A stretch of 57,178 nt of DNA. Origin: Fibrobacteria bacterium. GTDB taxonomy: Bacteria; Fibrobacterota; Fibrobacteria; UBA11236. This document shows positions 1-57,178 of the stretch, piece by piece. The DNA lies in assembly GCA_025360005.1 (NCBI GenBank), contig JANYDA010000039.1:1-57178 (forward strand), read 5' to 3'. Both the position numbers and the translations under genes were made by a program. The notes under the pieces are model-generated. The model saw only the letters and a program-made list of their open reading frames with translations. It did not search any database and was not told where the DNA came from. Positions within the stretch are counted from its first letter, which is position 1, and each line of letters starts with the position of its first letter.

Positions 1-82
1 GTCTCGCGCGATCGGCATGCCCCAAGACTAAGGACAATCGTTCCATGTACTGTTCAAAGCGCCGGAGAAGGTCGGAAGCCAT
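1..82 (-). CDS. IS701-like transposase, N-terminal fragment cut by window edge
   Basis: A minus-strand frame starts with ATG at 82 and runs off the left edge after 27 residues. It begins MASDLLRRFEQYMERL and continues to GHADRAR. This start (a helical RFE-x-Y segment followed by LGHADR) resembles the beginning of DDE transposases of the IS701 group, which would act on the ends of their own insertion sequence. The AT-richer 50 bases upstream (90-145) may be the end of the element, but I cannot define a terminal inverted repeat because the other end is outside the window. Only the N-terminus is visible, so the family call is tentative. Confidence 0.5.
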   Translation of the reverse strand, partial: MASDLLRRFEQYMERLSLVLGHADRAR

Positions 83-168
83 GCCATAAAATACCTTCAC
101 CCGCCAATTTTTGCAAGATATTTATGACACAGTAGAATTAAGACGCCTGGCGTTTTAAGATTACCTCA

Positions 169-191
169 GGAGTTCCCTGGAGCGGAACTCC
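169..191. other. Perfect 8-bp inverted repeat downstream of queA
   Basis: GGAGTTCC (169-176) and GGAACTCC (184-191) are perfect reverse complements with a 7-base loop. The hairpin lies about 65 bases past the queA stop on the minus strand. No T-run follows on that strand, so it is a weak candidate terminator or an mRNA 3'-end stabiliser. Apart from this dyad I see nothing between the transposase start (82) and the queA stop (257). Confidence 0.4.
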
Positions 192-256
192 GTGGGGTTT
201 CTTTCCGCCTCGCGCCGTTGTCCGCCGGATAAACGCGTCACCGCGGCGACGCAACC

Positions 257-1333
257 TTATCGGATCAGCATGGCATCGCCGTAGCTGAACAGGCGCATGC
301 CTTGCGAGAAGGCCGCCGCATACGCCAACTTGGCCCGCTCCCTTCCCATCAGACTGCATACCAGCATGAAAAGAGTGGATTTGGGCCAATGGAAATTGGT
401 CAACAACCCGTCCAGGCCTTTCCAGGCATAGCCGGGATGGATGAAAATACGGGTCTCTCCCATGCCCGCCTCAAAAGGGGCATCGGCGGATCCTTTCGCT
501 TGTGTCTCGATTACGCGCGCCACCGTGGTCCCAACCGCCCAGATTTTTCCGCCCCGTCTGCGCACCGCGTTCAGGACCGCGGCCGTCTCCGCGCTCATGG
601 CAAATCTCTCCGAATGCATGGCATGGCCCGCCAAGGTCTCGCTTTGCACGGGCTTGAAGGTACCGGCGCCCACGTGCAGGGTCACCATGCGGATCTCCAC
701 GCCCTTGGCTTCGATGGCCGCGAGCATGGCCTCGCTCAGATGCAGGCTGGCGGTAGGCGCCGCCACAGACCCGGGATGTTGCGCGAATACGCTTTGGTAG
801 CGCTGCGCATCCGCCTCGGAAGCTTCCCGCTTGATGTAGGGCGGCAGGGGTATCTTTCCCGTTACCTCCAATTCGCGCAGGAACTCCTCCGGGTCCAGGT
901 TGAACTCGATGATGCGCGTGCCGTCCTCCTCGACCCCGGAGACAATCGAACGCAACCGGGGGGAGAACTCCAGGCCATCTCCCAGGCGAAAGCGCTTTCC
1001 CGGCTTGACCATGGCTTTCCAGCGCGACAAACGGGGCGGGGTACCGGGGACCGGCGCCAGCAACAAGGCTTCCACCTTGGCGCCCGCCGCATTGATCCCC
1101 GCCAAGCGGGCGCGCAGCACCTTGGTATCGTTCAGGACCAAAGCATCGCCCGGATGCAAGAAGTCGATGAGATTGCGGGTTTGCGTAAACTGGAAAGGTT
1201 TTTCCGGAGCGGCGGATCCTTCCGGCCCCGGACTTTCGCGATCCGCTACCAGCATGCGCGACTCGCCCCTGGGCAGCGGTTGGTAGGCGATGAGGTTTTC
1301 GGGGAACTCGAAGTCGAAGTCGGCGGTGCGCAT
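257..1333 (-). CDS. queA: S-adenosylmethionine:tRNA ribosyltransferase-isomerase QueA
   Basis: QueA transfers and isomerises the ribosyl group of S-adenosylmethionine onto preQ1 in tRNA, giving epoxyqueuosine in the queuosine pathway; it is cytosolic. The 358-residue product starts MRTADFDFEFPENLIAYQP, a canonical QueA N-terminus, so I use the ATG at 1333 rather than more upstream in-frame starts. Family motifs are present in order: the D-AL-LNDTKVL-ARL region, TGKIPLPPYIKR, GSVAAPTASLHLS, TLHVGAGTFKPV, and near the C-terminus LLTNFHWPKSTLFMLV and FSYGDAMLI. The length matches the family (about 340-360). It is divergent from the methyltransferase gene at 1439, with 105 bases between the two starts. 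Confidence 0.96.
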   Translation of the reverse strand: MRTADFDFEFPENLIAYQPLPRGESRMLVADRESPGPEGSAAPEKPFQFTQTRNLIDFLHPGDALVLNDTKVLRARLAGINAAGAKVEALLLAPVPGTPPRLSRWKAMVKPGKRFRLGDGLEFSPRLRSIVSGVEEDGTRIIEFNLDPEEFLRELEVTGKIPLPPYIKREASEADAQRYQSVFAQHPGSVAAPTASLHLSEAMLAAIEAKGVEIRMVTLHVGAGTFKPVQSETLAGHAMHSERFAMSAETAAVLNAVRRRGGKIWAVGTTVARVIETQAKGSADAPFEAGMGETRIFIHPGYAWKGLDGLLTNFHWPKSTLFMLVCSLMGRERAKLAYAAAFSQGMRLFSYGDAMLIR

Positions 1334-1438
1334 GGAGGGTCGGTTTTTCCCGGCATCAGGAAAGCCGGAATCGGATAATATAGTCAACAAACCCCGCGCC
1401 AGAGGCCCCTTCAGCCCGGCGGGGACCGGAGTATCCGC

Positions 1439-2113
1439 ATGCAAAAAAACCGCGCGTTTTTCTCGCAAGCCTTTTGCGGCGGCAGGGGCATCGAGATCGG
1501 GGCCCTCCACCATCCCATGCCGTTACCCGCAGGCTCCCTGATCCGATACGTGGATCGCTTGCCGGCGCAAGAACTGAGAAAACAATATCCGGAACTGGCA
1601 GGCCAGGAATTGGCCCCCGTGGACATAATCGACAGCGGGGAAACCCTGGCCACGTTGCCGGACGGCCAAGAGGATTTCGTGATCGCGGCGCAGTTCATCG
1701 AACATTGCCGCAACCCGGTGCGCGCGCTGGCGAACATGCTGCGCGTCGTCAAGGATCAGGGATTCATCCTGCTCACGGTTCCGGATAAACGCTACACCTT
1801 CGATAAGCACCGGCCCATCACCACGCATGAACATCTTCTCGACGAATGCCTGAACGGCACCGAGCATACCCTGAGGGCGCATTTCCATGACTTCCTGAAA
1901 CCGGCGGACGGTATCGGCGATGAAGCGCTGGAGCGCAGCATCGATCAGATGATGGCGCGCGACTACAGCATCCACTATCACGTATGGGATTCGGAAGCCT
2001 TCATCAAGTTCCTATTCTTCGCCAAGGAACGGTTCCTGCTTCCTTTTGAAACCTGGGTCACCTTCCGGAATGGAGAGGAACTGATCGTCGTGCTCCGTAA
2101 AACCCTTCCCTGA
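1439..2113 (+). CDS. SAM-dependent methyltransferase-like protein
   Basis: This 224-residue protein has a class I methyltransferase fold signature. GRGIEIGALHHP (about residues 14-25) stands in for the glycine-rich SAM-binding loop. FVIAAQFIEHCRNPVRALANMLRVVKDQGFIL is split across about residues 80-111 and matches the type-11 methyltransferase pattern with the conserved H after IE. LLTVPDKRYTFDKHRP follows. The substrate is unknown; such proteins often sit in glycan or cell-surface loci, but the neighbours here are housekeeping genes. The ATG at 1439 is preceded by GGAG seven bases upstream. It converges on the gene ending at 2124. Confidence 0.75.
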   Translation: MQKNRAFFSQAFCGGRGIEIGALHHPMPLPAGSLIRYVDRLPAQELRKQYPELAGQELAPVDIIDSGETLATLPDGQEDFVIAAQFIEHCRNPVRALANMLRVVKDQGFILLTVPDKRYTFDKHRPITTHEHLLDECLNGTEHTLRAHFHDFLKPADGIGDEALERSIDQMMARDYSIHYHVWDSEAFIKFLFFAKERFLLPFETWVTFRNGEELIVVLRKTLP

Positions 2114-2123
2114 ACGGGACGGC

Positions 2124-3611
2124 TCAATTCGCTTTGGAGCGCTTACGCGATGCGCCGGGCTTGGCCGGGGCGGGACCTTTCAACTGGCGGTAGGCTTCAC
2201 CAGCCGTCATCGCCACCTTTTCATCCGGATCGGAAAGAAGTTTCCGGGCATCTTCGATGGCGCCGCGGGTCCCCAGCTTGACCAAGGCTATCAACGCTTC
2301 GCGGCGGATGCGCGGATCATTATCGGCGCAAAGGACGCGCAAGGACGCGGCATAGGTGGTGTCCTTGCTGTAGGCCATTACCAGCACCGCATGCACGCGC
2401 ACGGGCCCGGCGGCGGTATCCGCGGCGGCGCGCTTCACCACCTCGGCGCCTTCGGGACCCAGGGCCACCACCTTGCCCATCAGGTCGCGGATTTCCCTCG
2501 GATCCGTCAAGTCGGAATTGGATTTTTCCGCGATGGCTTTCAGGTATACCACCGTTTGCTGCGGCACCGTGAGCGGCCGCGCCCCAGCCGAATCCGGCCG
2601 CCCCTGGGTCGAATCCATCCGCATCGGGACCGGGGCCGATCCGCGCGCCTCCAGATCGGAAAGCCGTTGCTTTACCTCGTCCAGCTCGCTCAATTGCCTT
2701 TCCAGCTCAACGTTCCTCACCTCCAGGATGGCCACGCGTTCCGGCAAGGTGCGCTTCTCGCGATGCGGCACCCATCCCAGCACTTGCAAGGATAAGGATA
2801 TGCCGGGCGAATTGTAGCCGTTGTCCAGATTGCCCGAAGGCGTCAGGAAGAAACCCCAGCGGCCTCCCTGGCGGATCCAGGATTGGAACTCCGTCATGGA
2901 CACGCTGAAGCCCACCAGGTTGCGATAGCGCCATTGCAGGGTCATGATTTGGTGGAAATCGGAGAACCGTTCGAATACTTCGTATCCCAGGAAAGCGCCG
3001 GCACCCAAGTCCTGCTCCAAACCGGCATTGACGCTGGCATACCCTTTATTCACATGAGTCAGTACGGAAAGCCCCAGATGGAGCCGGGATTTGCTGGGAA
3101 ATGATTTCGCCGCCGTGACGAAGCTCTCGGATTGCAAGTCCTTCAGGGTCTCGTCATCGGTGACTCCATAGAGTCCGCCTTCTTGGGACGCGAACAAATT
3201 GCGCGCGCCGAAAACCAGATCCGGCCAGAGCAGGTCTTCCCGGATCAGCAGGGCTTTGATGGAGAAGGAAAGCTCGCGGCCGTATTGCACTCCTACCTCC
3301 GCCCGGTTCTCGATGCCGAAAAGGACTTCCGAACTGTAGTTCAGGTTCTGCGCCTGCCGGGCCGCCGCGGACGCGGTATCGAAGTTCGTGTCCGCGCTGC
3401 CGATAGCGGAGCTGTTGAAATATTGGAAGCGGCCGGACAAACGGTATTGCCCGTGCAAGAGCAGGTTGCCGGTGGGTATTGCGAGCAGGAGGGGCGGATG
3501 TTCCACGCGCGGGACCGGCACCGCGGCCTGGGAATCGAAAGCGGTCATGGCGGGTGCCAAGGCCGGCAAGGCCAACAGGATCAGCGCAACTTTATGCCGT
3601 TTTCTTCCCAT
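2124..3611 (-). CDS. Secreted outer-membrane-like protein with coiled coil and HEAT-type C-terminus
   Basis: I do not recognise a named family. The product (about 495 residues from the ATG at 3611; an upstream TTG at 3629 is also possible) has a signal peptide at the N-terminus (VALILLALPALAPA). Residues about 45-285 contain alternating aromatic and glycine segments typical of outer-membrane beta-strands, for example LLLHGQYRLSGRFQYF and NLVGFSVSMTEFQSWI. A short coiled coil follows (VAILEVRNVELERQLSELD). The last 120 residues look like HEAT/armadillo repeats (IRREALIALVKLGTRGA and SDPDEKVAMTAGEAYRQL). The Lys-rich tail is probably unstructured. It overlaps the pseudouridine synthase gene upstream by about 20 bases, so the two are probably cotranscribed. 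Confidence 0.7.
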   Translation of the reverse strand: MGRKRHKVALILLALPALAPAMTAFDSQAAVPVPRVEHPPLLLAIPTGNLLLHGQYRLSGRFQYFNSSAIGSADTNFDTASAAARQAQNLNYSSEVLFGIENRAEVGVQYGRELSFSIKALLIREDLLWPDLVFGARNLFASQEGGLYGVTDDETLKDLQSESFVTAAKSFPSKSRLHLGLSVLTHVNKGYASVNAGLEQDLGAGAFLGYEVFERFSDFHQIMTLQWRYRNLVGFSVSMTEFQSWIRQGGRWGFFLTPSGNLDNGYNSPGISLSLQVLGWVPHREKRTLPERVAILEVRNVELERQLSELDEVKQRLSDLEARGSAPVPMRMDSTQGRPDSAGARPLTVPQQTVVYLKAIAEKSNSDLTDPREIRDLMGKVVALGPEGAEVVKRAAADTAAGPVRVHAVLVMAYSKDTTYAASLRVLCADNDPRIRREALIALVKLGTRGAIEDARKLLSDPDEKVAMTAGEAYRQLKGPAPAKPGASRKRSKAN

Positions 3612-4293
3612 GCAATCGCGTCGCTTCAAAAGCGGTCAGGCGACGGTATTCGCCCTCGGGCAAATCGCCCAACTCCAGACTTCCGAAGCGTATCCGCTGT
3701 AAGTCTACCACCCGGTACCCCACCACTTCCAGCATACGGCGGATTTCCCGGTTCTTGCCTTCCTGCAATACGATTTCCGTATGGTCCTGCACCGCCTTCA
3801 CCGATACGGCTATCGCGTCGTCTTCAAAGCCGATGTCCACGCCCGCCAGTAATTGTTTGATGTCCTTGGAGGCGAGCGGTTTGCGCGTCCACACCTTGTA
3901 GGTACGAGGCACTTCCCGGCTGGGATGCAACAGGGAATGCGTCATTCCGCCGTCGTTGGTGAGCAGGATCAGGCCGCGGCTATTGTAGTCGAGTCTACCG
4001 ACATAATGGAGTTTTCGGAACCCCGCCGGCAACAGCTTATAGATGGTGGGCCGGTCGAAGGGATCGCTGGCGGAGCAAAGATATCCCTTGGGTTTATTGA
4101 GCATGACGTATTCGTGCTCGCGCGGCGGCACGGCCGCCTTCCCCAGCACCTTGACCTTATCATCCTCGCCGATTTGGCGGGCCAGATCATAGATGATTTC
4201 CCCGCCGATGGCGACGGCGCCGCCGCGGATAAGATCCTCCACCGCGCGCCGGCTGCCGAAGCCGCACAAGGCCAGGTAACGGTTTATGCGCAT
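3592..4293 (-). CDS. RsuA/RluB-family pseudouridine synthase
   Basis: The protein is a 233-residue rRNA pseudouridine synthase. The N-terminal S4 RNA-binding domain (residues 1-50, MRINRYLALCGFGSRRAVED) is followed by LNKPKGYLCS (about 65-74) and the catalytic motif GRLDYNSRGLILLTNDG, where Asp102 is the expected nucleophile. The C-terminal NREIRRMLEVVGY motif is also typical. RluB modifies 23S rRNA and RsuA modifies 16S rRNA; the sequence alone does not say which target applies. It lies in the minus-strand run after ppx (41-base gap) and overlaps the next gene. Confidence 0.93.
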   Translation of the reverse strand: MRINRYLALCGFGSRRAVEDLIRGGAVAIGGEIIYDLARQIGEDDKVKVLGKAAVPPREHEYVMLNKPKGYLCSASDPFDRPTIYKLLPAGFRKLHYVGRLDYNSRGLILLTNDGGMTHSLLHPSREVPRTYKVWTRKPLASKDIKQLLAGVDIGFEDDAIAVSVKAVQDHTEIVLQEGKNREIRRMLEVVGYRVVDLQRIRFGSLELGDLPEGEYRRLTAFEATRLHGKKTA

Positions 4294-4334
4294 GGATGCC
4301 CGATTTTCAATTTCAATCTCCTCTTACTCTTTGC

Positions 4335-5210
4335 TTAGGCTTTCGCAAGCCAATCCAGGATCACGCCGTACCGCACCCCGCGATCCGATACGCGGAATTT
4401 TTCCGCTCCCACCTTTCGCAGGAACGCCTCCAGGATGCACAGTCCCGGCATCAGGATGTCCGCGCGGCTTTTTTCCATGCCCGGCAGGGCCAGCTTATCC
4501 GCTTCCGACAAGCCCGCCAGCAGATTGATGACGGCGCCGACGCGGGCCGCCGGGATCTCCAGGCCTTCGATGGCCTCCGAGTCGAAAGCGGCCAGCTTCA
4601 GTTCCAGCATGGCCAGGGCCGTGGCCGTGCCGCCCACGCATACCAGATCGGGCCTCTTTTCCCAATCCCCGAATTCACCGCGGAAGGCCTCGACCGCCTT
4701 GGCCCGGCAGGCTCCCGCATCGGCGCCACAGGCCTCGAATACGTTCACGGCGCCGATGGGGATGGATTGGCCGCCGCTCTTCCGGGTAGCTTCCGTGCTA
4801 CCGCCCCCCACATCCAAGACCGACAGGCCGGGAAAAGGATGGCGATCGGCCACGGCCAGGTAACCCAGGCGCGACTCTTCCGGTCCGGCGATGATGCTCG
4901 CCCGGCGTCCCATCAGGGAGGAAACCCGCTCCAGCAATTCGGGCCCGTTGGCGGCCACGCGGAAGGCCTGCGTAGCCACTACGCCGGCCAGGTGCGCGCC
5001 GCAGCGTTCGATTTCCGCCAGGAAGGAGCGCAAGGCGCCGGCCAAAGCCAGGAAGGATTCGTCCGAGATGCGCCCGGTAACCGCTAGATTACGTCCTACG
5101 CGCGGTACGGCAATCAATTGGGATACGGATTGGAGAGGTCCGTTGCGCCTTTCCGCGATCAGGAGCAGGGCCGAATTGGTCCCGATATCCACGGACGCAA
5201 AGCGTTCCAT
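4335..5210 (-). CDS. Ppx/GppA-family phosphatase
   Basis: The 291-residue protein belongs to the exopolyphosphatase / guanosine pentaphosphatase family of the actin-like ATPase fold. Visible motifs are VDIGTNSALLLIAE near the N-terminus (phosphate loop 1), VLDVGGGSTEATRK at about 135-148 (phosphate loop 2), and VCVGGTATALAM at about 195-206. At about 300 residues it is the short form that lacks the C-terminal HD-like domain of E. coli Ppx. The ATG at 5210 overlaps the stop of the preceding gene (TGATG), which implies translational coupling; a GTG one codon earlier is also possible. Confidence 0.92.
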   Translation of the reverse strand: MERFASVDIGTNSALLLIAERRNGPLQSVSQLIAVPRVGRNLAVTGRISDESFLALAGALRSFLAEIERCGAHLAGVVATQAFRVAANGPELLERVSSLMGRRASIIAGPEESRLGYLAVADRHPFPGLSVLDVGGGSTEATRKSGGQSIPIGAVNVFEACGADAGACRAKAVEAFRGEFGDWEKRPDLVCVGGTATALAMLELKLAAFDSEAIEGLEIPAARVGAVINLLAGLSEADKLALPGMEKSRADILMPGLCILEAFLRKVGAEKFRVSDRGVRYGVILDWLAKA

Positions 5211-5623
5211 CACGCCTCGGCATCCCCGTCTTGGATAAGTTCCCCGTCAGGCGCATCGTCAATGTCCAGGCCGGCTTCCGGGTCCTCGCCGTCCTCGTCC
5301 ATCTCCGCGCCTTTTTCCAGGCCCAGCTTACGGCCCAAGGTGGCGCGCATGGAGTCCGGCTTGACCAGGAACTCACGCGCGATGCGGACGGCCGCGTCCA
5401 CCGAGTCCTGCCCGAAATGGGCGGCCCATTCGGATACCAGCTCGGCGGTTTCCGTACCCAGCGGCTTCCCGGACTTCAGTTCCTGCGCCATGCCCAGCGC
5501 CAGGCGGATGCCCATGCCGGCGCGGATTTTCTCTTCCACGGTTTCCGAAGCCAGGAGCGCATCCAGGCGCTCGATGCTTTCCTTCAGTTCCGCGGGGCCG
5601 GAGATCTTGGGGGATTCGCTCAT
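5210..5623 (-). CDS. Small acidic helical protein of unknown function
   Basis: I do not recognise this 137-residue protein. It starts MSESPKISGPAELKESIERLD and is predicted mainly helical to residue about 105. It then ends in a strongly acidic tail (EDGEDPEAGLDIDD and DGELIQDGDAEA). There is no signal peptide. The ATG at 5623 overlaps the stop of the radical SAM gene (ATGA), and its own stop overlaps the ppx start, so it is locked into a three-gene translationally coupled unit. An accessory or adaptor role for one of the neighbours is a guess from context only. Confidence 0.75.
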   Translation of the reverse strand: MSESPKISGPAELKESIERLDALLASETVEEKIRAGMGIRLALGMAQELKSGKPLGTETAELVSEWAAHFGQDSVDAAVRIAREFLVKPDSMRATLGRKLGLEKGAEMDEDGEDPEAGLDIDDAPDGELIQDGDAEA

Positions 5624-8205
5624 CGTCCCGCCGTCCTTTCCAAAGTGAAATCGTCCTTGTAGATGGGCATGCTGCGCAAACTTTCCGCATCCGTTTCCAG
5701 CAATCCGGCGAAAGCCAGGTAAGGGCTGATGGAGGATCCGCTCGCATGCGTTTTCGCGCGGACGCAAAGTTCATCGTTCTCCATCCATACCTTCTCGATC
5801 TCGTCGGCCAGATCGATATCCTTGTCGCGGCTGCGTTGCATGCGCCGGTAGGTGCCGGATTCGAAGCGGCGCAAGCCGTCTTCCAGCGCGGTCAGGCCTC
5901 CCGGGAATTTCCCGGAGCGGTAGGTGATGTCGGCCACGTGGGGCATCCGGGATTTGGGGACTTCGCTGAGCGAGATCACTTCCATGCCCGCCGGCATCAC
6001 TTCGGAAAGGCGCCGGCAATATTGGTCCAGGTTCCCGGCCGGCTTCTCCCGCAACTCGATCACAAGCAACTCTTTGCGGGACTCCAGGCCAAGGGGCAGC
6101 GCTCCCGTATTGCGGATGATGGGCCGCGGGCTGAAGCCCTCGGAATAGTTCAGCTTCAGCTTGAGGCGGCGGAAGCCGCGCTCGAAAAGGTCCAAGGTAT
6201 TCTGGTGCGCGATATAACGCGACAGGCCGGACTTCTTGTACAGAAGATGGTAGGCGAATACGCCGGAACGGCGATGCTTGCGCGCCGCGGCCAAGGCTTT
6301 GATCTCTTCGGGCGTGCGGTTCACGGCCTGGTACTTCTCCGGCATGGGTGACAGCTTGGTATCGATGCCGTTGCCCGGGATCCCGCATTTCTGGCAATCG
6401 CCCCATTTGCAATCGGGCACCGGCGCGCTGTCTTCCTTCAGCATCTTTTTGTATTCGTTTTTGAGAAAACCTTTGTTGGCGCCCGCGTGGATGAAGTCCC
6501 ACGGGAATACCTCGTCCAGGCCGCGCTCGCGGAACATGCGCTCTTGCGGATAACCATGTTCCGCCCAGAGCGCTTTCCAGCCATCGTACTTGAAATGCTC
6601 GCCGAAGGATTCGAAAACCTGGCCATGCTTATATGCCTGGTAGATCATTCCCGATATCTTGCGATCCGCGCGGGAATAGAAGCTTTCCACATGCGCCAGC
6701 CCGTAGTCGGACCAGCTGATGCGCACGCTGCGCACGTATTTGAACGCCTCGCGCACGAAACGGATATGCTCGTTGACCTTCTGCTCGTCCATGAATGGCA
6801 CCCATTGCATGGGCGTGAACGGCTTGGGCACCAGGATGCCGATGCTGGCGTGCACGGTATTGCGGCCGGAATGTTTCTGGCCGATCTTATTCAGGTTATC
6901 GATCAGGCCGCAGAAGGCGCGCATGTCGTCCAGGTTCTCGGTGGGCAGGCCCACCATGGTATACAGCTTGATGTTGTGGAAACCGTTGGAGAATACGCTT
7001 TCCGCCGCTTCGTACATATCCTTGTCGCTGATGGTCTTGTTGATCATCTTGCGTAAGCGCTCGGAACCGGTCTCCGGCGCGAAGGTGGCGCTTTTGCCGC
7101 CGTTCAGGGCCGCGGCTTTGCGGGCCAGCCCCTGGCCGAAGCTGTTGGCGCGCAGGGACGGCAGGGACACGCTGATGTCCTCGAAATCGTCCTGGTCGAT
7201 CAAGGCGTCCAGCACCTTTTCCACCGGGCCATAGTCCGCCGTGGACAGGGACAGCAACCCCAATTCGGTTTCGCCCGTGGCTTCCAATCCGGCGCGCGAG
7301 ATTTCCACCACCGCATCCGCGTTCAGCTCGCGGTTGGGCCGGTACCAATATCCGGCCTGGCAAAAGCGGCAGCCCTGCGTGCAACCTCGCATCACTTCCA
7401 CCGAGAAGCGATCATGCACCAGCTTCACGTGCGGCACCAGGTTCTTGACCGGATAATCGTCCTTGTTCAGCACTTCCACCCAGGCGCGCTGGATGGTCTT
7501 GGCCCGCAGGTAAGGCCCTTGGGAGCCGTCGATGGCCGGCACGGTTTCGCCATGCGGGCTTTCCACCACGTCCAGGAAACGCGGCACGTAGATGCCTTTG
7601 AATGCGGACAGTTCCCGCAGGATGGCCTCGCGGCTCAAGCCCGCCTTGCGCCCGCGGCCGATGCAGCGCAAAACCTGCGCGGCCAGGATTTCCCCGTCGC
7701 CGATCACGAAGAGATCGAAGAAGTCCGCCACCGGTTCCGGATTGGCCATGCAAGGCCCGCCGCCGATCACGAAAGGATGATCCTCCGCCCTGTCCTTGCT
7801 GAAAGCGGGCACGCCGCCCAGCTCCAGGACATAGGGGACGTTGGTATAATTCAATTCCGTCTGGAGCGAGATGCCGATGGCCTTGAATTCGGAAATCGGC
7901 CGGTAGGATTCCAAAGCATACAGGGGGATCCCGTGTTCACGGAGCTTATCGGCCATATCCGGCAAGGGCGCGAAGGCGCGCTCGGCCGCCAAATCCGTTT
8001 CCCGGTTGATGACATGATACAGCACCTTGGTCCCGTTGTGCGACATCCCCAATTCGTAGGCATCGGGAAAAACCAGCACCATGTCCGCCGCTACCAGGGC
8101 AGGATCCTTGATCACCTGGTTGTTTTCCCCGCCGATGTATTTGCCGGGATTCTTGACGAAGGGGAGAATCTTCTCCAGTCCATCGAGTAAAGGGGATGTT
8201 CGCAT
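5620..8205 (-). CDS. B12-binding-type radical SAM protein with C-terminal DUF2344 domain
   Basis: The 861-residue protein combines a TIGR03960-type radical SAM region with a C-terminal TIGR03936/DUF2344 domain. The N-terminus (ILPFVKNPGKYIGGENNQ) is diagnostic of TIGR03960. MRGCTQGCRFCQAGYWYRP supplies the CxxxCxxC motif that binds the 4Fe-4S cluster. The C-terminal part begins YHLLYKKSGLSRYIAH and contains NYSEGFSPRP and ALPLGLESRKELL. Members are widespread and often lie near ribosome or tRNA-modification genes; the substrate is not established. I chose the ATG at 8205 because the conserved N-terminus begins there (MRTSPLLDGLEKILPF). It starts the coupled unit with the 137-aa protein and Ppx. 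Confidence 0.93.
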   Translation of the reverse strand: MRTSPLLDGLEKILPFVKNPGKYIGGENNQVIKDPALVAADMVLVFPDAYELGMSHNGTKVLYHVINRETDLAAERAFAPLPDMADKLREHGIPLYALESYRPISEFKAIGISLQTELNYTNVPYVLELGGVPAFSKDRAEDHPFVIGGGPCMANPEPVADFFDLFVIGDGEILAAQVLRCIGRGRKAGLSREAILRELSAFKGIYVPRFLDVVESPHGETVPAIDGSQGPYLRAKTIQRAWVEVLNKDDYPVKNLVPHVKLVHDRFSVEVMRGCTQGCRFCQAGYWYRPNRELNADAVVEISRAGLEATGETELGLLSLSTADYGPVEKVLDALIDQDDFEDISVSLPSLRANSFGQGLARKAAALNGGKSATFAPETGSERLRKMINKTISDKDMYEAAESVFSNGFHNIKLYTMVGLPTENLDDMRAFCGLIDNLNKIGQKHSGRNTVHASIGILVPKPFTPMQWVPFMDEQKVNEHIRFVREAFKYVRSVRISWSDYGLAHVESFYSRADRKISGMIYQAYKHGQVFESFGEHFKYDGWKALWAEHGYPQERMFRERGLDEVFPWDFIHAGANKGFLKNEYKKMLKEDSAPVPDCKWGDCQKCGIPGNGIDTKLSPMPEKYQAVNRTPEEIKALAAARKHRRSGVFAYHLLYKKSGLSRYIAHQNTLDLFERGFRRLKLKLNYSEGFSPRPIIRNTGALPLGLESRKELLVIELREKPAGNLDQYCRRLSEVMPAGMEVISLSEVPKSRMPHVADITYRSGKFPGGLTALEDGLRRFESGTYRRMQRSRDKDIDLADEIEKVWMENDELCVRAKTHASGSSISPYLAFAGLLETDAESLRSMPIYKDDFTLERTAGR

Positions 8206-8470
8206 TTCCGTCCGTTCGGGGAAGGCGATGGCAACCCACGGAAGGGTTCCCCGCCTGAAATTGGTAAAGTCTGCTGGCGCCACGGCACCTATCACGCGGC
8301 TATGGGCCGGTCGTCCCAAAAGGGCAGGGCGTCCTAAAGCCCGGGGGAATATAGCTATTTCGCCGCGCCGGTCGGCGCGCGCAAGCTTCCGTGGCGGGCC
8401 CGCGGGTAATGTCCGAATTCAAATTTTTGTACTATTTTAGCTCGTTTCGACGTCCCAAGCCTGGCCAAGA

Positions 8471-8683
8471 ATGCCCACTGCGATCAAAAGACCCAACAAG
8501 ACCCTGCTGCTCGATAGGGACAAATGCATTTCCTGCGCCGGCTGCGTAGGCACATGCCCGGATTTGGCGTTGGATATGTTCGGCGTGGATCTGCAGGTCT
8601 TTCAGGATAAATGCACCTACTGCACCATCTGCGTGCGGTTCTGTCCGGTGGGAGCGCTCTCGATTGAAAAGTCGAAGCTATGA
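8471..8683 (+). CDS. 2[4Fe-4S] ferredoxin
   Basis: This 70-residue protein carries two clostridial-type cluster motifs: CISCAGCVGTCP (CxxCxxCxxxCP, residues about 17-28) and CTYCTICVRFCP (about 47-58). It is a small soluble electron carrier. Its last codons overlap the start of the geranylgeranyl-reductase-like gene by 20 bases. The obvious inference is that it delivers electrons to that flavoprotein; an archaeal geranylgeranyl reductase is known to take electrons from a ferredoxin. The 265 bases upstream (8206-8470) are the divergent promoter region shared with the radical SAM operon. Confidence 0.95.
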   Translation: MPTAIKRPNKTLLLDRDKCISCAGCVGTCPDLALDMFGVDLQVFQDKCTYCTICVRFCPVGALSIEKSKL

Positions 8684-9860
8684 CGTCATAGTCATCGGCG
8701 CTGGCCCCTCCGGCAGCCTATGCGCGCGCAATCTCGCCTCCAGAGGATACCAGGTCCTGCTGCTGGAGAAGCGCCCCGTGGTGGGGATTCCCGTCCGCTG
8801 CGGCGAGGCCACCGGCCGCCGCGCGCGCCTCTCGCGTTTCATGGACGTGAACGAAAACTATATCGAAACCGATCTCAACGGCGTCATCCTGCACGGGCCC
8901 GGAGGCGTTTCGGTACGGTATGACAAGCCCGATGTGGGGCTGATGATCGACAGGGCCCTGTTCGATCAGGACGTGGCCCGCCAGGCCGTGCGCGCGGGAG
9001 CCGAACTATGCGTGAGCATGCGCGTGGAAGGCATCTCCCCCGTCAAGAACGGACTCCGCGAACTCACCGTGGTTGACGAGATCACCAAAGCCGCTTTGCC
9101 GATAACCGCCAAGCTGGTTGTGGGTGCGGACGGCGCGGAAAGCCTGAGCGGCCGCTGGGTGGGCCTGAAGACCCGCCAATTGCCTCCCCAAGTCTGCTCC
9201 GCCATCGAGCTCCGCATCGATGCCGTGGATGCCAATCCCAATCATCTTACCTTCTGGCAAGGCCACGAATCGGTGAACAAGGGTTATGTGTGGGTATTCC
9301 CCAAGGTCAAGTCCAAGGTGATCAACCTGGGCTCCGGCGTACTCACCCCCAAGCTGGGCGAGAAGAACATGTACGACCTGAGCATGGAATACAAGAGCCG
9401 CCTCTTCCCGGACGCCAAGGTGCTGGAAGTCCACGGCGGGGCCGTTCCCGTCAGCGGCAACCTGCCGGAATACGTCGCCGATCGTTTCCTGCTGTGCGGG
9501 GATGCGGCCCATCATACCAATCCCTTGACGGGCGGCGGCATCATCAGCGGCATCCTGGGCGCCGACATAGCGTCCGGGTGGATCGACGCGGGATTCAAAG
9601 CGGGCGATCTTTCCCGGGATTTCCTGGCGCAATATCAGGTCGATTGCTGGCATCAATTCGGCAAGAACCATCGCTACCAGATGCGCATCCGCGATTTCGT
9701 GGTGGACCTGCCGCTCCCGGCCCAGACCGCCTTCTACCGCATCTTCAAGGACATGGTGGCAGGGGATCTCTCCCTGCCCGCCAAGCTGATCGGCTACACG
9801 CGCATGCTGGGGCTGGCCGCGGGGAACTGGAAGACGACAAAGAAGTTTTTTAGCGGTTGA
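8664..9860 (+). CDS. Geranylgeranyl-reductase-family FAD-dependent oxidoreductase
   Basis: The 398-residue flavoprotein begins with a dinucleotide-binding fold (VIVIGAGPSGSLCARNL, residues 8-24, ending in acidic VLLLEKR). It has the PVRCGEATGRRAR motif of geranylgeranyl reductases and the second FAD motif FLLCGDAAHHTNPLTGGGI (about residues 274-292). This family (TIGR02032) saturates isoprenoid double bonds in chlorophyll, menaquinone or archaeal-type lipid side chains; in a bacterium like this, menaquinone or polyprenol is most likely. The start is a TTG at 8664 inside the ferredoxin gene, chosen because the Rossmann motif follows within seven residues and no ATG fits. Confidence 0.93.
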   Translation: MKSRSYDVIVIGAGPSGSLCARNLASRGYQVLLLEKRPVVGIPVRCGEATGRRARLSRFMDVNENYIETDLNGVILHGPGGVSVRYDKPDVGLMIDRALFDQDVARQAVRAGAELCVSMRVEGISPVKNGLRELTVVDEITKAALPITAKLVVGADGAESLSGRWVGLKTRQLPPQVCSAIELRIDAVDANPNHLTFWQGHESVNKGYVWVFPKVKSKVINLGSGVLTPKLGEKNMYDLSMEYKSRLFPDAKVLEVHGGAVPVSGNLPEYVADRFLLCGDAAHHTNPLTGGGIISGILGADIASGWIDAGFKAGDLSRDFLAQYQVDCWHQFGKNHRYQMRIRDFVVDLPLPAQTAFYRIFKDMVAGDLSLPAKLIGYTRMLGLAAGNWKTTKKFFSG

Positions 9861-9887
9861 AACGGAGAAGGAAGGCACGGCACTTAA

Positions 9888-11000
9888 TCAGTAGGTCGTC
9901 GGGCGTTCGTTTTCCTCCTTCCCCACCCTCTTCAATCCCACCCTCACATATTCCGGCCCCAACACTTCCCGCAATGGCTTCATCCACTCCGGCCACCCCG
10001 GCTCCACGCCCGTCACTTCCACCACTCCGCTGCCGCGATGGCAGATGGCTTCGCTACCGCACATCAGGGCTTCCATCACCGCGCGCCCGAACGGCTCCGG
10101 TTCGCGCGTGCAATGCAGCAAGAGATGCGCTTGCTCCAACGCCTCCTGCACCTTATCCCCGCCTTCGAGCCGCCCCAGGAAACGCACATGCGATGTCAGC
10201 CGCAGGTTCCCGGCCAACCCATAGATCCGTTCCCGATAGCGGTCATAGATTTGCGCGGGATAGATGACGTCCCCGATGATCCAGAATTCCGCATCCACCC
10301 CCGCATCCAGCAGCTTGCGCGCGCATTCCAGGAATAAATCCTGGCCTTTGTACGGCGCGAAGTAGGCCAAGTGCGCGACGATGCGCTTGCCGCCCGATAC
10401 TTTGCCGTCCGAGGTTTCCCGGCGCGGCGTTTCCGCGGGGAATCTTCCGTACCCCGGCCCGCGAGGGCGGCGGTCCACAGGAGCGCGGGGCAATTCCACG
10501 CGCGGATACTGGATCCGGGCCCCGGGAAAATCGCCGGCCACGGCCTTGCTGTTGGTCCTGATACGGCAACCGAAGCGCCGCGCAACCCACGCGATGGCTT
10601 TCCGCAATTCCATAGGCCGCAGGAAATCACGGATGTCGAATAACAGACGGGCCCGCAGCCATGGGGATAGGAGCAGGCAGGCCGCATGGCTCTTCACGCC
10701 GCTGGACCAAACCGTCCCGGCGCCGCGGCATTCCCGGCGCAGCCGGAACAAGTAGGTAAGCAATCCGGGCGATACCAAGGGGAGCGCGTACCATCGGCTT
10801 TGCGTGAGCCGCTGCATCCCCGCAGGCCAAGGCAGGATGCGGAACGCCCAACCCCGCGAGGCGATGGCGCGCGAAAGGGAGCCTTCTGCCGGCACCAGGA
10901 AAATTGGTTTATTGCCGGTTTCCGCCAGGGCGGCAAGCAGACTGGTTTCCGCGCCGCCGGCTTCCGGGTTGGAAGTATGGACTATCACTGGATGGGGCAT
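9888..11000 (-). CDS. GT4-type glycosyltransferase (GT-B fold)
   Basis: The 370-residue protein starts MPHPVIVHTSNPEAGGAETS, with the GGAE loop typical of GT-B glycosyltransferases. The C-terminal half has IVAHLAYFAPYKGQDLFLEC, WIIGDVIYP and the EX7E-type nucleotide-sugar motif EPEPFGRAVMEALMCGS (about residues 308-324). It would transfer a sugar from a nucleotide-activated donor to a lipid- or glycan-linked acceptor at the cytoplasmic face. Donor and acceptor are unknown. The ATG at 11000 is preferred over a farther-upstream start at 11147, whose extra 49 residues are low-complexity. Confidence 0.85.
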   Translation of the reverse strand: MPHPVIVHTSNPEAGGAETSLLAALAETGNKPIFLVPAEGSLSRAIASRGWAFRILPWPAGMQRLTQSRWYALPLVSPGLLTYLFRLRRECRGAGTVWSSGVKSHAACLLLSPWLRARLLFDIRDFLRPMELRKAIAWVARRFGCRIRTNSKAVAGDFPGARIQYPRVELPRAPVDRRPRGPGYGRFPAETPRRETSDGKVSGGKRIVAHLAYFAPYKGQDLFLECARKLLDAGVDAEFWIIGDVIYPAQIYDRYRERIYGLAGNLRLTSHVRFLGRLEGGDKVQEALEQAHLLLHCTREPEPFGRAVMEALMCGSEAICHRGSGVVEVTGVEPGWPEWMKPLREVLGPEYVRVGLKRVGKEENERPTTY

Positions 11001-11077
11001 TGCCGCGGAAACCGCGGGCGCGGAAACCCCGGACGCAGGAACCGCAGGGTCGTTTATCGCGGCCTTTCCGGCAGAGC

Positions 11078-12268
11078 TCACGAAATGTCCCGGGGCGCTC
11101 CCGAGCCGCAGCCGTTCTTCCAGATGAGGTTGATGCGCATCAGCCATTCGCGCTCTTCTTCGGTGATCTCCTCGTAGCGCGCATCCACGTAAAGCTCTTC
11201 CACCTTTTTCATGATGTCCCGGCCGACGATGGTGCGGTTGAGGAGCATGTTGAGCACGATGCAGAAAAAATAGGTGCGCACCAGCACGCGGCGCGGCGTG
11301 TCCTTGTGCTTAAGCTGGTTCTCGAAGCTGGTAAGGCCTTCCTTGTAATATTTCTCGGATGTGGAATAATTGAGCGCGCCCTGCAGGGTAGTGAACACTC
11401 CGGCCTGGCAATAGGCGCCGGGTTTGCCCGCCAGGATAAGTCCGTTGCTGCATTTTTCCGCCAGGATCAGGGAAAAGATCACCGTGTCCCTGTCCCGATG
11501 GGGGTTATCGAAACGCGGATCCACGTCCAAGGCTTCCGGCACCAGGCGTTTGCGGATGGAGATGGAGCGGGCCAGGATCTTCTTGGACTCCTCGCTGTAG
11601 GGATAAGCCCCATCCTTACTGTCCGAGAAGTCCGTCACGTCCGATGATGCGAAAAAGCAATACGGGCATACCATGACCATAGTCTTCAGCAAATCCCATT
11701 CTTCATACCCGTTACGGCTGTGGAATTGCGGAAAGGATCCGCGGTTCCAATCCTCGCTGTAGCCTTCCTTGATGGGAAGGAAACCGCGCACATGCTCGTA
11801 CCCGCAGATGTAGCAGCACTTCTTGGCGATGCGGAAAGGATACTTCTTACCGGTCGCGTTGTTGGTCTCGGCCTCTTCCACCTGGATGGCCGTGTTCTTG
11901 GAGAGGGCCTGCTGCAAGGTATCGATGAGTAACCCGAAATCCAATGGCTTGGAGAGGATGGCTTCCACTCCGTACTCGCCGACTTCCGTTTCTACCGACT
12001 GCCGCGGTTTGGCCGTGATGATGACTACGGGGATCTGCTTTCCGCCTTTGCGTACGCGCCGCAGCACTTCAAAACCGTCCGCTTTGGGGAGCACCAGGTC
12101 CAAGACCAGCGCCGCGAACGGATCGCCGCTTTCAATCTGCCGGATCGCTTCGTCGCCGTCATGAGCCATCTCAATGCGAAAGTGGGGAGACAAGCGCTGC
12201 TCAATCACCTTCGCCAGGACGCGGGAGTCCTCCACCAGCAATACCACAGGTTTATCCGAATATGCCAT
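11078..12268 (-). CDS. Response regulator fused to a DUF2225-type Cys-rich domain
   Basis: Residues 1-120 form a CheY-like receiver: acidic pair in LLVEDSRV, phospho-acceptor Asp57 in LVLDLVLPKADG, VVIITAKP (switch residue) and ILSKPLD with the conserved Lys. After a short linker, residues about 140-380 match a DUF2225-like domain. CCYICGYEHVRG and VMVCPYCFFASS supply two CxxC pairs that probably bind zinc, and the TPR-like helical tail includes YYKEGLTSFENQLKHKD. No DNA-binding helix-turn-helix is seen, so the output is probably protein interaction rather than transcription. No partner kinase lies nearby. Confidence 0.88.
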   Translation of the reverse strand: MAYSDKPVVLLVEDSRVLAKVIEQRLSPHFRIEMAHDGDEAIRQIESGDPFAALVLDLVLPKADGFEVLRRVRKGGKQIPVVIITAKPRQSVETEVGEYGVEAILSKPLDFGLLIDTLQQALSKNTAIQVEEAETNNATGKKYPFRIAKKCCYICGYEHVRGFLPIKEGYSEDWNRGSFPQFHSRNGYEEWDLLKTMVMVCPYCFFASSDVTDFSDSKDGAYPYSEESKKILARSISIRKRLVPEALDVDPRFDNPHRDRDTVIFSLILAEKCSNGLILAGKPGAYCQAGVFTTLQGALNYSTSEKYYKEGLTSFENQLKHKDTPRRVLVRTYFFCIVLNMLLNRTIVGRDIMKKVEELYVDARYEEITEEEREWLMRINLIWKNGCGSGAPRDIS

Positions 12269-12494
12269 AGAGGAGACGAACTTTGGAATCGCCGCACCCG
12301 GGTCTAAGCGGCAGAAACGGGCTACCTTTAGATTTTATGATATGGAGAGCCCAAAGATCAAAGCGGTAGCGGTTTTTTACTAAGTTTTGAGGTTAAACGG
12401 ACCTATTCAGGGAGCAGTGGGCGGTCCCATTCTTTCCGGTGTGGTGGAATTCCGGCTGTACGAAGATTAGAATGTAACCATAGTCGCGGGATCT

Positions 12495-12767
12495 ATGCTT
12501 TTTCTGGTTTGCAACGACTCCACATTTCCTCTCAAAATCGGCATGAACATTGTCGGGCGTGATCAAAGTTGCGACGTTTTTGTTCCGGATCCGCATATCT
12601 CGCGGAAACATCTCTCGATAGACGTGGTGGGGGACGGCACCATCACGGTAATCGATTTGGGATCCACCAACGGAATGGTGGTGGCCGGGGAACGCGTCCC
12701 CAGCGCCATTCTCCATCCCGGCGAGAGTTTTACCGTAGGCCAGACCACCTTCTTAGTGGACGACTAA
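12495..12767 (+). CDS. Single-domain FHA protein
   Basis: This 90-residue protein is essentially one forkhead-associated domain, which binds phosphothreonine peptides. The conserved residues are all present: GRDQSCDVFV, SRKHLSI and DLGSTNGMVV, then GESFTVGQTTFLV at the end. With no fused effector it probably serves as a phospho-dependent adaptor. It is divergent from the response-regulator gene (226 bases apart, no other feature seen in between) and overlaps the 3' end of the convergent methyltransferase gene by four bases. Confidence 0.92.
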   Translation: MLFLVCNDSTFPLKIGMNIVGRDQSCDVFVPDPHISRKHLSIDVVGDGTITVIDLGSTNGMVVAGERVPSAILHPGESFTVGQTTFLVDD

Positions 12768-13963
12768 GCCGGGTCGGAACTTCCCCTGGCAACGGCCTGG
12801 GTCCAAAAAACCGTTTTGCGATCCAGGACCTTGGTGAAAATCAGGGTCCCCTGGTTATCCCCGGACAAGCGCAAACCCGCTCGGAACTCCTCCGGAATCA
12901 GGTTCACGCCGCGTTTCTTGATTTCCAGCCTTCCCACTTCCTCCTTGCGCAGGAACTCCTTGATCGCTTTATTGTCATAAGGCAATTCACGATCGACGCG
13001 ATAGGCCTTCAACAGGGGATGCCGCACCAATCCCGTTCCCGAGAGGTAAGCGATGCGCGGATCGATTTGCCAAAGCTTTAACCGGGATGCCAGCACGCCG
13101 AACAGGTGGGCCCGCACCACGGATTTAACCGGCTCATAGAGGTAACCTCCCGGTGAACCTGTCTCGCCGAAGGTGTCCTGTAAATCCGCCCGCAAGGCTT
13201 CTATGGAGGCGCCATCCGGCAACTCCACCGCGCGTACCACCCCCGGCCGGCCCAGACGTCCCGTCCAGACCACCGCTTCCAGGCACTCGTCCCGCAATCC
13301 CAGGTACTCCCATTCATAGGATTCCAGGAACTCGGGAAAGGCGATGCCCGGACCCAATTTAATGGCCATGCCAGGGTAACGGGAAATCATTTTTTCCATG
13401 GCATCCCAACCCGGCGACATGTCCTGATCCTGCCAGCGGTCCGATCGTCCGGAGGCGCGGCGGGCGGGATCGAGCAGAGCGATATCCGCCTTGATTGGAT
13501 GGGTGGTGACATCCGCCTGCACTGCGCAGGCATTGCGCCGGATGGCGACATTGTGCCGATAGGCGCGCAAAACCTCGCGGGAAACATCGAGGCCGGCCAC
13601 GCGCATGGCAGCAGGCAGGTACAGTGAATCCCCGCCCAACCCGCAGCAGAGATCGGCCACGTTGCGCACATCTGAAGGAAGTCTGGAAGCCTTATAGGCA
13701 GCCAGTTCCGCGTGGGTCAGCTGTTCCAGTCCCAACGGAGTGAAAAGCATTTCCGCCGCCAGCGGGCATTTGCGCGCCGCTTTGGCGCGCAGCTTACGCT
13801 GCTCAAGGAATGCGATGCGTTTGGGGGCCGGAAAGGCGCGCAAAGCGGACGATCCGGAGATGGCGAGATCATCGCGCGGATCCATGCAGATAGCCTTGAG
13901 AACGGCTTGAGAGCCCGGCTCCAGCAAAAAAGCTATTTTGGAGTCCGGCTCGCTCAATCCCAA
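12764..13963 (-). CDS. Class I methyltransferase with THUMP-like domain
   Basis: The 399-residue protein contains the SAM-binding motif VADLCCGLGGDSLYLP (about residues 103-118) and the DPARR motif IALLDPARRASGRSD (about 160-174). Both are typical of the class I methyltransferase family with a C-terminal THUMP-like domain. The C-terminal third (IDPRIAYLSGTGLV and VGRLEIKKRGVNL) fits that THUMP-like part. The target is presumed to be nucleic acid but is not established. The start is a TTG at 13963 with GGAG just upstream; no suitable ATG precedes the conserved region. Confidence 0.85.
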   Translation of the reverse strand: MGLSEPDSKIAFLLEPGSQAVLKAICMDPRDDLAISGSSALRAFPAPKRIAFLEQRKLRAKAARKCPLAAEMLFTPLGLEQLTHAELAAYKASRLPSDVRNVADLCCGLGGDSLYLPAAMRVAGLDVSREVLRAYRHNVAIRRNACAVQADVTTHPIKADIALLDPARRASGRSDRWQDQDMSPGWDAMEKMISRYPGMAIKLGPGIAFPEFLESYEWEYLGLRDECLEAVVWTGRLGRPGVVRAVELPDGASIEALRADLQDTFGETGSPGGYLYEPVKSVVRAHLFGVLASRLKLWQIDPRIAYLSGTGLVRHPLLKAYRVDRELPYDNKAIKEFLRKEEVGRLEIKKRGVNLIPEEFRAGLRLSGDNQGTLIFTKVLDRKTVFWTQAVARGSSDPA

Positions 13964-14094
13964 AAGGCTCCATTCCCGTTGTTGCGGGTATTAGCGGGAG
14001 TCTTGGGGCCCGGACGCAAAAGAATCCAATGCGCGCGGTAAAAAACGGATGCGGGCCTTGACTGCCAAGGACGCCTTCCGATCCGGGAGATATA

Positions 14095-14457
14095 ATGGTT
14101 ATAGGCATCGGGACCGATATCGCGCATATCGAAAGGATAAAAAAATTATCCCTTGAAGCCATCGCCAGATTCCTGACGGGACCCGAAGCGGATTATTGCG
14201 CACGCTTCCAAGCCAGGGACGAGAGGATAGCCGGACGCTTCGCCGCGAAAGAAGCGATCCTCAAGGCGCTCGGAACAGGATGGAGCCAAGGGTTAGGCTG
14301 GGGTCAAATCGAGATCTTGCCCAACGCTTCCGGCGCGCCCGTGGTCACCTTGACCGGCGCCGCCTTGGACAAGCTCAACAGCCTCGGCGCAACCCGTTGT
14401 CTTGTATCGATATCCCATCAAGGCGAGTACGCCGTGGCTTTCGCGATCATCGAGTAA
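14095..14457 (+). CDS. acpS: Holo-[acyl-carrier-protein] synthase AcpS
   Basis: AcpS transfers 4'-phosphopantetheine from coenzyme A to apo-ACP, activating fatty-acid synthesis. The 120-residue length fits the family. MVIGIGTDIAHIERI holds the Mg-binding Asp8, and RFAAKEAILKALGTG holds the conserved Glu of the FxxKEA motif. SISHQGEYAVAFAII is the usual C-terminal strand. The ATG has a GGGAG element a few bases upstream. A 14-bp perfect palindrome (14482-14495) lies shortly after the stop but lacks a T-run. Confidence 0.96.
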   Translation: MVIGIGTDIAHIERIKKLSLEAIARFLTGPEADYCARFQARDERIAGRFAAKEAILKALGTGWSQGLGWGQIEILPNASGAPVVTLTGAALDKLNSLGATRCLVSISHQGEYAVAFAIIE

Positions 14458-14559
14458 TATCCGCAATGATAGCGCCGGAAGCCCGTCCGGACGGGTCTCG
14501 CGGGCGCATGCCTCCCCCGCGATCGAGAAAGGCGTTTCCGGTTCCCGCGATATTTCCAC

Positions 14560-14588
14560 TTGACACGTTGTAAGCTAAGCAATAGACT
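14560..14588 (+). promoter_or_regulatory. Sigma70-like promoter for the 14648 gene
   Basis: TTGACA (14560-14565) matches the -35 consensus exactly. A 17-base spacer is followed by TAGACT (14583-14588), a 4-of-6 match to TATAAT. The predicted start near 14595 gives a leader of about 50 bases. The downstream gene has CAGGAG six bases before its ATG at 14648. Confidence 0.65.
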
Positions 14589-14647
14589 TAACTACAGGAA
14601 GTGCCCTGGAACTTTGTATTTTCCTCATCAGGAGTCAGGAGCGAAAT

Positions 14648-15040
14648 ATGAAACCACTCTACGTCAAATGCCCGCACTGCAAAGAGGTGAGCGAGCTGTT
14701 TCTGGGATCAGAGGCGTACATGATCGTGCTCAACTGCCCGTCCTGCAATTCCGCCCTGATGTACTACTATGGAAAAACCTTCGAGATCGATGAGAGTGAA
14801 ATCGAGAAGATCCAGGGTAACCTGCAAATGACTACCGTGCAGGGAATCCTCAAGAATATCAACGCCCGCGAAAACACAAAGAGCCATACCTCCCTTATCG
14901 TAAAACCGGCGGAAGCCCGGGCTACCCACAAGGCCGGGGCCCCCATCCGGGATTCCCATTTCATGAGCGACGATATCACCAACCTGAAGATCGACATCAA
15001 CCGCGTCAAGGACGTGAACGACTTCATACAAGGCATGTAG
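14648..15040 (+). CDS. Small zinc-ribbon-like protein of unknown function
   Basis: I do not recognise this 130-residue protein. It begins MKPLYVKCPHCKEVSELF and has a second pair, NCPSCNSALMYYYG, so two CxxC motifs (Cys9/12 and about Cys31/34) could form a zinc ribbon in the first 45 residues. The rest is charged and probably helical, with FEIDESEIEKIQG and a C-terminal LKIDINRVKDVNDF. There is no signal peptide. It has its own promoter and is followed by a strong terminator, so it appears to be a monocistronic unit. Confidence 0.75.
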   Translation: MKPLYVKCPHCKEVSELFLGSEAYMIVLNCPSCNSALMYYYGKTFEIDESEIEKIQGNLQMTTVQGILKNINARENTKSHTSLIVKPAEARATHKAGAPIRDSHFMSDDITNLKIDINRVKDVNDFIQGM

Positions 15041-15085
15041 CGGGCGAAGGCTCAAGCCTTCCTTTCCGTTTCCGCTCCCAAAGCG

Positions 15086-15113
15086 AAAGCGCCGCAGATG
15101 CGGCGCTTTTTTT
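15086..15113. terminator. Bidirectional Rho-independent terminator
   Basis: The stem AAAGCGCCGCA (15086-15096) pairs with TGCGGCGCTTT (15099-15109) and continues into a run of seven T on the plus strand. The reverse strand also ends in a T-rich tract. It can therefore end both the plus-strand 14648 gene and the minus-strand peptide-transporter operon. Confidence 0.85.
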
Positions 15114-15188
15114 ATTGCTTCACTTTCAACCGCTGCGGGAAAAAACCGTCATTTCCCTTTCCGGCAAGCTGCGGGCAGCCGGAACGCC

Positions 15189-17363
15189 CTAAGGCTTCCC
15201 TAAGGGAAAGTGGCAGGCCACGCGTTCGCCCGGGGAAAGCTCCGCCAGAGGCGGCATAGTGGTTTCGCAGATCTTGTCGCCCTGGGAGAGATAGACCGGG
15301 CAACGATTGCGGAAAGGGCAGCCCCCATCCAACCGCACCGGTTCCACATCCGGATAGGCGGATAGCACATCCCGGATCCCGGGATCGAGGCTGGGCGTGG
15401 ATGCGAGCAATAACCGCGAATAGGGGTGCCGCACGTGGGCTACCGTGAAATGCTCAACCCGCGCCTCTTCCACCAAATAACCCATGTACATCACGCCAAT
15501 GCGGTGCGCCAGGATTTTGACCAAGGCCAGGTTATGCGAGATAAAGAGGTAAGAAAGCCCCAGATGCCGTTGGAACTCCTTGAGCAAAGACATGACCTGG
15601 CTTTGGATGGCCAGATCCAGGCTGGCCACCGGCTCGTCGCAGACCAGAAAAGCGGGCTTGGTGATCAGGGCGCGGGCGATGGTGGCGCGCTGCTTTTCGC
15701 CGGAGCTGAGATTGCTGGGATAACGGGCTCCATGGCTTGGATCCAAGCGGACTTGTTCCAAGGCCTCGGATACGCGGCGTTTTTTTTCCGCGGCGTCCAT
15801 ATTGCCTTCCCGCTCCAGCCCTTCGGCCAGGATGCTCTCGATGGTCATGCCGCTGTTGAGCACGCCCTCCGGATGTTGGAAGAGCATGCGGATTTCGCGC
15901 CGCAGGATCAGCATCTCCGCCTTGCTGCGCTTGAGGATGTCTTCGCCCTTATACAGGATTTCGCCCCCGTCCACCTCCTGCAAGGCCATCAGGGACAAGC
16001 CGAGAGTGGACTTTCCCGATCCGCTCTCCCCCACCAGCCCGTAAGTTCCGCCTTGCGGGATAGACAGGGAGATATCGTTGAGGGCCAGGAAGGAACGCGT
16101 GCCCTGGGAAAACCGCTTGCGCAGGCCGCGCACTTCCACGATGTTCCCGCGCGAGCCGCCTTGCGCATCCAGGCGATCCAGATGGATGGTGGACGGGGTG
16201 CTGGGACCATGAATCTTGGTTTTTTCCCGGAAGTGGCATTTGGACCAATCGTTTCGGGCCTTTCCGCCCAACGGCCCGGCGGCCGCAAGGCTTTCCGCCT
16301 GGCCCATGGGTTTCTCGGCCTCGCAGCGGCCGCGCTCTCCGGGAGTCAATACCCCGCGGTAGGCCGCGCACATGTCGCGATAAGCGCAGCCCGCGCCCGC
16401 ATCGGGATCGGGGGGAGGCAAGGGCAGCTTCTGTCCGAAGCGGGAGAAGGAGTCCAGCAACGAGGCCGTATACGGATGCTTGGGCGAGCTCAGCACGCGC
16501 GCCGATGCTCCCGTTTCCACCACGGACCCCCTATGCATCACGTAGATGCGGGAACTGATTTCCTGGATTACCCCGATGTCATGCGAGATGATGATGATGG
16601 AAAGCCCATGCGTGTCGCGCAGACGCAGGAACAACTGCAGCAGCTTGGCCTGGGTGGTCACGTCCAGGGAGGTGGAAGGTTCGTCCGCGATCAGGAGCTT
16701 GGGCTTGGCGCAGAGTGCCATGGAGATCATTACGCGTTGCGCCATGCCTCCGCTGATTTCATGCGGGTGCAGCCCCCACAGGTTTTCCGCATCCACCAAG
16801 CCCACATCCTTGAGCAGGCCGATGCCGATGGCCTTGAGCCCGCGCGCGCCGGCCGCAGCCGCGGAAGCCGCCGCGTGGCGATCGCGGTTGCGCTCCAAGG
16901 CTTCGAGGATATGCTCGCCAACAGTGTAGAATGGATCCAAGGATGCCTTGGGCTCCTGGAAAATGGTGGCTATCTCCCGCCCCAATATGCCGTGCAATTG
17001 CCTGCGATGGGCGCGCTGGAAAGGGATGTACCGTTTCTCGACCGCCTCGCCTTTGCGGAGGATCAGCTTGCCCATCTCCGGCAGCAGGCTCTTGCCATCC
17101 AAGGTGGCGGTGCCGGACCATAGGCCCGGATAGCCTTTCACAAGGCCCAGCAAGGCCATCGCCAAAGTAGTCTTGCCGCTTCCGGACTGGCCGATCAAAC
17201 CGACGATTTCCCCCCGCCCCACTTCCATACTGGCATGGTTCACCGCCTTCAGGTATTGCCCGCCGCCTCCGAACCAGATGCACAGATCGCGGATGGACAG
17301 CAACGTTTCACCCGACGCCGCATCGCCCGATGCTTCATCGCCCGATGCTTCATCGTCCTTCAC
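15189..17363 (-). CDS. Fused OppD-OppF-type peptide ABC transporter ATPase
   Basis: The 724-residue protein carries two complete ABC ATPase domains in one chain, equivalent to OppD/DppD and OppF/DppF. Domain 1 (about 20-345) has Walker A GQSGSGKT (58-65), signature ISGGMAQR and Walker B LLIADEP. Domain 2 (about 410-720) has GESGSGKS, LSSGEKQRATIARAL and FLVCDEPVASLD. Each ends in the Cys-containing oligopeptide-transporter tail (CAYRDMCAAY and CPFRNRCPVYL). It energises import through OppB/OppC at the inner membrane. The start overlaps the oppC-like gene by 14 bases. A short DNA repeat encodes EASGDEASGD at the N-terminus. Confidence 0.95.
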   Translation of the reverse strand: MKDDEASGDEASGDAASGETLLSIRDLCIWFGGGGQYLKAVNHASMEVGRGEIVGLIGQSGSGKTTLAMALLGLVKGYPGLWSGTATLDGKSLLPEMGKLILRKGEAVEKRYIPFQRAHRRQLHGILGREIATIFQEPKASLDPFYTVGEHILEALERNRDRHAAASAAAAGARGLKAIGIGLLKDVGLVDAENLWGLHPHEISGGMAQRVMISMALCAKPKLLIADEPSTSLDVTTQAKLLQLFLRLRDTHGLSIIIISHDIGVIQEISSRIYVMHRGSVVETGASARVLSSPKHPYTASLLDSFSRFGQKLPLPPPDPDAGAGCAYRDMCAAYRGVLTPGERGRCEAEKPMGQAESLAAAGPLGGKARNDWSKCHFREKTKIHGPSTPSTIHLDRLDAQGGSRGNIVEVRGLRKRFSQGTRSFLALNDISLSIPQGGTYGLVGESGSGKSTLGLSLMALQEVDGGEILYKGEDILKRSKAEMLILRREIRMLFQHPEGVLNSGMTIESILAEGLEREGNMDAAEKKRRVSEALEQVRLDPSHGARYPSNLSSGEKQRATIARALITKPAFLVCDEPVASLDLAIQSQVMSLLKEFQRHLGLSYLFISHNLALVKILAHRIGVMYMGYLVEEARVEHFTVAHVRHPYSRLLLASTPSLDPGIRDVLSAYPDVEPVRLDGGCPFRNRCPVYLSQGDKICETTMPPLAELSPGERVACHFPLGKP

Positions 17364-18534
17364 GGTATGCCAGCCTTGCGTTTAAACCGTCGCCCAGATA
17401 GAAGAATCCCAGGATGGCCAGGATAATGGCCACAGCGGGAAAGAACGTGATCCAATAGAAGCCGCTGAAAAAGGACATCTGGCTGCCCTCGATGATATTG
17501 CCCCAGGAGACTTCCGGCGGCTTGGTGCCGAACTGGAGATAGCTCAGGGTTGTCTCCACCAAAATGGACTCAGCCATGATCAGGGAGAACTGGATGAAGA
17601 ACACGGCCCGATTCTGATACCAGAAAAGATGGCGGTACAGGATCTTGAAATCGCTCAAGGCCGCCTCCTTGGCCGCCAGGATAAAGCCCATGTTGGAGAG
17701 GATGCGCACGCGCGTGGCGATCAGCTCGGAGACGCGCGGGATCAGGGTCGCGCCCAATACCCCCATGGTATAATACACGTTTGGCTCCAGCGCGCATATC
17801 ACCACCAGGATCAGCACCAGGCGCGGCAAGGAAAGAATGGTACTGTTGAAAGTGCCGACGATTTTCCGGACCCGGCCGCCGTAATAACCGGCGAACAGCC
17901 CCAACGGCACGCCCAGACCCAAGGCAAAGGCGCAGGTGACCAGTCCCGGCAGAAAACAGGTGCGCGCACCCGCGATCAACAATGCCATCATATCGCGGCC
18001 GTTCTTGTCGGTGCCCAGCAAATGGGGTTTGTTGGTGTGCTTGGCTTCCTGCCCATAGCCGCCCTGCCCGCCGGATGCTTCCGCTCCTGCGCCGTCGCCC
18101 TTTAGCGAGCTATCACCGGTTCCTCCGCTATCCGCAGAAGCGCGCGGGATCCCTCCGCCTGCGGATTCCCCGTTTGCCAGGACGCTTCCGGAGCCGCCGG
18201 ACGCCGGGGGCCTGTCCGCCTCGCCGGGATCCGCCTTCAGGAAATCCAGGTTTTCATCGTCCGGGGTCAAGGCCCTGGGATGGGAGTCTCCGCGGCCGCC
18301 GGCCTGGTTGCGCTCTTGGATGCGCAGTCCTTCCTTGGTGGCCAGCAATTTCTTCATCCACCCCACCGAAGGGGGAGTCAAAAGATGTTCCAGATCCAAC
18401 TCATCGGGCCCGTAATGGGTCCACACGCTTCCCGTCAAGGTGGCAAGGGCCAAGAGGCCCACGATCGCGCTGCCTGCCAGGATGCGGTAACTTCCCGGTT
18501 GCTTCAGGTAACGCCCGAACCCGTTGCGCCTCAT
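17350..18534 (-). CDS. OppC/DppC-like ABC transporter permease with a long inserted loop
   Basis: The 394-residue inner-membrane permease starts MRRNGFGRYLKQPGSYRIL with a first transmembrane helix (about 20-40). HLLGTDKNGRDMMALLIAGAR is the usual OppC motif after the first periplasmic segment. The EAA loop is seen at AAKEAALSDFKILYRHLF. Between LLTPPSVGWM and HLLGTD there are roughly 110 extra residues, rich in Gly, Ser and Ala (for example SGGTGDSSLKGDGAGAEASG). These are absent from typical OppC proteins, and the total length is about 100 residues above the norm. The ATG overlaps the oppB stop (ATGA). Confidence 0.93.
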   Translation of the reverse strand: MRRNGFGRYLKQPGSYRILAGSAIVGLLALATLTGSVWTHYGPDELDLEHLLTPPSVGWMKKLLATKEGLRIQERNQAGGRGDSHPRALTPDDENLDFLKADPGEADRPPASGGSGSVLANGESAGGGIPRASADSGGTGDSSLKGDGAGAEASGGQGGYGQEAKHTNKPHLLGTDKNGRDMMALLIAGARTCFLPGLVTCAFALGLGVPLGLFAGYYGGRVRKIVGTFNSTILSLPRLVLILVVICALEPNVYYTMGVLGATLIPRVSELIATRVRILSNMGFILAAKEAALSDFKILYRHLFWYQNRAVFFIQFSLIMAESILVETTLSYLQFGTKPPEVSWGNIIEGSQMSFFSGFYWITFFPAVAIILAILGFFYLGDGLNARLAYREGR

Positions 18535-19439
18535 TCGCGCATCCGCGGATCCAGCCACACCGCCAGCAGATCATTCGCCAGCATGAATACCCGGATCAGG
18601 AAAGCCATCACCAAGGTGATCCCCATGATGACGGAGAAGTCCCGCTTTAGAGTGGCTTCCCAGCTCAGCCAGCCCAGGCCATGGAAGTTGAAAATGCGCT
18701 CCACCACCACCAGGCCTCCCAGCAGCACGGCCATGTTGGTCACGATGATATTGAAAATGGGCAGCACCATGGATCGGAAGAAATGCTTCCAGAGCCTGCT
18801 GCCGCGCGCTCGCGCGGCCTTGATGAACATGGCGCTGTTCACGTTCTGCACTTCCAGCGAGATGAAGCGGACGAATTCGCCGATAGTGCCGTTGCCAACC
18901 GCCAGCACGAAAATCGGCAGCGAGTAGTAGCTGATGTAAGGCCAGAATTGGAATGGCCCGTCCGGCGGCGTGGTCACGTAGAAGCGGAACACGCCAAACA
19001 CCACCGCCAACACGATGTAGCCCAGCACGAAAACGGGAATGGAGGAAAGCGTGTATATCCCAAGGCTGATGAATTTGCCCAGAGGCGAGACCGGACGCAG
19101 GCCGCGATACACTCCCAAGGGAATGGCCACCATTAAGGAAAGGAAAAGCGATCCGAAAGTGAGCAGCAAGGTGGGCGGCGCGTATTCCGCGATTTGGCTG
19201 GAAACCTTGGCGCCGTTCACCATGGAGATGCCGAAGTCAAAGCCGAGGCAGCCCTTGAGCCAAAGGAAGTATTGCGCGGGAAGGGGCCGGTCCAGATACA
19301 ACTGATGCGCAGTGCCGGGCGAAAGATTATGGATCTCAGCGATATCGCCGGGAGTCAGATGGATGATGCTGAAAATCAGGAGGGAAACGAGAAGCAGGGA
19401 GCCGGCGAAAAAACCGACGATTTTGGCGATGGATCGCAT
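18531..19439 (-). CDS. OppB/DppB-like ABC transporter permease
   Basis: The 302-residue permease begins with a transmembrane segment (IVGFFAGSLLLVSLLIFSII). It contains the DppB-type region PAQYFLWLKGCLGFDFGIS, the EAA-like loop KAARARGSRLWKHFFRSM, and the C-terminal LLAVWLDPRMRE, which matches the family's DPR-IR ending. It pairs with the OppC-like protein to form the inner-membrane channel. It follows the lipoprotein gene after 161 bases that contain a strong hairpin. Confidence 0.95.
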   Translation of the reverse strand: MRSIAKIVGFFAGSLLLVSLLIFSIIHLTPGDIAEIHNLSPGTAHQLYLDRPLPAQYFLWLKGCLGFDFGISMVNGAKVSSQIAEYAPPTLLLTFGSLFLSLMVAIPLGVYRGLRPVSPLGKFISLGIYTLSSIPVFVLGYIVLAVVFGVFRFYVTTPPDGPFQFWPYISYYSLPIFVLAVGNGTIGEFVRFISLEVQNVNSAMFIKAARARGSRLWKHFFRSMVLPIFNIIVTNMAVLLGGLVVVERIFNFHGLGWLSWEATLKRDFSVIMGITLVMAFLIRVFMLANDLLAVWLDPRMRE

Positions 19440-19528
19440 GCCTTATTCCAACCTTTTCCCGCTTGCTGGAGGTCCTGAAACCTTGTCCCCCGCACCATTA
19501 TGGCCTATCGACAGACCCTGGAACAAGC

Positions 19529-19558
19529 CGCGGCCCGCTGCATTGCAACCGGGCCGCG
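19529..19558. other. Intra-operon hairpin between binding-protein and permease genes
   Basis: CGCGGCCCG (19529-19537) and CGGGCCGCG (19550-19558) are perfect 9-bp reverse complements around a 12-base loop. The transcript reads through it on the minus strand without a following U-tract, so it fits an mRNA-stabilising or processing hairpin better than a terminator. Confidence 0.5.
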
Positions 19559-19600
19559 ATTCCGGCCTCTTATCCGGCCGCTATCCTGTAGATACGGTGA

Positions 19601-20023
19601 CTAGGGGCTGGATTTCAGAATCTTCTCGCCCAATCCGGTAGTATTGCCCTCATTGGGGCCGCCTTCCATAACGGCATCCTTGCCGTCGATTTCCCGCGAT
19701 AGGCGGACGATGATATTCTTGTTCGCGCCCTTCTTAGGCTTAAAGGAGCGGACATAGCCCATGTTGCCGTCCTTATCCTCCGCGATCAAGGTGTACTCAT
19801 TTTCCTCGATGACATTCTGGCCCAACTTGAAGGTGCCGTCCTTGCCTACGCGGACGGATTCCGTGCGCGGACTGGTATAGACGACCACGTTGGGATCGGT
19901 GAGGCCGGATCCATCGGGTTTGACCACGTGACCGCTCATGGTGGTCCCGCAACCAGCCAAAAGGGGCAGCAGCGCCAGCCCCCATCCTATGCCGTTACGC
20001 TTCCTTGCAGCCATTGGAGCCAT
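19601..20023 (-). CDS. Small lipoprotein with carboxypeptidase-regulatory-like domain
   Basis: The 140-residue product has a lipoprotein signal ending in LLPLLAGC (lipobox L-A-G-C), so it is probably anchored by lipid. The mature part (GHVVKPDGSGLTDPNVVVYT through GTFKLG and YTLIAEDKDGN) looks like a small beta-sandwich of the CarboxypepD_reg type. I use the ATG at 20023, with AAAGGGA upstream; a GTG at 20029 is also possible. It sits seven bases after the binding-protein stop and ahead of the permeases, which suggests an accessory of the transporter. I cannot name it further. Confidence 0.75.
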   Translation of the reverse strand: MAPMAARKRNGIGWGLALLPLLAGCGTTMSGHVVKPDGSGLTDPNVVVYTSPRTESVRVGKDGTFKLGQNVIEENEYTLIAEDKDGNMGYVRSFKPKKGANKNIIVRLSREIDGKDAVMEGGPNEGNTTGLGEKILKSSP

Positions 20024-20029
20024 GTGCAC

Positions 20030-21643
20030 TCAATCCCTTTCGTCCTCTGGAATGAACCAGTCGTTGATAAAAGTGAAAAACCGGTAGGGATGAACCACCG
20101 CCTTCTTAACCTTGTTCTCGATGGCGGCATTCTTTTCCAGGGTCCAGAGGAACGTGTAGGGGCAGTCCTCGGCCAGGATTTCATGCAGCTCATAATTGAT
20201 GCGGCGGCGTACTTCGTGATTGATGGTGGTGGAGAACTTCATCAGCAGACTGTCCACCTTGGGGTTCTTATAGGAGATGAAGTTATCGCCGGAGGGCGGT
20301 TGGTTCTTGGTGGAATAGAATAGCGAGGAGATGTCCGAGGAGTTATCGAACAGCCACTCGGCGAAAACGATATCGAAGTCATGCTTGGATTTGACTTCCT
20401 CCTTCCACTTCTCATATTCGCGATGCTGGAGCTCCACCTGCACGCCGAGGGCCTTCAGATAATTCTGGAAGCGCAGGCACACGGAAAGGCCGCCTTCATT
20501 GCCGCTATAGATGGGAATCTTCAGCTTGAACTTGAGAGGCATGCCCTTGTACTCGCGAATGCCGTCCCCATCCGTATCCTTGATGCCCACCTTGTCCAAC
20601 AGGGCCTTGGCCTTAGAGGCATCGTATGGCCAGGGAGCCACGTCCGGATTGTAACCCCATGATGCCGGTGAAAAGGGCCCGGAAATGACTTCCCCCTTCC
20701 CGAAGTAGATGTCTTCCAGCATCTTATTCCTATCCATCCCCATGGTGAAGGCTTGCCTTACCTCCTTGATGCGCAGGATGGGGTTGTTGTTGTTGTACCC
20801 GAAAAAGGCGAAAGCCAGCGAGTTGTAGGGAATAATCATGAACTTGCCCGTGTTCGCGATTTCCGCGATCTTGCCTGGCGGTACTTCCACCACCAGGTCG
20901 ATGGCGTTCAAGAGCAGGCTTTGCACCAGCAGGGACATTTCCGGCTGGTAGACCATTTTCACTTCCCCGATGTTCGGGGGACCGCCGTAATGGTCGGTGA
21001 AGGCGGTGAGGATCACATCGTGATTCTTGGTTTCACGATCGAACTTGTAATAGCCGGTGCCGATGGGATTCTTCGAGAATTTGGAGAACTTGGACAGCAC
21101 GGGTTTGCCGCCAAACAGATGCTCGGGCACGATTTTGAAAAGGAAGCGGCGTTCCGGCTCCGCCACGCTCGTGGCGAAATCGAACTTCACCACATAGTCG
21201 CCCAATACGGAAACGCTCTTGATGACTTCCAGGGCCTGCCGGCTTTCCGGGCGCACGTCCGACAAGGGATTCATGATGGCATCGTAGGTGAATTTCACGT
21301 CGTTTGCCGTGAACGGCGTGCCGTCATGCCATTTCACGTCCTTGCGGAGGTAAAAGGTAATGCGTTGGTTGCCGTTGAACACGTTCCACTTTTCGGCCAA
21401 GCGACCTTTGACTTCGCCGCGATAATCGATATATACCAGGGACTCGAAAAGCAATTCCGAGAGGCGCAGGGAGGTTTCGTTGTCAGAGGTGGTGATCGGA
21501 TCGTAAGTATCCGGCAGAATAGGTTCGGCGTAGATCAGCCGGCCGCCTTTCAAGTCGCCTCCCCCGCCTTTACCAGCGGCAATGGCCGCCGTGCAGCATA
21601 TCAAGGCCAGCGCCACGCAATTCAGAGTCTTGAAATATGGCAT
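20030..21643 (-). CDS. Peptide ABC transporter substrate-binding protein (SBP family 5)
   Basis: The 537-residue exported protein starts MPYFKTLNCVALALICC with a signal peptide. KGGRLIYAEPILPDTYDP is the usual N-terminal pattern. ITFYLRKDVKWHDGTPFTANDVKFTYD is the SBP_bac_5 signature (here over about residues 120-146), and the C-terminal lobe includes RQAFTMGMDRNKMLEDI. It captures peptides or similar ligands for the OppBCDF-like complex. I chose the ATG at 21643 because AGGA lies eight bases upstream; several in-frame starts reach back to 21856. The 209 bases between it and the TPR gene show no clear feature. Confidence 0.93.
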   Translation of the reverse strand: MPYFKTLNCVALALICCTAAIAAGKGGGGDLKGGRLIYAEPILPDTYDPITTSDNETSLRLSELLFESLVYIDYRGEVKGRLAEKWNVFNGNQRITFYLRKDVKWHDGTPFTANDVKFTYDAIMNPLSDVRPESRQALEVIKSVSVLGDYVVKFDFATSVAEPERRFLFKIVPEHLFGGKPVLSKFSKFSKNPIGTGYYKFDRETKNHDVILTAFTDHYGGPPNIGEVKMVYQPEMSLLVQSLLLNAIDLVVEVPPGKIAEIANTGKFMIIPYNSLAFAFFGYNNNNPILRIKEVRQAFTMGMDRNKMLEDIYFGKGEVISGPFSPASWGYNPDVAPWPYDASKAKALLDKVGIKDTDGDGIREYKGMPLKFKLKIPIYSGNEGGLSVCLRFQNYLKALGVQVELQHREYEKWKEEVKSKHDFDIVFAEWLFDNSSDISSLFYSTKNQPPSGDNFISYKNPKVDSLLMKFSTTINHEVRRRINYELHEILAEDCPYTFLWTLEKNAAIENKVKKAVVHPYRFFTFINDWFIPEDERD

Positions 21644-21852
21644 TGTTCCCATCCTGAACACCGAGTTTATGGCTTTCCGTCCCCTCATGGTTCCTTTCAT
21701 AAACGGAAACCGCTTCCGGCTACCGCGACGATCCTCAATCGCCTCTTCTCTTTGGCCACTAACGCTCCGGAAGGAGCGGGGCCCATCAAACACGGCAGGT
21801 GTATCTCCACCCACGGTTCCCTCAACTGCAGGTGCCTTCACCCACGGGTGCT

Positions 21853-23280
21853 TCACCCGCCCTTACGGAAAATCCTTTGGGATTCATAGCTCCGCGCCAA
21901 TCCAGCCGAAATCCCCTGCATACAGTAATGCATTTGCCGGCAGGCGGGGAATTCCTTTTGCAAATGATAGAGCGTCTCCACGATCTCCTCGTACCTCAAT
22001 TTATTCGTCTTGAAAATAGCGAATGCATAGTCGGTCATGTATTCCGGATCGATTTGATCAATGCGATTCCGGTATTCGATCTTATATCCCTTGGCATATT
22101 GTTGCATGGCGGACTCGGTTTGGCCCGTTGCGAACAACAGATTCGCGTAAGTCCGATAGTAATTCGGCCCGTTTTTCTCCCTAACGGCTTGCCCGGCCAG
22201 CTTCAAACCCTTATCCAGGTCGAAACCCAAAAGATAATAACAGTCGGCGATATCCCTTTGATCGGAAGGACTTTTCGCGGTATTGGACACGGATTCAAGG
22301 AGGGCTTTGGCCTCACCGACCTTGCCGGTATGCGCGAGCACTTGCGCTTTGACCAATTGGGATTCGATATCCGCGTCCTTGGGCAAATAACCGGCCGCTT
22401 CTTTCCATTGCCCCAGCCGCGCGGAGGACTCCGCCAACGCTTGATCCGTATTGAACTTGGCAGCCAGATCGGGGAAACGCTTTTCCTCATTTTGGATGCG
22501 CAAATTGGTGAGTTTGCTTAGCGTGTAGTAAGCGTCGGATAGGGTTTCCATCAAAAAGGGATCGTAGAAGTTTATCTGGGTGTTCTTACCCTGGTCCAGG
22601 TACATTTCCGGTTGTTGGGCATCATTCAAAACCGCCTTGAGGGTATTTTCGATATCGTCGGCCACCGGCGCGGCGCTGCGAAGTTGTATTCTCAACTTGC
22701 AACGCCGGCTGCGTTGGGATTGGCCCGCCATGTTTGGGGGAATATCCGCCGCGCCGGCCCCCTTTAGCTCCATCGCCTGCCACTGGGAAGCATTGTCTTT
22801 GACGCCGTTCATTTCTGCGGAAGCCTCGCCAAGCCGCTTGCGGGCAAAGAAGAGGAATACATCGGCCATTTCCTGGACAGCGGAACCGCCTGCGCCCAGT
22901 TTCTTAGCCTTTTCAAACGAGGTTTTTGCTTCCGCGAACTTCCCCCCCTGGTATTGGATTTGTCCCAGGTAAAGGTAATGGATGGCACTTGCCCCGGTTT
23001 CGACCAAAGCCGCATAGTATTCGGACATGATGGCATTGGAAAAACCCGAGTAGACGCCATAGAGGCTCCCCAAGCGGAAATAGGCAAGCGATTGGCCCTT
23101 GAGGGCGCGCATCCCTTTTTCATCCAACTTCCCGCCGTCCAGATCCTTATCCCATGTCATCACGGCTTCGTCATAACGATGCCGACGGATAAGGTCAACG
23201 GGGTCTTCCTTCGCTTCGCCCGGCACATACGACAGTGCGAAGAGGAAGAGGAGCAGACCCTTAGTTCTTGAAAAGGTCAT
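21853..23280 (-). CDS. Secreted TPR-repeat protein
   Basis: The product (about 475 residues) has a signal peptide (GLLLFLFALSYVPGEA). Helical repeats of the tetratricopeptide type follow, for example AIHYLYLGQIQYQGGKFAEA, LVKAQVLAHTGKVGEAKALL and YANLLFATGQTESAMQQYAK. It is probably periplasmic or envelope-associated and acts as a protein-interaction scaffold. The start overlaps the stop of the TolB-like gene by 20 bases. No enzymatic motif is visible. Confidence 0.82.
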   Translation of the reverse strand: MTFSRTKGLLLFLFALSYVPGEAKEDPVDLIRRHRYDEAVMTWDKDLDGGKLDEKGMRALKGQSLAYFRLGSLYGVYSGFSNAIMSEYYAALVETGASAIHYLYLGQIQYQGGKFAEAKTSFEKAKKLGAGGSAVQEMADVFLFFARKRLGEASAEMNGVKDNASQWQAMELKGAGAADIPPNMAGQSQRSRRCKLRIQLRSAAPVADDIENTLKAVLNDAQQPEMYLDQGKNTQINFYDPFLMETLSDAYYTLSKLTNLRIQNEEKRFPDLAAKFNTDQALAESSARLGQWKEAAGYLPKDADIESQLVKAQVLAHTGKVGEAKALLESVSNTAKSPSDQRDIADCYYLLGFDLDKGLKLAGQAVREKNGPNYYRTYANLLFATGQTESAMQQYAKGYKIEYRNRIDQIDPEYMTDYAFAIFKTNKLRYEEIVETLYHLQKEFPACRQMHYCMQGISAGLARSYESQRIFRKGG

Positions 23281-24559
23281 ACTTGGCCAAATCCACCTTT
23301 TCCGCACCCAGTCGCAAATCAGCGCCGATCAATACGGAGGCGAAGATTTGGAAATCCAGCCCCGATTGGCCGGCGAACACGATGATGGGATGATTGGGCA
23401 AGCAATCCACATCGCGATGGATGTTGGATTGGGTAGTGATTGTCGCCCGCGTGTAATTCTGATCGTACAGCCATTTTTCCAAATTGACCACTTCCAGCGG
23501 ATTCAAACGGCTGGATTCCCGTTTGGCATAAACGATGGCGCGCGAACCCGGCAACCAGGTGGGTCCGGTATAGGAACTGGGATAAACATTCTCCGCGATT
23601 TTGGGCGTCTTCCCATGCAAATCCGCCACTTCCACCAGATGCCCTTGCGGATCCACCTTCAGTTGCATGACGCCGATATCGACCACCCGATCGTTGAGAT
23701 CGTTGGATATCTGGTAGGCGACGAAGTGCCCGTCGAAAGACCAGGAAGGATGGCTCTTGTTATTGGTGATCTGATTATTGAAGATTTTAATCTTGTGATC
23801 GTCCTTGAAGTCCATCAGGGCGATGGTATAGAGACCGCGCTTTTTATTGCCGCTAGTGCGGGTGGTATAAGCGAGGAAGCGGCCGTCCGGCGAATAGGAC
23901 GGGAACATCTCCTCGCCGGGATTGGTGGTCAGGCGCTCAAAGGCATTGCGGGCCTCGCGCTTAATGTCCTTGCCAAGGTACTTGGTGATGTCCGGGACCA
24001 GGTACAGATCGCCGTCGCCCGTGCGGGCGGAGACGAATACCACGCTCTTGCCGTCCGGCGACCAGCGGGGCGTCCCATCCACTTCCGGATCGAAGGTGAG
24101 GCGCGTATGGATCTTGGAGCCGATGGAACTGATATAAATATCGTGATTGTTCACGCCGCCGGCGCTGACATAGAGGAAGTATTGAATGCCGTCGTGCAGG
24201 ACCGGGCACCATTCCAGTTCGTCCTCATAACCCTTGAATATACTCTGGTCGGTATCTTCGTCGATATTGACGTCTTCGATTTTCCCTGATGCGGTATGGG
24301 GCGTTATCTGGGATAACTCCTTGGTCTTTGCATCGAAGAGCCAGATTTGGCGGTTATCGCGGATCTGCCTTACGAACGCCACGTAATTGACGAAGTTGGG
24401 GCAAATCTTGGGATGGAACAACTGCCCGGAAATCTTGGGGTTGTCGCTGGAGACCACCACCACGGTTTTGCTCGCATCGGTCGCATCGGTGGCCGCTACC
24501 GCGCCGGCAACCGCGAATAGACCCGATACCAAGCAACTATTCAGGATCCTGCTTATCAT
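23261..24559 (-). CDS. TolB-like PD40 beta-propeller protein
   Basis: After a signal peptide (MISRILNSCLVSGLFAVAGA), the 432-residue protein has repeated WD40-like PD40 blades: DGTPRWSPDGKSVVFVSART, EEMFPSYSPDGRFLAYTTRT and KSHPSWSFDGHFVAYQIS. This is the architecture of the TolB propeller, although the N-terminal TolB domain is not obvious here. TolB is a periplasmic partner of Pal and TolA in the Tol-Pal system. The start at 24559 fits the signal peptide; an in-frame TTG at 24646 or ATG at 24640 would overlap or abut the upstream gene and add a 29-residue extension. The upstream neighbour resembles TolA/TonB. Confidence 0.85.
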   Translation of the reverse strand: MISRILNSCLVSGLFAVAGAVAATDATDASKTVVVVSSDNPKISGQLFHPKICPNFVNYVAFVRQIRDNRQIWLFDAKTKELSQITPHTASGKIEDVNIDEDTDQSIFKGYEDELEWCPVLHDGIQYFLYVSAGGVNNHDIYISSIGSKIHTRLTFDPEVDGTPRWSPDGKSVVFVSARTGDGDLYLVPDITKYLGKDIKREARNAFERLTTNPGEEMFPSYSPDGRFLAYTTRTSGNKKRGLYTIALMDFKDDHKIKIFNNQITNNKSHPSWSFDGHFVAYQISNDLNDRVVDIGVMQLKVDPQGHLVEVADLHGKTPKIAENVYPSSYTGPTWLPGSRAIVYAKRESSRLNPLEVVNLEKWLYDQNYTRATITTQSNIHRDVDCLPNHPIIVFAGQSGLDFQIFASVLIGADLRLGAEKVDLAKYDLFKN

Positions 24560-24642
24560 GGAAACCCTTTTCTCCCCATAGGCGACTGCACTCCGTAATT
24601 GCTTCGCAACTCCACGCTTGCCGCTTTCAAGTGACTTCATCT

Positions 24643-25947
24643 TCAAAGGCTGCTCAGGCTCTTGAGGTAATTTTCGGCCTTCAGGTTCTCATTCTTGTAT
24701 TTGTCGTTCTTGGAAAACCAGACTTCATAATCCTTCCATTTCAGGACAGCCTGCTGCCGGTAGAAGTTCTGCTTGTCCACGTTGGTCGAATTCTTATAGA
24801 GGCGCGTCCATGCGAGGGCCCAGAAGTATTTGGTCCTCTGCATAACATCGTCAAAGGAAGCCGGGTCGATGAAGCTTTGATCGCGGACCACGGCCTCGAA
24901 GGCCTGATGCGCCTTGGCGTATTGCTTCAGCTCCACATAGCAGATACCGAGATTCATGTTCGCCAGCGGGTAATACTTCTCGTACTCGAGCACGTTCTGG
25001 AATGCGCTTACGGCTTCGCTGAGGTGACCCACCTTGAGCAGGGAAAGTCCTTTCATGAAATTGGCCTGCACGTATTCATCGCGATCCTGGGCCCCGCGTT
25101 TTTTTGAGACCGGTTTGGGCACCGCGGTAAAGGAACGGATGGCATTGACATAGTCCTGTTGCTTGTAAGCGGAAAGGCCCAGTTTGAAACTGCTGGAAAC
25201 ATTGGCATCTTCCGTTGGAGAGGCCTCCGCTTTGGGCATGGCCGGTGCGGGAAGACCGGCTACGGCCTGCTTGACTTCTTCGGTGGGTTCCGTTTTGGCG
25301 GGAAGGGGCAAATCCTCCGGAGGGTAAACCTTGGTTGGGGATACCGGCGTAGGTGTCGGTGTCGGCACTGGCGTCACTGGTGCCGGTTCCGGCTTGTGCA
25401 TGGCGACCTGGATGGGTGGCTCCTCGGCAATCGGCTTGGGCTCCGGCGCCGGTTTCACCGGTTTAGGTTCGGGAGCCGGTTTCACCGGTTTGGCGGCCAC
25501 CGGCTTGGGGACAGGAACGGGCTTGGGTTCAACTTCAGGAGCTGCGCCCGGTTCTTTGGGAAGGTCGGTGGCCTTAACGGTTTCCTTATGAGCCTTCACC
25601 GGTTTGACAACCACCGGTTTGGGAGCCGGCTCCGGTTTGACGGCGGGCGTTTCCACCACAACGGGCTTGGGGGAAACCGCGACAGGGGTATCCTGCACCA
25701 CTACGGCGGCGGTATCCGGAGCGGGAGCGGGTTCGGGAACGGCCTCAGGCTCCTTGAACCCGGGTTCCACCTGGCTGTTGAGTGCGTTCTTGATGCGCTC
25801 CGCGTTCCGGCTTTTCTGCAATTCAATCCAGCCCCAAACGATAACGCCCATCAAGACGATGGCAACGATGATCAGGACCGAAATGAATTGGTTCCGCTTC
25901 TTCCGTTTCGCGGAAACTTCCATGTAGCTAAAATTCGTATCGCTCAT
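24643..25947 (-). CDS. TonB/TolA-like membrane-anchored Pro-rich protein with TPR domain
   Basis: The 434-residue protein has a cytoplasmic basic N-terminus (AKRKKRNQF) and one transmembrane helix (about 21-43). A long Pro/Lys/Glu-rich spacer follows (about 60-235, repeats such as PAPEPKPVKPAPEPKP), like the periplasm-spanning rods of TonB and TolA. The C-terminal 200 residues are TPR-like (FKLGLSAYKQQDYVNAIRSF and NMNLGICYVELKQYAKAHQA) instead of a TonB C-terminal domain. AGGGA lies close upstream of the ATG. It immediately precedes the TolB-like propeller gene. Confidence 0.85.
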   Translation of the reverse strand: MSDTNFSYMEVSAKRKKRNQFISVLIIVAIVLMGVIVWGWIELQKSRNAERIKNALNSQVEPGFKEPEAVPEPAPAPDTAAVVVQDTPVAVSPKPVVVETPAVKPEPAPKPVVVKPVKAHKETVKATDLPKEPGAAPEVEPKPVPVPKPVAAKPVKPAPEPKPVKPAPEPKPIAEEPPIQVAMHKPEPAPVTPVPTPTPTPVSPTKVYPPEDLPLPAKTEPTEEVKQAVAGLPAPAMPKAEASPTEDANVSSSFKLGLSAYKQQDYVNAIRSFTAVPKPVSKKRGAQDRDEYVQANFMKGLSLLKVGHLSEAVSAFQNVLEYEKYYPLANMNLGICYVELKQYAKAHQAFEAVVRDQSFIDPASFDDVMQRTKYFWALAWTRLYKNSTNVDKQNFYRQQAVLKWKDYEVWFSKNDKYKNENLKAENYLKSLSSL

Positions 25948-25993
25948 ATTCAGTCCCTAAAAATATATTGAATTCAGGTTTGTCCGTAGCCCG

Positions 25994-27160
25994 TTAGTCG
26001 GGTTGCGGGGGATTGATTGGAAAAGGAATGTGACTGTCGGTGGCCTTGGGGGTGTTGTCCGATTTGCGAAGGTTCTCCACCCAGTAAGCCGCAACGCCTC
26101 CTCCGATACCCAATACTCCCAGGGAGATCCATAGGGCTTTGTTGGATTTGCTACCGTCCTTGACCATCACCGGCCTAGGCTCGTCTTTTTCTTTACTGAA
26201 TAGAGTATTGAAAAAAACCTTTTCGTAGTCCAGCAATTTGATCAAGTCTTCCGAAGGCTGAGGGGGCAATTCCAGCACCATGGCCTTGCCCGTTACATCG
26301 TACATGGCCAAGCGATAGATATAGCTTCTGCCATCGCGATACAGGCGGGAATAAAGAAGATTGGACACTCCCAGCTTCTGGCCCAGGCCGATCATGTTCT
26401 CCAGGGAAGGAACGACGGAGTATTTATTGATCTCCAGCGCCGTCAACAACTCCGTGAGCTCGGTGGGGCTCATGAGATCGAAGACCGGATTCCCATAAAT
26501 GCGGGTGCAAACCCTCTCGAAAAAAGCCCGGGACTGGAGCGAATTCTCGCTCAGATCGATCACGGCCAGCGTCTTGCCGTGCTTCGACTTGTCACCGTCC
26601 GGCTTGACTTGGGCGATTTCCGCCGCCGCGCCCGCAAAAAGCTTTTCCAAGGAATGCATCCGCTCGGAATCGGAAGAACCTTCGCCCTCGATCACCTTGG
26701 TCCAGACGATCTTGGCCGTGGGAATATGCAACAGCTTCATGGTAACCGCTTGCACCGATGCCAGCGGGGAAGAAGTGCCGAAAAGGACGTACTCCGCCTG
26801 TACGACGTTGCCGATATCGAAACTGCATTGGGGATTGTTGCAACTTTGATGCGGATTGATGTTGAACTCGCCAAGGCGCTTGCTGATGGAATCCCGGGAA
26901 AGAATGGACCACTTTCCCGTGGCTGCCAGGGCGCGCCGGACTATATCCGACACTTCCGGCTTTTGCTGATTATCGCTAAGGTCCACGAATTCGAGGATGG
27001 CCATGCGGCTGGGTCCTCGCAAGGGCTCCGATTTAGGGGTCGCGGTGGTACCCATGGATACGGCCAGGGCAGTCACGACCATCAGAATGGGTATCAGTTT
27101 CAAATCAGTTCCCAGTAGTGCAAATGAGAAGATAGAGAAATCGAAGGGCCCCCGAGCCAT
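25994..27160 (-). CDS. CsgG/LpoB-like envelope protein with C-terminal membrane segment
   Basis: The 388-residue protein has an N-terminal hydrophobic export segment (LKLIPILMVVTALAVSM). Two copies of a fold resembling CsgG/LpoB or the TolB N-terminal domain follow: RMAILEFVDLSDNQQKPEVS with AEYVLFGTSS, and TLAVIDLSENSLQSRAFFER with VSNLLYSRLY. Near the C-terminus, ALWISLGVLGIGGGVAAYWV is a probable membrane helix. I use the ATG at 27160 because AGGA sits eight bases upstream and the promoter would otherwise give almost no leader. It is the first gene of the long minus-strand operon. Confidence 0.75.
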   Translation of the reverse strand: MARGPFDFSIFSFALLGTDLKLIPILMVVTALAVSMGTTATPKSEPLRGPSRMAILEFVDLSDNQQKPEVSDIVRRALAATGKWSILSRDSISKRLGEFNINPHQSCNNPQCSFDIGNVVQAEYVLFGTSSPLASVQAVTMKLLHIPTAKIVWTKVIEGEGSSDSERMHSLEKLFAGAAAEIAQVKPDGDKSKHGKTLAVIDLSENSLQSRAFFERVCTRIYGNPVFDLMSPTELTELLTALEINKYSVVPSLENMIGLGQKLGVSNLLYSRLYRDGRSYIYRLAMYDVTGKAMVLELPPQPSEDLIKLLDYEKVFFNTLFSKEKDEPRPVMVKDGSKSNKALWISLGVLGIGGGVAAYWVENLRKSDNTPKATDSHIPFPINPPQPD

Positions 27161-27194
27161 TCCATTTATCCTAAAAATAAACAAAGCCCGGAGA

Positions 27195-27222
27195 AATATA
27201 CCCCGTAATTTAAAAAAGTGAA
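27195..27222 (-). promoter_or_regulatory. Candidate promoter of the Tol-like/peptide-transporter operon
   Basis: On the minus strand TTCACT (27222-27217) and TATATT (27200-27195) are separated by 16 bases. The -10 matches five of six consensus positions. Transcription would start near 27188, about 28 bases before the ATG at 27160, leaving room for the AGGA ribosome-binding site. Confidence 0.5.
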
Positions 27223-27344
27223 GCGGTTCCCGAGGTTAAACCCGATCCACGCGTGCTTTCCGCACGCTCATGGGAACGGAGAAGACGAGCGTAAGGCGCC
27301 CATCGATTGAAAATCTCCCGCTTTTTTTTAACTTCAGCCCCAGC

Positions 27345-27419
27345 GGCGACATACCCAAGTGGTAAGGGAGAGCTCTGCAAAAGCTTTATTCAGCGGTTCG
27401 AATCCGCTTGTCGCCTCCA
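27345..27419 (+). tRNA. tRNA-Cys (anticodon GCA)
   Basis: The 75-base gene folds as a complete cloverleaf. The acceptor GGCGACA pairs with TGTCGCC, the D stem is CCC/GGG with an AAGTGGTAA loop, and the anticodon stem is GAGCT/AGCTT with loop CTGCAAA (anticodon GCA). The T arm is AGCGG-TTCGAAT-CCGCT, and CCA is encoded at 27417-27419. It is the only intact tRNA seen in the window. A terminator follows about 65 bases later. Confidence 0.96.
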
Positions 27420-27484
27420 CTTTCGTTTCGGGGAAACGGAATCTACCCTGGAATCGGGTCCTGACCCATTCCTGTCTACACAAC

Positions 27485-27519
27485 AAAAAGCCCGTCCGGA
27501 TACACCGGGCGGGCTTTTT
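27485..27519. terminator. Rho-independent terminator after tRNA-Cys
   Basis: AAAAAGCCCGTCCGG (27485-27499) pairs almost perfectly with CCGGGCGGGCTTTTT (27505-27519), with a single G-T pair and a 5-base loop. It has T-runs on both strands. It can end the tRNA transcript on the plus strand and any minus-strand read-through from the PEGA gene. Confidence 0.88.
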
Positions 27520-27590
27520 AGTTTTGTTGGCGAGAGCGCCTTCCCTATATAAGATAGGGGTAAGAGGAAAGAGGAGGCGGGACGATTCTG

Positions 27591-28151
27591 CTATTTCAAG
27601 TCCACATTCAAATCAACCGTCTCTTCCGGCAATACATTGACGGATACTTCTTTCCGATGCTTACCATTGGATACCTTAAATATCCGGGTTCCCGCTTCCA
27701 GATGATTGATGGTTAGTACCCCACCCTTGGTCGTGCCTACCTCTTCCCCATCAACCGTAACGCGAGCGTTGATTTTAAGGGGATTGGTTTTGACGGCAAC
27801 GCTTCCGTAAGGCAACTTCAAGGCCTTTTCCACTGAGGTTTTCTGTCCGGCGCAAATGTTGACCCTTTCCTTCACCAACTCTTCCCCGTTTAGCATAATG
27901 GTCAGACTGAATCGGCCGGTGGCGTATGCGGTATCGATGGGAGAAAACCCCAACTTGTCGCCATTCAGGTACACGACGGCTTTTTCAGGTGTGGTGACTA
28001 CGCTGATGGAGCCGGTTTGTCCGCGAGCAGCGGCCGGATTTTCGGCGTCCTGGGAACAGCCTCCGGTGGTCTCGCTCAAGGCGAGGCCGGGCAGGGTCAG
28101 AGCCACTACCAAGGCGGCTCCGATCAGATGCATTTTCGCGGCGAAAGCCAT
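27591..28151 (-). CDS. Secreted PEGA-domain protein
   Basis: The 186-residue protein has a signal peptide (GAALVVALTLPGLALS). Two beta-rich PEGA-like units follow: TGSISVVTTPEKAVVYLNGD with KLGFSPIDT, and GSVAVKTNPLKINARVTVDG with EEVGTTKGGVLTI. PEGA domains are common in surface-layer and envelope proteins and are thought to bind polysaccharide or protein partners. The ATG at 28151 has AGGAGG four bases upstream, and a TATATT element lies about 20 bases further. It stands just downstream of the TamA-like gene in transcription-neutral orientation (same strand, 76-base gap). Confidence 0.85.
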   Translation of the reverse strand: MAFAAKMHLIGAALVVALTLPGLALSETTGGCSQDAENPAAARGQTGSISVVTTPEKAVVYLNGDKLGFSPIDTAYATGRFSLTIMLNGEELVKERVNICAGQKTSVEKALKLPYGSVAVKTNPLKINARVTVDGEEVGTTKGGVLTINHLEAGTRIFKVSNGKHRKEVSVNVLPEETVDLNVDLK

Positions 28152-28227
28152 GAATCCTCCTGGGTAAAACCCATTCTAATATACACAGAATTGTAAAAAA
28201 ACGATGGAGACCACCATCCGAATAGGC

Positions 28228-30147
28228 TTAAAAGGCCTGGGCCAAATCGATAACCCAGGCACTATGTTCACGTTGCCAGCCGTCGACGGCATAATCCAAG
28301 CGGATATTGAAAATGGAAAGCAGTGAATAACGAAGTCCCAGGCCGAACGCCCTACCCACGCCATCCTGGGTGACCGGCTTTCCCACTTCCCAGACATTCC
28401 CATAGTCCATAAAGGGCACCACCTGAACGCTTAGGAGCCATTTCCAGCGGCCGTCCGGATTGAGAAAGGCGGAGGAAAAGGGACTGGATCGGATTTCAAA
28501 CGAAGTCAGGAAATAAGCCGGCTCCAGGCCGAGTTTGGTGCAAACATTGGTATTGTCGTTCCTTTCAGGACATACCTTGCGCCAACCATAACTGCGTACG
28601 CTGCGTGGTCCTCCCAGGAAAAAGCGTTCCGAGTTCAGCCCGCCATCCCCATAGAAGCGCCCCCCATCCAAGCGGAAGGCGAGCTTGAGCCTTTCCATCA
28701 AGGGGTAATAGAAAGAGCTTTCCCCCTCCAGCCAATTGTGGCGCGAGGAGACCGGCACGTCGATGCGGTTGGCGTTGGAAAAGGATCCTCCGTTGCCCCA
28801 AGTGAGCGACCAACGGACGCCCCGGGTAGGACTCACGGCATCGTCCAGGAAACTGAAGTAGGCTGAGTTGATGAAGTTGAGGTTAAAGGCGCGCTCGGTG
28901 ACGATGCTGTCGGTCTTGCCGGCTATCTCGGCCGGGACACGTTCGCTCTGACCGGCCAACTCGGTACTACTGACGCCGCGTGACCAGGAGGTAAAGGCGC
29001 GCGAGATTTTACTGGCATTGGTAACATCGAAATCCCCTTCGTAGGAACCGGCGGTTTTCTGGAGCTCGCTGTCCTGGTACCAGTTGGCCACCAAATCGTT
29101 ATCGAAGCGGAGGCTGGTCCCAAAGAACAAAGGAGAAGCGTAGCCCGCGTACACGCTTTGTTTGCGTTGGGCCCAGGAGCCGCCCAACCGGCCTTCGTGA
29201 AGTTGCCCGAGCATATTCCCGTGGGACCAGTTTGTCGCTATGCCGCCTCCATATTGGGTTTCAAAGAATATGGAAGCGTCCGCCTCCCCGGGAACGCGTT
29301 CCTCGGTAGCCAGAATCAAAGCGCTGCCGTTGTCCTTGTCCGCCAGCAGGCTGTCGCGCAAGCGGACGTAATTGAAGGCGCGGGTGGATTTGAGTTTGCG
29401 TTCGAAGGATCCGGTGTTGGAAAGGCTTACGGTATCACCGGCATGCATCCCCAATAGGGCCTTAAGCAGGCGCGTACTGGTCACACCCCGGGCTCCGGTG
29501 CTGTCCCCCTCCCGGAGATTGCGGATCATCAGGGTGTCGAAAACCACCGCCGGTCCGGGCTCGACCCTGAATTCAAGGTTGACCAGCTTGGCGGCCGTAT
29601 CGGGCGAAATGGTTTCCGAGGATTTGGCATGCAGAAACCCCGCATTCCCGTAAGCGTTCAGGATCTCCCTGCGATCGCGGAAGACCACGTCCTTCTCGAA
29701 CGGTTTTCCGTTGCGGGACTGCAGCCGTCCGGGATCGAGCACGGAAGGTGAATGATCGGGCGTGAGAATGGCGACGGAACCGAAGCGGTAGCGATCGCCC
29801 TCCCGGACATGGATGCGGACGCGGTTATCCTCGGCTTTGGCGCTATCCCATCCCGGCGCGTCCACCTTGACGGCGGCGTCCAGATAGCCGATCTCCCCGT
29901 ACAGGTCCGTGATGGCGGATGCGGTTTCGTCCACCCAATCGTCCCAATCCTCGCGGGACATGCCCTTAGGGTTTTCCGGCGCGGAGAGGACCGCGTCCAT
30001 TTTCTTGCGGGCGAGATGGATGTTGCCTTCAAAGACCATTGCGGCCGGCCAAGTCCGGCCGATCGCGCATGCGAGCACTGCCAGCGTCCAGGCGAAACCC
30101 GCTGGGAACGCGGGGCGGGAATGGGATGTCAACCGATCGGACCGCAA
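28228..30147 (-). CDS. Omp85/TamA-like outer-membrane assembly protein
   Basis: The 639-residue protein has a signal peptide. POTRA-like segments follow in the first 270 residues (TDLYGEIGYLDAAVKVDAPG and ILNAYGNAGFLHAKSSETIS). The Omp85 barrel includes FFLGGPRSVRSYGWRKV, the conserved G-x-R-S-x-R-G-like motif of the L6 loop region, and DYGNVWEVG. It ends in a Phe (WVIDLAQAF), as outer-membrane barrels usually do. The family inserts proteins or lipids into the outer membrane. Immediately upstream on the same strand lies a TamB-like gene (6-base gap), so I read the pair as a TAM-type assembly system. Confidence 0.88.
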   Translation of the reverse strand: MRSDRLTSHSRPAFPAGFAWTLAVLACAIGRTWPAAMVFEGNIHLARKKMDAVLSAPENPKGMSREDWDDWVDETASAITDLYGEIGYLDAAVKVDAPGWDSAKAEDNRVRIHVREGDRYRFGSVAILTPDHSPSVLDPGRLQSRNGKPFEKDVVFRDRREILNAYGNAGFLHAKSSETISPDTAAKLVNLEFRVEPGPAVVFDTLMIRNLREGDSTGARGVTSTRLLKALLGMHAGDTVSLSNTGSFERKLKSTRAFNYVRLRDSLLADKDNGSALILATEERVPGEADASIFFETQYGGGIATNWSHGNMLGQLHEGRLGGSWAQRKQSVYAGYASPLFFGTSLRFDNDLVANWYQDSELQKTAGSYEGDFDVTNASKISRAFTSWSRGVSSTELAGQSERVPAEIAGKTDSIVTERAFNLNFINSAYFSFLDDAVSPTRGVRWSLTWGNGGSFSNANRIDVPVSSRHNWLEGESSFYYPLMERLKLAFRLDGGRFYGDGGLNSERFFLGGPRSVRSYGWRKVCPERNDNTNVCTKLGLEPAYFLTSFEIRSSPFSSAFLNPDGRWKWLLSVQVVPFMDYGNVWEVGKPVTQDGVGRAFGLGLRYSLLSIFNIRLDYAVDGWQREHSAWVIDLAQAF

Positions 30148-30153
30148 GCCGGC

Positions 30154-33100
30154 CTACCAAAGATCCCAGAATTTATAACGATAGCGAATGCCGACCTGTC
30201 CCCGGACCTGGCGGTTCTGCTCGGTGGCCTTTTCCTCCGGGCGGGATTCCGCCGAGACCTCCAAGGTGACGCGATCGCGCACGCGCCGCTTCCATTCGGA
30301 ATTGCGGGAGGCCAACTCAAGGGGAGGACGCCATTCCATGGCCGCTTTGCTTTCCCAGGGATTCTGCAATTTCTTCTCGGGATGATAACCCGCCTTGGCC
30401 TTGAAACTCACGCCCCATTTCTCCTTGCTCTCCACGCCGATAGCCACGGGCTCGGAACCGGAGGTGTCCCCGGAAACCGCGGTGCCGATCCCGCTCACGG
30501 AAGTATTCTTGATCCAGCCGCCCGAGAACCTGTCGCCCACGCTGGTAAGCTTCTCGTTGATGGTCGGCTCCAGCAGCACGAATACGGCCTCGCCATAATT
30601 GCCGCCGCCGGCTCCCGCCACGTACTCGCCCGAATAGCAACCGCGGCTCACGGAATTGATGAGCGCGGAAGGCTCCAGGCTTTCGCCGGAATTGCCGCCG
30701 CAATCGCTGTCGTAGGTGAACGCCATTTCATCCAGGCGGCCGGCCAGCTTGACGAAAACATTGCAGGTGCGCTTGGTGTCCGGTTTGCAGTCCGAACGCA
30801 AGCGCTTGCCCCCTTCAACGGATATGCGTCCCTCTTCCAGAGTCGCGTTCTGCCATTTCAAATCGAAATCGGTGATGTCGTACGATTGGCTGGTTTGGCC
30901 CAACTCTCCGCTGAGCGCGGAGAATTCCCCGGATAACAGCGTGTAAGGATAGACCCCCTTAACCGCCAAGTCCCCCACGAAGAACATCCTCAAGACATCC
31001 GTTTCCACCCGGTTCTCGGAGCCGGCGGTTTCCAAGTTCAATTGCACGTCCATGGGTTTTACCCGCCTCTTGCGCTTGTCGCTTTTGACCGTGCGAATGG
31101 ACTTTTGCAGCTCGCGAAACCCGATCTTGTGCTTGAACAGGAAGTTGCGCAGCTTGGCCTTGATCTTGAGCTCGGGATTGCGCACGATAGTTGCCGAGGA
31201 GCCCTTATTGGTCTTGGGGGGAGGAGGCCGGAAATAGGCCAATTCCATGTTTTCCAAGGTTCCGTGCATGCTGATGGGGGGCTTCGAGGATCCGAAATCC
31301 GCTTTACCCACGATGGCCTCCGCTTTAAGGCCGGATGAATCGAACGCCAGCGAAGCGTCGGCATCGGTCAGGATGAGCTTCTGGATCCCCGGCCATTGCA
31401 GGGCCAGCGCCGCCCCATGTAACTTTGCAGTTACCCTGGGACCGCCCGTCAGATCGCAATCGGCTTCCCCGGTCAAGGTCACGCCGGCCGCGGTGGAAGC
31501 CCGCAAGTCCGGGATGCGCAGTCTTCCGTCCCGGAGCGATAAGGTCCCGCCGAATGATTGCGTGTCCAAGCCCGGGACCGCGTACCGGCCCGCGAAGGAA
31601 CCGGAGTCCAACACCATCGCCCGCAGGATTTCCCGGCTCAATGGAAGCCGGAGATGGCCGCCCAGCCTCGCGTCTCGGACGGTTCCAGCATCGCCCGGAA
31701 GGTCCAGATCCCCGGCCAGGGAAAGTTCGCCTTCCAGATCCTGGAATTGCCCGCTGCGCCCTTGGAAGCCGAGGCGCATGCCGTCCTTGGAAAATGCCTT
31801 GAGGCTTACCCCATGGACGGCTCCCAGCACGTCCTCCACCTCGATGTCGATGGAATCATCCAACCAGGGATAGGCGTTGGAGGCGGTTCGCAGGGTGAGA
31901 CGAAGGCTTTCTCCCTGCCCGATCAGATCCAGGCGCGGCACGGACATCAGCCTGCGGAGCGGCCGCAACTGCAAATCGCGCGCCTGGTAGAGCCCGCGGA
32001 ACCCGCTGGTATCCGTATAGGAGAGCTTGCCGTTGAGGCTGCCTTGTTCCACCGGAAAACCCGGCCCCAGGAAGCCGGCCAGGCTGGCAGCGTCGAATTT
32101 TTCCGCCCGCAACGCCAGGCTCTGCACGTCTTGGAGGCCGGCATGCCCCATTTGCCAGAATTGCTTTCCTCCCAGCCGCAATGACCCGGAGAAATCCAAA
32201 TCCGATCCGCCCAAACCCACGTCGACGCCCTTGGCCCGAAACAACAGGGCATCCCAGTCGGCCTTGGCTTTTACGGTCAAGGCCCGGCCGGCGTAGTCCA
32301 AGCCGGCCTCCGCATCGATCCATCCCGTGCGGGCCTTCCAATCCCACTCGAACCCGCCTGTGAGCAGGGGCTTCAGCGCGCTCAGATTGCGGAGGCGCGT
32401 ATATGGCAGGTATTGGCAGTCCACTTTTTCCGCGCGCACCGTCATGAACCCGGGCCGGGCCATCGCGTATTCCACCAACCCGTAACGCGGATGTTTCGTA
32501 CGGAAGGCGAGGGACACCTGCCGCCTCCGGCCGGATTTGCCCTCTACCCGCTTGCCCCATTCCACCTGTCCGGTGATGGGCCACATGATGTCCTTGGCAT
32601 ACAGTCGGGAACCGGTCAGATAATACCCGGTCTTGTTGACGTTCTGGACAGCGTACAACGAGTCTCCGGCCGCCCCATAAGCTCTGGGCTGCCGCACCCA
32701 CGCTTCCACCGTCAACCCGTTGCGGCCCAGCTCGCCCTTGACGCGCGCGTACTTGAAAGAAACGTTGGTGTCCACCCAGGCATGCATCCAGGTTTCCCTG
32801 GGATCCGCGGTGCCGGTGAATTGAAGCTTCCAGGTTGAGTCGCGCCGGGCGCCGGCGCCGGCCTTGGCCGGCCCCGCGATCCAGGATGCGGCAGCCGGCG
32901 AGCGCGGGACTTTGGGCAAAGCGAGCGACGGGCCCGCCGTGGAATCGGGAACCCGGAACGCGCGGCCCCGGAGCACGGAACTATCGCGCGTGCGCACTTC
33001 CGCCTCCAGGTTAAGGCCAGGGAGGATGGTCAACCGCCGGATCTCCGCATCCCCGGGAAGAATGCGATCTCCCAAGCGGAAACGGAAATCATGGCTATAG

Positions 33101-34134
33101 CCGGAAAGCGTGGCTCTGAGACCGGCAGGTATGCGCGCCAACCCACTGTCCGGATTGGGAATCTCGAAACGGCCTTGCAGATAGACGGTTTCCTCCGTCA
33201 AGCCTAGGGACTTGAGATGGAGTCGCCCCCGCGTATCCTCCAGATCACATTGCACTTCTACCCGCTGGGGACCCACTTGCCAAACCCGGGGCGTGGTGAA
33301 AGCGGCTTTGATGCCGCCGGCCTGACGGGTACCGGTTTCCCACCTGGCATGCAGGTCCAGATTGGAAAAGCCCGGCGGCGCGCGTCCGGGAAACAGGGAG
33401 GCAAAGCCGGAAAGCCCGGCCAACCCGGCTACCAGGGAATCTTCGCCCTCTCGCAAATCCGTTTTCTTATGCTCCCCGTCCAGGCGGACGAAATCCCCGG
33501 CGGCGTTCTGCGCCCTGATCTGGTAGCGGACGGATTTGCCGAACCAGCGGGCCGAGACGCGGTAAGCGGCGGGGATCGACACCGTGTCTTGGCGGGTATG
33601 CAGCGCGATTCCGGAGGCCTCCACCGCCATGCCCTTGGGTCCTTGCGAGTAAAGCGCCAGATCCTGCGCCTGGGCGGATCCCCAACCGCCTACACGGACT
33701 TCCAATCTGTTGGCCGTTACTTTGAAACCGAAGGGGATGCGCAAGTTTGGAAAAGCGGGGATTCGCCGCGGCTTCTTTTTCCTATCCCGCCGCGCACTTT
33801 CCGAAGTGTCCGGATCCATTCCGATCTTCACGATGTCCGTTGCCACGCTTATGTCCGGCCGGAGGGATGCCAGGGAATTCAGGAAACGGATATCGCTGAG
33901 GATCCTTCCCGTGCGGAGCGAAAAATGCGGGGCGGAAACCTCCACGGAGTCGGAAATGAAATTCAGGTTCCAACCCAGATTGGGATTGGCAAGACGCAGA
34001 CGGAAATCACCGAAGGCGAGCTCCCGATGAAGGTGTTGGTTCAACCAAACGCGGGCGAGTACGAACGCGGAAGGAAGGATCGCGGCCGGCGAGGCGATAA
34101 GCCCCCAGAGAAGCCAGCGTTTGGCCTTGGTCAT
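30154..34134 (-). CDS. TamB/AsmA-like giant envelope protein
   Basis: The 1326-residue protein starts MTKAKRWLLWGLIASPAAIL with one N-terminal membrane anchor. Over a thousand residues of repetitive beta-strands follow, as in the AsmA/TamB superfamily of groove-shaped lipid-transfer proteins. The C-terminal 250 residues (GRISVEGGKRLRSDCKP through VRGQVGIRYRYKFWDLW, listed in part) resemble the TamB DUF490 region and end in an aromatic-rich strand. It would span the periplasm and work with the Omp85 partner encoded next. I chose the ATG at 34134 because the signal anchor starts there; an upstream frame extends 78 residues of unlikely sequence. Confidence 0.85.
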   Translation of the reverse strand: MTKAKRWLLWGLIASPAAILPSAFVLARVWLNQHLHRELAFGDFRLRLANPNLGWNLNFISDSVEVSAPHFSLRTGRILSDIRFLNSLASLRPDISVATDIVKIGMDPDTSESARRDRKKKPRRIPAFPNLRIPFGFKVTANRLEVRVGGWGSAQAQDLALYSQGPKGMAVEASGIALHTRQDTVSIPAAYRVSARWFGKSVRYQIRAQNAAGDFVRLDGEHKKTDLREGEDSLVAGLAGLSGFASLFPGRAPPGFSNLDLHARWETGTRQAGGIKAAFTTPRVWQVGPQRVEVQCDLEDTRGRLHLKSLGLTEETVYLQGRFEIPNPDSGLARIPAGLRATLSGYSHDFRFRLGDRILPGDAEIRRLTILPGLNLEAEVRTRDSSVLRGRAFRVPDSTAGPSLALPKVPRSPAAASWIAGPAKAGAGARRDSTWKLQFTGTADPRETWMHAWVDTNVSFKYARVKGELGRNGLTVEAWVRQPRAYGAAGDSLYAVQNVNKTGYYLTGSRLYAKDIMWPITGQVEWGKRVEGKSGRRRQVSLAFRTKHPRYGLVEYAMARPGFMTVRAEKVDCQYLPYTRLRNLSALKPLLTGGFEWDWKARTGWIDAEAGLDYAGRALTVKAKADWDALLFRAKGVDVGLGGSDLDFSGSLRLGGKQFWQMGHAGLQDVQSLALRAEKFDAASLAGFLGPGFPVEQGSLNGKLSYTDTSGFRGLYQARDLQLRPLRRLMSVPRLDLIGQGESLRLTLRTASNAYPWLDDSIDIEVEDVLGAVHGVSLKAFSKDGMRLGFQGRSGQFQDLEGELSLAGDLDLPGDAGTVRDARLGGHLRLPLSREILRAMVLDSGSFAGRYAVPGLDTQSFGGTLSLRDGRLRIPDLRASTAAGVTLTGEADCDLTGGPRVTAKLHGAALALQWPGIQKLILTDADASLAFDSSGLKAEAIVGKADFGSSKPPISMHGTLENMELAYFRPPPPKTNKGSSATIVRNPELKIKAKLRNFLFKHKIGFRELQKSIRTVKSDKRKRRVKPMDVQLNLETAGSENRVETDVLRMFFVGDLAVKGVYPYTLLSGEFSALSGELGQTSQSYDITDFDLKWQNATLEEGRISVEGGKRLRSDCKPDTKRTCNVFVKLAGRLDEMAFTYDSDCGGNSGESLEPSALINSVSRGCYSGEYVAGAGGGNYGEAVFVLLEPTINEKLTSVGDRFSGGWIKNTSVSGIGTAVSGDTSGSEPVAIGVESKEKWGVSFKAKAGYHPEKKLQNPWESKAAMEWRPPLELASRNSEWKRRVRDRVTLEVSAESRPEEKATEQNRQVRGQVGIRYRYKFWDLW

Positions 34135-34385
34135 CCTTTTCACCCTAGCGGTTGCACAAGCATTTGATTCGCATGGGCTTACGTAACTCCATCCGGACCT
34201 TGTCCCAATCCGTACGGTCCCGCAGATCCGGTTTTGCCGGCATGGCCCCGCTGGTTCCCAAACTACTAATCCGCGGGTATTTCCGTCTTGGCCCGCCTTC
34301 AGGCATTTGACCTTCTTTTCGGACCGGCCGGATGATATAATCTTCCAGAATCTCGGGCCCTGAACCAATATCGTAAAAACGCACC

Positions 34386-34664
34386 ATGGAATTCCAACAC
34401 AAGCTGAAATTGGCGGTGGCCCTCAAGTATACTCAGGACGAAGACGTGTCGCCTCTGGTAGTCGCCTCCGGACGCGGAGCGCTGGCCCAGGCTTTGGTGA
34501 AGAAGGCGATGGACCTGGACATCCCGATCCATCCCGACGGAGAGCTGGCGGAATTGTTGAGCGAAGTGGACGTGGGCCACAGCATCCCTGAAGAACTCTA
34601 CGAAGTGGTGGCCCAGATTATGGCGATGGTGTACCGCATGGACATGGCTGTGGGCAGAAAATGA
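34386..34664 (+). CDS. Orphan FlhB C-terminal-like domain protein
   Basis: The 92-residue protein matches the cytoplasmic domain of the FlhB/YscU export-switch family: AVALKYTQDEDVSPLVVASG, ALVKKAMDLDIPIHPDGELA, and SEVDVGHSIPEELYEVVAQI. It lacks the four membrane helices and the NPTH autocleavage motif. Such stand-alone domains are known in many bacteria, often without any flagellum nearby. No other flagellar or type III secretion gene is in this window, so its partner is unknown. It is divergent from the TamB-like gene with a 251-base gap. Confidence 0.88.
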   Translation: MEFQHKLKLAVALKYTQDEDVSPLVVASGRGALAQALVKKAMDLDIPIHPDGELAELLSEVDVGHSIPEELYEVVAQIMAMVYRMDMAVGRK

Positions 34665-34729
34665 ACGCAGGATCATGGACGAATGATTCCGCCGTATCAC
34701 GGTTTTGGATGACTATACGCGCAGAAATA

Positions 34730-34774
34730 CGGGTTTGTAAATAACCCGAGTGATATTAGTTTATAACACTCGGG
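34730..34774 (+). promoter_or_regulatory. Two overlapping, mutually exclusive hairpins ahead of the partner-switching operon
   Basis: CGGGTT (34730-34735) pairs with AACCCG (34743-34748). CCCGAGTG (34745-34752) pairs perfectly with CACTCGGG (34767-34774). The two dyads share 34745-34748, so only one can form in an RNA. The second ends 18 bases before the TTG start of the first gene, next to GAGAGGGG, the probable ribosome-binding site. Either a leader switch or two operator dyads would fit. Confidence 0.4.
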
Positions 34775-34792
34775 AAGCGAGAGGGGATTTGC

Positions 34793-35308
34793 TTGGACAG
34801 CCAGCCACAGAGTAGTTCACCCGCGGGCGCCAACAGCCACGCGGCTTACTCCGTCAATCTTCCCAGCGATCTGGAATACATTCCGCCGTTGCGCCAATTC
34901 GTCGCGGAGATAGCCAGGGTGGAAGGATTCTCCAAGAAGTTCTGCTTCCGCACGGAAATCATCGTGGATGAACTTGTCACCAACGGCATCCTGCACGGAT
35001 CCCAGGACGTGCATAGCTCCGTTACGGTTTCCGCCAAGTTTGAAGCGGGCTCCATGAACCTGTCCGTGCAGGACCAAGGCGGCACGCGCCTGAACCTGGA
35101 AAACCTGAAGCGCGCCGTCTACAGCCCCAAGCCGCCTTCCAGCGACAAAAAGAAGGGCCGGGGCCTGGTCATCGTCCAGATGCTCAGCAGCGAAGTCAAA
35201 ATAGATGTGGGTGAGAGCGGGCAGACCCAGGTGCATGTAGTAAAGACCAAGGACCCGGACGAAACCCAGGCCCAGCGCGAAAAACTCCTCTACGAAAGCG
35301 ACCTATGA
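34793..35308 (+). CDS. RsbW/SpoIIAB-like HATPase (anti-sigma-type kinase)
   Basis: The 171-residue protein is a GHKL ATPase of the anti-sigma-factor kinase type. The N-box is IIVDELVTNGILHGS (about residues 58-72), the G1 box SVQDQGGTRLN (about 92-102) and the G2 box KKGRGLVIVQML (about 119-130). These proteins bind a sigma factor or another target and phosphorylate a STAS antagonist. The start is a TTG at 34793 with GAGAGGGG seven bases upstream; no ATG precedes the domain. Its stop overlaps the start of the next gene (ATGA), forming a coupled module. Confidence 0.88.
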   Translation: MDSQPQSSSPAGANSHAAYSVNLPSDLEYIPPLRQFVAEIARVEGFSKKFCFRTEIIVDELVTNGILHGSQDVHSSVTVSAKFEAGSMNLSVQDQGGTRLNLENLKRAVYSPKPPSSDKKKGRGLVIVQMLSSEVKIDVGESGQTQVHVVKTKDPDETQAQREKLLYESDL

Positions 35309-36084
35309 GGATTTCCCAGCAGGTCAGCAGGCACGACGAACGCATCATTCTCCTGCATTTTGATGGCGATCTGAATGCCAGCGATTGCGAAGCGACCAGC
35401 AAGATATTCCAGGAGATTATCGATTCCAAGAAGTACTTCATTGTGGCCCTGATGGAAAACGTGACCTTCGTTTCCTCTCCATTCCTGGGAGAGCTGATGG
35501 GATGCAAGCTCCGCCTGGTGGAAAAAGGCGGTAACATGGTGGTGGTCGGACTCAATTACGATCTCCGCGAGCGTCTTATCCAAATGGGCGCCGACAAGAT
35601 CTTCCAGTTCTATCCGGATACGCATACGGCTTACAACCATTACCATTGGGAATACACCCAATCGGCGCAGGTGGTCAGCATCACCCTGCCGCCCAAGCTG
35701 CAATCCGTACCGGCCGTGCGGCGTTTCATCGCCGGCATCGCCAAGCAAAAAGGCTATACCGCCCGCGACTCCTTCCGCATCGAAACCATCGTGGACGAAA
35801 TCGCCAACAACGCCATCGAACACGGAGATTCCTCGCAACCGGAAATCTCCGTGGAATTGCGCATCGATCGCAAGAAATTCGAGCTGCTCGTCCGCAACAA
35901 AACCTTGATGGACAAGGCCAACCAGCTCAAGTGCGTGCTGGAAGCCAATAAGGAGACGGCCCAGACCGGAGATACCCGCGGCCGCGGCCTGGCCTTGGTG
36001 AAGTTGATCAGCAACTCCATCAACGTTTCCATAGACAAATCGGGCACCGAAGTGAAAATCACGAAAATGCGGGAGGATAGCTAG
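35305..36084 (+). CDS. STAS-HATPase fusion protein (partner-switch hybrid)
   Basis: The 259-residue protein fuses an N-terminal STAS domain (about 1-112, IILLHFDGDLNASDCEATSK, VTFVSSPFLGEL) to a C-terminal GHKL ATPase-like domain (about 125-255). The latter keeps the N-box IETIVDEIANNAIEHGD and the G2-like GDTRGRGLALVKLI. The position of the G1 box reads LLVRNKTLMDK, without the DxGxG motif, so ATP binding may be weak or lost. Antagonist and kinase are usually separate proteins; here they share one chain between a kinase-like and a STAS protein. Confidence 0.88.
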   Translation: MRISQQVSRHDERIILLHFDGDLNASDCEATSKIFQEIIDSKKYFIVALMENVTFVSSPFLGELMGCKLRLVEKGGNMVVVGLNYDLRERLIQMGADKIFQFYPDTHTAYNHYHWEYTQSAQVVSITLPPKLQSVPAVRRFIAGIAKQKGYTARDSFRIETIVDEIANNAIEHGDSSQPEISVELRIDRKKFELLVRNKTLMDKANQLKCVLEANKETAQTGDTRGRGLALVKLISNSINVSIDKSGTEVKITKMREDS

Positions 36085-36087
36085 ACC

Positions 36088-36453
36088 ATGGACACGCAAA
36101 TAGAACTCCAGATCTCGGACCTGGATAATGTCCCGCACGGCAAACTGATCAAGTTCATGGGGGACCTGGACGCGACCAACGTGGAATCCACCCTCGATCA
36201 GGTCACCAAATTGATCAAGGAAGGTTTCGTGCTAATCGTCGCGGACTTCCGCAACCTGCGTTATGTCAATTCCACCGGCCTGGGGATCCTGCTGCATTTC
36301 AGCAAGACGGCCAAGGAAAAGAGCGGATGCTTCAAGATCGCCAACGTGAACGACAATGTCTACGAGATCATCGAAATCATAGGGGCGAATACCCTGCTGG
36401 ATATTTACGATAACGTGGAAGAGGCGATAGCATCCCTGCAGACGCGGAGATAG
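36088..36453 (+). CDS. STAS-domain anti-anti-sigma-type protein
   Basis: The 121-residue single-domain STAS protein has the typical fold signature IKFMGDLDATNVESTLDQ and the phospho-acceptor region FRNLRYVNSTGLGILLHF, where the Ser of NSTG (about residue 57) is the expected kinase target. GGAGG lies ten bases before the ATG, and only three bases separate it from the fusion gene. It is the likely substrate of the HATPase encoded first in this operon. Confidence 0.92.
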   Translation: MDTQIELQISDLDNVPHGKLIKFMGDLDATNVESTLDQVTKLIKEGFVLIVADFRNLRYVNSTGLGILLHFSKTAKEKSGCFKIANVNDNVYEIIEIIGANTLLDIYDNVEEAIASLQTRR

Positions 36454-36550
36454 GCTAAGAGGTCTCCGGGTCCCCTGGCCCTGGGTCTTTCGTCGGGCGT
36501 ACGGCGCGTACCAGTTTTACATTTATTCAAAAGATGCTTTGCGCCTTGGC

Positions 36551-36661
36551 GTCGGGCGTAAAGAAAAATCCAAGAGAAAATCCCGGTTTTTCTTTACGCC
36601 AGTCGCCAGTCGCCAGTCGCCAGTCGCCAGTCGCCAGTCGCCCGACGTCCGACGTCCGACG
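36551..36661. repeat. Intergenic palindrome plus AGTCGCC heptamer array
   Basis: This intergenic stretch (36454-36865) holds no credible gene. GGCGTAAAGAAAAA (36555-36568) and TTTTTCTTTACGCC (36587-36600) form a perfect 14-bp inverted repeat. Six exact tandem copies of AGTCGCC follow (36601-36642), then two and a half copies of CGACGTC (36643-36661). CGTCGGGCG (36550-36558) and CGCCCGACG (36639-36647) form an outer 9-bp inverted repeat that encloses both. The organisation suggests an intergenic mobile repeat with slippage-prone units. The rest of the interval is C-rich without recognised features. Confidence 0.85.
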
Positions 36662-36865
36662 AAATACTTCCGAAAACCTCCCCAGGCCTTCCCCCCTCCA
36701 AACCCTCCCCAAGCGCCCTCTTTCCCTAACCCCTTGCTAGGTCCCGACCTCCGGATCCCCTACCCCAGTAACCTTTGCCCTTGGTTTTTACTAAATTAAT
36801 GCCGCTTGCGGGGATGGCCCCCCATGTTGGGGATATCCCTTTTTCTATAGAACCAAAGGATCGTT

Positions 36866-39463
36866 ATGAAGCGCATTTTGTGCCTCCTTCCCCTGTTCGG
36901 CTTGCTGGCCTGCGAAGGCAAAAGGGAGGACAACAGTAAAGTTCTGGCCAAGATTTCCGGAGTCAGCTACACCCAGAGCGATTTTGAATTCATGCTCAAG
37001 ACCATGTCTTCCGATCGCGTGGCGGAGATCACCAAGGATCCGGAAGCGCGCCGCAAGCAGTTTAACTTCATGCTCAAGCAAAAGCTCCAGGCCATGGCCG
37101 CGGAGAAATCCAAGTTCGGGAAAAGCGCGGCCTTGAACGGCCGGCAGGATCTGATAGACAAGCGCATCGTCACCCAGGCCTATTACACCAACAACCTGGG
37201 CGAGAACGACGGCTTTCCCGTGCCTGAACTGGAAGCCTACTATAAGGCCAATCCTTCCAAGTTCTCCAACGACTCCGGGAAAGTCCTCCCCTTCGAGGAA
37301 GTGCGCACCCGCGTTGCGGACTCCCTTGCCCTCTCCAAGGCGCCGCTCGACTCTTTCTACCAGGCCAATAACCGCCGGTTCGAGCAGAAGGCCTTCTGCG
37401 ATCTCTCCTTGATCCAGACCAAGGATAAGAAAACCGCGGACGAGGCCGCCAAAGCCCTGGCGGGAGGCCTGGCGTTCGGCACTGCCGCCGCCAAATACTC
37501 CCTCCATGAAGCCAGCAAGAACAACCACGGCAAACTGGGCCGCCAAGTCAAAGGCGAGACCATGTGGGAACTGGGCGGCAATGTCAACCCGGACAGCCTG
37601 TTCTTCAACGATGCCACCAAGCTCAAGGTGGGAGCCGTTTCCCGCCCCATCAAGCGCGACAGCACCTGGCTGCTGGTCAAGGTGGATTCCTGTTCACCGC
37701 AAGTCATCCCTCCCCTCAACGTGGTCCGCAAGCAAGTCGGCGATGACTACCTGACGCAATACAAAGCCAAGCTCTCCGACAATGCGCTCGCAGACCTGAA
37801 AGCCAAGTACGGCGTCAAATTGATCAGCGCGACGGAAAACACGTCCGATGCGGATTTCCGCAAGTACTACGAGGCCCACAAGGACAGCTACATGTCACCG
37901 GAAACCTACGACGTGTGGCACATCGAATTCAAGAACAAGGATCAGTTGGTCAAGCGCGCCCAGGAAATCAAGGACCTGGAAGGCTTCAAGAAAGTCGCAG
38001 CGCGGATTTCCGAGAACGCCTGGACCAAGCCTGCCCAAGGCAAGATAGGCCTCATCAAGCGCGATCATTGCCTGCCGGACGGCATCGGCATGATGCCGGC
38101 GCTCTTCACCTCCCTGGACAGCATGTCCCCGGGCCTTTTGCCCACGCCCATGCAGAACCCGGACACCAAGAAATGGCATCTGTTCTGGCTGGCTGCCAAG
38201 AATCCCAAGCAGGCCAAATCCTTTGAACGCGTCGCCATTCTGGTCAAGCAGGATTATAAGTCCGAAAAGGTCAGCACCATCAAGCCGGAAGACACCTTGG
38301 CCACCTACGGCAAAGGCCGAGTTATCCGCGAGAAGGATGTCATCTTCCTGCGCGAAGAAATCCCCGCCCATATGCAGGATCGCTATACCCGCGAAGCCCT
38401 GTTGGACTACCTGCTGACCTGGGAGCTGGCCACGCAGGAAGCCAAGGCATTGGGCATGCTCGACGACATCAAGCTGCAAGCGATGCGGGAAGAGAATCGC
38501 GTGAATTATTGGGGCCAGATCTACCAGGATTCCATCGTCTCCCGTACAGGAGGATTGGATTCGCTGACCTTGAAGAAAACCTTCGAGGCCAACCGGGCCT
38601 ATTTCACCAAGGATTCCACCGAAAAGGATTACCACAAATTCATACGGGACATCGCCGCCTTCCTCACGGTTGACCCCAAAGATCTGGACATCGAGTACCG
38701 CACCAATCCCGAGCGTTACCGCAAAGACACCGTAGCGCTTTCCTTCGAGGAATCCCGCTACGACGTTTTCCAGAACGTAAAGGGAGCCGCCTACACCAAG
38801 GCCGAAGAGCAGCAGACGGATCGCCTGGAGCGCGAGTTCCAAGTGGTGATCATGGATCCCACTCTGCTGCCCCCCAAGATCAAGAATCCCCAGGAGGCCT
38901 ATAAGCAGGCGCAGAACCTGCATTATGATCGCAAGCTGGACGTGGCCGTGGAGCTGTACCAGCGCCTCCGGGAAGAGTTCCCTAAGAACGAAACGCTCCA
39001 GGATTCCATCTGCTTCGGCCTGGCGCAGATCTATATCGAACAGGAAAAGTACCAGCAGGCGCTGGCGGAATACCGCCGCCTCTCCTACCTCTACCCCAAG
39101 AGCAGCAACAATTACAAAGCCATGTTCATGGTCGGGTTCATCCATGCCGAACATCTCAAGAACGACTCCGCCGCCGTACGCGCCTTCGAAAAAATGCTCG
39201 CGCAATATCCTTCCAGCGATCTTTCCGACGATGCCGATTGGATGATCCGCAATATCCGCAGCGGAGGCAAACTGATGCCGGTGCTGGAAGGCGACAGCGG
39301 CTACGTGGCTCCCGATTCCATTAAAGGCGCGAAAGGCGCCAAGAGTGCCAATCCGGCAGCGACCGCCGTCTCCGCCGATACGTCCAAGGCGGCCAAGCCG
39401 GCTAGAGCCGCGACGCCCCCCGCCGCCAAGCCGGTCAAGGCTGATTCGACCGCGAAGAAATAA
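36866..39463 (+). CDS. PpiC/SurA-like peptidyl-prolyl isomerase lipoprotein with TPR region
   Basis: The 865-residue protein has a lipobox (GLLAC, Cys16), so it should be lipid-anchored in the envelope. A SurA-like N-terminal helical region (30-130) is followed by a parvulin-type PPIase segment (about 170-285, FGTAAAKYSLHEASKNNHGKL split by KLGRQVKGE). A second degenerate PPIase-like region spans about 345-450. Residues about 690-800 are TPR-like (AQIYIEQEKYQQALAEYRRL). The Ala/Lys/Pro-rich tail is probably disordered. It would help outer-membrane proteins fold. AAGGA lies five bases before the ATG, and a strong terminator follows. Confidence 0.87.
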   Translation: MKRILCLLPLFGLLACEGKREDNSKVLAKISGVSYTQSDFEFMLKTMSSDRVAEITKDPEARRKQFNFMLKQKLQAMAAEKSKFGKSAALNGRQDLIDKRIVTQAYYTNNLGENDGFPVPELEAYYKANPSKFSNDSGKVLPFEEVRTRVADSLALSKAPLDSFYQANNRRFEQKAFCDLSLIQTKDKKTADEAAKALAGGLAFGTAAAKYSLHEASKNNHGKLGRQVKGETMWELGGNVNPDSLFFNDATKLKVGAVSRPIKRDSTWLLVKVDSCSPQVIPPLNVVRKQVGDDYLTQYKAKLSDNALADLKAKYGVKLISATENTSDADFRKYYEAHKDSYMSPETYDVWHIEFKNKDQLVKRAQEIKDLEGFKKVAARISENAWTKPAQGKIGLIKRDHCLPDGIGMMPALFTSLDSMSPGLLPTPMQNPDTKKWHLFWLAAKNPKQAKSFERVAILVKQDYKSEKVSTIKPEDTLATYGKGRVIREKDVIFLREEIPAHMQDRYTREALLDYLLTWELATQEAKALGMLDDIKLQAMREENRVNYWGQIYQDSIVSRTGGLDSLTLKKTFEANRAYFTKDSTEKDYHKFIRDIAAFLTVDPKDLDIEYRTNPERYRKDTVALSFEESRYDVFQNVKGAAYTKAEEQQTDRLEREFQVVIMDPTLLPPKIKNPQEAYKQAQNLHYDRKLDVAVELYQRLREEFPKNETLQDSICFGLAQIYIEQEKYQQALAEYRRLSYLYPKSSNNYKAMFMVGFIHAEHLKNDSAAVRAFEKMLAQYPSSDLSDDADWMIRNIRSGGKLMPVLEGDSGYVAPDSIKGAKGAKSANPAATAVSADTSKAAKPARAATPPAAKPVKADSTAKK

Positions 39464-39486
39464 CCCTCCCCAACGAGAGAGGATCC

Positions 39487-39518
39487 AAAGGAGAGGCGCT
39501 TCAAGCCTCTCCTTTTTT
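39487..39518 (+). terminator. Rho-independent terminator after the foldase gene
   Basis: AAAGGAGAGGC (39487-39497) pairs perfectly with GCCTCTCCTTT (39505-39515) around a 7-base loop and runs into six T. It is 24 bases past the stop of the PPIase gene. Confidence 0.9.
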
Positions 39519-39850
39519 GTACCCGCCCCACAATCGTCAGATAGCGGTTCCCATGATGGGCCTGGTCCGCAAACAGGCGAAGGGATTCCTACGGAGGATT
39601 GGGGAATCTTTCGCCTAATCGGTGAGGAAAATGCCGGCAAGCTGACAACGGAGCCGGGTAAATTGATTTGCCCGCCGCCTGAGAAAATGCGCTCGGGGCA
39701 AACCCAGAAAGCGCAAATGCGCCCCCGCGGGCGCGTGAAACCGGGCCGGATACATGGTCGCCCTCAATTTCCTAACATGTAAAAAGATGTCATGGATCCG
39801 TTTAAAAGATCCCTAGTGGTGTACCCTATCCTTACGATGGTAATGCCGCC
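39519..39850. other. Non-coding stretch upstream of the desaturase gene
   Basis: I see no gene, RNA family or repeat here. It is GC-rich with several short self-complementary runs (for example GCGCAAATGCGC near 39711-39722), so a structured leader for the desaturase mRNA is possible but unsupported. Confidence 0.3.
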
Positions 39851-39880
39851 ATGCGCTTAGTGGTGGATAAGGACTTTACC

Positions 39881-40933
39881 ATGTCGGCTTCAATCTTCTT
39901 CCGCATTCCCAGGCCCATCCGCAGCATCGCGCAATGGATCGACAACGACGCCCCGCAAGGGATAACTTTCGGTGCCGAGGATAAAATAGTGTCCTTCCGC
40001 AGGCTCATTCCGTTCTTCATCCTGCATCTACCCGTTTTATTGGTGTTCTGGGTGGGGGCCAGCCCCGTAGCCGTGGCGGCGGCGGCGGCGCTGTATTTCC
40101 TGCGCATGTTCGCCATCACCGGCTGGTACCACCGCTACTTCTCGCACCGCACCTTCAAGACCGGGCGCGCCATGCAATTCATCTTCGCATTCATCGGCAA
40201 CGCTTCCGCGCAGCGCGGGGCCTTGCATTGGGCCGCCCATCATCGCAACCATCACCGCTTCTCGGATCAACCGCAGGACGCGCACTCGCCTCGCCAGCAT
40301 GGGTTCTGGATCAGCCATATGCTCTGGTTCGGCAAGCGCGAAAACTCCACCGCGCAAAGCCGGCATTGCAAGGACTTCGCCAAATTCCCCGAGCTCATGT
40401 TCCTGGACCGGTTCGATTTCGTCGCGCCCTTCATGCTGGGTTTCTTCACCTTGGGACTAGGTATGCTGCTCCATCGGGTTGCCCCGGGATTGCACACCAC
40501 CGGCGGCCAGATGCTTATCTGGGGCTTTTTCGTTTCCACCATCACCCTGTACCACGGCACCTTTTCCATAAATTCACTTGGCCACCTGCTGGGCAGGCAA
40601 CGCTATGCCACGGGCGACGACAGCAAGAACAGCTTCCTGCTGGCTTTGATCACCTTGGGCGAAGGCTGGCACAACAACCATCATCACTACGCCAACACCG
40701 TCCGCCAAGGATTCCGCTGGTGGGAAATAGACGTATCCTATTATCTGCTGTGGGGATTTTCCAAGCTGGGCCTGGTATGGGACCTCAAGCCCGTGCCCGC
40801 GCATCTACTGCACGACGAAGTCGCGGCGGCATCCGATTGGGTGGCGGTTCCGGCGCCCGATGGGATAACGATCGGGAGGCCGGAAAGCAAACCCCAGCCC
40901 CTCGAAGAGCCGCGTTTCTCCAAAGCGGCCTGA
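39881..40933 (+). CDS. Acyl-CoA/acyl-lipid delta-9-type fatty-acid desaturase
   Basis: The membrane di-iron desaturase (about 350 residues) has the three His boxes of the family: HRYFSH (about 84-89), HHRNHH (about 120-125) and EGWHNNHHHY (about 253-262). Several hydrophobic helices are present, including FFILHLPVLLVFWVG. It inserts a double bond into saturated acyl chains, adjusting membrane fluidity. I prefer the ATG at 39881, which has AGGA seven bases upstream; an ATG at 39851 without a ribosome-binding site would add ten residues. It converges on the gene ending at 40958. Confidence 0.93.
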   Translation: MSASIFFRIPRPIRSIAQWIDNDAPQGITFGAEDKIVSFRRLIPFFILHLPVLLVFWVGASPVAVAAAAALYFLRMFAITGWYHRYFSHRTFKTGRAMQFIFAFIGNASAQRGALHWAAHHRNHHRFSDQPQDAHSPRQHGFWISHMLWFGKRENSTAQSRHCKDFAKFPELMFLDRFDFVAPFMLGFFTLGLGMLLHRVAPGLHTTGGQMLIWGFFVSTITLYHGTFSINSLGHLLGRQRYATGDDSKNSFLLALITLGEGWHNNHHHYANTVRQGFRWWEIDVSYYLLWGFSKLGLVWDLKPVPAHLLHDEVAAASDWVAVPAPDGITIGRPESKPQPLEEPRFSKAA

Positions 40934-40957
40934 TCACCCTCCCATTCGATCCGTCCC

Positions 40958-41881
40958 TCAGAACAAATACGGGATGAACTGGAACTGCCGATTCAGCATA
41001 ACGCGCGTGTCATCGCCGAAGATGATGCCCGCCTTTACGGCTCCCCAAGACAGAAAGCCGCCGAAATCCGGTTCCATCGCGAATGGGTTCCGGAGTACCC
41101 CTTCTTCCTTGGCCGCCAGCAGGCCTCCCACTGCCATATAGGCGGGCAGCAAAGCATTGCGCCCCCAGCCCGGCCGGAGAAAGTAATAGCGCACCCCCCC
41201 TTCGCACGCGGAAGCGATGAGGATGCCGGTACCGTCCCGCCTGCTCCAAGCCGGGGTAACATAGGAGGTACTGTAGGAAAGCACCATCTCAAGTGGTCCC
41301 GGACTCCCCTGGGCATCCACCCCGAAGGCCGGAATCCCGCGCAATAGGAAGTGGTTGACCAGCACCTCCACCACGTTCAGCTTGGCCGAGTTGGGGCCAT
41401 ACTTGATCTCCAGCATTTCCAGGTTGCGCATGCGCGCGGCTAGGGCGCTTTCCAATTCCCTGGCCTGGAAGGCATCCAAAGGCTTCAGCAAAATCTCCTG
41501 CCGCGCGGAGTCCAAATGCCTGCGGATGAATCCATTGGCGACGTTCTTTACGAAGAGGAAGGAACCGCGCAAGCGCGCCTCCCGTTCCCGTTTGTCCGCC
41601 GCGCTCATGCGTTCCAAGTCGTGCCCCGCCACCGCCCATCCATCCGCCACGTCGGCCGAGTCCAGGAAGTCCAGGGAATCCTCCAGTTTGACGCTGACGG
41701 CCGGTTCCAGCTGGGCCAGCTTTATTTCCGCGGCCGCGGCGCGCACGGAAGCCAGGGCAGCCGCGAAGCCGGATTCCGGCAACGGCTTTTCCTTTGCCGC
41801 CGCGCTTGCAACCAAGATGAGAACAGCCCATAGAATCAGGAGCCGGACCGGCGCTTGCGTATCGCGAGGCGATTTTTCCAT
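40958..41881 (-). CDS. Secreted protein of unknown function
   Basis: I do not recognise a family. The 307-residue product has a signal peptide (VRLLILWAVLILVASAAA). A charged helical half follows (about 30-160, including LESALAARMRNLEMLEIKYG). The second half is Gly- and aromatic-rich and may be beta-structured (GGVRYYFLRPGWGRNALLP and GFLSWGAVKAGIIFGDDTRV). Its ATG overlaps the stop of the hydrolase gene (TGATG), so the two are translationally coupled and may act together, perhaps on lipids in the envelope. That link rests on context only. Confidence 0.72.
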   Translation of the reverse strand: MEKSPRDTQAPVRLLILWAVLILVASAAAKEKPLPESGFAAALASVRAAAAEIKLAQLEPAVSVKLEDSLDFLDSADVADGWAVAGHDLERMSAADKREREARLRGSFLFVKNVANGFIRRHLDSARQEILLKPLDAFQARELESALAARMRNLEMLEIKYGPNSAKLNVVEVLVNHFLLRGIPAFGVDAQGSPGPLEMVLSYSTSYVTPAWSRRDGTGILIASACEGGVRYYFLRPGWGRNALLPAYMAVGGLLAAKEEGVLRNPFAMEPDFGGFLSWGAVKAGIIFGDDTRVMLNRQFQFIPYLF

Positions 41882-42852
41882 CAGGCGATCCATCCCGCGA
41901 TTTCGGCGGCATGGTGGGCGATATAATTGTCCCAGGAATGCGGGTTCCTGAGGATTTGCGCCGATGACTCTCCGTTCACGGCGATATCCGCGAGGATGCC
42001 GATCAAGTCCGACTTGTCCTTGATGTCGAGGAAGCTCTGATCCTCCACTATGGCCGTCTGCCCGGCGGGAGCCATATAGGCCCAGGGCGCCCGCTTCTTG
42101 AAGAAGTGGCCCCCCACAGGATCCAGGTCGCCGGCGATGGAAACCCAATCGCGGGCGCAATACCCCGGATTGCCGGTGACCACATCCGTTTCGCTTGGCC
42201 GGAACACGCCTTGATCGGAAAGCGCGGCCAGGTGGCCTTTGGGAATCAGCGCGCCGAACTCCTGCGCCACGGTGCGGATCAATTGCACCGGGGACGCCAT
42301 GAAGATCACGGAACGGAATTGCATCAAATCGGAAACCGGCAGGAGTTGCAGAGCCGGATCCGCCGAAGCCGCGTGCAAGGCTTCATAAGTGTGGAAGCAG
42401 CCCATGCTATGGCAAATGATGGAGATTTTCTGGTTCTGGAATTGCACTCCGGATTTATGCCCGTCCAAGCGGATCTGTTGGATCTGGGCCAGGATCCGAT
42501 CGCGCACGGCCAAGCGCGCGGCTTCGTTGAGGATAGGCAGAAGCACATCGCCCAGGAAAGCGGCGATGGCCGCGCCCAGATCGGGATCGGTTTCCCGGGC
42601 GGCCGCCTGCTCGACGAAACCCTGCAGGGCGCTCAGCTGGGAGGCCAGGCCGATTTTGTCCTGGAACCAATCGTTGAGATCATCGTAGTAAACGCAGTAT
42701 TTTGCGATGCCGGGCGCTACCGCGGGTCCCAGGGAATCGGCGAACAATTTCAAGAGGGGATCGTAGCTTCCCGGCTTGGCTGTCCCGATACCGTGGATGA
42801 AAAGTACGGCCGTTTGCTTTGGCCACAATTGGCTTTGCGGTTTCCAACCCAT
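41881..42852 (-). CDS. Alpha/beta hydrolase (lipase-like)
   Basis: The 323-residue protein has the oxyanion-hole pattern VLFIHGIGTAKPG (about 16-28) and a nucleophile elbow ISIICHSMGCF with Ser149. The first position of the usual GxSxG is Cys, giving C-H-S-M-G. The fold is that of lipases and esterases; the substrate is unknown. No signal peptide is visible, so it should be cytoplasmic. An AGGTG element precedes the ATG. It is the last ordinary chromosomal gene before the tRNA fragment and the acquired region. Confidence 0.82.
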   Translation of the reverse strand: MGWKPQSQLWPKQTAVLFIHGIGTAKPGSYDPLLKLFADSLGPAVAPGIAKYCVYYDDLNDWFQDKIGLASQLSALQGFVEQAAARETDPDLGAAIAAFLGDVLLPILNEAARLAVRDRILAQIQQIRLDGHKSGVQFQNQKISIICHSMGCFHTYEALHAASADPALQLLPVSDLMQFRSVIFMASPVQLIRTVAQEFGALIPKGHLAALSDQGVFRPSETDVVTGNPGYCARDWVSIAGDLDPVGGHFFKKRAPWAYMAPAGQTAIVEDQSFLDIKDKSDLIGILADIAVNGESSAQILRNPHSWDNYIAHHAAEIAGWIA

Positions 42853-42965
42853 GCGTCACCTGCCGGAAAACCCGGAAAGTAGCATTCGAGAGCGCGCATG
42901 GGCGGATCCAGGAGATCCAACGGGAGATTTTCCGCGCTCGCCGTCTGGGCTGTTGAAACGGAATG

Positions 42966-43000
42966 AAAAGGGCCCGACTTCATGTGAAACCGGAGCCCTT
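42966..43000 (-). terminator. Rho-independent terminator downstream of the tRNA-Gly fragment
   Basis: On the minus strand AAGGGCTCCG pairs with CGGGCCCTT with one bulged T, then a TTTTCATT tail follows. It begins two bases after the CCA end of the tRNA remnant, as expected for the native terminator of a tRNA gene. Confidence 0.75.
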
Positions 43001-43492
43001 ATGGAGCGGATTGCGGGACTCGAACCCGCGACCCTTTGCTTGGGAAGCAGTGGGTCCGCTATACGATTTGCCTTTTTTTACGGAATCAGCCACTTTTGAC
43101 CGTTCTCTCCGCGTGGGTGTCCACTTTCTGTCCACTCCCAGGCTTAAATCTAATTGACTCCAGGGATTTTTTTCCAGCCCGGTGATAGTACGTGCGAGCA
43201 TGTTGGTCTTCCAACCTGCCACTGCCAAAACCACCTCTTCGGGCCTTCCTCCATCCAGCATATCCGTTGCCGACATGTGCCGGGTATCATAAAAATGGAG
43301 GTCTGAAATTCCTGCGAGCCGTTTACACGTCGTCCATGCCTTCTTGAAATCTCCCAATGGCCTGTACGAGCCCTTTGCCACTCGAGAGAACAGGTAGGGA
43401 CATTCCGGTGGAAGAGAACGAAAATACTCGACCATATCGGGCGGTATGGGTTTCCAAACCCCTTCATCGTTCTTCGTGGTACTGATCTTCCC
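42980..43492 (-). pseudogene. Decayed tyrosine recombinase (phage/ICE-type integrase), C-terminal part
   Basis: The frame keeps the integrase catalytic core: TTKNDEGVWKPIPPDMVEYF, CPYLFSRVAKGSYRP, DLHFYDTRHMSATDMLDGG (HxxR box, with Arg in DTRH) and VAGWKTNMLARTITGLEKN. In active enzymes the segment after GHKT/GWKT contains the nucleophilic Tyr (A-R-Y pattern); here it reads ARTITG, so the Tyr is lost. The N-terminal domains are missing and homology stops near 43490, where an IS3 end begins. The frame continues into the tRNA fragment, so its last 30 residues are not real protein. It would have catalysed insertion at the adjacent tRNA-Gly site. Confidence 0.8.
43002..43046 (-). other. 3' part of a tRNA-Gly(CCC) gene; putative integration (att) site
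   Basis: On the minus strand the sequence keeps an anticodon loop TTCCCAA (43046-43040; anticodon CCC), a full T arm GCGGG-TTCGAGT-CCCGC (43029-43013), the 3' acceptor strand AATCCGC, discriminator T and CCA (43004-43002). The 5' half and D arm are missing: upstream reads GCGGACCCACTGC, with only three of five anticodon-stem pairs possible and GCGGA as a partial match to the lost acceptor strand. This is the usual footprint of tyrosine-integrase insertion at a tRNA 3' end, with the element on the higher-coordinate side. A D-arm-less pseudo-tRNA made by internal deletion is the alternative. Confidence 0.75.
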
Positions 43493-43512
43493 CGACTTTT
43501 GCGTACAGGGGG

Positions 43513-43785
43513 TTAAGCACTTTCCTGTTGCTCGAATTCCATGGAGCTCATCTGGCCCAATGTCGAATGCAAGCGAACGCTGTTGTAATATAATTCGATG
43601 TATTCAATGATCTTCTCCTTGGCCTCCTTTCGTGTGTGAAAATCCTCCTCATAGACCCGTTCGACCTTGAGAGTGTGGAAGAGGCTTTCTCCCACCGCAT
43701 TGTCCCAGCAATTGCCCCGACGACTCATGCTTTGCGCCATGCAGTACCCCTTCAGCATGTCCCGGAAATCGTAGCTGGCATACAT
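43513..43785 (-). pseudogene. Truncated IS3-family transposase (OrfB C-terminus)
   Basis: The 90-residue fragment covers only the end of the rve/DDE domain: QSMSRRGNCWDNAVGESLFH (with the catalytic Glu of the DDE triad), LKVERVYEEDF, IEYIELYYNSVRLHSTLGQ and a terminal FEQQESA. A full OrfB has about 280 residues. Homology is lost upstream near 43800 (frame readable as TRCADMYASYDF, an eroded DRG-x-QYAS motif). One end of the IS probably lies at 43490-43510, where it cuts the integrase gene. I regard it as a dead remnant. Confidence 0.85.
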
Positions 43786-44017
43786 ATCAGCGCATCTCGT
43801 CTGTTCTGTTGCTCTCCCTATATTATTCCTCCATCCAAGCTATATGAAAGGATCGTTAAACCGGCCAGTGTAATTGAATTAGAGCGAATCAGGTTTTGCG
43901 ATGAGCTTTAGCCCAATTAAATTCATGAACAGGAGAATATTCTACTGGCCTGCACGCTAAATTCGGGTGACATCCAAAATGCGACCCAGATAGGTCACAG
44001 GAAAGGAGAGATCGCCT

Positions 44018-45676
44018 CTATGGAAATTCCAGTAGGGACATTTCGGTTTTTTGGTTTTCGTAAGCTAGCCGGAGCCAATCGGAAGAGCGAGCCACTCCGG
44101 CTATTTGCACCTCATCGATTTGCCCGAAGAAGCCATACCCGTTAATACCGTTGCCATGCGTTCCGATCCAGAGATCTTGTCCGAGCGGATAGGCGATAGG
44201 ACCTTGAAAGGAAACCACAGATTTTTCTTTTCCATCCATGTAGATACGTAAGCTAGTCCCGTCGAAAATCCCGGCGATAAGATGCCAGCGATTATCGATC
44301 AACCGGGAGGCGGCCACGGTGGCCCGTCCCCACTTGTCCGAAGGCGGCGATACTCCTCCGGTCCATTTGGAGTCCTTAAATGCGAAAAAGGTGGGGTCGC
44401 CTTTCAGATCCAGGCGTAAGCCACAATTATCTCCTAGAGAAACGATTTCCCCTCCCATGCTATCTGTACCGCTTGCCGTAATCCAAGCGGATAAGGTCAG
44501 AGAAGTGCCGGGCGTTAAAATCTTCGCGCCTGGGGCGTGTAGGTAGTGTGTACCATAGAATCGACCGCCGTATCCCCACACGGCTTTCCTATTACCGGAT
44601 TGTATTCTCCCCTGGGCATCAGCGCGAGATGGAGATGCATCCCGGAAAACGAACTCCTCCGAGGCGCCAATCGCTTCGCGCATATGCCATACCCCGCTGA
44701 AGGAAGAAAAAACAGATTGGCCGCTGGAAAAGTCTGGCGCGTTCCGTTTACCCCAATACATGGTGACCGGGAATGATCCGGCACCTGCTGGAATACTGTC
44801 TAGGTGAATCCAGATTTCCGCGTGCTTGGAGGCTGGTTCCCAACGCTCTACCTCATAAGCTAGATGGTTTCCGTCCGGACCCGCAAATCTGAAATCCTTC
44901 CCGTTCGAGAGGTTAAAATTGAAATTCTCCTGAGTCAGCCTAACCAGCAATGGGAAATCAACCACCTTTTCCGTCACCCCTGCCTGTGCTGTATGTACCA
45001 GGATTTCGCGCGACAATGGCCAAGTGGAATATTCCTCTCCTGCGAAACTGTCCAAGGGGATGGGAGCGATCAGGGTAGTGGCTCCAGAGGCGATGAGGAC
45101 AGGATCGCTCGGACGGTATGCCCGACCAGGGAGGGAAGAAACCTCTTGAATGAGATAACTCCCGCGGGCCAAACCCGCAATGCAGAAATCGCCATTGGAA
45201 TTTGCCTTCGCCACTTTGTCCAACCCATAGACTTGGACATAGGCCGAACCCTGCATTCTACCATTCGCGCTCAAGCTCCCCTCCAAGGAACCTAGCGGAC
45301 GCAAAGTATCCTCAGCCAGTTCCGCAGATTTCCCAGATGCCTCGAATTCCATTCGGCTACCACGCGCCGAATCATCGCGCGCTTCCAGCGTGTATGAGCC
45401 CGCCTGCAAGGATTTTACGGCGAAGCCACCCCGTGCATCGGTCCAGGCATCCGCTGGAGGCAGCGGTTTCCCGGCTTCCCCGGTATCCCGTAGGTATTCG
45501 CTGGGACGAATCCAAATCCGAACCCCTGCCGCGGCTGCGCCGTCAGTATATATCAGCTTACCCACCACAACGGAGCCGTTGGTATCTTCCGAGCCACTGC
45601 CCCCGCCACCGGCTAGGCATCCCGCCAGCGCCAAACCCAGTGAAAGCGGAATCCAAATGCTGCGAAAGGTCTTCAT
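44018..45676 (-). CDS. DUF2341/LamG lipoprotein with carboxypeptidase-regulatory-like domains
   Basis: The 552-residue product has a lipobox (LALAGC, Cys20) followed by a GGGGSGSE linker. Two CarboxypepD_reg-like modules span about 37-120 and 128-205 (GGFAVKSLQAGSYTLEARDD and GDFCIAGLARGSYLIQEV). A DUF2341 domain covers about 240-330 (FPLLVRLTQENFNFNLSNGK and FPVTMYWGKRNAP). A LamG/concanavalin-like domain forms the end (about 340-548: LTLSAWITASG, HLIAGIFDGTSLRIYMDG, GQIDEVQIAGVARS). It probably sits on the cell surface and binds glycan. Its ATG overlaps the stop of the TIGR02147 regulator gene (ATGA). Confidence 0.88.
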   Translation of the reverse strand: MKTFRSIWIPLSLGLALAGCLAGGGGSGSEDTNGSVVVGKLIYTDGAAAAGVRIWIRPSEYLRDTGEAGKPLPPADAWTDARGGFAVKSLQAGSYTLEARDDSARGSRMEFEASGKSAELAEDTLRPLGSLEGSLSANGRMQGSAYVQVYGLDKVAKANSNGDFCIAGLARGSYLIQEVSSLPGRAYRPSDPVLIASGATTLIAPIPLDSFAGEEYSTWPLSREILVHTAQAGVTEKVVDFPLLVRLTQENFNFNLSNGKDFRFAGPDGNHLAYEVERWEPASKHAEIWIHLDSIPAGAGSFPVTMYWGKRNAPDFSSGQSVFSSFSGVWHMREAIGASEEFVFRDASPSRADAQGRIQSGNRKAVWGYGGRFYGTHYLHAPGAKILTPGTSLTLSAWITASGTDSMGGEIVSLGDNCGLRLDLKGDPTFFAFKDSKWTGGVSPPSDKWGRATVAASRLIDNRWHLIAGIFDGTSLRIYMDGKEKSVVSFQGPIAYPLGQDLWIGTHGNGINGYGFFGQIDEVQIAGVARSSDWLRLAYENQKTEMSLLEFP

Positions 45677-46524
45677 GTCAACTCTGGTACCGATTCGTAG
45701 GAAAGGGGGAAAAATTGGAGGTTGAGCCTGTACACCTTGTCAACCTTGGAATCCTTGCTTGACTGCTCCATGATGGTTCGACGAGTCTGTTTGAGTATCT
45801 CCAGAATTTGATAGAAGGCCACGGAAGACAAACTAATAGTAAGTCCGGAAAAGTCCCTTTCTTCTGGAGCCACTTCATTGATAGCCTTGGCTGCCAAATC
45901 GGCCATGGCAGCATGCAGGTTGGTCATGAAGACTGCTTGCACGTTGTCCCCGGAAGAGATCAATTTTTCCGTTAACCTATAAATCCCATCCTTGTCCTTT
46001 TCCACTAGGCCCAGTTCATAAATTAATTTTACCGCTTTTTTGGCTTCTTGAACACCGATGGCCGGACGCAACATCTTACTGAGTTTCGCGTAGTTACCAT
46101 CGAAGGGAACGACATTGAGCAATTCCCGTATGGCCGGATAATACCACTTTCGATAGAATTCAAATTGGCGTTCCTCCAGTGTTATGACCCGGGAGGAGCG
46201 CAGACGAAATAGTTTTTCCAGAAACAAATTCTTTTCAATGTGTGTCTTAGCCTGCCCGAAAAGAACCAACGTTTCAAAGTACTCGAGTTCGCCGTCGTGG
46301 AGATTGAACGCTCGGGCCAATCCGTTGGCCATTTTCGGATCCAGGTGTCTTTGGCCGCTGAAGATCCGGCTTAAGGTTCCGGAATTAGTAGCGATCTTTC
46401 TCGCAATATACCGATAGGAAAAGTTAGGAGCCTTTCTCTTCTTGACCTGGTAAGCGTCCTTCATAAACTCCCTGTAGTCCAGGTAATCGAAAATTCTGAC
46501 GCTATCCGGAGCTCTTTCGGCCAT
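45673..46524 (-). CDS. TIGR02147-family regulator
   Basis: The 283-residue protein matches the TIGR02147 family: IFDYLDYREFMKDAYQVKKR at the N-terminus, a helix-turn-helix-like FSYRYIARKIATNSGTLSRI with FSGQRHLDPKMANGLARAF, and the DUF4423-like LFLEKLFRLRSSRVI and RKWYYPAIRELLNVV. It continues to ISLSSVAFYQILEILKQTRR. The family was defined in Fibrobacter succinogenes and is thought to be regulatory, but its ligand is unknown. I use the ATG at 46524; a more upstream start (46611) would run through the palindrome at 46577-46592. It is coupled to the downstream lipoprotein. Confidence 0.88.
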   Translation of the reverse strand: MAERAPDSVRIFDYLDYREFMKDAYQVKKRKAPNFSYRYIARKIATNSGTLSRIFSGQRHLDPKMANGLARAFNLHDGELEYFETLVLFGQAKTHIEKNLFLEKLFRLRSSRVITLEERQFEFYRKWYYPAIRELLNVVPFDGNYAKLSKMLRPAIGVQEAKKAVKLIYELGLVEKDKDGIYRLTEKLISSGDNVQAVFMTNLHAAMADLAAKAINEVAPEERDFSGLTISLSSVAFYQILEILKQTRRTIMEQSSKDSKVDKVYRLNLQFFPLSYESVPELT

Positions 46525-46575
46525 CCCGTGAATATAAGGGCGGCGGTGGAAAATACCTGGAGTTCGAGCAAACTC

Positions 46576-46656
46576 CGCTGCAAAATTGCAGCACTCACCG
46601 CAAATGGCCATATTAGCTCAAAGGGATAGGCCCAGGGGCTTCCATAGCTTGGAAAC
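46576..46656 (+). repeat. Leader repeat, diverged copy 1
   Basis: Starts with the perfect 16-bp palindrome GCTGCAAAATTGCAGC (46577-46592) followed by AC. It then shows the same order of short blocks as copies 2 and 3: an ATGGNNAT block, GGCCC, then CCATANCTT and GGAAAC. It lies 52 bases upstream of the TIGR02147 start. Similarity to the other copies is weaker, so this assignment is tentative. Confidence 0.5.
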
Positions 46657-46758
46657 CCTTCCTGATAGACTGGGGAAAAAGAATGGGGACCCCGATTAAC
46701 CGGGTCCATCCAATCTACCCGTTGGAATGCCCGCGAACCGAGGGAGAGTCGATAAGTG

Positions 46759-46841
46759 CGCTGCAACGCCGCAGCACTTTTTCCGAAGTCGCATGGTTAT
46801 CGCGCTTGGTACCGGGCCCTTGCCTATACCTTATGGGAAAC
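46759..46841 (+). repeat. Leader repeat, copy 2
   Basis: CGCTGCAACGCCGCAGCAC opens the copy and is identical to copy 3, followed by TTTTTC, AGTCGCATGGTTATC, TACCGGGCC and ATACCTT. The dyad AAGTG..CTGC / GCAG..CACTT plus a T-run could also act as a weak terminator in RNA. It stands about 315 bases upstream of the propeller gene and is followed by a remnant of a lyase signal peptide. Confidence 0.8.
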
Positions 46842-46902
46842 TTTTCGCTTTCGGTACGGAAGAAAATACTACGGAACACAGCAACCTACATCATTCCCGA
46901 AA

Positions 46903-47079
46903 ATGTCTGCCTCCAATACTGAGAAGATTGCTTATGCCGCGATATTCGGATTGGATTGGGTCCCATCGGTTGCAGCATCGAATTACCTCATGATCTCCAG
47001 GACCTTCTTCAAGCTTAGTTTTCGTGGAAATTTAACTGAGACTAGTAGTTCGGAAATATCATTATGGGGTAGAAGATAG
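46903..47079 (+). pseudogene. Remnant of the 5' end of a polysaccharide-lyase gene
   Basis: A 58-codon frame starts MSASNTEKIAYAAIFGLDWV and continues PSVAAS. It resembles the signal peptide of the lyase-like gene at 48926 (CALIFGLACIPSIVSAA). The two share an exact 14-base block, GATATTCGGATTGG (46941-46954 and 48997-49010), at nearly the same distance from their leader repeats (182 and 186 bases). After the signal peptide the similarity disappears. I read this as a truncated duplicate left by rearrangement; a small secreted peptide is the alternative. Confidence 0.55.
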
Positions 47080-47155
47080 CAGCCTTACGCCGAATACTAA
47101 GGCTTACGGAAGATTCAAGATTCTGAAAAAACAAGATAAGGATTGGCGGGGACTT

Positions 47156-48658
47156 ATGAAAATGGCAATGAATTGCTTGGGAATGGTTTTGTCGCTTCTG
47201 ATTTCCAATCTTGTGGCTGAGGTCTTTTCCGGGACGGTCATCGATTCGGTAAGCGGCAAAAAACTGGCTCGTGTCAAAGTCGGGATGGATGACACGCATT
47301 TCGTATGGACGGATTCGGCCGGTAATTTCGTTTTCAATACCGAGGGAAATGTGGGTATCGGGAATCGCAATGGCCTAAACGGAAATTTGATTACTTGGAA
47401 TTCTGGGGATGCCAACATTCAGATCCCGAGAAATTTTCCGGGCTTAAAAATTCAACTGAGGAACATCGAAGGAAAACTCATTCGCAGCTATTCCCCCGAA
47501 AATTCCAGTGTGGGTTCAAAGGTTTCCCTTCCAAATCTCCCCATGGGTATTTATTCACTTTCCATCCGTAATGCCGGCAAAATCTTAACCCAACGGACAA
47601 TGTTGATTAACGGTCCTACCCAGTTGGCCATGAACGAAACCGTGGTATCCGAAAAGGCAGGCTTATCCAAGTCCGCGAGGACCCAAGCGATATCCTTGAA
47701 GTTCACCAAGCCGACTTACTATACGTCGGAAAAAACCTTTGCCAATAGTCAAAATAACGTCGTGATTCCCTTGCGCGAGGATTTTTCACCGACCCGCCAT
47801 GATTTTATGTCCGCGGCGGAATGGCAATGCACCCCCAATTGCGAGACCAACCAGAAGATGTTTATCGTTCGCGGCGGAAAAGTGGTGTGGACCTATACCG
47901 AACCGCTTCCTTGCGAATTTGATGATGCCTGGGTGCTCTCGGACAGCTCCATCGTCATGTCCTTGCGCTATGGCGCCCGCAAACTCAAGAGCATCCATGA
48001 TCCCACGTCGACCTGGTACATTTACGAAAATATCAAGACCCAAGGCGAAATCCACGTCACTCAGCCCTTGGACTTGAATAGGGTTTTCGTATGGGTGAAT
48101 GAGGGAAACCATAACACCGGCCTTATCATCAATACGCAAACCGGAGATACCCTGAAGAAATTTGACATCCCCAGCGGGAACAGCAGTTTCCATGGTGGTG
48201 GGAGGCATGCCCGCTTTACCAGGGAAGGGACCCTGATGGTGGCGCATTTCAACCTTAATAAGGTAGCGGAATATGATACCGCGACCATGAAGGAGATCTG
48301 GTCGTATCCGGGGAAGGCCTGGGCGGCGGTAAAGCTCAGGAACGGGAATTTGCTCATCAGCGGTGACGGTGAAGGCTGGGTGCGTGAAATCAACCGGGCC
48401 ACCAAAGCAATCGATTGGGAAATCAACCTCAAGAACTTTCCGAATGTTAAATTCGGCGCGTACGTCCAAGGGATCACGCGCCTTTCCAATGGAAATACCA
48501 TTATCACGAATCATAGAGGCGATCCACCGATTTTGGAAGTGAGCCCCGACAAAAAAATCGTCTGGAGCGTGAGCAAGGATATAATACCCCTCTCTAGCAC
48601 GGTTCAGATATTGGGCGAAGAAGGCGTCCCTGAAAATCCAGGCGATCTCCTGCGCTAG
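47156..48658 (+). CDS. Secreted beta-propeller (arylsulfotransferase/PQQ-like) with N-terminal accessory modules
   Basis: The 500-residue exported protein has a signal peptide, then a CarboxypepD_reg-like module (about 22-60, GTVIDSVSGKKLARVKVG). A module resembling a sorting/FlgD-like domain follows (about 75-155: IEGKLIRSYSPENSS, LPNLPMGIYSLSIRNAGKIL, TQRTML). The C-terminal 280 residues are propeller blades such as GTLMVAHFNLNKVAEYD, KLRNGNLLISGDGEGWVREI and RLSNGNTIITNHRGDPPILE, as in ASST/PQQ-type proteins. No catalytic residue can be assigned. GGCGGGG lies upstream of the ATG. It heads the lyase operon. Confidence 0.78.
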   Translation: MKMAMNCLGMVLSLLISNLVAEVFSGTVIDSVSGKKLARVKVGMDDTHFVWTDSAGNFVFNTEGNVGIGNRNGLNGNLITWNSGDANIQIPRNFPGLKIQLRNIEGKLIRSYSPENSSVGSKVSLPNLPMGIYSLSIRNAGKILTQRTMLINGPTQLAMNETVVSEKAGLSKSARTQAISLKFTKPTYYTSEKTFANSQNNVVIPLREDFSPTRHDFMSAAEWQCTPNCETNQKMFIVRGGKVVWTYTEPLPCEFDDAWVLSDSSIVMSLRYGARKLKSIHDPTSTWYIYENIKTQGEIHVTQPLDLNRVFVWVNEGNHNTGLIINTQTGDTLKKFDIPSGNSSFHGGGRHARFTREGTLMVAHFNLNKVAEYDTATMKEIWSYPGKAWAAVKLRNGNLLISGDGEGWVREINRATKAIDWEINLKNFPNVKFGAYVQGITRLSNGNTIITNHRGDPPILEVSPDKKIVWSVSKDIIPLSSTVQILGEEGVPENPGDLLR

Positions 48659-48810
48659 GGAAATTGCTGCGGGGCACCTACCCTGCCCCTGCGAGTAAAA
48701 TGTCAGAGTCGAGGAGCTCTTGAGTTCTGGCATACCCGACATAAAAGTCCCGCCCCCACCCCCATCCCACAATTTCAGCTTGTCGTAAGGCAGGAAAAAG
48801 TCAAAGACCG

Positions 48811-48891
48811 CGCTGCAACGCCGCAGCACTTTTTCAGGAGTCGCATGGTTATCATGCATGTTACCGGGCCGTTTCCCATACCTTGTGAAAC
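48811..48891 (+). repeat. Leader repeat, copy 3
   Basis: Opens with GCTGCAACGCCGCAGC (48812-48827), identical to copy 2, and continues TTTTTCAGGAGTCGCATGG, TTATC, TTACCGGGCC and CATACCTTGTG. It ends 34 bases before the ATG of the first lyase-like gene, so it lies where a promoter or 5' leader should be. Confidence 0.8.
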
Positions 48892-48925
48892 GACACCCCT
48901 ATATCCGGATTGAAAGAAAACTACC

Positions 48926-50050
48926 ATGGAAAAACGGCGACCTATCCAATCCCTTAAATCGGTCCCAGCGGTCTTTGCGAATAGCACCTGCGCGCTGATA
49001 TTCGGATTGGCATGTATTCCATCCATCGTGTCGGCAGCAATCATCAATACCGCTACCTGGGTCAGTAATGATTTCAATGATGGAACCATGGCCCCCTTCT
49101 ATTCGTGCACCACACAAAGCCCGGCATATGTGGTTCCTTTTACCCTGAACGGTGAGCGGAGCCTGGAATTCTATTGGACCCAGAAGGGCTATGACGGAAC
49201 ACGCATGGACCGGGGCGCGGAGGCCTGCTCCCGGCTAGACATCCGCAAAGAGGGCTGGTCGGCCTTCCGGTTCTACATGCCTTCACCGGGATTCCCCACC
49301 AACAAGGACGGCGCCATCGCCCAGATCTTCGCCGAGAACGGATGCAGTTCCTGGGCGGCCATGGTGGAATACCACAACAACACCATGATCGTGTCGCATC
49401 GCTCGAGTTGCGGCGGCCCCGCGCAACCCATCCTCAGCAAGGATATCCAGCGCAATACCTGGATTCCCGTGATCATGCATTTCGTAATCTCCCACCAGAA
49501 CAAGGGTCTGCTTGAAATCTGGTATGGAGACGCTCCGGAAGCAAATCCGACCTACCGCTATACGGGCAATTTCGCCTGGGGCCAATGGAGCGGCGATTCG
49601 CTGAATCCCGCCATCGGCGACAACATGATCAAGTTGAAAATCGGGATGTACAACTTCCAGTATGGCAATTATGACAATGGCGAGGAACGCAGGCTGTACT
49701 ACGACAATGTCACGCAGATCAATGGTAATCCACCCAATGCCTGGTCCCTGGTGAATCCCATGAAGGCGGTTAGCGCCACGTCGGCCCTTCCCACTACGGG
49801 TGAACCATTCACCTTCTCCTTGAGCGGACAAGGCGTGATGCATTCCAGCAATTACGGCAAAGTGACCGGAGTGCGGATCGTGGATACCCGAGGGAATTTG
49901 ATCCAGGCATTGACAGCGGATACACAGAGCCTTACCTGGGATGCTAAGGACGGAAGGGGCCGGCTGGTCCCTAACGGTGTCTATTATGTGACGCTGAACG
50001 GCCCGGCCCGGTCGGCTACGTTCACGATTAACAACATCCGGAAACCATGA
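48926..50050 (+). CDS. PF14099-type polysaccharide lyase-like jelly-roll protein (cassette A, gene 1)
   Basis: The 374-residue exported protein (signal peptide near residues 20-37) has a catalytic-type beta jelly roll resembling the Polysacc_lyase family (PF14099, relatives of PL13/PL20). Diagnostic stretches are FNDGTMAPFYSC, DRGAEACSRLDIRKEGWSAF, AIAQIFAENGCSSWAAMV, NTWIPVIMHFVISHQNKGLL and KLKIGMYNFQYGN. The C-terminal 70 residues form a FlgD/sorting-like module (GVRIVDTRGNLIQALT, LVPNGVYYVTLNG). It would cut an acidic polysaccharide such as alginate or glucuronan outside the cell. It is paralogous to the protein encoded at 52539. Confidence 0.75.
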   Translation: MEKRRPIQSLKSVPAVFANSTCALIFGLACIPSIVSAAIINTATWVSNDFNDGTMAPFYSCTTQSPAYVVPFTLNGERSLEFYWTQKGYDGTRMDRGAEACSRLDIRKEGWSAFRFYMPSPGFPTNKDGAIAQIFAENGCSSWAAMVEYHNNTMIVSHRSSCGGPAQPILSKDIQRNTWIPVIMHFVISHQNKGLLEIWYGDAPEANPTYRYTGNFAWGQWSGDSLNPAIGDNMIKLKIGMYNFQYGNYDNGEERRLYYDNVTQINGNPPNAWSLVNPMKAVSATSALPTTGEPFTFSLSGQGVMHSSNYGKVTGVRIVDTRGNLIQALTADTQSLTWDAKDGRGRLVPNGVYYVTLNGPARSATFTINNIRKP

Positions 50051-50099
50051 GGGGCTTTAATACCGGGCGTATGCCGATCATCGGAGGGGTAAAAACACT

Positions 50100-51446
50100 A
50101 TGAGATTTTTTTACGCATCGGCCGCCTTTTTTATAGCCCTAAATTTCCGGCCCGCGTATCCGGCGGTGTTTGTCCATCCCGGCATGCTCCATAACCAAGC
50201 CGAACTTGATTTTGTCAAGGACAAGGTAAAAGCGGGGGCCCAGCCCTGGAAAGCCGCTTTGGAAAAACTCCGGACCTATCCCGGCGCCAGTCTCACCTGG
50301 GTCCCCAAACCCCATGCGGACGTGATCCGCGGGCCTTACAATAATCCCGATGTGGGCGCCGGGGATATGGAGAAGGATGGGGCCGCGGCATACGCACATG
50401 CCCTGCAATGGAGCGTGACGGGAGACGAGGCCCATGCCCGCAAGACCGTGGAGATCCTGAACGCCTGGTCCGGCGTCTTGAAGTCCATCACCGGTCATGA
50501 CGCCTTGCTTCTGGTGGGCATGACCGGGCAGATGTTCCTGAACGCGGCCGAACTCATGCGGCATACCTATACCGGCTGGAGCGACGCGGACCAGGAACGG
50601 TTCCGGAGCATGCTCCGCAATGTCTACTACCCGCTCATCAAGGACTTCTTCCCCACCGCCAACGGCAACTGGGACGCCTCCATGATTCAAACCATGATGG
50701 CCATGGGCGTGTTCCTGGACGATACCGCCATGTTCAATCGGGGCGTCAACCATTTCCTCACTGGGCATACCAACGGGGCCATCGGAAATTACGTGAATGC
50801 GTTCGGGGAAAGCCAGGAAAGCGGCCGCGACCAAGGCCATACCCAGATGGGCCTTGGATTCCTCGGCTGCGCTGCCGAGATCGGCTGGAAGCAGGGCGTG
50901 GATTTGTACGGGGCCTTGGATAACCGGCTGGCCCTGGGATTCGAATATACGGCCCAATACAACCTGGGCCAGAACGTGCGTTACGAAGCGTATCGCAGCA
51001 TCGACGGGACCTACAACTATACCTCCATCTCCACCAGCGGCCGCGGCGGTTTCCGTCCCATCTTCGAGCGGGTATACCAGCACTACCATGTCCGCAAGGG
51101 AATGGACATGCCTTTCACCAGGCAGGTCGTCGAACGCAATCGGCCAGAAGGCTGGGCGGTTCAGCATGCCTCCTGGGGAAGCTTGGCCTATGCGGGTGTC
51201 CCGGCATATCCCATGGGGTACTCGGGTCCCAGTACGGCCATCCGGATACAGTCGACTGAAAACGGAGTCGTCTCCAGTATTGCAAGGGCGCGGTTGGGGT
51301 TTCGCAAAGGGGATGCATGGGGGGTTCGGATCATGCAGCCCGGAATGGGTGTTGGTATAAGGGTTCGGGATGTGTCGGGAAGATTGAGATCCGAAATTCC
51401 CATACTTGAAGTCTTAATGAATGGCGAAGTGGGTGGAAATGAGTGA
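50100..51446 (+). CDS. Alginate-lyase-family (PF05426, PL38-like) protein (cassette A, gene 2)
   Basis: The 448-residue exported protein starts with a signal peptide and FVHPGMLHNQAELDFVK, the standard entry of the PF05426 alpha/alpha-toroid lyases. Core motifs are YNNPDVGAGDMEKDG, FFPTANGNWDASMIQTMMAM, GVFLDDTAMFNRGVNHF and ESGRDQGHTQMGLGF (probable catalytic His/Tyr neighbourhood). PL38 members cleave glucuronan or alginate; the substrate here is not proven. After residue about 385 the C-terminus is unlike its paralog and contains only a stub of a sorting-like module (GIRVRDVSGRL). GGAGGGG precedes the ATG. Confidence 0.88.
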   Translation: MRFFYASAAFFIALNFRPAYPAVFVHPGMLHNQAELDFVKDKVKAGAQPWKAALEKLRTYPGASLTWVPKPHADVIRGPYNNPDVGAGDMEKDGAAAYAHALQWSVTGDEAHARKTVEILNAWSGVLKSITGHDALLLVGMTGQMFLNAAELMRHTYTGWSDADQERFRSMLRNVYYPLIKDFFPTANGNWDASMIQTMMAMGVFLDDTAMFNRGVNHFLTGHTNGAIGNYVNAFGESQESGRDQGHTQMGLGFLGCAAEIGWKQGVDLYGALDNRLALGFEYTAQYNLGQNVRYEAYRSIDGTYNYTSISTSGRGGFRPIFERVYQHYHVRKGMDMPFTRQVVERNRPEGWAVQHASWGSLAYAGVPAYPMGYSGPSTAIRIQSTENGVVSSIARARLGFRKGDAWGVRIMQPGMGVGIRVRDVSGRLRSEIPILEVLMNGEVGGNE

Positions 51447-52542
51447 TGCATTTTCCGGGAAGGCCGGCAAGAATGCGGTCGGACTTCTTCTCGCGACGGG
51501 GATATGCCTATTTACGGGGAAGCCGGCCCAAGGCTTGGATATCAGCGTTCCCATCGGGGGCGATATCCAAAGCGCGGTCGACCAGGTTTCCGCCTCCGGC
51601 GGAGGGACGGTCAATCTCGCCACCGGCACCTATGTCCTCAACTCTTCCTTGCGGATCAAAAGCAAGGTCACACTCAACGGATCGGGAAACCAAGCCACGG
51701 TCCTCCAGGCGACCGGCGGCTTCACCGCCATTCAGCAAGCCTCCGAACAACTGGACAATGTGGCCATCCAAAACCTGAGCATTATCGGAAAACGCGTATC
51801 ATGGGCCCAGGGCATCGTTATCTCCTCGGGGAGCTCCTACCATGAGAATGTCAGGATCTCCAATGTGAACGTCTCCGAATGCGGAGCGGGTGTCCATGTC
51901 AAACGCGCCAACAATGTGACCATTAGCAATTGCAACTTCAGCGGCAACGGCACTTCGGTTCCCGCGGATCTCAAGTTCGCGCATAATCTGTACATCCGGG
52001 CCTGCAATACGGTGAAGGTGAGCGACGTCGTATTGAATGGCTCGCCCTCCGGGAACGGTCTAAATATTTCCTATTGCAAGGACGTGACCGTGGTCCGCTG
52101 CGAGGCCAAGAACAACTTTTTCCGGGGCATGCGAGCCGCCGATACCGACGGTTTCACGGTGCAAAACTGCGTCCTCAGCGGAAACGGCGATGTAGGCTTG
52201 ATTGCCAATTCGGAAATAACGGCCACCAAGAACATTAATTTCATGGCTTGCCTCGCCCTCAACAATCGGGGAGGCGGCATCCAGGGGGTTTCGGGAGTCA
52301 CGGGTAGCGTGACGGATTGCGTTGCCTCCGGAAATGAGGTCTTCCAATTCAATCTTCCAGACGCCGTTAAAAAATCGCAGAATCAGACTACGGTATCTTT
52401 GGCCGCCCGGGTCCTTTTAAAGGACGCTCCGAACGGGAAAGGCAATATCTATGCCCCGTTTAGATTCCAGGGCCCCACAGGAATTTTCTCCGCCACCGGC
52501 CGAGCGATTCCACCCCTTCTCACGAACGGAGCGAACCTATGA
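51439..52542 (+). CDS. Right-handed parallel beta-helix protein (cassette A, gene 3)
   Basis: The product (367 residues from the ATG at 51439; an ATG at 51421 is possible) has a signal peptide and a pectate-lyase-like fold. GGDIQSAVDQVSASGGGTVN caps the helix, followed by NLATGTYVLNSSLRIKSKVT and repeated turns such as VRISNVNVSECGAGVHVKRA, VTISNCNFSGNG and VTVVRCEAKNNFFRGMRAAD. This fold holds lyases, epimerases and surface binding proteins. The gene overlaps the end of the PL38-like gene by 8 bases and the start of the next by four. Confidence 0.85.
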   Translation: MSDAFSGKAGKNAVGLLLATGICLFTGKPAQGLDISVPIGGDIQSAVDQVSASGGGTVNLATGTYVLNSSLRIKSKVTLNGSGNQATVLQATGGFTAIQQASEQLDNVAIQNLSIIGKRVSWAQGIVISSGSSYHENVRISNVNVSECGAGVHVKRANNVTISNCNFSGNGTSVPADLKFAHNLYIRACNTVKVSDVVLNGSPSGNGLNISYCKDVTVVRCEAKNNFFRGMRAADTDGFTVQNCVLSGNGDVGLIANSEITATKNINFMACLALNNRGGGIQGVSGVTGSVTDCVASGNEVFQFNLPDAVKKSQNQTTVSLAARVLLKDAPNGKGNIYAPFRFQGPTGIFSATGRAIPPLLTNGANL

Positions 52543-53564
52543 ATATACTCTTCCTGTCCGGCCCGGTATTGATCGCGATTTCACTAATCCAGGGGCAAAC
52601 TTTTCTAACCGGCAATTTCGACGATGGTTCCATGGGCCCCTTCCATATGTGCACCACCCAAAATCCGAACTATGCCAAGGTGGTGGACGGACACGTCGAG
52701 ACCTACTGGGTACCCTCATCCCACCGGGCCGGCGGAAGGATGACCGCAGGAGCGGAATTCTGTTCATCGTGGAAAACCGTCAAGGAAGGATGGTACGGAT
52801 TGAAGTTCCGGCTCGGCGCCGAATTTCCGCAGAATACTTTCGGAGCCGTTTGCCAAATCTTCCAGAACACGGACGGGAATTCCGGTTGCAGTTCCTGGGC
52901 GGCCATTATGGGCATCCAAAACAATAATCTCTACATAAACCATCGCGCCGCCTGCGGGGATCCCACGCATGGGGAACTCTATCCCAACTTACCTCGCAAT
53001 GTCTGGTTCAATGTGGTACTCCACTATATCGCATCGCGACATAATGCGGGCCTTATGGAAATCTGGGTGAACGGGGAGCAAAAGTACCGGAAAACCGGTA
53101 TCAATTTCGGGTTCAATTCCTGGAGCGGAGATAGTCTGGGTGCCGGGAGTCCGCTGACCCATAAGGCGGGTCAGTACAACTGGGTAGACGTAAACCAATT
53201 CACCACGCCTTGGGTCATACAGTACGACGATATCTCTATGTATAATGCGCCGGACGGCTATGCCAAGGTTGATCCCTCGAAACCGATTTCCGGCTTGAAA
53301 CAAAAGGACCCAGGGAAGGCGGAATCCATCGGACCCGTCTTCGTTACATCCCCGACCTCGGATCGTATTAATGTTGACATGGGCAAGGACTTTCCCGGAG
53401 GAGCGGAGATAAGGATCTTCTCTCCGAGAGGCGAGTCGATGATTGCCGTCAAGGCTACTTCCCGTTTCCATTCCCTTTCGCTCCACGGCATTTCTCCAGG
53501 CTTATATTTCATGACCTTTCGCGCGGGAACCCGTGTCGTAAAATCCAAGCTGATCAAATCTTAA
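52539..53564 (+). CDS. PF14099-type polysaccharide lyase-like protein (cassette B, gene 1)
   Basis: The 341-residue exported protein parallels the one at 48926: GNFDDGSMGPFHMCTTQNP, TAGAEFCSSWKTVKEGWYGL, GAVCQIFQNTDGNSGCSSWA, NVWFNVVLHYIASRHNAGLM and EIWVNGEQKYRKTG. The paired Cys and the GCSSWAA block are shared by both copies. The C-terminus is a sorting-like module (AEIRIFSPRGESMIAV, HGISPGLYFMTFRAGTRVV) resembling type-A domains of type IX-secreted proteins, but no such system is seen here. The start overlaps the beta-helix stop (ATGA). Confidence 0.75.
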   Translation: MNILFLSGPVLIAISLIQGQTFLTGNFDDGSMGPFHMCTTQNPNYAKVVDGHVETYWVPSSHRAGGRMTAGAEFCSSWKTVKEGWYGLKFRLGAEFPQNTFGAVCQIFQNTDGNSGCSSWAAIMGIQNNNLYINHRAACGDPTHGELYPNLPRNVWFNVVLHYIASRHNAGLMEIWVNGEQKYRKTGINFGFNSWSGDSLGAGSPLTHKAGQYNWVDVNQFTTPWVIQYDDISMYNAPDGYAKVDPSKPISGLKQKDPGKAESIGPVFVTSPTSDRINVDMGKDFPGGAEIRIFSPRGESMIAVKATSRFHSLSLHGISPGLYFMTFRAGTRVVKSKLIKS

Positions 53565-53606
53565 TATCCCGAACATTCCCCGAACATTAAGAAGGGAAAT
53601 AAACCC

Positions 53607-54962
53607 ATGCTACCTCTTCGCATGTCAACTGTTCTATTGATGCTATGCCTACTGCCCCGATGCATAGCGGCTTTCGTCCACCCCGGCATGCTCCACAATC
53701 AAGGTGAACTTGACTTCGTCAAAGGCAGACTCCAGGCTGGCGCCCAGCCCTGGAAGGCCGCAGGGGACAAACTTATGGCTGACCCCAAAGGCAGCCTGGC
53801 TTGGATCCCCAAACCCAGGGCGAACGTGGTTCGCGGAGCCTACAACAATCCTGATCTCGGTGCCAGCGACATGGAAAAGGATGGCGGCGCGGTCTATGCG
53901 CACGCCTTGCTATGGAGCGTGACGGGAGACGAAGCCCATGCCCGCAAGGCCGTGGAAATCCTGAACGCATGGTCCGGCACGCTGAAATCCATTACCGACC
54001 ATGACGCCATGCTTCTGGTAGGCATGGCCGGACAGATGTTCCTGAACGCCGCGGAGCTTATGCGCCACACCTATAACGGCTGGAACGATGCCGACCAGGA
54101 ACGGTTCCGGGGCATGCTCCGCACCATCTACTACCCGCTCATCAAGGACTTCTTCCCCACCGCCAACGGCAACTGGGACGCCTCCATGATCCAAACAATG
54201 ATGGCCATGGGCGTGTTCCTGGACGATACCGCCATGTTCAATCGGGGCGTCAACCATTTCCTCACCGGCCAAACCAACGGGGCCATCGGATTTTACGTGA
54301 ACACCTTCGGGGAAGTTCAGGAAAGCGGGCGCGACCAAGCACATACCCAGATGGGGTTGGGCTTCCTGAGCTGTGCCGCCGAGATTGGCTGGAAGCAGGG
54401 TGTGGATTTGTACGGGGCCTTGGACAACCGGCTGGCCCTGGGGATCGAATATACGGCCCAGTACAACCTTGGACAGAACGTGCGCTATGAGCCCTACCGA
54501 AGCATAGACGGGAAGTACAACTATACATCCATCGCCACCAGCGGTCGTGGAGATTTCCGGCCTATATATGAGCGGGTATACCAGCACTACCATGTCCGTA
54601 AAGGTTTGGAGATGCCCTTCACCAAGCAGGTCATCGATCGCATCAGGCCGGAAGGAGGGCATCTTCAACATGCCTCCTGGGGGACTCTCCTTTATGCTGG
54701 CGTACCCGTTTATCCCATGGGCTATGGAAATCCCGCTATCAGCATCCGAATGCGACCAAATGGATTTTCGCGAACAAGTCCGGAAGAAGCTTTTAAAGTG
54801 GTTTCAAATATGGACCCGGAAAAGGTCAGGTACCTTGGATTTTTCGGCCTCGGCGTTTCGGATGGCATCCAAGCCTTTGATGTTCAAGGGAAAATTTCGA
54901 CGATGGAAAATAAACAGCGTGAATCCTCAAGACCTTTGAGTCTGGAAGGGAGGGGGAAATGA
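53607..54962 (+). CDS. Alginate-lyase-family (PF05426, PL38-like) protein (cassette B, gene 2)
   Basis: The 451-residue exported protein is very close to the one at 50100. Long stretches are identical, such as FFPTANGNWDASMIQTMMAM, GVFLDDTAMFNRGVNHFLTG and AAEIGWKQGVDLYGALDNRL, and the DNA itself is nearly identical around 54130-54290 versus 50630-50790. The C-terminal 65 residues (after SIRMRP) are unrelated to those of the paralog, ending in a stub GIQAFDVQGKIST. The first gene of each cassette has diverged far more than this second gene. The stop overlaps the next start (ATGA). Confidence 0.88.
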   Translation: MLPLRMSTVLLMLCLLPRCIAAFVHPGMLHNQGELDFVKGRLQAGAQPWKAAGDKLMADPKGSLAWIPKPRANVVRGAYNNPDLGASDMEKDGGAVYAHALLWSVTGDEAHARKAVEILNAWSGTLKSITDHDAMLLVGMAGQMFLNAAELMRHTYNGWNDADQERFRGMLRTIYYPLIKDFFPTANGNWDASMIQTMMAMGVFLDDTAMFNRGVNHFLTGQTNGAIGFYVNTFGEVQESGRDQAHTQMGLGFLSCAAEIGWKQGVDLYGALDNRLALGIEYTAQYNLGQNVRYEPYRSIDGKYNYTSIATSGRGDFRPIYERVYQHYHVRKGLEMPFTKQVIDRIRPEGGHLQHASWGTLLYAGVPVYPMGYGNPAISIRMRPNGFSRTSPEEAFKVVSNMDPEKVRYLGFFGLGVSDGIQAFDVQGKISTMENKQRESSRPLSLEGRGK

Positions 54963-56695
54963 ACAACGGTATCCTCGCCGGCATTTTACTAATCATGGCA
55001 ATTGCTTCCCCCCGCATGGGGAATGCCGCCGTGGTAGGCGATACCCTGAATGGAATAGTCACCGATTCCCTCGATTCACCGCTGGACGGCGTACATGTCG
55101 AATCGGAAGGGGTTTCCGCAAGAACCAAAGGGGATGGGACTTTCCAATTGGTGTTTTCCACTACTACCCGCATTGGGCCGATCAAACCGATGGGCCAGGA
55201 GCAGAGAGTCCTTTGGAATCCGGAAAGAAGCGCCTTCTCCTGGCCAAAAGCGGATGGGGATATTTCCATCAGGATACAGGACATACTTGGGCGCACGGCT
55301 GCCCAGTACTCATCTCCGCAGGGCTCCGAAGGGGGCGAGTTTTCCGTCGCGAAATTGCCGCATGGAAACCTTATTGCCTCCATCAGGATTCAAAACCGGA
55401 CCGAGGCGGATAATAGGCTGATCCATCTTTCGGGACTAGCGGGCAGCGGACAAGGCGCCTTCTCACGGGCTTCCGGCGCGGGTTCGACCCTGCTTGCAAA
55501 GGCCGCGGCGACAGTCCGCCCCTATGGGGTGACCTTTACCATGCCCGGGTACAAATCCGATACGGTAATGGTGGCTTCGGGGCACGCTAATGGTTCCATA
55601 GTTAAAGTGAGGCTGTCTTCCACCGGGGAAGCGAAGAGCGCTTATGCGTTGACCCACGTGGAATTGGAACCGGAGGTTACCTCCCTCATCGAAAGCAAGT
55701 GGAAAGGCGCCTTTGTCCACGTGACCTATCCCACCCAATGGTTGGGCAATGTGCAAACCGTCAATCCCGGCGGTTCCATACAGGCGGCGATCAATGCGGC
55801 GAATGCGGCCGGAGGCGGCGTGGTCCTGTTGAAAGCGGGGACCCACATTATCACGGGCTCGATCACCTTGAAGAGCAAGGTAACCTTGACAGGAGAAGGT
55901 CGGGCTCGAACCATTCTAAAGCAAGGCCCCGGTATGGGAGGCAACGCGTTCGGTGCCAACGGTACCGAGGCGAACGACGTGGTGATCAAGGATCTGACCC
56001 TGGACGGCACGCGCGCGGGAGGAGCCAACGGGATATACCTCGCGGGAAATACGAACCGGATCATGCTTCAGAATATCACCCTGACAAATTGGGGCGGGAT
56101 GGGCGTCCACATGAAAAGGATCAACAACATCATCATGGACAATTGCGTTTTCCAATACAATGGGGCCGCGAACGGGCTCTTCCACAACGTCTATTTCCTG
56201 CACAATCAAAACATACTTCAATCCGATTGCGACATGTCCAATCCGATATTGGGCAAGGGAAACAAATACACGTCTTGCAAGTACGTGATCGCCCAAAGGT
56301 GCGTCATCAGGAATTGCAGCGGGAACGGAATCCAGGCCGATAATACCGAGGCCAGCTACATCCTTTTTCACAAGTATACCGTGTCCGGATGCGGCCGTGT
56401 CGCCTTATGGTTCCCCTGTGAAAATTTTTCAAGCAAATACACCTATACGGAAAACCCCGCGTACGCACCGCAAAACGTGATCTTGAGCCGATGCACGATA
56501 GTGGATAATACCTGGGGCGCCATGTGGCGGCTGGTCGGAAACTCCTTCGTCATCAACAGCACCTTCGCCAATCAAAAAATCGACATGGGGTTGCTGAAGT
56601 GCGGGGTCACTATGGAAAACAGTGCCTTTGCCAAAGGGAATCAGATTTATACCGACGTCAAGCAATGGCCGTCTGACGTGCAAATACTTTGGTAA
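54959..56695 (+). CDS. Beta-helix protein with N-terminal accessory modules (cassette B, gene 3)
   Basis: The 578-residue exported protein has a signal peptide, a CarboxypepD_reg-like module (NGIVTDSLDSPLDGVHVESE, about 24-43), and a sorting/FlgD-like segment (about 85-150: DISIRIQDILGRTAAQYSSP, VAKLPHGNLIASIRIQNR). A linker follows (to about 250). The beta-helix starts with GGSIQAAINAANAAGGGVVL and LKAGTHIITGSITLKSKVTL and includes turns rich in Asn and Cys (IIMDNCVFQYNGAANG, CVIRNCSGNGIQADN). The first 210 residues match the architecture of the propeller protein at 47156, while the helix matches the protein at 51439. Confidence 0.85.
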   Translation: MNNGILAGILLIMAIASPRMGNAAVVGDTLNGIVTDSLDSPLDGVHVESEGVSARTKGDGTFQLVFSTTTRIGPIKPMGQEQRVLWNPERSAFSWPKADGDISIRIQDILGRTAAQYSSPQGSEGGEFSVAKLPHGNLIASIRIQNRTEADNRLIHLSGLAGSGQGAFSRASGAGSTLLAKAAATVRPYGVTFTMPGYKSDTVMVASGHANGSIVKVRLSSTGEAKSAYALTHVELEPEVTSLIESKWKGAFVHVTYPTQWLGNVQTVNPGGSIQAAINAANAAGGGVVLLKAGTHIITGSITLKSKVTLTGEGRARTILKQGPGMGGNAFGANGTEANDVVIKDLTLDGTRAGGANGIYLAGNTNRIMLQNITLTNWGGMGVHMKRINNIIMDNCVFQYNGAANGLFHNVYFLHNQNILQSDCDMSNPILGKGNKYTSCKYVIAQRCVIRNCSGNGIQADNTEASYILFHKYTVSGCGRVALWFPCENFSSKYTYTENPAYAPQNVILSRCTIVDNTWGAMWRLVGNSFVINSTFANQKIDMGLLKCGVTMENSAFAKGNQIYTDVKQWPSDVQILW

Positions 56696-56810
56696 TCCTC
56701 CAGACCATTTCTTTGGCACTAGATAGGGATACCATAAAAGATGAAGAAGCGGAATAAGGATTGAATTGAACCACAATAGGGAGTTCGCTCCAGCCACTTG
56801 TGGAAGTCCA

Positions 56811-57178
56811 ATGTCGTATATCCAGGAAGAACTTTTCAGAATGAGAGAAGGCCTGCTTCATGGTGAATTTCCCATCATAAAGGTTTTCGAACTTCTGAAC
56901 CGTAAAGAAGATCCCCGCTTCTTCGAAAAAACTGCGGCGGGTCCTTTTTTTTACCGCAAGCTCAAACTTTTGTGGGCCAAACGGCATTTTGAAAGAGCAA
57001 GACATTGTTGGTCTTTCAGACCGCGACATTTTTCCGGAAGGAATGGCGGATGAATTTGTCTTGGCTGATAAACAATTCGTAGCCACCGGTCAACCGGTTT
57101 TCAACATAGGAGAGCATATACTTGATCGAAACGGTACTCTGAACTGGTACATCACCGAGAAGCATCCCATCTTTTCCG
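56811..57178 (+). pseudogene. PAS-domain protein, frameshifted and cut by window edge
   Basis: A frame starts at ATG 56811 with MSYIQEELFRMREGLLHGEF (GGAAG just upstream) and reaches FFYRKLKLLWAK near 56980. From about 56989 the PAS-like sequence continues in another frame: LKEQDIVGLSDRDIFPEG, MADEFVLADKQFVATGQPVF, GEHILDRNGTLNWYITEKHP. One surplus base between 56977 and 56990 (in AAA or TTTT) would explain the switch and give the expected W-A-N motif. It could be a real mutation or an assembly error. PAS proteins usually sense ligands ahead of a kinase, GGDEF or regulator domain, which lies outside the window. Confidence 0.65.

Follow-up and report, generated by a model that had tools for sequence, protein, structure and literature searches.

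A probable mosaic array of secreted, predicted polysaccharide-cutting proteins in a Fibrobacteria genome

The window, the whole 57,178-nucleotide stretch of DNA analysed here, is one complete contig (C16) of the 4.98 Mb genome (98% completeness) of a Fibrobacteria bacterium. A check of its open reading frames placed seven genes near one end, all on the forward strand: a gene for a propeller-like secreted protein (47156–48658), followed by the same three gene types twice in succession, here labelled A (a jelly-roll lyase type, PF14099), B (a toroid lyase type, PF05426) and C (a right-handed beta-helix). The first triplet consists of A1 (48926–50050), whose product ends in a FlgD_ig/T9SS-type tail, B1 (50100–51446) and C1 (51421–52542); the second consists of A2 (52539–53564), with a T9SS C-terminal sorting domain, B2 (53607–54962) and C2 (54959–56695), which carries an extra N-terminal module of ~230 aa absent from C1. 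Both triplets lie where the original prediction had put them, and their junctions are tight or overlapping: B1 and C1 overlap by 26 nt, the C1/A2 and B2/C2 overlaps are ATGA, and gaps of 49 nt and 42 nt separate A1 from B1 and A2 from B2. The 267-nt gap between the propeller gene and A1 contains a repeated leader element, suggesting that the propeller gene may be transcribed apart from A1. Scans for consensus promoters and terminators gave no more matches than shuffled sequences. The contig ends 483 bp past C2, so the array may continue.

The leader element 5' of A1 (48799–48887, forward strand), delimited by repeat comparison within the genome, is 89 bp long, combines a GCTGC-AACGCC-GCAGC hairpin with a T run, occurs in two full copies in the whole genome and found no match in an Rfam search. 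Upstream of the propeller gene, on the same strand, a repeat at 46747–46967 is 83–87% identical to it over the 89 bp, and homology then continues in register to 46967, with a local score of 54 against 34 for the best of 500 shuffles. This remnant, A0, comprises a decayed A1 leader and first codons, and corresponds to 48799–49023.

An N-terminal hydrophobic stretch is present in all seven products by crude hydropathy (not SignalP), in line with the signal peptides predicted for them. A scan of the 20 other main open reading frames of the window found no TonB receptor, no SusD and no sugar kinase, and neither these frames nor the array genes include the SusC/SusD pair of a polysaccharide utilisation locus. 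The further claim that no transporter is encoded in the window did not hold, as oligopeptide-type ABC transporter genes lie at 15189–21856, some 25 kb from the array. The array is adjoined by a TIGR02147 Fibrobacter-type gene; this neighbour, together with relics of 81–90% identity on a second contig of this assembly, led us to drop contamination as an explanation.

The assignment of A to PF14099 was confirmed by hmmscan, in which both A1 (2.6e-13, 50.8 bits) and A2 (9.3e-13, 49.0 bits) exceed the curated gathering cut-off of 29.9. With the PL20 glucuronan lyase of Trichoderma (2ZZJ, PF14099) they share the jelly-roll family, a Q-x-F stretch (AQFIAN / AQIFAEN), a GC..W segment and a late G-x-Y motif. 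A wider PF14099 profile whose members include A1 and A2 matches 2ZZJ at 5.5e-17, and hhalign of A against 2ZZJ gives a weak match (E 1.5e-4, probability 51). Unlike 2ZZJ, A1 and A2 are bacterial, lie in a lyase array, bear an extra C-terminal sorting-type domain, and by themselves give no direct match to it among PDB sequences, whether A2 alone or an A1/A2 profile is used (phmmer, hmmsearch); a PDB search with a PF14099 protein of the same genus as query also found no match. The AlphaFold (AF2) model of A1, built from two sequences, has a pLDDT of 33.8. On these sequence comparisons, A is PL20-like and a predicted glucuronan-type lyase.

B1 (1.6e-22, 80.7 bits) and B2 (2.9e-23, 83.2 bits) likewise match their family, PF05426, well above its gathering cut-off of 22.2 in hmmscan. 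Foldseek with the AF2 model of B1 (pLDDT 81.5, tail disordered) retrieved PL5, PL17 and PL38 alginate lyases with E about 1e-6 at 11–18% identity, so that model and Pfam together place B in the (alpha/alpha) toroid fold class of PF05426. The catalytic residues tell a different story from the fold. As references we used A1-III (H192/Y246) and BoPL38, whose catalytic pair is H243 and Y298 (PMC13169297). In an alignment of 62 B-type sequences, the Asn of the N-H motif (N190) is kept in 62/62, while the His is replaced by Trp (W191) in 61/62. The catalytic-Tyr position is occupied by T, V, A, S or P in the HMMER alignment, or by His247, in 57/57 testable sequences, if the QG motif is taken as the anchor and the position is placed 18 residues before it; both registers stayed possible after hhalign comparison of B with fragments of A1-III and BACOVA_01668, and under neither does a Tyr appear. 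Given the 11–18% identity, some doubt about the active-site register remains. The nearly invariant residues among the 62 sequences are instead Y98, E240, R243, D244, H247, Q265 and E282, yielding a motif N-W...ESGRDQxH (B1 positions 190, 191, 240–248). The original description of B as PF05426/PL38-like was therefore right about fold and Pfam group but not about PL38: membership of PL38, or of PL5, was dropped, the chemistry of B may differ, and B is probably an enzyme outside both families. PL38 enzymes act on alginate, glucuronan and hyaluronan (PMC13027841), and PF05426 membership alone therefore cannot assign a substrate.

The C proteins match PF13229 above the curated cut-off in hmmscan (C1 9e-18, C2 6.7e-10), and by eye share two conserved stretches, GVHxKRxNN and HNxY. 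C1 also weakly matches the alginate C5-epimerase AlgE6 (E 2e-4). The match is confined to its N-terminal part, the first repeats, and an AlgE-type epimerase was dropped as an identity for C; the DPHE motif, which we take to be the catalytic motif expected of such an enzyme, is visible in neither C1 nor C2. The propeller protein has weak Pfam matches (Mala_s_1-like 3e-4, Por_Secre_tail 1.5e-4), all under cut-off, and a paralogue on contig C26 (32% identity) that itself exceeds the Mala_s_1-like cut-off; it may be a member of the functional set. Its N-terminus consists of a CarboxypepD_reg-like and T9SS-sorting-like module, which C2 shares (23% over 128 aa). A sorting-type domain is unusual in such an internal position.

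A type IX route to the surface is suggested most directly by A2, whose sorting domain scores 25.4 bits against TIGR04183 (NCBI cut-off 23) in a genome that encodes SprA of the T9SS (match of 507 bits). A2 alone combines the two features; A1 and the propeller protein fall under the tail cut-off, and B and C have no such tail domain.

None of the other genomes examined has the triplet order, whose absence from relatives had been named beforehand as grounds for rejecting the prediction. The 167 other Fibrobacterota genomes searched contain no homologue of A2 at E up to 1e-5 and none of C1 at E up to 1e-12; PF14099 proteins exist elsewhere in the phylum, those read being unlinked to B, and B-type genes are single in several Fibrobacterota relatives. 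Outside the phylum, one scan recovered at least 528 confirmed relatives of B. Among the best matches listed, identity reaches 54–66% in Planctomycetota, Verrucomicrobiota and one Acidobacteriota, compared with 40–46% in the organism's own genus and family. No A gene lies within 8 kb in any of the 80 loci of the best B relatives (best 80 of at least 528), and a scan of genome contigs with the A pair gave 92 pattern matches and 0 relatives.

Kin of A outside the phylum came to light when the search was extended from the B loci to the complete genomes that contain them. This covered 50 of the 80 loci, and A was found only in Pedobacter frigiditerrae, where two A genes directly precede a B gene (A-A-B, ~4 kb) whose product has CBM6/35 and a T9SS tail; the neighbours are GH78, GH29, GH3, GH43, GH88, GH92, sulfatase and heparinase-II/III-type genes. 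Some 45 kb away in the same genome, another B gene has a C1-like beta-helix gene two genes away, along with sulfatase, GH39 and GH3. Among 400 genomes of Pedobacter's family, Sphingobacteriaceae, two others contain A: in one (G222) B is ~6 kb from A, followed by SusC/SusD, GH88, GH95, GH97, a ROK kinase and an MFS transporter, while the other (G586) has a weak A match and no B. Two independent A+B loci are unlikely to have arisen by chance (about one per cent each by our own estimate, which assumes a 5–6 Mb genome with about three B genes), though two cases are few. These homologues sit in CAZyme loci of the Bacteroidota SusC/SusD type; the Fibrobacteria array differs in having no SusC/SusD, GH88 or sulfatase beside its genes and in encoding purely secreted proteins. 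The close kin of A1 in Bacteroidota, and of B in Planctomycetota and Verrucomicrobiota, make horizontal acquisition likely.

The original prediction had the three types acting as a unit on one acidic polysaccharide. Although the triplet itself does not recur, A beside B in two Sphingobacteriaceae loci with GH88, and a C-like beta-helix beside another B, support a shared uronate-rich substrate. B relatives elsewhere likewise have PL8, sulfatase, GH88 and heparinase II/III genes nearby. The PL20 kinship of A, and the rhamnosidase, fucosidase and GH88 genes that accompany the Bacteroidota loci, make a glucuronate-containing polymer the most likely one. The strongest competing reading, which we regard as serious although less probable, holds that the substrate is alginate, glycosaminoglycan-like or pectin-like instead of glucuronan-like, with C a C5-epimerase or a GH28-like enzyme. 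It draws on the AlgE6 match of C1, on the PL8, sulfatase and heparinase II/III genes near B relatives, on a GH28 gene among the B paralogues on contig C50, and on the action of RiPL38 on hyaluronan (PMC13027841). Weighing against it, the solved structure most closely related to A is a glucuronan lyase, and the AlgE6 match, restricted to the first repeats, comes with no visible DPHE.

Whether the repeated gene order reflects one duplication of a cassette can be judged from the divergence of its parts. Protein identity is 74% between B1 and B2, 34–38% between A1 and A2, and 31% between C1 and C2, whose architectures differ; differences at fourfold-degenerate sites are 0.41 (B), 0.72 (A) and 0.65 (C). 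A tandem duplication should leave all three pairs similarly diverged, and they are not. The "tandemly duplicated cassette" thus survives as a repeated order, and a single clean duplication is not supported by such unequal pairs. An ancestral A-B-C cassette that was duplicated in tandem long ago, its A and C copies diverging while gene conversion or selection kept its B copies similar, would reproduce the order and the similar spacing, but we think it rather unlikely. Third-position identity between B1 and B2 rises to 0.93 in codons 161–200 from about 0.40 in the first 40 codons, hinting at gene conversion in mid-gene as expected of an older pair; the B1/B3 and B2/B3 pairs, however, show raised identity over the same stretch. 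In a tree of 62 sequences B1, B2, B3 (on contig C50) and B4 form one group, B3 being 71–75% identical to B1 and B2, and B1 sits, weakly, with the off-site B3 instead of with B2 (SH-aLRT 87). A1 and A2 do group in the best tree (support 83/77 with outgroups), as an old duplication would have it, yet A1 is far closer to a Sphingobacteriaceae homologue (55% identity over 250 columns) than to A2 (38%). We dropped A1 and A2 as certain within-lineage duplicates, given this support and a p-AU of 0.056 for the alternative topology. C1 and C2 are each about as close to a Pedobacter beta-helix as to one another.

The genome also holds signs of gene turnover. It contains 11 PF05426 genes and one fragment, five of the genes, B3 included, within 14 kb at C50:93000–107000. 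This cluster resembles the array in its B-type paralogues; it differs in having no A gene and in its GH28, GH8, alpha-galactosidase-like and glucose/sorbosone dehydrogenase companions. Directly upstream of intact B3, a relic at C50:101212–102046 (L010:1213–2047) contains the 3' end of the window gene 44018–45676 and, in three collinear pieces, C2 sequence that carries frame breaks and internal deletions, at 81–90% DNA identity; the degraded C2 copy itself spans C50:101521–102046. A broken B fragment lies at C26:409–614 (L015), ~3.5 kb from the propeller paralogue. With A0, these relics of all three types suggest an array in a state of copying and decay.

That unrelated secreted proteins merely cluster in a CAZyme-rich region, sharing a locus but no joint action, we consider improbable: the confinement of the triplet to this genome, the solitary B genes in the other Fibrobacterota loci read and the 80 B loci free of A would fit it, but overlaps or short gaps link A, B and C on both occasions, and two genomes from a different phylum also have A beside B.

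We therefore favour, with reasonable though not high confidence, a mosaic array of secreted, probably surface-delivered, predicted polysaccharide-cutting proteins directed against a uronic-acid-rich, most likely glucuronate-containing, polymer, rather than the product of one clean duplication. Under this proposal, the PL20-like jelly roll A and the PF05426 toroid B would cut uronate linkages from outside by beta-elimination, and the beta-helix C, whether lyase, hydrolase or epimerase, would act on the same chain, the products leaving the main chain open to other enzymes. B1, B2 and B3 would be recently related through duplication and possibly gene conversion, the A and C pairs would be old, and the broken A and C copies would mark continuing birth and loss. 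No GH88/GH105 (PF07470) gene was found in the genome, which makes it more likely that the exported proteins strip a uronate-rich coating polysaccharide than that they complete its use. Fibrobacter removes non-cellulosic polymers that it does not itself use, which fits this coat-stripping proposal. More speculatively, B could typify an undescribed polysaccharide lyase family, widespread in Planctomycetota, Verrucomicrobiota and Bacteroidota, in which the catalytic Asn-His/Tyr of the toroid active site is swapped for Asn-Trp, with His in the Tyr helix; such a family would act with PL20-like A and beta-helix C on one glucuronate-rich polysaccharide, and we hold this only tentatively.

Fibrobacterota are best known for cellulose degradation. 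Here, two lyase groups, one PL20-like and the other an uncharacterised PF05426 clade, are joined in what is probably one transcription unit, and in the open-access literature we found no paper that combines PL20 and PL38 with polysaccharide utilization. Among the genomes examined, only this one has the strict triplet; what deserves following up is the A+B partnership and the B group. For a lyase group of at least 528 relatives, the pairing in Bacteroidota CAZyme loci yields a guess at the substrate that can be tested. For the organism, lyase genes seem to have been borrowed, re-copied and lost in a genome that lacks the usual GH88/GH105 step; the array is accordingly best read as a mixture of old genes with borrowed and re-copied ones, whose proteins probably strip a uronic-acid-rich polysaccharide.
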